This document shows, piece after piece, positions 1 to 28,422 of a DNA stretch of 28,422 nucleotides. Location of the stretch: NCBI GenBank assembly GCA_000433175.1, contig HF986641.1, positions 1-28,422 on the forward strand, in the 5' to 3' direction. Every line of letters starts with the position of its first letter. The first letter of the stretch is position 1. Made by a program: the position numbers and the translations under genes. The notes under the pieces were generated by a model. The model searched no databases and had not been told where the DNA came from. It was given only the letters and a program-made list of their open reading frames with translations. This stretch comes from Prevotella sp. CAG:1058 (lineage in GTDB: Bacteria; Bacteroidota; Bacteroidia; Bacteroidales; Bacteroidaceae).

Positions 1-32
1 GCAGGAAGAGATTCCTGCGGGACTCTTTTTTT
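1..32 (+). terminator. Intrinsic terminator of an upstream gene (left part cut off)
   Basis: GCAGGAA (1-7) and TTCCTGC (12-18) form a perfect 7-bp stem with loop GAGA. Seven bases (GGGACTC) then lead into a run of seven T (26-32). Those seven bases would fit as the 3' continuation of the stem, whose 5' half lies left of the window. A plus-strand gene therefore probably ends just before the window. Confidence 0.6.
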
Positions 33-46
33 GTGCTTGTCGGTGG

Positions 47-181
47 ATGGGAGTAATGGGAGTAATGGGAGATATGGGAGTAATGGGACTGATGGGAGTG
101 ATGCGACAGATTTTGGAGTAATGGGACAGATTGGGAGGAGGATGGGAGGAATGGGAGTAATTGAGATAATGGGAAGTGATG
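47..181. repeat. Degenerate 9-bp tandem repeat (ATGGGAGTA)
   Basis: About fourteen units of 9 bp follow each other, with consensus ATGGGAGTA. The first two units (47-55, 56-64) are identical; later ones vary (ATGGGACTG, ATGCGACAG), and a few carry 1-3 extra bases (110-120, 130-141, 169-178). The run sits between the upstream terminator and the stop codon of the radical SAM gene. It is probably a non-coding minisatellite. Confidence 0.8.
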
Positions 182-200
182 GTTGTCGGTAGAAGTCTTT

Positions 201-836
201 TTATTGCCTGTCGGGTAATAGGGTGGTGTCTGTACTGATGTATTTGAACGTGTCGAAGTTCATAAATCCCATTTGCTCAAGTTCTTTCTTGCTTTCCTGA
301 ATGTCGCTTTCATTGTTGAAACCGGGGATAAGTGGTAGGCGTATTGTAACGTTGTCAAGTGAGACTTTCGATGCGAGTAATTGTAGATTCCTTTTTACAA
401 TACCGTTAAAACCTGTCGTATAGGCATTGTAGATTTGCGGATTCATGTCTTTGATGTCTATGTAATAATGACTAATGCAAGGCAGAATGCTTTCCAGCAG
501 GTGTGTTCCGGCATTCAATGAAGTTTCGATATTTATGCGCCATTGAGGGTTGGCAATCTTGGAAAATTCCGTTATGAAAGCACTATTGAGCAACGGTTCG
601 CCACCGCCGAAAGTTATTCCGCCACCTGTTGCGATGAAATACAGGTTGTCTACTGATACTTCTTCAAGCAAATCTTCCGGGCTGACGCAACGGCAGACAA
701 TGTCTTGATTGAGACATTGCGGATTTAGGCAGTATCTGCAATGCAGTGTACAGCTGTGAAACGCGACAAGTGTTGTCACGCCCTGTCCGTCAGTTGTGAT
801 GCGGTGCCGTTCTATTCCTATAAGTTTTGCAAGCAT
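201..836 (-). CDS. Radical SAM protein, glycyl-radical-enzyme-activase-like
   Basis: A 211-residue protein with the radical SAM cluster motif CxxxCxxC at Cys29, Cys33 and Cys36 and a glycine-rich SAM-binding segment ending in GGEP. Length and layout fit the small activase branch (pyruvate formate-lyase activating enzyme, NrdG-like), which makes the 5'-deoxyadenosyl radical; there is no extra ferredoxin domain. The start at 836 is preferred: the reading frame is open to 929, but a promoter -7 box (TATATTTG, 848-841) lies inside that extension. No glycyl radical enzyme is adjacent, so the substrate is unknown. It is divergent from the Cys-rich TonB-C gene at 938, with a 101-bp shared intergenic region. 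The fold is confident, the partner is not. Confidence 0.85.
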   Translation of the reverse strand: MLAKLIGIERHRITTDGQGVTTLVAFHSCTLHCRYCLNPQCLNQDIVCRCVSPEDLLEEVSVDNLYFIATGGGITFGGGEPLLNSAFITEFSKIANPQWRINIETSLNAGTHLLESILPCISHYYIDIKDMNPQIYNAYTTGFNGIVKRNLQLLASKVSLDNVTIRLPLIPGFNNESDIQESKKELEQMGFMNFDTFKYISTDTTLLPDRQ

Positions 837-840
837 AGTA

Positions 841-848
841 CAAATATA
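841..848 (-). promoter_or_regulatory. -7 box for the radical SAM gene
   Basis: TATATTTG on the minus strand matches the Bacteroidetes -7 consensus TAnnTTTG. It ends only 4 bases before the ATG at 836, so the transcript would be leaderless or nearly so. No TTTG was found at the usual -33 spacing. Confidence 0.45.
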
Positions 849-912
849 ATCCTTTCCAAGTTCATTTGCAATAAATTGTGTTGGCAAAGATGTAAATATT
901 GAATTAAATGAG

Positions 913-920
913 TATCTTTG
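913..920 (+). promoter_or_regulatory. -7 box for the Cys-rich TonB-C gene
   Basis: TATCTTTG is an exact match to TAnnTTTG and lies 17 bases before the ATG at 938. It argues against the in-frame ATG at 908, which lies upstream of the box. Confidence 0.6.
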
Positions 921-937
921 TTGAAACAATTTTTGTC

Positions 938-1552
938 ATGGGTAAAGGTAAAGACTTGTGTGATACACTTAAAGCCGTGAGGAAGGCTGTTGCTGATGCC
1001 AATGGCATAGAATACGTACCAGGTAAATGTACCAACGATGGTGAATGCAGCGGAACTTGTCCGGCATGTGAGGCAGAAGTAAGATACATCGAACGTGAGC
1101 TGAACTTCAGAAGGCTTGCGGGAAAGGCGGTCACAGTAGCCGGAATTGCCATTGGAGCTGCTTCGTTTGCGGCATGTAGTAGCGACAAGTTGAGCGCTGA
1201 CGGACAGAATAACAGCTCTGTGCCGGTGCCGAATCAAAATCAACTCTTCGGTGCCATGCCGGAGACTCAACCGAGTTTTCCAGGTGGAGAGGCTGCGTTG
1301 ATGAAATATTTTGAGGAAAACATGCGGTGGCCTGATACAGGAAGTGACATCAGCGGGCGTGTTATTGTCCAGTTTAAGATAGCGAAAGACGGTACTGTTA
1401 AAGAGCCTAAGGTTGTTAAAGGACTTGCACCTGAATTCGATAAAGAGGCGTTAAGATTGGTTAGAGGAATGCCCAAATGGATGCCCGGAAGGATTTCAGG
1501 CAAGGTTGTCGAGACTGTTTACACCGTGCCGGTGAAGTTTATGCCCAGATAG
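938..1552 (+). CDS. Cys-rich membrane-anchored protein with TonB C-terminal domain
   Basis: 204 residues. The N-terminal part carries four cysteines, C31-x5-C37-x3-C41-x2-C44, in a TCPACEAE context, suggesting a metal or Fe-S site on the cytoplasmic side. A hydrophobic stretch around residues 65-85 ends in AACSS and probably spans the membrane. The last ~95 residues are a TonB C-terminal domain, recognised by the PxFPGGExALxxYFxxNxxWP start and the MPKWMPG segment near the end. The Pro-rich periplasmic spacer of classical TonB is absent, so contact with an outer-membrane receptor across the periplasm looks unlikely. Start chosen at 938 because the promoter box at 913-920 excludes 908. It is related in its TonB-C domain to residues ~354-457 of the M56 protein at 9304. 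Confidence 0.8.
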   Translation: MGKGKDLCDTLKAVRKAVADANGIEYVPGKCTNDGECSGTCPACEAEVRYIERELNFRRLAGKAVTVAGIAIGAASFAACSSDKLSADGQNNSSVPVPNQNQLFGAMPETQPSFPGGEAALMKYFEENMRWPDTGSDISGRVIVQFKIAKDGTVKEPKVVKGLAPEFDKEALRLVRGMPKWMPGRISGKVVETVYTVPVKFMPR

Positions 1553-1791
1553 GGCATTGTTTTCGTCGTGGCTAAGGTTTTATATTTCATATAAGCTAAA
1601 AAATGATTGTTTGAGTCTTCCGGCCTTTTGAACCACCATTTTTTAGTAAATTACGCCTGTTTATTGTATTGCCAGCATTGTGGAATACTGATAGGGAGTT
1701 TTTTGCAGGCAATTAGATGTTGTGGCGTACATGTTGTGTCATGATTTTAAAAAAGTATCTTCTTTGTGGCGTGTAATCGTATTATTTTGAT

Positions 1792-1799
1792 TACCTTCG
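1792..1799 (+). promoter_or_regulatory. Putative -7 box before the TPR/HTH gene
   Basis: TACCTTCG (variant of TAnnTTTG) ends 4 bases before the ATG at 1804. If used, it gives a leaderless mRNA. The rest of the 251-bp gap (1553-1803) shows no clear terminator or gene. Confidence 0.35.
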
Positions 1800-1803
1800 C
1801 AGT

Positions 1804-3573
1804 ATGAAGATACCCGACAACTATAGAATTATAAATACTCTTTCATTTTTTAATGTAAGATTAATATTACCTGTTGTTTTATTAATCTTGTGTTTCATTC
1901 CACTTGTTGCCCATGCGTCAGTGGACGAGCCGTGGCCGAAGACTACCAAGGCTTGCGATTCCATCGTTGACAGGTTGGAACGGCTGAGCGGTTATGTTGT
2001 AGACGAACAGATGGAGCTGGTGTCCCAACTTTACAACCTCGGCAAGGCTAATCCCGGTGTCAAGGCTATCGCATGGCGAGCGCTTTACTGGGATGCAGTG
2101 AGCAGGCACGACCGAAAGGAAATACAACATGCGTTGGCCTTGATAAAGCAGGCCGAAAGCGCAGTAGACCGTAAGCGTTTCGGGTACGATTACATGCGTA
2201 TACGACGCAGCAGGATGCTGTTCGAGCTTGGTGCGAAGAACGATTTGTACGGTTTGTATTCGGCGCAATATGCTGATTTGGACTACTTTATGCGTATTGG
2301 CGACAAGAAGGGTATCGGCAGTTGCCATCTGATGATAGGCAAGGTCCTCATCGACATTGGCGAGCCGTTGCGTGCCTTGGGTGAAAATGAAAAGGCTGTT
2401 GCCATGTTCCGTGAGTCCGACACACCAGCATTGCTCGCGTCAGCCGAGATGAATACAGCTTTGTGCCACCTACGCCTTGGCGAGATTAGTCGGGGTCTGG
2501 CAATACTGGAGAAACTTGAGCGTGGCGAAGTGGCTCGCCGTGATTCTTTCCTTCGTGCCACGGCAATGCTCAATATCAGTTATGCGTACAGTCAGACGGG
2601 AAAAGAGTGCCCGTACCGTTACATCAAGTGGATGGAGGAGTATTCGCGTAAAGGGTCGAACGCATATTTCCGTAACATGTGTAATATCAACGTGGCTTCA
2701 TGGCTTTACCGCCATGGCGACTATGGCGAGGCTATGGCACTTTTGTCTGCGACGTTGGATTATACATTCACACACGATTTGGGCACATGGCGTGAAAATT
2801 GTTACCTTGGTCTGGCGCAATGCCTTATAGGTATGGGCGACAGCTTAGGAGCTGTGGCATATTTCCAGCGTTATTTCGATTTGGTAGACTCTTTACGGTT
2901 CAGCGATATGAAGGTAAAGATATTGCGTTATGAAGAGGTTAGCCGGATACGCCGTTTCGACGAGGCCATGCAGGCTGAGAAGGCCGCTACCGAGTTGAGG
3001 TACATGCACATCCTGGCTGGCGCAGCCTTATTGTTGCTCGTGCTCGGTTGTGTCTGCCTGTGGTACTGGTATAAGAACAAGCGTGCCGCAATGAGGCTGC
3101 TTGAGGAGCAGATGGACAACGAGCGAAAGCGACTCGCCATAGAGGCGCAGAACCGTAAAATAGCGATCAGTACCATAGAAATGGAGGAAAAGAACAATAC
3201 GTTGCGCCATATAGGCAGCATGGTCGATGATGCTAAGGGCAAGAACGAGATAGGAACGGCTGTTGCAGGCAGGATAAAGGCACAGGTTAAGGTACATCTT
3301 GACACAGAAATGGGCTGGGATATGTTCAGGCAGACGTTTGAGAACGTTTATCCGTTTTTCTTCAAGCGCATAAAGACAGCTCACCCGACACTGACCGAAT
3401 ACGACATAAGGCTATGTACATACATATTGGTAGGTGTTGACAACAAGCAGATTGCGATGCTGCTCAACGTGCTGCCTGATTCGTTGAAGAAGTCGAGGAC
3501 AAGGCTGCGTAAGAAGTTAGGTATTGATGCCGGGGTAAACCTTGCCGAGTATCTTAGGGCTTTTAATGTCTGA
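1804..3573 (+). CDS. TPR membrane protein with C-terminal LuxR-like HTH
   Basis: 589 residues. There is an N-terminal signal or anchor segment (hydrophobic, about 19-38, ending AHAS). About 350 residues of helical TPR-like repeats follow (for example AMALLSATLDYTF and CYLGLAQCLIGMGD), then a transmembrane helix at about 400-424, a basic coiled coil (about 425-470), and a C-terminal helix-turn-helix at about 530-580 (LTEYDIRLC...DSLKKSRTRLRKKLGI). This is a common Bacteroidetes design: a periplasmic TPR sensor coupled through one helix to a cytoplasmic LuxR-type DNA-binding end. Ligand and target genes are unknown. No other ATG lies upstream of the hydrophobic segment, which supports the start. 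The 22-bp repeat array begins 20 bp after its stop codon. Confidence 0.8.
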   Translation: MKIPDNYRIINTLSFFNVRLILPVVLLILCFIPLVAHASVDEPWPKTTKACDSIVDRLERLSGYVVDEQMELVSQLYNLGKANPGVKAIAWRALYWDAVSRHDRKEIQHALALIKQAESAVDRKRFGYDYMRIRRSRMLFELGAKNDLYGLYSAQYADLDYFMRIGDKKGIGSCHLMIGKVLIDIGEPLRALGENEKAVAMFRESDTPALLASAEMNTALCHLRLGEISRGLAILEKLERGEVARRDSFLRATAMLNISYAYSQTGKECPYRYIKWMEEYSRKGSNAYFRNMCNINVASWLYRHGDYGEAMALLSATLDYTFTHDLGTWRENCYLGLAQCLIGMGDSLGAVAYFQRYFDLVDSLRFSDMKVKILRYEEVSRIRRFDEAMQAEKAATELRYMHILAGAALLLLVLGCVCLWYWYKNKRAAMRLLEEQMDNERKRLAIEAQNRKIAISTIEMEEKNNTLRHIGSMVDDAKGKNEIGTAVAGRIKAQVKVHLDTEMGWDMFRQTFENVYPFFFKRIKTAHPTLTEYDIRLCTYILVGVDNKQIAMLLNVLPDSLKKSRTRLRKKLGIDAGVNLAEYLRAFNV

Positions 3574-3592
3574 CAGGTTCAATTACCGTTTT

Positions 3593-3680
3593 TTGAAAGG
3601 TTACCTTTTGCACCGCAAAAGGTAACCTTTTAGCGTATAAAAGGCGGCCTTTCGTGTTCCAAAAGGCCGCCTTTTGCAAA
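3593..3680. repeat. Four-unit 22-bp dyad array, copy A
   Basis: Four head-to-tail units of 22 bp begin at 3593, 3615, 3637 and 3659. Each has the core AAAAGGNNNCCTTTT (unit 1 begins GAAAGG, unit 3 ends CTTTC). The central heptamers are GGTTACC, GGTAACC, GGCGGCC and GGCCGCC. Unit 2 is the reverse complement of unit 1, and unit 4 of unit 3, so two adjacent strong hairpins can form. The array lies between two converging genes (ends at 3573 and 3790) and could serve as a bidirectional terminator. Confidence 0.85.
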
Positions 3681-3789
3681 GGTGTTGATTTATAGGCTGT
3701 TACAGCCAGTAATTCAAATTGGGCTTAATTGGCCGGCGGCGTTTGTCCGTGTTGTGCCTCGCTGGTTGCGAGCCGCCTCCGTTTTGCCG

Positions 3790-6700
3790 TTACATCTTGA
3801 CTTTCGCCGTTTTCGAGCCGTTGGCTGTCTCTGCCTTTACGATGTACAGGCCGGCCTGGAGTGCCGATGAAGGAATGGCATGTCTGCATGCGCCCGGTGC
3901 ATAGGCGTAAACTATCTGGCCAGACGGGCTGTATACGTAGACGTGGGTTATCTCTTCCCCGGCGTTTATGCTTATCCCGTTGCGTTCCGACGATATTGTG
4001 ATGTCGTCTGCGCTGTTGTAAGCCGAACTGATTGAGGTACCTTGCAGGTTGGTTATGACCTCTACATCGTCAACCATCATTACCACGCCTTCGTTGTTTA
4101 TGCTGATATACTGCAAGGCTATGTAGACTGGCTTGTTGTCATATTCAGAAATGTCAACGTTCACCTCTTCCCACTCGTCTGCCGCCGCCTCACGGTCGCC
4201 GCCGATAACTGTGAAGCTATCAAAACTGTCGTCAGTGTCAGACACTAGTATTCTGTAACGTTCTGGTTTATTGTAGAAATCCAGTTCATTGGTCTTTACA
4301 AACAGTCTTATTGACGAGTTGTCGCCTAATTGCAGCTGTGGTGAAATCAGCCATACGTCACTTTCCATAGGCTCTTGACTGTATGAGGTACTGAAGGCTG
4401 CTCCAAAACGTTCGCCTGAGTGAGGGTAGAATCCGGGTATGTCCGTAATCGGCGGGGTTGTGGCATCAATGTTGAACGCCATGAATCCTACGGGTTCTGA
4501 TTTGTGCGGATAGTCGTAGAACGACCATGCGTCAGTCTCCCTGTTGTTACGGTCAACTGTGCGCCAGCGCGGGTTGAACATCGTACCGTAGTCAAAATCG
4601 TCACACAATTCAAAGTCAAGTCGGTATGGATTGCCCTCCTCCACACATGTGACGGTACGCTCAATCGTGTTGTTTGCAGGGTTTTCGTCGCCGTCGAGTG
4701 TTGCCGTGACGCTTATCTTATGTTCTCCCGCTGCAGACAGGTCAATGTCGTGGAACATTATGGTCTTTTCCTCGTAAGGCAGTAAGTCAGCCGTAGTGTC
4801 AGCCATTGTCATGCCGTCAATGGCGCAGGTTATGCGCACTGAGGTTATCGTGTCAGTGCCGACGTTAGCCAGTCTTACGCCGACAGAGTCGCGTATGCCC
4901 AGCAGTCCCTTGTCCTTTATCGGTGCCGTAAACTCTGTTAGTGCAGCGTCAAGACCGTATAATGTCGCTCCGTGGCCGAAATTCATTCTCAGAGCAATGG
5001 TTCCGCTGCCCGTTATGCTATATAGAGAGTCGCCGTCACTTTGGTAGAATGTTGCTTCTGTGGCTGCCGGGTCGTTGCATATTCCGATGTTGTCAATGGT
5101 CATCTGTTCCGTTTCCACATAGTAGTTGCCTGCGTTGAGCAGTCTCGGCGTGAATGTTAGGGTTGCCATTCTTCCTTCAGCCCCACGTTCCATTGTGGTG
5201 TGCATGATGCGTCGTCCGAGCCTGTGTCCGTCTTCTTTTATCTCGTAGACAGAGATTCCGATGTCACGTTTTACATAATATTCGTCTTTTGCCAGCCCTA
5301 TCGTTACTGACGTCAGCGTGTCGGCTGTGTTCAGAGTGTAGACGTTGCCGAACTTGGCGGTCTGTCCGCTCAGGCCTATGCCGCGTGTAAAGTCGGTTAT
5401 ATTCTCGGTTGCGAATACCGAGTCAGTCAGCACCACGTCACCTATTTCAATGCGGTTGTCAGCCGCATATTTCTCTCCCTCTATGTCAGCTGTTATGTAT
5501 GCGCCCCTTATTATGTCGCCTGCCGCAGCCTCAGGCATGCTTCCCGTCACCGTTACCTGTGCGGTGTTGTCGGGCTGCAGGTCAACTTTCTGTGTATTCT
5601 CAAACAGTCTGCTGCCGTCGATGTTCATTGATGTTGTAACCTCTTTTATCGGCTCTGTGCCGCGGTTGTTTACAGTTACGGTATAAGTGCCCTCACTGTT
5701 GTACTGTCCGGCAGGCATGTATGCCGTCATCGCTGAACGCATCTCATCCGCTTTGATGTCATAGTCGTAAATCTTGCTTATGTTGATATAATAAATGTTC
5801 AGTGATATGTCGGTCTCGTCGGCTTCGTTTACTATTGCGATAGAATAAAGCCCCGGTTCTATGTCATGCACGGCAATCTCTTTTTGAGCGCCGTTGTTGT
5901 CTACCTTGTCATCGTAATATACCGTGCGCCATGTAGACACGTCAGTGCCTGACGGTCCGAGTAATATCCTGATTTTCGCCGTTATGTTGAACAGTCCTCC
6001 CGAGTATGCGAAATTAAGGCGTACAGGTCTGTCAAGGTACATGCATGGTGAGAACAGTCCGTTCCCCCGCCCGGTTACCGTTGTTCTGTAACATGACCCC
6101 ATTGGGTCAAATTTCCATGTGTCAGCTTTACGTCCTGCCCAGTATTCTCCCGTTCCTGTGCTGAAGTCGCAGTCCAGCGGCAGTTGTGTCACAATGTCTT
6201 TGTGCGTGGCGGTTACGGTCTCGGTCGTGGTTTTGCCGCCGCAGGTGAGTGTCGCCTCGATGTCATATCTGCCAGTCGCCTCCATGTCGGCCCTGACGGA
6301 AGGATATACTGTTATCGTGCTGTCAGGGTTTATTGTCAGGTTGAATGTCTCGGCAGGTATTGCTGTTCCGTTGATTTTGTATGCCAGTGTAAACTCTGTG
6401 GCGTCGCCTGTGCCGTTGTTGGTTATCGTCACGCCGACAGGTGTCTCTGCTGAATAGTCACATTGTGAATAAGGTGTCTCTATGCCTGTTATCGTCAAGT
6501 TTGGCGACAGTTCCGCGGGACCTTTGTCTACTTTGATGTCGTCAACGTAGGTGCTGTAACCTTCTGTCGATACTGACCTCAGGGCGATGTGGTAAGCACC
6601 TGCTACAGGCACGTTGAATGTTGCAGCCTTGACTCTCCACGTGTTGCCGGTGATATTCCATTTTTTGACAAGCGTCATCCTGCTGACGTCGTCTGAATCT

Positions 6701-7065
6701 CCGTAATAAAGCTCTATGGCCTCTATGCCGTCACTTCTTACGCCTTTTGCCGAGAACGTTACATGATTGTCTCCCGCCTCAAGCGTAAGCGGCATAGATA
6801 TGAGATAGTCATCGTTGCCGGTCACTCCGTTAGTCTGGCAGTATGCACATCCCGGCATACCGTCAGAGCCTGGGTCCCAGTCGATGAATTCCCATGTAGA
6901 ATAGTCGTTATTGTTATTGACAACTGTCCATTCTTCGGCAAATTTTTCAGCTGAAGAGAAGTCGCATTTGTACGGTAGCGGCATGGCGCCTTTCCCGTCC
7001 TGTGCCCATGCGCCATACGTAATGGCGATAATGATAGCTAATGAAATGAAGCGAAAATTTTTCAT
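3790..7065 (-). CDS. T9SS type A cargo protein with choice-of-anchor-J and CARDB-like domains
   Basis: 1091 residues with a signal peptide (1-21, cleaved before QDG). Domains in order: jelly-roll choice-of-anchor-J/cleaved-adhesin-like (about 27-180), CARDB-like Ig fold (about 187-285), a second anchor-J-like module (about 290-435), CARDB-like (about 445-545), a beta module shared with the proteins at 15182 and 16574 (about 555-700), CARDB-like (about 710-810), a third anchor-J module (about 820-1005), and a C-terminal sorting domain (about 1020-1091; VYSPSGQIVY ... LQAGLYIVKAETANGSKTAKVKM-type end). It should be exported by Sec, pass the outer membrane through T9SS, and be attached or released at the surface. 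No catalytic domain is seen. A -7 box lies at 7103-7096. Confidence 0.85.
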   Translation of the reverse strand: MKNFRFISLAIIIAITYGAWAQDGKGAMPLPYKCDFSSAEKFAEEWTVVNNNNDYSTWEFIDWDPGSDGMPGCAYCQTNGVTGNDDYLISMPLTLEAGDNHVTFSAKGVRSDGIEAIELYYGDSDDVSRMTLVKKWNITGNTWRVKAATFNVPVAGAYHIALRSVSTEGYSTYVDDIKVDKGPAELSPNLTITGIETPYSQCDYSAETPVGVTITNNGTGDATEFTLAYKINGTAIPAETFNLTINPDSTITVYPSVRADMEATGRYDIEATLTCGGKTTTETVTATHKDIVTQLPLDCDFSTGTGEYWAGRKADTWKFDPMGSCYRTTVTGRGNGLFSPCMYLDRPVRLNFAYSGGLFNITAKIRILLGPSGTDVSTWRTVYYDDKVDNNGAQKEIAVHDIEPGLYSIAIVNEADETDISLNIYYINISKIYDYDIKADEMRSAMTAYMPAGQYNSEGTYTVTVNNRGTEPIKEVTTSMNIDGSRLFENTQKVDLQPDNTAQVTVTGSMPEAAAGDIIRGAYITADIEGEKYAADNRIEIGDVVLTDSVFATENITDFTRGIGLSGQTAKFGNVYTLNTADTLTSVTIGLAKDEYYVKRDIGISVYEIKEDGHRLGRRIMHTTMERGAEGRMATLTFTPRLLNAGNYYVETEQMTIDNIGICNDPAATEATFYQSDGDSLYSITGSGTIALRMNFGHGATLYGLDAALTEFTAPIKDKGLLGIRDSVGVRLANVGTDTITSVRITCAIDGMTMADTTADLLPYEEKTIMFHDIDLSAAGEHKISVTATLDGDENPANNTIERTVTCVEEGNPYRLDFELCDDFDYGTMFNPRWRTVDRNNRETDAWSFYDYPHKSEPVGFMAFNIDATTPPITDIPGFYPHSGERFGAAFSTSYSQEPMESDVWLISPQLQLGDNSSIRLFVKTNELDFYNKPERYRILVSDTDDSFDSFTVIGGDREAAADEWEEVNVDISEYDNKPVYIALQYISINNEGVVMMVDDVEVITNLQGTSISSAYNSADDITISSERNGISINAGEEITHVYVYSPSGQIVYAYAPGACRHAIPSSALQAGLYIVKAETANGSKTAKVKM

Positions 7066-7095
7066 ATTGTTATGATTTTTAAGTTAATCCGCTTG

Positions 7096-7103
7096 CAAAA
7101 TTA
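7096..7103 (-). promoter_or_regulatory. -7 box for the 1091-aa cargo gene
   Basis: TAATTTTG on the minus strand matches TAnnTTTG, with a 30-bp distance to the ATG at 7065. The nearest upstream TTTG is 24 bp away (7131-7128), longer than the usual 19-21 bp. Confidence 0.5.
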
Positions 7104-7314
7104 ATGTTTTGAGCAAGGATGATGCAACAAATAGACGTGGACAATAGGGGGACATGTGCCAAAATGTGCCTTTGTATAGGCGTTGGTGGCAATGAAATAT
7201 TCTTTTGGGAACAGTGCAGGTGAAATCCGTCATGCAGGCGCGGGGGACGGATTTTAAACGTTGTTGTGGCAGGGTTGGTAATGTGCTGGCAGTCAAAGTG
7301 TTAGTGATGGCAAT

Positions 7315-7402
7315 GCAAAAGGCGGCCTTTCGCGTTGCGAAAGACCGCCTTTTAGCGTGCAATTTGCCGTGTTTTAGGGCGTAAAAGGATGCCTTTTACA
7401 AA
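7315..7402. repeat. Four-unit 22-bp dyad array, copy D
   Basis: Units of exactly 22 bp begin at 7315, 7337, 7359 and 7381. The central heptamers are GGCGGCC, GACCGCC, TGCCGTG and GGATGCC. Units 1 and 2 are complementary apart from one wobble; unit 3 is decayed. The array ends 22 bp from the stop codon of the minus-strand histidine kinase, so it lies in that gene's 3' flank. Confidence 0.8.
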
Positions 7403-7424
7403 ACGGCTGCGTGCAGGTGTGTTT

Positions 7425-8588
7425 TTATTTCTTCAGTTCTATGCGGAAAGTCGTACCCTTTCCGGTCTCCGAACTCTTTACGAATATTCGTCCTTTGTGG
7501 TACTCTTCCACTATGCGTTTTGCCAACGAGAGGCCCAGGCCCCAGCCGCGCTTCTTGGTGGTGAAGCCCGGTTTGAACACGTTGCGCAGGTCTTTCTTCC
7601 TTATTCCCTTGCCGGTGTCCGACACTTCTATTATGGCTTTGTCGGCCGCCGACTCCATGTGCAGGGTTATGGTGCCGCTGCCTTCCATCGCGTCGACGGC
7701 GTTCTTGCACAGGTTTTCAATTACCCACTCGAACAGCGAGGCGTTAATCTTGATGATTATGTCCTCATCAGGGAAGTCCTTTATGAACTTCACCTTCGAC
7801 GATGTGCGGCGGTCCATGTACTCCATGACGTGCGCCATCACCTCGTTAAGGCTTGCCGGTACAGGTTCGGGCAGCGAGCCTATCTTGGAGAAGCGTTCGG
7901 CTATCAGTTCGAGACGCTTCACGTCCTTGTCCATTTCTGGTATCATGTCGTCGTCGGGGTAGTTCTCTTTCAGTATCTCCACCCACGCCATGAGGCTCGA
8001 TATCGGCGTGCCCAGTTGGTGTGCGGTCTCCTTTGACAGTCCCACCCACACCTTGTTCTGCTCGGCGCGCTTTGATGTCAGCAGGGCGAATATGGCCACC
8101 ACGACGAACAGCATCACCACCCCGAGCTGTATGTAAGGGTAGGCGGCCAGGCGCTTCAGCATGACCGAGTCGTCGTAACACACGTTGATGTAGCCGTCGC
8201 GGGTGTTGTCGCCAAGTACGATCCTTATGTATCGGCCCTCGTCAAATAGCCTTTCACTTATTTGTCCGGCCTGTTTCAGGCTGTCTTCATACGTTTCGCC
8301 GTTCAGTTTCACGTTGCGGAAGGTCTGTACGTTGCCGCCGGCGTCGGTCACTATTACCGGTATCGTGTTGTTCTCGTTAATCACCTTAAGCACAAGGTTA
8401 AGGTCGGTGTTCTCGTCGGCAAGGTTGAGCGCCCTCATGGCTTCAGCCCACACTTCCATCTTGTTGCGCTCCTCGTCGGCCAGCTCGTGCACCAGCGCGT
8501 TTGACACAACCAGCGAGGCCACGGCTATCACTACCGCGGCTATTACGAGGATTATCTTCACATGGCGTATTCTGTCAGTCCACTGCAT
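7425..8588 (-). CDS. Sensor histidine kinase (no adjacent response regulator)
   Basis: 387 residues. A transmembrane helix (about 10-32) is followed by a periplasmic sensor loop (about 33-148) and a second helix (about 150-170). The H box is KETAHQLGTP, with the phospho-acceptor at His190. The N box is in ENLCKNAVDAM, G1 is DTGKGI, and G2 is WGLGLSLAKRIV. This is a HisKA plus HATPase_c kinase. No receiver domain is fused and no response regulator gene lies nearby, so its partner must be elsewhere. It is divergent from the BlaI-type gene, and the 194-bp space between them contains several AACTA/TAGTT dyads. No convincing -7 box was found directly upstream. Confidence 0.9.
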   Translation of the reverse strand: MQWTDRIRHVKIILVIAAVVIAVASLVVSNALVHELADEERNKMEVWAEAMRALNLADENTDLNLVLKVINENNTIPVIVTDAGGNVQTFRNVKLNGETYEDSLKQAGQISERLFDEGRYIRIVLGDNTRDGYINVCYDDSVMLKRLAAYPYIQLGVVMLFVVVAIFALLTSKRAEQNKVWVGLSKETAHQLGTPISSLMAWVEILKENYPDDDMIPEMDKDVKRLELIAERFSKIGSLPEPVPASLNEVMAHVMEYMDRRTSSKVKFIKDFPDEDIIIKINASLFEWVIENLCKNAVDAMEGSGTITLHMESAADKAIIEVSDTGKGIRKKDLRNVFKPGFTTKKRGWGLGLSLAKRIVEEYHKGRIFVKSSETGKGTTFRIELKK

Positions 8589-8654
8589 ACGTATTTATAA
8601 CGCATTTACCGTGCTAATATTGTTGCTGTACATGCAGAATGACACCTAAACGTA

Positions 8655-8685
8655 TAACTTTAGTTAAATAACTACCTTCTTTAGT
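8655..8685. promoter_or_regulatory. Operator-like dyads, distal cluster
   Basis: Three overlapping inverted repeats: TAACTTTAGTTA (8655-8666), TAGTTAAATAACTA (8661-8674, perfect 6-2-6), and ACTA-N7-TAGT (8671-8685). The last has the same half-sites and spacing as the proximal dyad at 8714-8728, with centres 43 bp (about four turns) apart. They are candidate sites for the BlaI-type repressor encoded at 8783 and could also affect the divergent kinase gene. Confidence 0.5.
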
Positions 8686-8703
8686 TCGGTTTTCGGCAAA
8701 ACA

Positions 8704-8735
8704 TTTGGATGTTACTAAAACTTTTAGTTACTTTG
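8704..8735 (+). promoter_or_regulatory. blaI promoter with overlapping operator dyad
   Basis: TTTG (8704-8707), a 20-21-bp spacer, then TTACTTTG (8728-8735), a good TTTG/-7 pair with the start site expected near 8741. The dyad ACTAAAA-C-TTTTAGT (8714-8728) fills the spacer up to the -7 box, where a bound repressor would block RNA polymerase. This placement is typical of autoregulated BlaI/MecI genes. Confidence 0.65.
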
Positions 8736-8782
8736 CATAGTGCTACTTATGGAAATCTATTAACTCTAAAAAAATTGATAGT

Positions 8783-9151
8783 ATGAAAACATTAACCAAG
8801 CGTGAAGAAGAAATAATGGAGCATTATTGGGACAAGGGCGAGATGCACATACGCGAGCTGCAGGCTCTTTACGACGACCCCAAGCCGCACGTCAACACCC
8901 TTTCGACGCTCGTACACATCCTTGAAGACAAGGGTTTCCTTTCGCACAAGGCCATAACGCCCAAGAGCTACAAGTATTTTCCACGGCTGTCGCGCGACGA
9001 CTACCGCCGCGGTTCGCTGAAAAACGTGGTCGACAAGTTTTTCGGCAAGTCGTATCTCGGCGTCGTGTCGACACTAGTCAAGGACGAGAAGATATCGCTC
9101 GACGAGCTGCGCGAACTGATAAAGACGGTTGAGTCTGCCGACGGTAAGTGA
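8783..9151 (+). CDS. BlaI/MecI family transcriptional repressor
   Basis: 122 residues, the usual length for the family. The N-terminal winged helix is recognisable: LTKREEEIMEHYW, then HVNTLSTLVHILEDKGFLSHK as recognition helix and wing lead-in. It continues to YKYFPRLSRDDYRR, and a C-terminal dimerisation segment follows. Such repressors are cleaved or inactivated through a partner M56 peptidase; that partner is the next gene (9304). The inducing signal need not be a beta-lactam. The promoter and dyads upstream suggest autorepression. Confidence 0.9.
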   Translation: MKTLTKREEEIMEHYWDKGEMHIRELQALYDDPKPHVNTLSTLVHILEDKGFLSHKAITPKSYKYFPRLSRDDYRRGSLKNVVDKFFGKSYLGVVSTLVKDEKISLDELRELIKTVESADGK

Positions 9152-9303
9152 GCCGACGCACGTTGATGGCATGAGTTTGCGCTGCGTCCCGGCCGCTAGC
9201 CGGCGTGTGCGGCGTGGCAGGCAGACACCCTTTACCTCTTGTGCCGCGCGCATGTCTTGCGGCAATGAACTTGTTACCTTATAATAATATAACGTAAAAT
9301 CCT

Positions 9304-10914
9304 ATGGGACTGTTCTTCATTTATTCACTCAAAGTAGCGCTTTGCCTTACGGCGTTCTACCTTGTCTATAAGCTGCTGCTCAGCCGCGAGACCTTCTTCG
9401 GCTTCAACCGCGCCGTGCTGCTCGCCGTCATAGGCCTGTCGCTGTTGCTGCCTTTAGTTCACTTCAGCATGGAGTCGGCACCGGCCGGTGTAGCCGGTTT
9501 CGTCGTCGTGGAAGACATGATAGTGCATGCCGTCGCCGACGGGACTGAAAGTTTCGTACTTACGGCAGCCCAGGCGGCTTTCATCGTCTACGTCCTCGGC
9601 GTACTCTTTTTCGCCTGCCGCTGGGTGTGGTCGCTCGTCAGCCTGTACCGCCTGATGCGTGGCGGCAGGGTTGTCGACAGCTCCGGCGGCATACGCACCA
9701 TTGTCGTAGACGGCGACGTGTCTCCGTTCAGCTGGATGGGCAACATCGTGATAAGCGCGAAAGACTACGCCGGCGACCCTCGGTACATACTTACGCACGA
9801 GCGTGCCCACATATACGGACGCCATTCAGCCGACATAATGCTGTGCGACGCGCTGATAGTGTTCCAGTGGTTCAACCCCTCGGCGTGGCTGCTCAAGGCC
9901 GAACTGCAAAACCTGCACGAGTACGAGGCCGACAGCGCGGTACTATCATCGGGTGCCGACGCCGCCACGTACCAGCTCATGCTGATACGCAAGGCCGTGG
10001 GCGACAAACTATTCACTATGGCTAATAATCTAAACCAATGTTCACTTAAAAAACGAATTACCATGATGATGAAAAAGAAATCAAATCCGTGGCGGCGCGT
10101 TAGGACGCTCCTCGTTGCGCCGGTGGCCGCCGTGGCCGTGGTGGCTTTTGCCACGCCGAAGGCCGAGAGCCTGGGTAACGAAATAATGAACGAGAGCGAC
10201 GCTCTTGTAAGTGCCGTGATGCCTGCGGGCGGAACTCCGTCAGTGCAGGCTCCGCAAGTGGCGGCTGCGGCGGGCGCTAATGCCGCAACCGGTATCGCCG
10301 GGGAGGCACGGCAGGCTGCTGTGACAACTGGAAACAACAGCCTTGACGGCGGCGATGACGACAAGGTGTACAACACTGTTGAAGAAATGCCCGAGTTCCC
10401 CGGCGGCCAGAATGCCTTGATGAGGTGGCTCGCAGACAATCTGAAGTATCCAAAGGAAGCAGCCGAAGACGGCATACAGGGACGTGTTGTGGTGAAGTTC
10501 GTCATCGACAGGAACGGTAATGTCACAAACCCCACGGTCGCACGTAGCGTATGCGACGCCCTCGACGCAGAGGCTCTCCGCATCGTAAGGTCCATGCCGA
10601 AGTGGACTCCCGGCAAGCAGGATGGCAAGTGCGTAGCCGTTGAGTACTCGCTGCCCGTGGCGTTCCGTATTGACGGCGGCAAGAACGGCACCGGCATAGA
10701 CATACTCAATCGTTACGATTTGCCCAAGAATGGTCGGCTTCACATGTCGGGCAACATGCTTTATGTCGTCGACGGCAAGCAGGTGGACGACATAAAGAAC
10801 TATAATCTGGACGATATAGAGAGCATCGAGGTAAATAAGGACAAGGAGACGATAGCGAAATACGGCGATGCTGCCAAGAACGGCGTAATCTACGTAACCA
10901 CCAAGAAGAAATAA
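9304..10914 (+). CDS. M56 (BlaR1-like) peptidase fused to TonB-C and a plug-like domain
   Basis: 536 residues. There are hydrophobic helices at about 3-24, 36-52 and 80-108, then the zinc peptidase motif HERAH at His165-His169 with the downstream acidic ligand in LHEYEAD (Glu206 or Glu208). WFNPSAWLL between them is typical of M56. A fourth hydrophobic segment (about 262-282) is followed by an Ala/Gly-rich linker. A TonB C-terminal domain follows (about 354-457; MPEFPGGQNALMRW, MPKWTPG). The last ~60 residues resemble the end of a TonB-receptor plug (LYVVDGKQV, DDIESIEV, NGVIYVTTKK). It lies 152 bp after the repressor gene. Inferred role: an inner-membrane sensor-protease that controls the repressor in response to an envelope signal. 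Confidence 0.85.
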   Translation: MGLFFIYSLKVALCLTAFYLVYKLLLSRETFFGFNRAVLLAVIGLSLLLPLVHFSMESAPAGVAGFVVVEDMIVHAVADGTESFVLTAAQAAFIVYVLGVLFFACRWVWSLVSLYRLMRGGRVVDSSGGIRTIVVDGDVSPFSWMGNIVISAKDYAGDPRYILTHERAHIYGRHSADIMLCDALIVFQWFNPSAWLLKAELQNLHEYEADSAVLSSGADAATYQLMLIRKAVGDKLFTMANNLNQCSLKKRITMMMKKKSNPWRRVRTLLVAPVAAVAVVAFATPKAESLGNEIMNESDALVSAVMPAGGTPSVQAPQVAAAAGANAATGIAGEARQAAVTTGNNSLDGGDDDKVYNTVEEMPEFPGGQNALMRWLADNLKYPKEAAEDGIQGRVVVKFVIDRNGNVTNPTVARSVCDALDAEALRIVRSMPKWTPGKQDGKCVAVEYSLPVAFRIDGGKNGTGIDILNRYDLPKNGRLHMSGNMLYVVDGKQVDDIKNYNLDDIESIEVNKDKETIAKYGDAAKNGVIYVTTKKK

Positions 10915-10942
10915 CTGCAGGCCGGTCCCTGTGCGGTGTGTG

Positions 10943-10970
10943 GTGGCGCGGCAATGGTCTGCCGCGCCAC
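10943..10970 (+). terminator. Intrinsic terminator of the blaI-M56 operon
   Basis: A perfect 11-bp GC-rich stem, GTGGCGCGGCA (10943-10953) with TGCCGCGCCAC (10960-10970) and loop ATGGTC, is followed by TTTCCGTTT. It starts 28 bp after the stop codon at 10914. Confidence 0.8.
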
Positions 10971-11075
10971 TTTCCGTTTACGGCAGTGCTTTCAGCAGCC
11001 CCTTGCCGCCCGCTCCGGCACACCTCAGCTCCCTGCCTTTTATCGTGCTTGTAACGTCTTGATGCTCAATATGTT

Positions 11076-11163
11076 GCAAAAGGCCGACTTTCGCGGCCTG
11101 AAAGATAACCTTTTGCAGCGTAAAAGGTAACCTTTTGGAAGGTAAAAGGTGGCATTTTAGTAT
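11076..11163. repeat. Four-unit 22-bp dyad array, copy B
   Basis: Units of 22 bp begin at 11076, 11098, 11120 and 11142. The central heptamers are GGCCGAC, GATAACC, GGTAACC and GGTGGCA. Unit 3 has the perfect core AAAAGGTAACCTTTT; the units are individually palindromic rather than clearly paired with each other. Confidence 0.8.
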
Positions 11164-11357
11164 GCTTGTGGAAAATATCGTCAGGCTTTAGGCAATGCCC
11201 CGTCTGTCGTATCTGAAATATGAGTGAATAAAAAGGGGCATCAATACATGTTTGCAATTTGGGACTTACACCTCGTTTACATAATGGATTTTAAGCAGTA
11301 AATGGCAATTAACAAATGTTTTTGCGTTTTCTTTATGCTTGTATGAAAAATAATTTG

Positions 11358-11365
11358 TAACTTTG
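11358..11365 (+). promoter_or_regulatory. -7 box of the DUF177-rpmF-fabH operon
   Basis: TAACTTTG is an exact TAnnTTTG match, with the start site expected near 11371. This leaves a leader of about 85 nt before the ATG at 11455. A clear -33 TTTG at 19-21 bp is missing. Confidence 0.6.
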
Positions 11366-11454
11366 CAGCCCAAAGAATTGTGCCGCCCGTAGCCGATGCG
11401 TGCAGCTTCTGTGAAGGGCAAGGACACTCTTTTCTGTGTTACATAATTTTAGCA

Positions 11455-11988
11455 ATGTACAGTTTAGAGCCCTTAAAGATTGATTTGAACGGTCTGAAGG
11501 AAGGCGAGACTACTTTTGAATACGACCTTGACGACGCTTATTTCGAGGCGGTTGACGCTCCCGAAGTGAGACGTGGCAACGTGCATGTTGACCTGGTGGT
11601 CAACCGTACGGGTGGCGTTTACAGTCTTGACTTTCATACCGAAGGCACGGTTCATGTGCCGTGCGACCTCTGCCTCGAGGACATGGAGCAGGAGGTCTGC
11701 GCCGACAACAGTCTGACGGCACGCCTTGGAGAGGAATATTCTGAAGACGACGACCTGGTGACGGTCGACAAGGACGAAGCCTTGCTCGACGTGTCATGGT
11801 TCGTTTACGAGTTTATAGCCCTGAGCATCCCCATTAAGCATGTGCATGCACCTGGAAAATGCAATCCTGCGATGATTAAGGTTCTTGAAGAACACTCAGC
11901 TGCCCGAAGCAGTGATGGCGGTGGCGAAGGCGCCGTGGACTCGCGTTGGAGTGAATTGGAAAAATTAAAAACAATAATTAAAGATTAA
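11455..11988 (+). CDS. DUF177 (YceD-like) protein
   Basis: 177 residues. The family is recognised by the VPCDLCLEDMEQEV segment (paired cysteines, about residues 75-80), the acidic region after it, and an ending rich in charged residues. DUF177/YceD proteins are encoded next to rpmF in many bacteria and are linked to 23S rRNA and ribosome maturation. Six bases separate the stop codon from rpmF, so the three genes form an operon. A GTG at 11380 is in frame but lies within about 10 bases of the expected transcription start, so the ATG at 11455 is preferred. Confidence 0.85.
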   Translation: MYSLEPLKIDLNGLKEGETTFEYDLDDAYFEAVDAPEVRRGNVHVDLVVNRTGGVYSLDFHTEGTVHVPCDLCLEDMEQEVCADNSLTARLGEEYSEDDDLVTVDKDEALLDVSWFVYEFIALSIPIKHVHAPGKCNPAMIKVLEEHSAARSSDGGGEGAVDSRWSELEKLKTIIKD

Positions 11989-11994
11989 AAGAAA

Positions 11995-12180
11995 ATGGCA
12001 CATCCTAAAAGAAGACAGTCAAAGACTCGTACCCGTAAAAGAAGAACTCATGATAATGCAGTAGCTCCCACACTGGCAGTATGCCCCAACTGTGGCGCTT
12101 ATCACGTTTACCACACAGTTTGCCCGACATGCGGCTACTATCGTGGAAAGATTGCTATCGTCAAGGAAACGGTTGAATAA
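11995..12180 (+). CDS. rpmF: Large ribosomal subunit protein bL32
   Basis: 61 residues starting [20 protein letters not shown], the typical basic N-terminus of bL32. The zinc-binding type is present: CPNC at Cys30/Cys33 and CPTC at Cys43/Cys46. Its stop codon shares one base with the fabH start (TAATG). Confidence 0.97.
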
Positions 12181-13199
12181 TGGAGAAAATTAACGCAATA
12201 ATAACCGGCATCGGAGGTTACGTTCCCGACTATGTGCTCAACAACGAAGAGCTGTCGAGAATGGTCGACACCAACGATGAATGGATTATGACGCGTGTCG
12301 GCATAAGGGAACGCCGCATTCTCACCGAGGAAGGTCTCGGTACTTCTTACATGGCGCGCAAGGCTGCCAAGCAACTGCTTAAGAAGACCGGAGCCGACCC
12401 GGATACGATTGACGCTGTAATAGTGTCAACTTCTACGGCCGATTATCCTTTCCCTTCCACGGCTTCTATCGTGATAGGGAAACTCGGACTTAAGAACGCT
12501 TTCGCCTTCGACTTCTGGGCTGCATGCTGCGGCTTCCTCTATTCGATGGACGTGGCCGCTTCGATGATCCAGTCGGGCCGCTACAAGAGAATCATAGTCA
12601 TCGGTGCCGACAAGATGTCGTCCATAGTCGACTATACTGACCGCAGCACATGTGCGCTCTTCGGCGACGGTGCCGCAGCAGTGTTGATGGAAGGTACTTC
12701 GGAGGAAGGTATCGGCGTTAAGGACTCTTTCTTCCGTGCCGACGGCAAGGGCTTGCCCTTCCTGCACACCAAGGCAGGCGGTTCGGTATGTCCTCCTTCA
12801 CACTTCAGCGTAGACCACCGTCTGCATTACCTCTATCAGGAGGGCCGCACGGTGTTCCGTTATGCAGTGACGAGCATGAGCGACGACTGCGCCCTCATAG
12901 CCGAGCGCAACGGACTGAACAAGGACAACATACGCTTCATTGTGCCCCATCAGGCCAACATACGTATAATCGAGGCCGTTGCAAAGCGTCTTGACGTGTC
13001 GATGGACCAGGTGATGGTCAACATCGAGCACTTCGGCAACACCAGCGCGGCTACCATCCCGCTCGCCCTTTGGGAGAATGAGCACCTTTTGAAGAAAGGC
13101 GACAACCTCATTCTTACGGCGTTCGGAGCAGGCTTCGTTCACGGAGCAGCCTATTATACTTGGGCTTACGACGGTGCTGACGCACCCGCTGCCAAGTAA
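12180..13199 (+). CDS. fabH: 3-oxoacyl-ACP synthase III (FabH)
   Basis: 339 residues. FabH condenses an acyl-CoA with malonyl-ACP to start fatty acid synthesis. The catalytic triad is visible: Cys116 in AACCGF, His257 in VPHQANIRI, and Asn287 in [11 protein letters not shown]. The glycine-rich [12 protein letters not shown] segment is also typical. The start overlaps rpmF by one base, implying translational coupling. The operon ends here with a strong terminator; plsX, which lies between rpmF and fabH in enterobacteria, is absent. Confidence 0.97.
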
Positions 13200-13221
13200 G
13201 CGAACGGTAAAAGATATTTAA

Positions 13222-13254
13222 GACAGCCACATCCGCATGGAGGATGTGGCTGTC
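13222..13254 (+). terminator. Intrinsic terminator of the fabH operon
   Basis: GACAGCCACATCC (13222-13234) pairs perfectly with GGATGTGGCTGTC (13242-13254) across a 7-base loop and is followed by TTTGTTTTTG. Confidence 0.9.
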
Positions 13255-13336
13255 TTTGTTTTTGCAAGTACAACGGTGCTTTACGTACGGAAATGTAGTT
13301 GTTAGTGGTATAAATTTCCGTTTTACTCGTTTTTAT

Positions 13337-13367
13337 TTTGCGTTAATCACTTTAAACGCTATCTTTA
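13337..13367 (+). promoter_or_regulatory. Promoter of the SIMPL-domain gene
   Basis: TTTG (13337-13340), a 19-bp spacer, then TATCTTTA (13360-13367), one mismatch from TAnnTTTG. The start site is expected near 13374, about 20 nt before the ATG at 13395. Confidence 0.6.
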
Positions 13368-13394
13368 CCCCGGTTAAACCAAAAAACGGACATT

Positions 13395-14093
13395 ATGAAC
13401 AGAATCAAGGAAGCGGCGGTAATCGCCATCGGTATCATTGTTTTGGGACTGTGTGTGAAGTCTGGGCTTGACGGCTTTTCCGACAGGAGCCGCAAGGTTA
13501 CGGTGAAGGGGTTGTCGGAACGCGAGGTCGAGGCTGACAAGGTTACGTGGCCGATACTTACAAAGGAGCTTGGCAACGACCTGCCTTCGCTCTACAAAAG
13601 CATAAACGCCACTACGGCCAAGGTCAAGGCGTTTTTGAAACAGAACGGCGTTAAGGATTCGGAAATCAGTGTGAACGCCCCTGTGGTGATCGACTTGAAT
13701 GCCGACCAGTACAACACGGTTAAGCGTAATTACAGGTATAACATTACTTCCACCGTTACAGTGACGTCGCGCAACGTCAAGCTGGTGCGCTCAATCATCG
13801 CGCGGCAGGGTGAACTGTTGAAGCAGGGCGTGGCCGTTGTTGACGGCGGCTACGGCAACGGTGTGGTGTATGAGTACGTGTCGTTCCAGCAGATGAAGCC
13901 GAAGATGATGCAGGAGGCCATCAAGAACGCCGAACAGACGGCAAAGCAGTTTGCCGAGAACAGCGACAGCAAGCTCGGGAAAATCCTTGACGCGGGGCAG
14001 GGGCAGTTCACCATAACCGACCGTGACGGCAACACGCCATACATCAAGAAGCTGCGCGTGGTGTCTACGGTGACTTACTCGCTGAAGGACTGA
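13395..14093 (+). CDS. SIMPL (DUF541) domain protein
   Basis: 232 residues with an N-terminal membrane anchor or uncleaved signal (about 6-24), followed by one SIMPL/DUF541 domain. Recognised segments: KVTVKGLSEREVEADKVTW at the start, the alternating beta pattern INATTAKVKAFLKQNGVKDSEISV, then the AIKNAEQTAKQFAENSDSKLGKI helix and closing strands. The domain forms oligomeric periplasmic assemblies in studied cases; the cellular role is generally unclear. The gene stands alone with its own promoter. Confidence 0.85.
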   Translation: MNRIKEAAVIAIGIIVLGLCVKSGLDGFSDRSRKVTVKGLSEREVEADKVTWPILTKELGNDLPSLYKSINATTAKVKAFLKQNGVKDSEISVNAPVVIDLNADQYNTVKRNYRYNITSTVTVTSRNVKLVRSIIARQGELLKQGVAVVDGGYGNGVVYEYVSFQQMKPKMMQEAIKNAEQTAKQFAENSDSKLGKILDAGQGQFTITDRDGNTPYIKKLRVVSTVTYSLKD

Positions 14094-14099
14094 CGGCTT

Positions 14100-14115
14100 A
14101 CGGGCTTCCGCCCGT
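14100..14115 (+). terminator. Small GC hairpin after the SIMPL gene
   Basis: ACGGGC-TTCC-GCCCGT is a 6-bp stem with a stable TTCC loop, 7 bp after the stop codon at 14093. No T run follows directly, so it may only protect the 3' end. Confidence 0.45.
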
Positions 14116-14123
14116 GAAAGTAA

Positions 14124-14230
14124 AGAAGCTGTTTTGATTTTTTCAATAGTCGGTTTGAGTTGTATGTGTGCCGGAAATCCATTCTGTACGGCAGGAAAAA
14201 ATCAACTTTGATAAAGTCAAAACAGTTTCT
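14124..14230. other. 107-bp structured inverted-repeat element
   Basis: The outer arms AGAAGCTGTTTTGA (14124-14137) and TCAAAACAGTTTCT (14217-14230) pair over 14 bp with one G-U. The inner arms TTGATTTTTTC (14134-14144) and GAAAAAATCAA (14195-14205) pair over 11 bp; they share TTGA with the outer arm, so the two pairings compete at the junction. CTTTGATAAAG (14206-14216) and TGCCG/CGGCA inside can form further small stems. The element lies between two converging genes. It could be a miniature transposable element or a structured RNA 3' end. Confidence 0.6.
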
Positions 14231-14273
14231 AAAAGGTCACGGAACCGTGCGTTTTACGGTTTCGTGACCTTTT
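14231..14273. terminator. Bidirectional terminator overlapping the lipoprotein gene end
   Basis: Arm 14231-14248 pairs with arm 14256-14273 over 18 bp with one wobble, across the loop GCGTTTT. A run of A's precedes and a run of T's follows, so it can act in both directions. The right arm is the end of the minus-strand coding sequence, and the stop codon (14256-14254) lies at the loop. Confidence 0.8.
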
Positions 14274-14721
14274 TCAGGCTTGTATTATAGCCTGTGTCTA
14301 TTATCATCACGTTGCCGTCGGTACCGTAAAATGAGAACAACCGGTCTGCGGTGTTTGCCGTGTCGTCAATGGCAATGTACGGGTTGAGCTGCATGTCTAC
14401 GTCAAGGCTCCATTCTCCGACCGTTTTCTCTTCGCGCAGTGTCACCATGCCGTCCTCGTTGCCCTCTTCTCCGGCTATTATTCCGGCTGGCCTTTTCATC
14501 GTCAGTATATACGTTCCCTGCATGTCTTCGTCAAGTTTCATGTATTCATATACGGTTACGTCGCCGTTCTGTAGCGTGTCGTTTTCCCATTCTCCGATTA
14601 GTTTTTCACCGTACATTTCGTATAGTTGCTGTATGGCTTGAAACCGCGGGGCTGGTTCGGGGTCGTCGTTGCAGGCGCATAGGGCCATAATCGCAATGAC
14701 TGATAACAATGTATTTTTCAT
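14254..14721 (-). CDS. Small lipoprotein, lipocalin-like
   Basis: 155 residues. A lipoprotein signal is present (MKNTLLSVIAIMALCACNDD): the lipobox ends at Cys15 or Cys17, followed by acidic residues. Asp after the Cys would favour retention or a Bacteroidetes surface-export signal. The mature part (LIGEWENDTLQNGDVTVYEYMKL, TVGEWSLD) resembles small lipocalin-like beta-barrel domains, but I cannot assign a family with certainty. The last codons lie within a terminator hairpin. 22-bp array copy C lies 88 bp upstream of its start. Confidence 0.7.
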   Translation of the reverse strand: MKNTLLSVIAIMALCACNDDPEPAPRFQAIQQLYEMYGEKLIGEWENDTLQNGDVTVYEYMKLDEDMQGTYILTMKRPAGIIAGEEGNEDGMVTLREEKTVGEWSLDVDMQLNPYIAIDDTANTADRLFSFYGTDGNVMIIDTGYNTSLKKVTKP

Positions 14722-14808
14722 GTCTTGGTGTTTTTTATGTAATCAGGTGTCAAACACATGGTTGACGTTTTGAAGTCAGTCATACTGTTTTCTGTTTCCG
14801 CCGCTTTT

Positions 14809-14896
14809 CCAAAAGGTGGCCTTTTGCCTTGCCGTTAGCCGTCTTTTGCCGTATAAAAGACGGCTTTTTATGTTGTAAAAGGCCACCTTTTGCATG
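14809..14896. repeat. Four-unit 22-bp dyad array, copy C
   Basis: Units of 22 bp begin at 14809, 14831, 14853 and 14875. The central heptamers are GGTGGCC, AGCCGTC, GACGGCT and GGCCACC. Unit 4 is the exact reverse complement of unit 1 at the centre, and unit 3 of unit 2, so the four units nest into one long hairpin. Confidence 0.85.
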
Positions 14897-15030
14897 GCGG
14901 CTGGCGGTTGGCTCGCATGTGTTACGTAACATTCTGGTTTTCATCAGGTTATGCCGTAATGGCAAAACGGCGTGTCGTGAAAGCCGTACAGCGATGGTAT
15001 GACGGGGAAACCATGCCTGCATATATTGTC

Positions 15031-15063
15031 AACGCCTGGCTGACTGAAAGTCGGCCAGGCGTT
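15031..15063 (-). terminator. Strong hairpin downstream of the 414-aa cargo gene
   Basis: AACGCCTGGC (15031-15040) pairs with GCCAGGCGTT (15054-15063), and GACT with AGTC inside, giving a 15-bp stem with one wobble and loop GAA. No T run follows on either strand; it may act as an RNA 3' end stabiliser or a Rho-assisted stop. Confidence 0.6.
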
Positions 15064-15181
15064 GGTTGATGTGTCCCGTCACCGTTGTTTGGCGGCGGTG
15101 CGCTCTTCTGTCGCTGCGGCATTTTGACGCGCTCACCGGCTTTTCGCCGTTTGCCGTCTCTTTAGTCGGTTTGCCGTCCTG

Positions 15182-16426
15182 TTATTTTACGGCAAACTTC
15201 CTGACGCATGTGCCGCTCTTCGTGGTTACCTTTACCATGTAAACGCCAGGAGTGAACGATGACAGGTCATGGCTGTAATCATGTCCGTTGACTTCGGCTG
15301 TTGCCATGTTTGCGCCTGATGCGGAGTAAATCGATACGCTGCTTATCTCGCTTGCATTGCCTGTAACGTAAAGCTTGTTGCCGTTTACGTTCACGCTTGC
15401 GCCGGCCTGGTTGTCACTGGTTGTGACGGTGTTGATACTTGCCGGAACATCGCTGACGTACATGCGTATTGCGGCTGTGCCGAAGCCGTAGCTCGACCAG
15501 TCGCTGGCACGGTAGCCGTCGGTTTCGGCGAACACGTTGTACATCTGTCCGGGTGTAATCTGGTCAACGGCAATGCCATAGCCATAGAAGGATATTCCTA
15601 ACATATAGTCGCCGCTTGCAAGGTATATCGGCTCTTCCAGCTTATAATAGTGCATGCCGCGTTGTAAGCCCTGGTTGTGTGTGCCGAAGTATATTTGCTC
15701 GTCCAAGTTATAGTAACCGTTTTCGTTAGGTGCTGACTGGGCGTCCCATTTCCAGATGTATATGCCTATTTTGTCGCCTTCAATTCGTCCCCATGCGGCT
15801 GACACTGAGTCGAGCACTACGGGATTGGAGATGTGGAAGGTGTTGGCAACGAGTATTGACCCAAAGTCGGGTAAACCGAGAGCGTTGTCGTCTACGTACA
15901 TCGAAGGTGTGGTGTGGTCGTAGGCAAATTCGTTTTCTGATATTGTGATTGTTGTAGATGCGGAGTTGTTGTCAGGGTTCTCGTCCTCCTTGCCTGTTAT
16001 TTCAGCTGTAGCCGTGAGCGTCTGCTTTTTCGCCGGAGCGTCAATTTCTGTGCTTATCTCGATTGTGAGGTTGGCGTTAGCGCCTGAAGCAAGGTCTGCA
16101 AAATCGGCGGTTCCTATCGTGGCGTCGCCAATGCTCAGTGTGACGGTTCCCGAAACGGTTTCGCTTCCCAAGTTGGTTACCTGCGTTTCAATCGGCATGC
16201 CGTTGATGAGGTTTAACGGAAGGAAGGTAGGTACTGGTTTGGGGAATGTCACTTCAACGTCGCAGTTGGCCTCTCCGGCTTTTGCCGCGTTGAGGCTTGG
16301 CAGGATGGTTGACATTGGTGTTTTGTCAGAAGCAAATATTCTTGCCTTTTGCGGCTGAACGCTTGCCTGTGAATAGGCTGCCACGCATAAAGCCGCGCCT
16401 ATGAATGAACAGATAAATCTCTTCAT
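15182..16426 (-). CDS. T9SS type A cargo protein, short paralogue
   Basis: 414 residues starting at MKRFICSFIGAALCVAAYSQ, a signal peptide; the frame is open to 16519, but the upstream extension has no signal character. A CARDB-like Ig module lies at about 65-165 (VTNLGSETVSGTVTLSIGD). A beta module of about 150 residues follows (IGIYIWKWD, LASGDYMLGISFYGYGIAVDQITPGQMYNVF), and then a type A sorting domain at about 340-414 (VSIYSASGANMATAEV ... TPGVYMVKV ... VRKFAVK). All three modules match the C-terminal ~430 residues of the 1130-aa protein at 16574, so it is a tandem paralogue of that part. Expected at the cell surface or secreted. Confidence 0.85.
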   Translation of the reverse strand: MKRFICSFIGAALCVAAYSQASVQPQKARIFASDKTPMSTILPSLNAAKAGEANCDVEVTFPKPVPTFLPLNLINGMPIETQVTNLGSETVSGTVTLSIGDATIGTADFADLASGANANLTIEISTEIDAPAKKQTLTATAEITGKEDENPDNNSASTTITISENEFAYDHTTPSMYVDDNALGLPDFGSILVANTFHISNPVVLDSVSAAWGRIEGDKIGIYIWKWDAQSAPNENGYYNLDEQIYFGTHNQGLQRGMHYYKLEEPIYLASGDYMLGISFYGYGIAVDQITPGQMYNVFAETDGYRASDWSSYGFGTAAIRMYVSDVPASINTVTTSDNQAGASVNVNGNKLYVTGNASEISSVSIYSASGANMATAEVNGHDYSHDLSSFTPGVYMVKVTTKSGTCVRKFAVK

Positions 16427-16469
16427 GATAATGTTGTTAAATGCTTGAAAATATGGTTTGTAAATGGGG

Positions 16470-16489
16470 TCAACAAGTAAGCTGTTGAC
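16470..16489. promoter_or_regulatory. Inverted repeat upstream of the 414-aa cargo gene
   Basis: GTCAACA (16470-16476) and TGTTGAC (16483-16489) form a perfect 7-7-7 dyad, followed by GTTTTTT on the plus strand. No plus-strand gene precedes it, so it is more likely an operator for the minus-strand gene, 44 bp from its ATG, than a terminator. Confidence 0.35.
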
Positions 16490-16502
16490 GTTTTTTAGCG
16501 AA

Positions 16503-16541
16503 AATCGACTGGCGCACACATTGGCGATGCGCCAGTCGATT
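16503..16541 (-). terminator. Intrinsic terminator of the 1130-aa cargo gene
   Basis: AATCGACTGGCGCA (16503-16516) pairs perfectly over 14 bp with TGCGCCAGTCGATT (16528-16541) across an 11-base loop. On the minus strand the stem runs into TTTT. It lies 33 bp after the stop codon at 16574 and separates the two cargo genes into different transcripts. Confidence 0.8.
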
Positions 16542-16573
16542 CTTTAAGGATAGGTGTTTTTTGCCTTTTTATT

Positions 16574-19500
16574 TTACTTGACAACAAACTTCAGAACTTC
16601 AGTCTTGCCATTAGCTGTAACCTTGGCGAAGTAGATGCCCGGTGTGTAGCTTGAAACGTTGCAAGAGAAGCTGTTGCCCTGAACCTTCGAAGAGCACATT
16701 ACAGAGCCTGACGTTGAGTATATAGCAACGCTTGTGATTTCTCCTTCACCGGCTGTGATTGTAAGTGTCTCGCTTGCAGGATTCGGATACAAGCTGAGCG
16801 ATGTGCCGCCTTCTACTGTGCTGATTGACGCGCCGCCGCCTTCACCCAATATGGCGCGGATAGCCATTGTTCCAAGGTTCGAGTACCTCTGGTCTACTGC
16901 AACGAAGCCTTCATCATAATATGTGCCGATGGTGTAGAGCTGGCCGGGAGCCTTCCTGTCTACTGCCAGAGGCCATCCGGTAGAAACACGTGCCGAGATG
17001 AGGTAGTCGCCTGCCGGGAGATTTACGTCGTCGTCAATTGCATATTCGAACTGGCCTGTGCCGTATTCCTTGTCAACTGTTGTTGTGTAAACAAGGTCGC
17101 TTTCGCTCAACGGGTGGAATCCACTTGCTGTCGGTTCCTTTTCATACCACTTGTAGACATTCAGTACTACAGCAGACATTTCGTCTTCCTGGCCGAAACC
17201 TACGGATATGCCGTTAAGTCTTGCGTCATTGTTGAGGTGGAATACAACTCCGGCTTCCATCAATCCACCGTTTCCAATTGAACCGACTTCGAGGTTGTTG
17301 GGCTGGTTGCCGTAGTAAGTGTTGTCGGCAATCTTGTCATATCCGAATACATCGTCGGTTATGGCCACGTTAACGGTGTCGGTATTGTTGTACATGTTGC
17401 TTTCAGGTTCGCCTTCAACGTTGGCAGATACCTTAATAGTAGTTGTCGTTCCGATTTCTCCGTCCAAAGTAACGTATACCGGGGTGTAAATCGTATCGCC
17501 AACAGCTATGTCGGTAAAGTTACCTACGCCAACTACTTCATCGTTTACAGTCATCGTAACGGTACCTGATGCAGGTGTCGTACCTGCGTTGGTTATGGCT
17601 ACAGATGCCTCGAACTCGCCGGCCTGTAACTTTGGAACCCTTGTCGGCAGATAGCCTGTAGCGCCAGCTATTGCTACGTCTTTTTCAGCAACTTCGATTA
17701 TAGTCACGTCACGCAGATAGAAGGTGTAGCCTTGGTTGATTGCGTTCATCTGGAATGCCAACTGGTAAAGTCCGTCAGCGTCAACAGAGAATTCGAAGGT
17801 CTTGTTGCCGAAGATTTCTTCCGAGTAGTCGTCATTGATTTCGTAAACCTTTTCCCATTCTGCCGGGTCGGTGCCGTTGAGTCCGCAAAGAACCTTGTAG
17901 TTGTCATACAGGAACATGAAGCCATAGTAGTCCATTCCGGCCCTGCGGTTGTAGGTCAAGCGGTATGTCTTGCCGGCCTTAAGCTCTATACCGCGTGAGA
18001 TGAGCGGAGTATTGTTGAGTGCCTGGTAAGCTTCGATGGTGCTGTTGTAAATCCAACCTTCCGGTCCGTACCAGTAGTAGCGTCCGTCTTCAGACGAAGT
18101 GAAGTCTGAAATGAACGGTAATTCGGCCTGCTCGAAGTTGACGAACGATGCGGAGTTAGAGTTGTTCTCCGTGTTTTCTTCAGCTACCTCATTCGGTGAG
18201 AATACGGCCGAAGCGGTTACTGTTACCGAGTAAAGTGTACCCGCGTTGTTGAAGTAGTCTTCCGGAACATCGATTGAAACGGTTGCTGTGCCGTTGATGT
18301 CGATTTCTTCCTCAAAGTTCTGCGCCTTGAACTCATCGCCTGCATAAGATGCCGTGAGGATGAAGCTCTTGATAGGAGCAAGACCTACGTTCTGCACTTC
18401 TACGTCGATGGTCTTGATGTCCATGTTGCAGCTTGAGTTGGGAACGATTACCTTGTTGACCTTAATGTCGGGCACGCCCTGGCTTGAGCCTTCGTATATC
18501 TTGATATTCGTGATGCTGGGGCATAATGTGTATGTGTAGTCAGGTACGTCCGGGCATGCGTGGAATGCGAAGAAATATTCGCCGTCAGCCGGAACTTCAA
18601 ACTCGATGTTGTCGTTAGTCCAGCTGCTTCCGTTGATGTTCTCATACGTTCTCAGCACTGTCATGCTTTCCACGTCGTTGCTTGTTCCGAAAAGAACTTC
18701 GAACTTGTCAGCGGTGTCTTGGATGTATGAAATGTAACTGAGTTCCATTGTGGCCTGGCCCTGCTTAAGGACTATGGGGACTGCAGTCACGATATAGTCG
18801 TCCAGGCAGTTGAAAGCAAACGCCCTATAACTGTTGCCTGGGGCATATTGTTCGATTTGCCATGTATAGTTGTCTCCGTCGGCGTCGATGATGTTCCACT
18901 CCGCTACGTCTTCCGGTTCGGTGAAGTCGCATTCGTAGGGAGGCTCAATTGATGTCTTTGTACACATTACGAACTTTTCGAGCCTGTTGTCTTCAAGAAC
19001 CAACGCTTCGCCTTCGCCTTGTACCGTTATTACCACATTGTGGTTGCCGCCGGCTGAAAGGTCGGCCTTTTGGTTGAAAGTATAGGTGGCAGTGCCGCCG
19101 GCGGGTATGCTCAGGTCGGCCATTTCTGTCACTGTCTCGCCTCCGTCGATGGTATATGTAGCCACGATGTGCTCGCAGTTTTCAGTGCCGATGTTCTTTA
19201 TCGTCATCGATACTGTCTCGGCTTCCGAGAGGTCGCCGCTTGTAGGCTGCAGTGAACCTGTAATCAGGAGGTCAACGTTGGCGTTGGCGGTAAGTACGCT
19301 TGAGTCATGCTCTGACGGGAAGTTGCTTACCTCTACGGTGAAGGTGTACTCGTATCCGCCCACGAAGGTGATGTTGTCGCCGTGCGAGTCAGTGTCGTCC
19401 CTTACGAGGTAAGTCGCACCCTCTGAAGGCGAGGGGTTGACAACGAGGAAGTCGTAAACACCGGCAGGGATTTCGATTGATGCCGATTGGCCGGATGTAA

Positions 19501-19966
19501 GGAAGCCCTCGTCGGGTGTTGAACCTTCGGGAAGCACATAGTCGCTCTTCTCGAACACGGTATAGGCGTCAACACCGTTGTCGCAGAAGTCGTTTTCTAT
19601 TTCGCATTCCTTGTCAATCCAAACTTCAAAACCGTCGCCCTTGCCCCAGTCGCTCTTCACGTCCAGCGTGATGCGTGCGTTCTCGCTGTCGATGCGTTTC
19701 ACGCTTGTCAGCTTCATTTTCGGGGTGTTTGCCTTTGCGGCTTTCAGCATGGCGTCCTGTTTCGGCGTCAGGAAGTTGCCCGGCCTTAGAAAGGCGGCGT
19801 GGTTGTTTACAATGGTTGTGCCGTTTTCTTTTGCACCAACCGTGTTTTCAACTGAAGCAGGTATGCTGGTCCCGCCCAATTTATAAATAGGTGGAGCGGA
19901 AACCTCGGTCTGGGCGAACGATGTCAAGCCCAAAGACGCGCATAAGAGTAAAAATAATTGCTTCAT
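16574..19966 (-). CDS. T9SS type A cargo protein with gingipain-type adhesin modules
   Basis: 1130 residues with a signal peptide (1-18, before QTE). Residues about 75-215 resemble DUF2436 of gingipain and HagA adhesin regions (SDWGKGDGFEVWIDKE, IPAGVYDFLVVNPSPSEG, YEYTFTVEV). CARDB-like modules (for example about 225-320, 500-600 and 775-880) alternate with choice-of-anchor-J/cleaved-adhesin modules (about 335-490 and 620-765). The ~150-residue module shared with the 414-aa paralogue and a type A sorting domain (about 1055-1130, VAIYSTSGSVMCSSKV ... TPGIYFAKV ... VLKFVVK) follow. No protease domain is present. Likely a surface adhesin. Its 5' side is only 20 bp from the 46-bp repeat at 19987, so its promoter must lie in or beyond that repeat. 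Confidence 0.85.
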   Translation of the reverse strand: MKQLFLLLCASLGLTSFAQTEVSAPPIYKLGGTSIPASVENTVGAKENGTTIVNNHAAFLRPGNFLTPKQDAMLKAAKANTPKMKLTSVKRIDSENARITLDVKSDWGKGDGFEVWIDKECEIENDFCDNGVDAYTVFEKSDYVLPEGSTPDEGFLTSGQSASIEIPAGVYDFLVVNPSPSEGATYLVRDDTDSHGDNITFVGGYEYTFTVEVSNFPSEHDSSVLTANANVDLLITGSLQPTSGDLSEAETVSMTIKNIGTENCEHIVATYTIDGGETVTEMADLSIPAGGTATYTFNQKADLSAGGNHNVVITVQGEGEALVLEDNRLEKFVMCTKTSIEPPYECDFTEPEDVAEWNIIDADGDNYTWQIEQYAPGNSYRAFAFNCLDDYIVTAVPIVLKQGQATMELSYISYIQDTADKFEVLFGTSNDVESMTVLRTYENINGSSWTNDNIEFEVPADGEYFFAFHACPDVPDYTYTLCPSITNIKIYEGSSQGVPDIKVNKVIVPNSSCNMDIKTIDVEVQNVGLAPIKSFILTASYAGDEFKAQNFEEEIDINGTATVSIDVPEDYFNNAGTLYSVTVTASAVFSPNEVAEENTENNSNSASFVNFEQAELPFISDFTSSEDGRYYWYGPEGWIYNSTIEAYQALNNTPLISRGIELKAGKTYRLTYNRRAGMDYYGFMFLYDNYKVLCGLNGTDPAEWEKVYEINDDYSEEIFGNKTFEFSVDADGLYQLAFQMNAINQGYTFYLRDVTIIEVAEKDVAIAGATGYLPTRVPKLQAGEFEASVAITNAGTTPASGTVTMTVNDEVVGVGNFTDIAVGDTIYTPVYVTLDGEIGTTTTIKVSANVEGEPESNMYNNTDTVNVAITDDVFGYDKIADNTYYGNQPNNLEVGSIGNGGLMEAGVVFHLNNDARLNGISVGFGQEDEMSAVVLNVYKWYEKEPTASGFHPLSESDLVYTTTVDKEYGTGQFEYAIDDDVNLPAGDYLISARVSTGWPLAVDRKAPGQLYTIGTYYDEGFVAVDQRYSNLGTMAIRAILGEGGGASISTVEGGTSLSLYPNPASETLTITAGEGEITSVAIYSTSGSVMCSSKVQGNSFSCNVSSYTPGIYFAKVTANGKTEVLKFVVK

Positions 19967-19986
19967 AATAAATAGATTTAATTTAG

Positions 19987-20032
19987 TTAGTACAATAGTT
20001 CGTTAAAAATTAGCCCAGCCTAAGCGGCTCTG
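19987..20032. repeat. 46-bp direct repeat, copy 1
   Basis: All 46 bases are identical to 28206-28251, in the same orientation, and the identity stops abruptly on both sides. On the minus strand it encodes the last codons of the upstream gene (Arg-Ala-Ala-stop) followed by TAATTTTTAACG. It lies just in front of the 1130-aa cargo gene. Confidence 0.95.
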
Positions 20033-20319
20033 CTTTGATCAAGTTCCTTGAAAAAGCTATCCTCAACTTTGTATAAATCCTGCAGCATCTTCTTGCAATG
20101 CTTTTTCTCTCCAACACCTAACTTGTTATTCAAAGTAGGGATATGCAATGTCGTCTTAAACAATCTCAAATCAGGCAGCATGGCCAAATTGGTTATACCT
20201 GCAGTTTCAGCAATAGCCGCCTGTAAATATACACGCACGAGCGTCATGTAATCTTCCATTCCACCCGTCTTATGTTCTCCGTTATTATTTTTACCAAATA
20301 TTTTACTTAAAAATCCCAT
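20020..20319 (-). CDS. Short hypothetical protein, possibly C-terminally truncated
   Basis: 99 residues, cytoplasmic, with no signal peptide or membrane segment. It begins MGFLSKIFGKNNN, continues with HKTGGMEDYMTLVRVYLQAA, and ends FFKELDQSRAA. I recall, without certainty, Bacteroidales proteins of about 200 residues with this N-terminal half, in which the text continues after the FFKE segment. If so, this copy lost its C-terminal half where the 46-bp repeat begins; the repeat supplies Arg-Ala-Ala and the TAG stop. A full promoter precedes it (20405-20375) and the leader has a small hairpin, so it is probably expressed. Function unknown. Confidence 0.65.
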   Translation of the reverse strand: MGFLSKIFGKNNNGEHKTGGMEDYMTLVRVYLQAAIAETAGITNLAMLPDLRLFKTTLHIPTLNNKLGVGEKKHCKKMLQDLYKVEDSFFKELDQSRAA

Positions 20320-20344
20320 ATTATTATTTTTAATTATTCAAAAC

Positions 20345-20360
20345 ATGGAGACCACTCCAT
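20345..20360 (-). other. Leader hairpin of the 99-aa gene
   Basis: ATGGAG (20345-20350) and CTCCAT (20355-20360) form a 6-bp stem with a 4-base loop in the 5' leader, between the -7 box and the ATG at 20319. It may influence mRNA stability. Confidence 0.35.
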
Positions 20361-20374
20361 TTAAAACATAAGTG

Positions 20375-20405
20375 CAAAATTACATCAAATACAGCAAAAA
20401 TCAAA
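20375..20405 (-). promoter_or_regulatory. Promoter of the 99-aa gene
   Basis: On the minus strand TTTG (20405-20402), a 19-bp spacer, then TAATTTTG (20382-20375): an exact match in both boxes and spacing. It is back to back with the rmlA promoter, the two -33 boxes lying 6 bp apart. Confidence 0.75.
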
Positions 20406-20411
20406 ATAAAA

Positions 20412-20443
20412 TTTGATTATTATCAATTTTTATTATACCTTTG
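20412..20443 (+). promoter_or_regulatory. Promoter of the rmlA-wzc operon
   Basis: TTTG (20412-20415), a 20-bp spacer, then TACCTTTG (20436-20443): an exact match to the Bacteroidetes housekeeping consensus. The start site is expected near 20449, giving a leader of about 115 nt. Confidence 0.85.
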
Positions 20444-20504
20444 CACAAATAATGTTTGAAACCAAGAAAACAACATACACAAGAACAAATAATAGAATCC
20501 AAAT

Positions 20505-20540
20505 AACGCACGTCATGCGTTCAGTTTGACGAGTGTTTTT
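20505..20540 (+). promoter_or_regulatory. Attenuator-like hairpins in the rmlA leader
   Basis: AACGCACGTCA (20505-20515) pairs with TGACGAGTGTT (20527-20537), 10 of 11 positions including one wobble, and the stem ends in TTTTT: an intrinsic-terminator shape about 60 nt after the expected start site. AACGCA (20505-20510) can instead pair perfectly with TGCGTT (20516-20521), which destroys the terminator. The ATG of rmlA follows at 20564. Confidence 0.6.
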
Positions 20541-20563
20541 AACATTACAAAATCAGACACAAA

Positions 20564-21445
20564 ATGAAAGGAATCGTATTGGCTGGTGGGTCAGGCACCA
20601 GGCTATATCCAATCACAAAAGGCATCAGCAAACAGTTGATACCTATCTTTGACAAGCCAATGATATACTATCCTATATCAGTCCTGATGCTTGCCGGAAT
20701 TAAAGAAATACTCATCATATCGACACCTTACGACCTTCCTGGATTCAAGCGTCTTTTAGGCGACGGTTCAGATTACGGCGTACGTTTTGAATATGCAGAA
20801 CAACCTTCACCTGACGGACTTGCCCAAGCATTCATTATTGGTGAGAAATTTGTCGGTAACGACAGCGTTTGCCTTGTACTTGGAGACAACATATTCCACG
20901 GTGCCGGTTTCTCTGCAATGCTACAAGATAGCGTTAAAGAAGCCGAGCAAAACAACAAAGCCACAGTTTTCGGATATTATGTAAACGACCCTGAACGTTA
21001 CGGTGTGGCTGAATTCGACAAAAATGGTAATTGCTTAAGTATCGAGGAAAAACCAGAGCATCCAAAAAGCAATTACGCAGTTGTCGGATTGTATTTCTAT
21101 CCGAACAGTGTTATCAATATCGCAAAAAACATCAAGCCAAGCAAACGCGGCGAATTAGAAATAACATCGGTTAATCAAGAATACCTCCAACAGAACAATC
21201 TGAAGGTTAAAACCCTGCAAAGGGGTTTCGCATGGCTTGACACTGGCACACATGACAGCCTTAGCGAGGCCTCCACGTTCATCGAGGTAATAGAAAAGCG
21301 TCAAGGCCTTAAAATAGCATGTCTTGAAGAAATAGCATTCAAACAAGGGTGGATTAATGCCGACAAGCTAAAGGAGGTAGCAAAGCCTATGCTTAAGAAT
21401 GATTACGGGAAATATCTCATGAGTTTGATTACTGAAACCATCTAG
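20564..21445 (+). CDS. rmlA: Glucose-1-phosphate thymidylyltransferase
   Basis: 293 residues, the usual length. The enzyme joins dTTP and glucose 1-phosphate to form dTDP-glucose, the first step towards dTDP-rhamnose and related sugars. The nucleotidyltransferase signature [13 protein letters not shown] (residues 6-18) is complete. The [15 protein letters not shown] segment, the metal-binding aspartate in [10 protein letters not shown], and the EEKP motif are also present. rmlB, rmlC and rmlD are not in the window. The BY-kinase gene starts 16 bp after its stop codon, so the pair forms an operon for surface polysaccharide production. Also called rfbA. Confidence 0.95.
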
Positions 21446-21461
21446 ACAAAATAACAGGATA

Positions 21462-23969
21462 ATGAACGATTTAAACAACAACCAAGAGCTTCAAAACACT
21501 GCGGAAGAACAATCGTCAATAAATTTCCAAACGATTTACACCGCATTCATCCTTAATTGGAAATGGTTCCTATTGTCTATAATAATTTGCATAGGTTTAG
21601 GATTCCTGTATTTGAAGTATTCGACACCTATATATAATGTGACGGCAAAACTTCTCATCAAAGATGATAACAATGACAAGAGAGGTGGTGGCGGAGCATT
21701 ACAGGCATTGGAAAGCATGTCCAACCTCGGAATAATAAGCAATAATTATGGTGTTGAAAACGAGCAAGAAATTCTCACATCAACAACTGTCGCAGAGCAA
21801 GCGATAAAGGACCTTAAGCTTTACGCAAGCTACTACCTTAAGGGAAGCATCAAGAATAAACTTGTCTACAAAGAGCAACCTATCAACGTAGACATGGACT
21901 TCGAACATCTTGAAAAGCTTAACACTCCTATCGAGCTGAAAATAACCCGGGAGAACAACAGTTATAAAATCTCGGGAACATACTTTATTTCAGAAGACGA
22001 AGTAACATCAACAGGTCCTTTTGAAATTAAAAAGACCTTGTCTCAACTTCCTGCAATTGTACGCACACAAGTCGGCAACTTGACTTTGACAAAAAACAGC
22101 CGATACAAGTTGGAAGACGGAGAAACTCTGATTGTATATTTAAGTTCTCCACGTGCAACAGCACACGCATACATTGAAAATCTGTCTGTCGAGCAGACGT
22201 CAAAGACATCTTCCGTCTTTAACATACAGCTCAAAGGTGGTAATATTGCACGTAGCAATGATTATCTTAACCAACTTGTGACATGCTACAACCGCCAAGC
22301 AAATGAAGACAAAAATGAAATAGCCGTAAGGACAGAAGAATTCATCAACGACCGTCTGACAAAGATTGACGCTGAATTGAGCACAACTGATGGAGCCCTT
22401 GAAAGCTACAAAAGACGCAACAAGCTGATGGAGCTTCAGCTTGACGCAATGACAACGTCAACCAATACTTCTACTTACGAGCAGAAGCTCAATGAAGCTA
22501 ACACACAGATATCACTTATCGGAAGTCTTATAAACTTCGCCAACCGTCCAGGCAACAGACATCAAGTATTACCATCTAACGTTGGCCTGCAGGACGAGGC
22601 TTCTACGTCATTAATCAACGAATATAACAAAATTGCACTTGAGCGCAACCGCTTATTGCGTACTGCTTCAGAAAACAGCCCTGTTGTCACAGAGTTGACC
22701 ACACAATTAGACGACATGCAGGCCAGCATACAGCAGGCGCTACAGCAGGCACGAAAGGGTCTCATAATACAACGTGATGCAATAAGCCAACAACTCGGAC
22801 TGTACAACAGCGAAGTAACCAAAGCTCCTGAGCAGGAGCGCATACTTACGCAGATCGGCCGTCAACAGGAAGTAAAGTCAGGTCTATACCTTATGCTTTT
22901 GCAGAAGCGTGAAGAGAATTCCATATCTTTGGCAGCAACTGCAGATAAGGCAAAACTAATAGAAAAGCCCCAATTTGACAAAAAAGTTAGTCCAAAAGGC
23001 AGCATAATATTACTCATCGCCCTGCTGCTCGGTTTGGCTATACCTTCAGGAGTCCTTTACATAATCAACTTCTTCCGATATAGAATTGAGGGGCATGATG
23101 ATGTGGCCAACCTGACAAAACTCCCGATTATAGCAGACATTGTTGTTGCAAGTGATACTGCAAAATCAAGGGCCGACATAGTTGTACACGAGAACCAGAA
23201 TAACCAGATGGAAGAAATCTTCCGTTCTATGCGTACAAATGTGCAATTCATGCTTAAACCGGGACAGAACGTGATACTGTTCACATCGTCGACTTCAGGC
23301 GAAGGTAAGACATTCACAGCCGCCAACCTTGCAGTAAGCTTTGCATTGTTAGGCAAGAAAGTCATACTAATTGGTCTTGACATCCGTAAGCCAAGACTTG
23401 CCGAACTGTTCAAGATCAACAATTACACAAGCGGTATAACCCGTCTGCTCACCATGAACAATCCTGCATGGGACAGTATAAGTTCGCAGATATTACCTTC
23501 AGAAGTGAACGACCACCTTGACCTGTTAATGGCAGGTCCCATACCGCCCAACCCTGCAGAGCTTGTATCACGTCCTTCTTTGGAACAGGTAATCACGCAA
23601 ATCAAACAGCATTACGACTACGTACTGATTGACACCGCTCCTGTGGGACTTGTTACGGATACACTGCAAATAGCAAAACTTGCGGACATCTGTATATACA
23701 TGTGCCGTGCGGACTACACTCCGAAGGTAAGTTTCAACCTTATAAACAATCTTGCCGAAGAGAAAAAGCTTCCTAACTTGTGCATAGCAATTAACGGTAT
23801 CGACCTTTCTGAAAAGAAATACGGTTATTATTACGGCTACGGCAAGTACGGAAAATACGGAAGGTACGGACATTACGGCAAGGGCAAGTCATACGGAACT
23901 TACGGTAATTACGGAGACTATTCGAACAGTCATTACGGTAATGCTAATGATACATCCGTGAAAAAATAA
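21462..23969 (+). CDS. Wzc-like polysaccharide co-polymerase with BY-kinase domain
   Basis: 835 residues. A Wzz-type chain-length domain with its first membrane helix at about 30-50 is followed by a long periplasmic coiled-coil region and the GNVR-like segment (EQERILTQIGRQQEVKSGLY). The second membrane helix lies at about 510-530. The cytoplasmic bacterial tyrosine kinase domain follows: Walker A STSGEGKT with Lys616, Walker A' VILIGLDIRKPR, Walker B VLIDTAPVG. The C-terminal tail (about 785-825) holds a cluster of about 15 tyrosines spaced by Gly and Lys, the autophosphorylation tail. It controls export and chain length of capsular or exopolysaccharide. A matching Wza and a Wzb phosphatase are not in the window. 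Confidence 0.93.
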   Translation: MNDLNNNQELQNTAEEQSSINFQTIYTAFILNWKWFLLSIIICIGLGFLYLKYSTPIYNVTAKLLIKDDNNDKRGGGGALQALESMSNLGIISNNYGVENEQEILTSTTVAEQAIKDLKLYASYYLKGSIKNKLVYKEQPINVDMDFEHLEKLNTPIELKITRENNSYKISGTYFISEDEVTSTGPFEIKKTLSQLPAIVRTQVGNLTLTKNSRYKLEDGETLIVYLSSPRATAHAYIENLSVEQTSKTSSVFNIQLKGGNIARSNDYLNQLVTCYNRQANEDKNEIAVRTEEFINDRLTKIDAELSTTDGALESYKRRNKLMELQLDAMTTSTNTSTYEQKLNEANTQISLIGSLINFANRPGNRHQVLPSNVGLQDEASTSLINEYNKIALERNRLLRTASENSPVVTELTTQLDDMQASIQQALQQARKGLIIQRDAISQQLGLYNSEVTKAPEQERILTQIGRQQEVKSGLYLMLLQKREENSISLAATADKAKLIEKPQFDKKVSPKGSIILLIALLLGLAIPSGVLYIINFFRYRIEGHDDVANLTKLPIIADIVVASDTAKSRADIVVHENQNNQMEEIFRSMRTNVQFMLKPGQNVILFTSSTSGEGKTFTAANLAVSFALLGKKVILIGLDIRKPRLAELFKINNYTSGITRLLTMNNPAWDSISSQILPSEVNDHLDLLMAGPIPPNPAELVSRPSLEQVITQIKQHYDYVLIDTAPVGLVTDTLQIAKLADICIYMCRADYTPKVSFNLINNLAEEKKLPNLCIAINGIDLSEKKYGYYYGYGKYGKYGRYGHYGKGKSYGTYGNYGDYSNSHYGNANDTSVKK

Positions 23970-23990
23970 GCATACGTAAGAACTCTGTAA

Positions 23991-24033
23991 GACATAATGC
24001 ATTCCGCTTTCAACAAACGGGATGCATTATGTC
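23991..24033 (+). terminator. Long hairpin after the BY-kinase gene
   Basis: GACATAATGCATTCCG (23991-24006) pairs over 16 bp with CGGGATGCATTATGTC (24018-24033), with one wobble and an 11-base loop. It lies 21 bp after the stop codon. There is no T run, so it is either a non-canonical terminator or an mRNA-stabilising structure. Confidence 0.6.
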
Positions 24034-24059
24034 GTAAATGACAAGACACGTATCATTAA

Positions 24060-24067
24060 TATCTTCG
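24060..24067 (+). promoter_or_regulatory. -7 box of the HAD gene
   Basis: TATCTTCG, one mismatch from TAnnTTTG, 34 bp before the ATG. An AAGGAA ribosome-binding-like sequence lies 5 bp before the ATG. No -33 TTTG. Confidence 0.4.
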
Positions 24068-24101
24068 CAATCATTTCACTCACAACCAATTATAAGGAAT
24101 T

Positions 24102-24533
24102 ATGACAATCGCAGTAGATTTTGACGGAACCATAGTTGAACACATGTACCCTGAAATCGGCAACGAAATACCTTTCGCCACCGACACATTGAAAATGCTG
24201 ATTGCCGACCACCACAAACTGATATTATGGTCAGTACGTGAAGGCAAGCTTCTCGATGATGCAGTGAACTGGTGTAAGGAACGCGGCATAGAATTCTATG
24301 CCGTAAACAGGGACTATCCTGAAGAAAACGGCAAGGAAAGTAATAATTACTATTCACGCAAGCTGAAAGCCGACTTGTTCATAGACGACCGCAACATCGG
24401 CGGACTTCCAGATTGGGGAACTATATACAGAATGATAAATGAGCACAAAACATATCAGGACATCATTATGGAAAGACGTGGTGAGACCCCATATCAAGAT
24501 ATGCCTAAAAAGAAACGTTGGTGGCAAATATAA
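24102..24533 (+). CDS. HAD superfamily hydrolase
   Basis: 143 residues. Motif I is DFDGT (Asp6 as nucleophile, Asp8 as general acid), motif II is the Ser in LWSVREG, and the late acidic motif is FIDDRNIGG. The cap is minimal, as in small phosphatases acting on sugar or nucleotide phosphates. It stands between the BY-kinase gene and a strong terminator, perhaps with its own promoter. The link to polysaccharide synthesis is only by position. Confidence 0.85.
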   Translation: MTIAVDFDGTIVEHMYPEIGNEIPFATDTLKMLIADHHKLILWSVREGKLLDDAVNWCKERGIEFYAVNRDYPEENGKESNNYYSRKLKADLFIDDRNIGGLPDWGTIYRMINEHKTYQDIIMERRGETPYQDMPKKKRWWQI

Positions 24534-24554
24534 TAAAAAACATTATAAGAAATT

Positions 24555-24606
24555 ATCAGAAACGGCAATCAAGCTAGAGAAAATCAGCCTGATTGCCGTT
24601 TCTGAT
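24555..24606. terminator. Bidirectional terminator between the HAD and GtrA genes
   Basis: ATCAGAAACGGCAATCA (24555-24571) pairs perfectly over 17 bp with its complement at 24590-24606 across an 18-base loop, followed by TTTATTT on the plus strand. The two flanking genes converge on it. Confidence 0.9.
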
Positions 24607-24642
24607 TTTATTTAAATCATATACTTTTGAAGAAATACCTCC

Positions 24643-25023
24643 CTACCCTAAACGTCTGAAAACAAATCTTACGATAAGGAAGTTCGTAGGTATTGCTATA
24701 CAATAAACAGGTACAGGTGCTAAATACGCACTGATGCCAAGCCATATAAAAAAGTTAAGAAGGCAAATCTGCAATATATAATTAAACAGATGGGCACACG
24801 CAAACCCAAAACCGTTTTTCACAGACTTTCTTTTACGGAAAGTAAAACGTGCCGATAGTAGATAATTAGCAACAAAACTTACGAAATAGCCAATCGTATA
24901 AGCCACATTGACGTTAATTGCTTCATGTAGCAACCAATAAACACCGTAATGCAAAACAGTGGCAATACAACCAACTATTCCAAAACGTACGATTTCCAGA
25001 ATTATCTCACGTTTAAACAACAT
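24643..25023 (-). CDS. GtrA-like membrane protein
   Basis: 126 residues with four hydrophobic helices and basic loops. The start FGIVGCIATVLHYGVYWLL and the segment YFVSFVANYLLSARFTFR are typical of GtrA. Members take part in transfer of lipid-linked sugars or polyprenyl-phosphate carriers across the membrane, consistent with the nearby polysaccharide genes. It has its own full promoter on the minus strand. Confidence 0.88.
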   Translation of the reverse strand: MLFKREIILEIVRFGIVGCIATVLHYGVYWLLHEAINVNVAYTIGYFVSFVANYLLSARFTFRKRKSVKNGFGFACAHLFNYILQICLLNFFIWLGISAYLAPVPVYCIAIPTNFLIVRFVFRRLG

Positions 25024-25109
25024 ATTTCTTTCTTCACATAAATATAAAATAAAATACAGACAATAACATCATTAATGTTCCATATTGTCTAAATAAGAAT
25101 CGTTTTCTG

Positions 25110-25140
25110 CAAAGATACATCAAATTTGATAAAAGACAAA
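25110..25140 (-). promoter_or_regulatory. Promoter of the GtrA-like gene
   Basis: On the minus strand TTTG (25140-25137), a 19-bp spacer, then TATCTTTG (25117-25110): exact boxes and spacing. The leader is about 80 nt. The dyad ATCAAATTTGAT lies in the spacer (25119-25130). Confidence 0.8.
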
Positions 25141-25222
25141 AATGGAAGTCTAAATTCTTAAAATACATTAAAGCCTGTTTGACTTTTAGCACTTTATACG
25201 TATATGAAGTAGAAACAGAATA

Positions 25223-25720
25223 ATGGAACAGACAGAATTTGAAAACGCAGCTAAAAAGATAAGGCAAAAAGCTTTACAGATTGCGCGATCGTACACCTCA
25301 AATAATGACGAGGCAGAAGACATCGCACAAGAAGTAATGCTGAGACTCTGGTCCATGCATAAAAATATAGAAAGCAGAGAACATGCAGAACGACTTGCCT
25401 CCCGCATTTCACGTAACTTATCAATAGACAACCAAAGAAGAAATCATACCATAGCTTTACCAACAGGTAGAGATATTATTGACGAAAAACTAACAAGTCC
25501 GCAAAATGCAGTTGAAAACAAAGAAAACAAAATGTGGCTTAACAAGCGGCTTGCATCACTTCCAGAAACTGAGTTTCAGATATTAAAGCTACGACAAGTT
25601 GAGCATAAATCAAATGATGAAATAGCCAACCTGCTAGGAATAGAGAAAACATCTGTTGTAACTCTACTTTCGAGGGCAAGAAAGAAATTATTAAATGAAA
25701 TCAGAACAAGAATAAGATAA
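25223..25720 (+). CDS. ECF-like RNA polymerase sigma factor
   Basis: 165 residues. Region 2 lies at about 10-75 (ALQIARSYTSNNDEAEDIAQEVMLRLW, the DEAEDIAQEV core). Region 4 lies at about 110-160 (LPETEFQILKLRQVEHKSNDEIANLLGIEKTSVVTLLSRARKKL). There is no region 1.1 or 3, as expected for the ECF group. The next gene starts 4 bp after its stop and encodes a one-helix membrane protein, the usual place of the anti-sigma factor. No TAnnTTTG box was found before it; TTTG at 25178-25181 is present, so the promoter may be read by another sigma factor, perhaps itself. Confidence 0.85.
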   Translation: MEQTEFENAAKKIRQKALQIARSYTSNNDEAEDIAQEVMLRLWSMHKNIESREHAERLASRISRNLSIDNQRRNHTIALPTGRDIIDEKLTSPQNAVENKENKMWLNKRLASLPETEFQILKLRQVEHKSNDEIANLLGIEKTSVVTLLSRARKKLLNEIRTRIR

Positions 25721-25724
25721 GACT

Positions 25725-26420
25725 ATGGATAATGACATAAAAAAGCTCGTCGAACGTTTCATGGACGGTCTGACAACTATAGAAGAAGAAAAAAAACTTG
25801 CTGAATACTTCAGGACACACGAAGTAAGCGACCAATGGCAAGAATACAAAGAAATGTTTGCCTGGTTTGATAAAGGTATGCCTACATCTGACCGACAAGC
25901 ACAAGACTCCACATCAAAAAACTACACTACAAATAGCACTAACATTACAAAGACTAAGTACAACAAACGAAGATGGGCAATAATATCTACCTTGGCAGTA
26001 GCAGCAACGCTTACATTTTTATTAGTACTCACTGCTACCAATAAGCCACACCAAGATGGAACCGCCATCAACAACACGATTGCAACTGTTAGTAACAGCA
26101 ATAATAAGAACACACAGACAGATACAATAAGCCAAGACACAATAAAAGAAACAAACACAACTTCTAAAAAAAGGTCAAAGCATAAGCCTAACCGAGGTAC
26201 ATATAAGATAATGCCTCCACGCACATATATAGCTGATGCGAAAACTGACTCTGTAACAAATACATACGACCAGCTTGCCGATACAAAGATAAAAGAAGAA
26301 GAAATAAAACAGGAAACAATGATAAACAACATATTTGATGAATACAGGCGCATAGGAACAAACATAGAAATCTATATGACCGCTCTCGAAAATTATGAAG
26401 ACGAAGAAGAATGTTATTAA
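25725..26420 (+). CDS. Probable anti-sigma factor, single membrane helix
   Basis: 231 residues. A short acidic N-terminal cytoplasmic part (KKLVERFMDGLTTIEEEKKLAEYF) is followed by one transmembrane helix at about 86-106. A periplasmic domain of about 125 residues is rich in Asn, Thr and Lys and ends in a helical, acidic tail. No zinc-binding HxxxCxxC motif is seen. Position directly after the sigma gene and the topology argue for an anti-sigma factor; similarity alone does not prove it. It overlaps or nearly touches the next gene. Confidence 0.65.
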   Translation: MDNDIKKLVERFMDGLTTIEEEKKLAEYFRTHEVSDQWQEYKEMFAWFDKGMPTSDRQAQDSTSKNYTTNSTNITKTKYNKRRWAIISTLAVAATLTFLLVLTATNKPHQDGTAINNTIATVSNSNNKNTQTDTISQDTIKETNTTSKKRSKHKPNRGTYKIMPPRTYIADAKTDSVTNTYDQLADTKIKEEEIKQETMINNIFDEYRRIGTNIEIYMTALENYEDEEECY

Positions 26421-26433
26421 AAAACAAAGCGAT

Positions 26434-27402
26434 ATGAAAATACTTAAATTATTAACAATCACAATGTTATGCTCCTCCATTTCCATAACAGCCGATGCCC
26501 AGGAGCATTTAGCTTCAGCCTTTAACAATTTTGTAAACGACAAAAATCTGGCTGAATACATCACATCAAGCACACAAGTCAACAAATCAGGAAGCAGCAA
26601 CAAGCCGACATCATTCAGCTATATCTATAAATTTGATCTGCCATCCAATAAACGCAAAGCCCTGAATCAGGTCATTGCAGCATTTAACCAAGACCGTGAT
26701 TCGGCTTATAGTGTGTTCACAAAATCAGCTGGTATCGAACCGCAATCTGAAGTAAACGTAGCATACGGTGAGAATCTGGAAGAAAGAATCATATTCGGCT
26801 CACATATTGAGAAGAACTATATGACTATGCTTACAACTGATCCGAATGACAGTTTAAGAAGATATGTTTATGGAATAGTATGGCAAGTCGATTCAACCAA
26901 CAACCATATCTGCGGCTCTCTCCACAAAATATACAGCCTTGACCCAGCACGAAGAAATGAACAAACAGACTTCAATAAAGCCATAAGGCTAGATACTGAC
27001 GGAAATATTTATTTTTACAATAAAGGTAAAAGAATAAATGTACCATTCAAATGGGACGGAAGAGGAAACATGGTAACACCAGACAAAGAACGGACTATCA
27101 ACATCAATGCCTTGGTCGACAACATCAAGACCGACAGCATTATGACAAAAGATGAATTCTTAAATAAGTTCAGCATAATCCGCTCAACATACGTAAAAAT
27201 GCCACATACAATCGGCGGAATAGACAGTTCATTAAATACAGCACTCGTAAATAAAATGGTCCAGCTGTGTTCTCAATATTCTTCACTGCTCGATAAAGAC
27301 GAAAAGGATTTATGCATAAAAGGTCTGAAAGAAATGCAGAAATACAGTACTGACAAATATCTCGAAGGCCGACTTGACATTGCAATTAAGAAAATAAAGT
27401 AA
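26434..27402 (+). CDS. Exported protein of the sigma-factor operon, function unknown
   Basis: 322 residues starting at MKILKLLTITMLCSSISITADAQ, a signal peptide with cleavage after ADA; an in-frame ATG at 26395 lies within the previous gene and would add 13 charged residues before the signal, so 26434 is preferred. The mature protein is soluble and mixed alpha/beta, with a helical C-terminal third (LVNKMVQLCSQYSSLLDKDEKDLCIKG). No family was recognised. It is 13 bp after the probable anti-sigma gene and may be its periplasmic partner or the signal-sensing output. A terminator follows at 27471. Confidence 0.7.
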   Translation: MKILKLLTITMLCSSISITADAQEHLASAFNNFVNDKNLAEYITSSTQVNKSGSSNKPTSFSYIYKFDLPSNKRKALNQVIAAFNQDRDSAYSVFTKSAGIEPQSEVNVAYGENLEERIIFGSHIEKNYMTMLTTDPNDSLRRYVYGIVWQVDSTNNHICGSLHKIYSLDPARRNEQTDFNKAIRLDTDGNIYFYNKGKRINVPFKWDGRGNMVTPDKERTININALVDNIKTDSIMTKDEFLNKFSIIRSTYVKMPHTIGGIDSSLNTALVNKMVQLCSQYSSLLDKDEKDLCIKGLKEMQKYSTDKYLEGRLDIAIKKIK

Positions 27403-27470
27403 CTGTCTCATGGCATTACAGCTAAAAACTGCTTTATAAAAATAAATACTGACTCTCTCAAAATAAATCA

Positions 27471-27510
27471 GGTAAGACCGCGCAGCTGAACAATGCTACG
27501 TGGTCTTATC
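27471..27510 (+). terminator. Intrinsic terminator of the sigma-factor operon
   Basis: The arms GGTAAGACCGCGCAGC (27471-27486) and GCTACGTGGTCTTATC (27495-27510) pair over 16 positions with two wobbles and one mismatch, followed by TTTTATTATT. Confidence 0.8.
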
Positions 27511-27543
27511 TTTTATTATTACCAAATTATATTCAATCATTAC

Positions 27544-27596
27544 AATACAGAATGTAACTAATTCAGCCTTTTTAGTTACATCTTGTATTTACAAGA
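27544..27596. other. Two mutually exclusive hairpins
   Basis: 27544-27560 pairs with 27573-27589 over 15 of 17 positions (12-base loop). The right arm also contains TCTTGTA (27581-27587), which pairs perfectly with TACAAGA (27590-27596) across TT. Only one can form at a time. Confidence 0.5.
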
Positions 27597-27828
27597 CATC
27601 TATAAACCATACACTTTCTATAAAAAACGAACAATTACACAGAAAAGCCAGATAAAAGTTGTGCAGAATTAAAGTCCTGATAATCAATAAGTTGAGCTAA
27701 AGACATAAAAAGATGTGCATATCAACGGCTTACTTTTCTTACTCAATTAAGCATATTTTGCATGAAAAAACAGCTGTATGAACTTCAGATAAATGCCAAA
27801 ATAAAAACAAAAGACCATAAATGACATT

Positions 27829-27916
27829 ACAAAAGGCCATCTTTCGTGTAACAACTCACCATGTTTCATACCATAAAAGATAGTATTTCACATAGAAAAG
27901 CACATATAAACATTCC
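27829..27916. repeat. Four-unit 22-bp dyad array, copy E (decayed)
   Basis: Units in 22-bp register begin at 27829, 27851, 27873 and 27895. The first has AAAAGGCCATCTTTC and the third AAAAGATAGTATTTC; the second and fourth are much degraded. The register and unit number match the other four copies. Confidence 0.55.
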
Positions 27917-28127
27917 ATGAAATGCTATTTTACTAGAAACATCACACAAAACAAAAATCACACTTTGTCACACAATAAAGCAAAACAATGTCATTATGAC
28001 AACTAATAATAAGCGGCCAAATTACGTTTGAAAATTATCAACAAAAATAAATATTTCACCTCATTCCACTTAATAGCATATTAAACCAAAAAAGCACACA
28101 TCAGCATACAAATTCATAAAAAAACAC

Positions 28128-28135
28128 TATCTTTG
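28128..28135 (+). promoter_or_regulatory. Orphan -7 box
   Basis: TATCTTTG is an exact TAnnTTTG match pointing right. An ATG follows at 28195, but its frame meets a stop (TAG) after seven codons, inside the 46-bp repeat. It may be the remaining promoter of a gene cut off by the repeat-bearing DNA. Confidence 0.45.
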
Positions 28136-28205
28136 CATTAAATAATGCTGCCAGACTGAAAAAAATACGTTATAATTTGTATTAAAATACCTCATGTCTG
28201 CGTTA

Positions 28206-28251
28206 TTAGTACAATAGTTCGTTAAAAATTAGCCCAGCCTAAGCGGCTCTG
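28206..28251. repeat. 46-bp direct repeat, copy 2
   Basis: Exact copy of 19987-20032 in the same orientation. On the minus strand it encodes Arg-Ala-Ala-stop of the gene entering from the right edge. Confidence 0.95.
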
Positions 28252-28422
28252 GCAGTAAATAAAATGAGTTCTTTGAAAAGTTTGTCAATTAATTGCGTGT
28301 TTGGTTCAATCCCAGACACGCAAATAAATCGTTCAAGCATGTAAGCATTGTGTATGACTGACTTGCATGATGATATGGAATATTTTATTCCCATCTTCTT
28401 ACAGGCAGCCTTGGCGAGGTTT
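28239..28422 (-). CDS. C-terminal end of an unidentified gene (runs off the window)
   Basis: The last 61 codons of a minus-strand gene, reading through CKKMGIKYSISSC, HNAYMLERFICVSG, then LIDKLFKELILFTARAA and TAG. The frame is open to the window edge. The ending resembles that of the 99-aa protein at 20020 (FKEL, a few residues, then RAA). I do not recognise the family. It may be a paralogue of the 99-aa gene or the end of a mobile-element gene whose terminus is the 46-bp repeat. Confidence 0.65.
   Translation of the reverse strand, partial: NLAKAACKKMGIKYSISSCKSVIHNAYMLERFICVSGIEPNTQLIDKLFKELILFTARAA

Follow-up and report, generated by a model that had tools for sequence, protein, structure and literature searches.

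The window, as we call the whole 28,422-nt stretch of DNA analysed here, carries four copies of an intergenic element built of contiguous palindromic units in 22-bp register, and in several genomes with such arrays the GC content of the flanking DNA oscillates at 11 bp in step with them. The phased silent sites of neighbouring genes together with the arrays suggest that these elements help to fold the chromosome. We consider the chances about even that the element is a chromosome-folding node working at the level of DNA, neither a gene nor an RNA device, a reading that comes from the comparison of sequences. That the rotational setting of the helix matters is argued by the two-turn register and its existence in two versions, the tail placed at integer turns, the curvature predicted only at 20–22 bp, the pairing of units as DNA and the phased silent sites.

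The motif AAAAGGNNNCCTTTT matched the window 16 times with at most two mismatches, compared with 1.71 ± 1.13 matches in shuffles, none of which (0/100) reached 16. Scored as four units, the arrays of Table 1 exceed the maximum of 24–31 obtained in 200 Markov shuffles of the window. The initial annotation had listed five copies in strict 22-bp register with four positions each. This holds for arrays 1 to 4, but the fifth copy was rejected: in its claimed register it scores 26, within the shuffle range, with a fold z of −0.58 that amounts to no fold, and a register one unit upstream scores 29, which 5 of 200 shuffles reach. The decayed internal units match at 7/12 positions in array 2 and 6/12 in array 4. 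Units 1:2 and 3:4 of array 1 are reverse-complement pairs and are predicted to fold into two hairpins, 1:2 and 3:4, while the predicted fold of array 4 is one nested hairpin, 1:4 plus 2:3; the fold of array 3 was equalled in 1 of 200 shuffles. A CRISPR reading is ruled out, since the units are contiguous and have no spacers, and an Rfam search of the window returned 0 of 4227 families at gathering score.

Table 1. Positions of arrays, one-sided tails and tested intervals in the window
Feature	Position	Strand	Units or tail	Four-unit score	Single-stranded DNA fold z	Remarks
Array 1	3593..3680		3595, 3617, 3639, 3661	46/48	−9.2	
Array 1 one-sided tail	3676..3703	+	GCAAAGGTGTTGATTTATAGGCTGTTAC			orientation probability 1.0; IHF-like site degenerate
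Array 2	7315..7402		7317, 7339, 7361 (decayed), 7383	40/48	−5.5	
Array 2 one-sided tail, long form	7277..7316	−				reads outward on minus strand
Array 3	11076..11163		11078, 11100, 11122, 11144	43/48	−3.4	
Array 3 one-sided tail	11051..11077	−	GCAACATATTGAGCATCAAGACGTTAC			reads outward
Array 4	14809..14896		14811, 14833 (decayed), 14855, 14877	40/48	−8.4	no confident tail side
Claimed fifth copy	27829..27916					rejected; single weak unit
Window flank test	2825..15661					outer limits of the 110–770 bp flanks of four arrays; middles of the intervals outside the test

All four arrays of the window lie outside called genes, although mechanical ORFs of 80–92 aa overlap arrays 2 and 4. Array 1 lies between converging genes, about 20 bp beyond the stop codon of 1804–3573(+), and faces gene 3790–7065(−); array 2 lies 22 bp 3′ of a histidine kinase gene, 7425–8588(−), and array 3 about 160 bp past the stop of 9304–10914(+). 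A location close to gene 3′ ends, as originally described, thus applies to three of the four; array 4 stands between two minus-strand genes, nearer the start of 14254–14721(−). The 3.7-kb spacing between the arrays of the window may be chance.

The anatomy of the element was derived from 135 arrays with a four-unit score of at least 32/48, 200 bp to the left and 300 bp to the right; three loci with non-Prevotella labels and two units each (L048, L084, L112) and the viral loci L002–L012 were left out before counting. The consensus unit, AAAAGGYNRCCTTTT, is a 15-bp palindrome with the edges TTGC and GCAA, followed by the 7-bp linker RCNNNGY, so that half-sites alternate every 11 bp. Units with at least 9/12 matches occupy positions 1–4 in 83–87% of these arrays, one step before in 1% and one step after in 7%; the corresponding extra units are seen in 2% and 0% in genome G003, where 87 of 93 strong-unit gaps equal 22. 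The element had been described as having exactly four units. This is correct for most genomes, including G205 (6 arrays) and G070 (3 arrays), but not for P. histicola, in which a fifth unit is often present, for G033 with 4–6 units, or for G058, which keeps the 22-bp register with a variable number of units. G033 and G205 (L310–L323) contain the same kind of element in a 21-bp register, with 29 of 29 adjacent distances in G033 and 21 or 42 bp in 12 of 12 distances in G205. Both registers correspond to two helical turns, in agreement with the earlier remark on spacing, which we regard as key. In the oral G139 group the left half-sites are decayed and the elements are still recognisable in 22-bp steps. 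The central triplets of the units are specific to lineages. In one subset of arrays (L071:4962, L076:7053, L085:6291, L100:3238) a further inverted repeat encloses the units: TTACGGTTTT, or a sequence close to it, lies outside the first unit, and the last unit is followed at about 20 bp by GAAAACCGTAA or a close variant; another subset has a common left end like GCGGATGAACCCC.

The genomes nearest to the window, Prevotella MAGs and other members of this genus group, are G011 (83% over 2.7 kb), G012, G016, G010 and G279. The ortholog of array 3 is present in G011, arrays 3′ of the matching histidine kinase gene also occur in G012 (score 40) and G010 (score 33), and G012 has an array at about the distance expected for array 4; the short contigs of G279 and G233 gave no array with a score of 33 or more. 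A scan of genome contigs for two units exactly 22 bp apart gave at least 120 loci. Among the matches listed, these come with few exceptions from Prevotella, Xylanibacter, Palleniella, Marseilla or Prevotellaceae MAGs, the exceptions being one Chlorobium, one Oscillospiraceae, one proteobacterium and five from one 'Bacillota' MAG. The latter, JAMPFD (G004; L099, L117, L124, L131, L132), contains arrays and is grouped within the genus of P. histicola, and its 'Bacillota' label is probably wrong. With the gap left free between 2 and 30, the period was 22 in every listed match of P. histicola (G001; contigs C54, C53 and C55, loci L158–L177 and L330–L334), G002, G004 and G005, with 0 matches of the reversed control. 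In a sample of the order, the free-gap search matched 3 of 247 genomes, namely P. histicola and two with single matches at periods 26 and 33. In a sample of the genus it matched 16 of 200, among them G141 and G191 with single matches at 23 and 18 bp; there the reversed control pattern gave zero save 6 in one genome. The 2.6-Mb genome G003 contains 220 strict unit pairs by count. The strict search pattern misses diverged forms, for example those of the G139 group, so that a wider occurrence is possible. An array in G092 (L337, 5434–5521) keeps the 22-bp step with a changed core of the AAAGC...GTTTT type (P. histicola profile, E 3e-9), and given this array more diverged subfamilies probably exist. 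Viral matches had periods of 15–35 in 11 of 12 cases, and a period of 22 solely in L001, a 4.2-kb IMG/VR contig with a four-unit array at 1158–1245; this probably stems from the host, the contig being mislabelled or lying at the edge of a prophage.

Unexpectedly, when flanks are aligned on their arrays, GC oscillates with an 11-bp period in the register of the array, with peaks at 3 mod 11 counted outward, where the linker lattice has its centre. For the 92 flanks of the 46 P. histicola arrays, all 110-bp bins that start between 110 and 1430 bp lie above every one of the 200 random-phase nulls, after which the signal is gone; the bin of 0–110 bp is not significant, and random anchors used as a control gave one positive bin of ten. 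The peak period of these flanks is 10.98–11.00. The right and left flanks agree independently of each other: between 110 and 770 bp they reach a Rayleigh R of 0.76 and 0.77 (p ~1e-12 each), and between 770 and 1430 bp p is 7e-7 and 4e-4. GC at codon position 3 swings from 0.31 to 0.54 with phase, an amplitude of 0.1135, as compared with 0.037 and 0.028 at codon positions 1 and 2 and 0.060 in non-coding DNA, and AA and TT peak opposite GC, GG and CC. The phase-lock was found by exploration, and its p-values are optimistic as they treat related flanks as independent.

A period of 11.0 with an offset near 3 also exceeds the null maximum in G003, G139, G152, G316, G353 and the 135-array set, which takes in four P. 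histicola loci and the G003 loci and so overlaps with these in part; in the 135-array set the phase-lock lasts to 2.4 kb. It stays within the null in G033, G205 and G058 (3–8 arrays each) and, in that test, in Palleniella, where further tests show a weak phase-lock (p 0.003–0.007). For third codon positions alone, p is 2e-12 in C54, 5e-4 in C53, 0.17 in C55, 2.5e-3 in Palleniella, 0.034 in G139, 3e-3 in G152, 0.24 in G316 and 0.016 in G353; the lack of significance in G316 and C55 counts against a folding node. In the window, six of the eight flanks of 110–770 bp deviate from offset 3 by no more than 1 bp (V-test, p = 0.0018), and p is 0.18 for 770–1430 bp; the window at large has no 11.0-bp rhythm (ratio 1.07). 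The flanks of the six 21-bp arrays of G205 have their best period at 10.5, but within the null.

Relative to neighbouring periods, the 11-bp signal is 5.9 in C54, 2.5 in C53, 1.5 in C55 and 1.3 in G003, compared with 1.3 in 53 array-poor Prevotella loci and 1.1 at 11.0 bp in viral controls. The several-fold difference between the three regions of P. histicola suggests macrodomains. The rhythm of C54 is strong whatever the distance, and local 11-bp power does not drop away from arrays, which is why we do not claim that arrays create the lattice. Coherence there extends over about 1 kb and at 660 bp is 0.62 near arrays versus about 0.5. With the rhythm strong everywhere and coherence only modestly higher near arrays, the arrays sit within a more extended lattice, a point against a folding node. 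Array number correlates with rhythm strength in P. histicola (Spearman 0.74, p 2.5e-5; 25 blocks of 20 kb, which are not independent). The known 11-bp code and the arrays thus appear to belong to one system, with arrays in P. histicola dense where the rhythm is strong. Arrays on C54 are also evenly spaced, with a CV of 0.31 versus 0.93 in the null, reached in 0 of 2000 randomizations and likewise under a context-preserving null. Even spacing is not universal: out of 2000 nulls, 25 were as even for C53, 40 for Palleniella, 434 for C55, 286 for G139, 388 for G152, 904 for G353 and 1375 for G316. Spacing is therefore extreme only on C54 and weak on C53 and Palleniella.

On one side of the array lies a tail with the consensus TTGATTATCAANNNNTTACG, which includes WATCAANNNNTTR. 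The latter corresponds to the IHF consensus of E. coli. This IHF-consensus-like site sits beside the palindromes, not between them. Its exact form was found pointing outward in 17 of 125 arrays and in 0 of 250 control sets (other gap lengths, 0–4), and its relaxed form in 34 of 125 arrays versus 0 of 250. Matches on the inward strand, in 10/125 and 9/125 arrays at gaps 4 and 5, indicate that the site is partly palindromic. A weight matrix of the tail, built from 31 seeds none of which came from P. histicola, recognised 81 sides of 123 arrays (80 arrays) compared with 5 of 246 control sides. The distances are mostly 13–14, 25, 36 or 47 bp outward, following 14+11n; taken modulo 11, they equal 2 or 3 on 73 of the 81 sides. 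P. histicola has the tail on 37 sides of its 46 arrays (34 arrays; control 2/92), 36 of them at 3 mod 11. Among the 35 arrays of G003 it was recognised on 27 sides, 22 of which are at 2 or 3 mod 11, and among the 17 of Palleniella on 8 sides. In the window, the tail of array 3 is the best match to the IHF consensus, one letter off. Orientation shows no preference with respect to transcription (27:26).

In 52 of the 135 arrays, where permutation predicts 10, unit 1 has a central triplet that is the reverse complement of that of unit 2, and for units 3 and 4 this is so in 44 (10.7 expected). For units 2 and 3 the triplets are the same in direct reading in 38 arrays (10.8 expected), and a reverse complement is seen in only 13. 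Watson-Crick pairing of whole units has a z of 12.6 for 1:2, 9.1 for 3:4, 5.4 for 1:4, 2.5 for 2:4, 2.0 for 1:3 and 1.7 for 2:3. Where a unit deviates from the core, its partner has the compensating change in 33 of 164 cases for 1:2 (8.8 expected) and 21 of 118 for 3:4 (8.3 expected), as against 9 of 135 for 2:3 (8.1 expected) and 12 of 164 for 1:4 (11.4 expected). On the sense strand of 59 tandem cases, G-T mismatches (52 and 69) are not in excess of A-C mismatches (54 and 77). Watson-Crick covariation without a G-T preference argues that units 1:2 and 3:4 pair at the level of DNA, with two neighbouring hairpins kept as DNA or copied by DNA-level template switching; an RNA element was rejected on the missing G-T excess and the empty Rfam search.

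The eight A-tracts of the array lie one helical turn apart when units keep the two-turn register, with GC-rich steps half a turn away, an arrangement which, judged from the letters, is that of intrinsically curved DNA. A wedge model, on whose parameters the angles depend, predicts a net bend of 79 degrees for the 135 arrays, compared with 40 for dinucleotide shuffles and 33–34 for flanks. The predicted values are 109 degrees in P. histicola, 103 for the four arrays of the window, 63–83 for elements of the G139 group and 60 for 21-bp arrays. When the units are re-spaced in silico, the bend is 80 degrees at 20 bp, 94 at 21 bp and 77 at 22 bp and stays below 38 at the other spacings within 16–28 bp; in this model, the two natural registers of 21 and 22 bp are those of strong bending. 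The 21-bp arrays themselves are predicted to bend weakly (z above 2 in 2 of 14), which counts against the element being a folding node. In a plectoneme pinning study, as far as its accessible text goes, intrinsic curvature over about 70 bp was the main determinant of the tip position (PMC6301789).

The intergenic placement that had been noted in the window recurs elsewhere: none of 138 arrays in eight stretches lies inside a called gene. With a weaker gene caller, 2 of the 109 arrays that were classed fell within ORFs, another 26 at locus edges being left unclassed, and 30 of 107 fell in divergent gaps. A broad spread of unit numbers, the lack of a register and frequent presence inside genes, which the initial annotation had named as contrary evidence, were largely not found, as the register is strict, called genes are avoided and units mostly number four. 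Among gaps of 90 bp or more, convergent ones hold 49 of 137 arrays and number 111 of 553 (p 5e-7 versus gaps without arrays); divergent ones hold 19 of 137 and number 108 of 553 (p 0.06). Between tandem genes, the median distance from the upstream stop was 64 bp in the first data set (59 cases). In eight later stretches, where genes were under-called, the medians were 153–440 bp, with the array nearer the upstream stop than the downstream start in five and no nearer in three.

The convergent gene ends fit the specialised terminator that had been offered as one explanation. In such a reading, arrays would be bidirectional transcription terminators or mRNA 3′-end hairpins, with two strong hairpins between A/T tracts, and the short distance in the 59 tandem cases, the five later stretches of like tendency, the strength of the predicted hairpins and the Watson-Crick covariation of 1:2 and 3:4 all point that way. 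The other three stretches and the longer medians do not, and the equal G-T and A-C counts on the transcribed strand differ from the RNA stem with a one-strand pairing preference by which an intrinsic terminator is recognised. Orientation ignores transcription, divergent gaps do hold arrays, and neither a tail at integer turns nor phased genes are required for termination. We hold termination to be improbable as the explanation. The decay of palindromes in the oral G139 group speaks against it and was also counted against a folding node.

Whether the elements move was assessed flank by flank among the sister species G139, G152 and G353, which share 88–92% nucleotide identity in alignable DNA. 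Of 106 site comparisons, 36 had the element present, 1 had it absent, 8 had anchors that were not collinear and 61 had no anchor within 200 kb; both directions were counted, so that unique sites number about half, and inter-anchor gaps of up to 5 kb were allowed. The sole absent site was not narrowed to an exact empty site. Nine ortholog alignments revealed point changes rather than fresh insertions in eight, and one (53598) aligned poorly. PF01797, the Y1/RAYT-type family of IS200-like transposases, is present in G002, G007, G010 and G012 and missing from the other 8 of 12 carrier genomes, among them G001, G003, G004 and G005. The initial suggestion of a REP/BIME-like element moved in trans is thus supported in its anatomy, with palindromes, an IHF-like site, gene ends and a high copy number, and not supported in its mobility, as the element is in place in 36 of 37 resolvable comparisons; mobility driven by RAYT was rejected because the gene is missing from 8 of 12 carriers.

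Alternatively, the arrays could be resident REPIN- or MITE-like repeats, selfish or formerly mobile and now merely persisting, in which register and curvature served recognition by an enzyme. The family is dispersed, intergenic and high in copy number, and in P. histicola it has a lineage-specific consensus with defined 5′ and 3′ parts. P. histicola also has single units and linkers in both orientations, which is the mark of palindrome flipping, and four of the twelve carriers do have the Y1 gene. The stability of sites and the eight carriers lacking this gene weigh on the other side. The 42 P. histicola copies have best ungapped pairwise identities of 0.51–0.85 with no near-identical copies among them, no terminal inverted repeats were seen in oriented copies, in which the tail is one-sided, and passive insertion would not predict a helical register with the silent sites of neighbours. 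We consider this origin rather unlikely to be the full account.

A protein-binding array was a further suggestion. If it is taken as a set of sites for one sequence-specific regulator, a dimer per palindrome and four in a row at many genes, the conserved core, the variable linkers, the helical phase of the four sites and the lineage-specific central triplets, as if following a changing protein, would be explained. Yet the arrays stand at gene ends and not at promoters, a dimer-binding protein has no need of DNA pairing between neighbouring units, and the phased flanks reach far past any regulator footprint. A single regulator seems to us still less probable than termination. In a broader sense the suggestion survives, as the register, the IHF-like site at integer turns and the phased flanks would favour a nucleoprotein or topological structure at the DNA level.

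As a folding node, the array would fix the place and rotational orientation of a DNA bend. A bender of the IHF/HU type and/or a wrapping enzyme such as gyrase could then set a tight loop, either a plectoneme tip or a wrapped complex, and flanks in register would let both arms share one superhelical path. Sites at convergent gene ends could collect and dissipate transcription-driven supercoils. Copies may have spread in the past by some copying process and may now be held in place. The fuller proposal is a written folding plan, in which curved, cruciform-capable tetrads set the rotational phase, silent sites to about 1.4 kb or more on each side keep step at 11.0 bp per turn, and element and flanks form an encoded superhelical unit of about 3 kb; this we put forward tentatively, at somewhat less than an even chance.

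A single REP measures about 35–40 bp, and in REP super-families one palindrome end reportedly bears a GTAG or CGTC tag. Neither tag stands at the consensus edges of our units. Where a BIME combines two REPs, the Prevotella element has four 15-bp dyads in two-turn register, its IHF-like site is outside the array at integer turns, the flanking genes are phased and a RAYT-type gene is missing in eight of twelve carriers. With no tag, a different unit and this gene pattern, the element would be BIME-like in role and not a REP by membership. In the available text of two studies, BIME-1 of Escherichia coli carries an IHF site and binds IHF (PMC2817692), and E. coli gyrase prefers a phased 10.75-bp GC modulation, with sites downstream of transcribed units and in BIME-2 (PMC6379681). 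BIME-1/RIB and BIME-2 are, by these accounts, likewise palindromic, extragenic, high in copy number and located at 3′ ends of transcription units (PMC2817692, PMC6379681). The gyrase motif, of about 130 bp, resembles our element in its phased GC modulation of 10.75 bp and is described as degenerate with a central cleavage site, while the Prevotella element is a palindromic repeat family (PMC6379681).

No named family had been recognised in the initial annotation. The nearest named repeat is PINSR of Prevotella intermedia, possibly of the same family, which according to the accessible text is 188 bp long, intergenic and present in 177 and 184 copies in two strains; it lacks terminal inverted repeats, about three quarters of its sites are common to both strains, and its function is unknown (PMC4755523). 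In PCR with specific primers, P. intermedia, nigrescens, falsenii and disiens alone were positive, and P. veroralis is among the species reported as negative (PMC4755523). Size class, number, intergenic place, stability and the lack of terminal inverted repeats are shared with our element, although none of these features is specific to PINSR. The accessible description mentions no palindromic units, 22-bp register, IHF site or phasing (PMC4755523). PINSR may be the P. intermedia member of the tetrad family, a comparison made by description and not by letters. BrickBuilt of Porphyromonas gingivalis, another Bacteroidales intergenic tandem short repeat with flanking parts, comprises 19 elements with 1 to 22.8 direct repeats of 23 nt and a leader that reaches 285 nt and a tail that reaches 318 nt, as far as its accessible text describes it (PMC4596501). 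The Prevotella units, in contrast, are palindromic, 22 or 21 bp in step and mostly four, with a short one-sided tail, and membership in BrickBuilt was rejected.

The bacterial 11-bp structural code, or persistent periodicity, is described in the available texts as an AT/GC rhythm of about 11 bp, mainly at third codon positions and tied to supercoiling or nucleoid structure (PMC4132750, PMC3431218, PMC7537859). The period of 11.0 and the codon position 3 amplitude in P. histicola agree with this. In the parts of these papers that are accessible the code is treated as clusters or as a genome-wide strength, with no mention of phase-locking to a discrete repeat (PMC4132750, PMC3431218, PMC7537859). 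In open PMC text we found no report of the two-turn four-dyad design or of discrete elements phase-locked to silent sites, and five 13-letter unit strings led there only to two unrelated papers. Palindromic intergenic elements and the 11-bp code are thus known in kind, and PINSR in print lowers the novelty of the element family; the four-dyad two-turn design and, above all, the phase-lock would then be the new parts. Discrete, countable elements in register with the bacterial 11-bp rhythm, and with synonymous sites of genes close by, allow one to ask directly what this rhythm is for. Codon choice in these genomes would carry a DNA-folding message if plectonemes or wrapped complexes are positioned by the elements. 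An anatomy and a function to test for PINSR may follow as well. The 21-bp register of G033 and G205 provides a natural test for a shift of the genome rhythm to 10.5 bp.

Two further repeats were observed in the window. Positions 19987–20032 and 28206–28251 are identical 46-bp direct copies, one of which overlaps the 3′ end of a minus-strand 99-aa ORF (20020–20319), and they are a possible recombination or mobile remnant. Positions 47–174 hold a degenerate 9-bp minisatellite, ATGGGAGTA, in about 13.7 copies.
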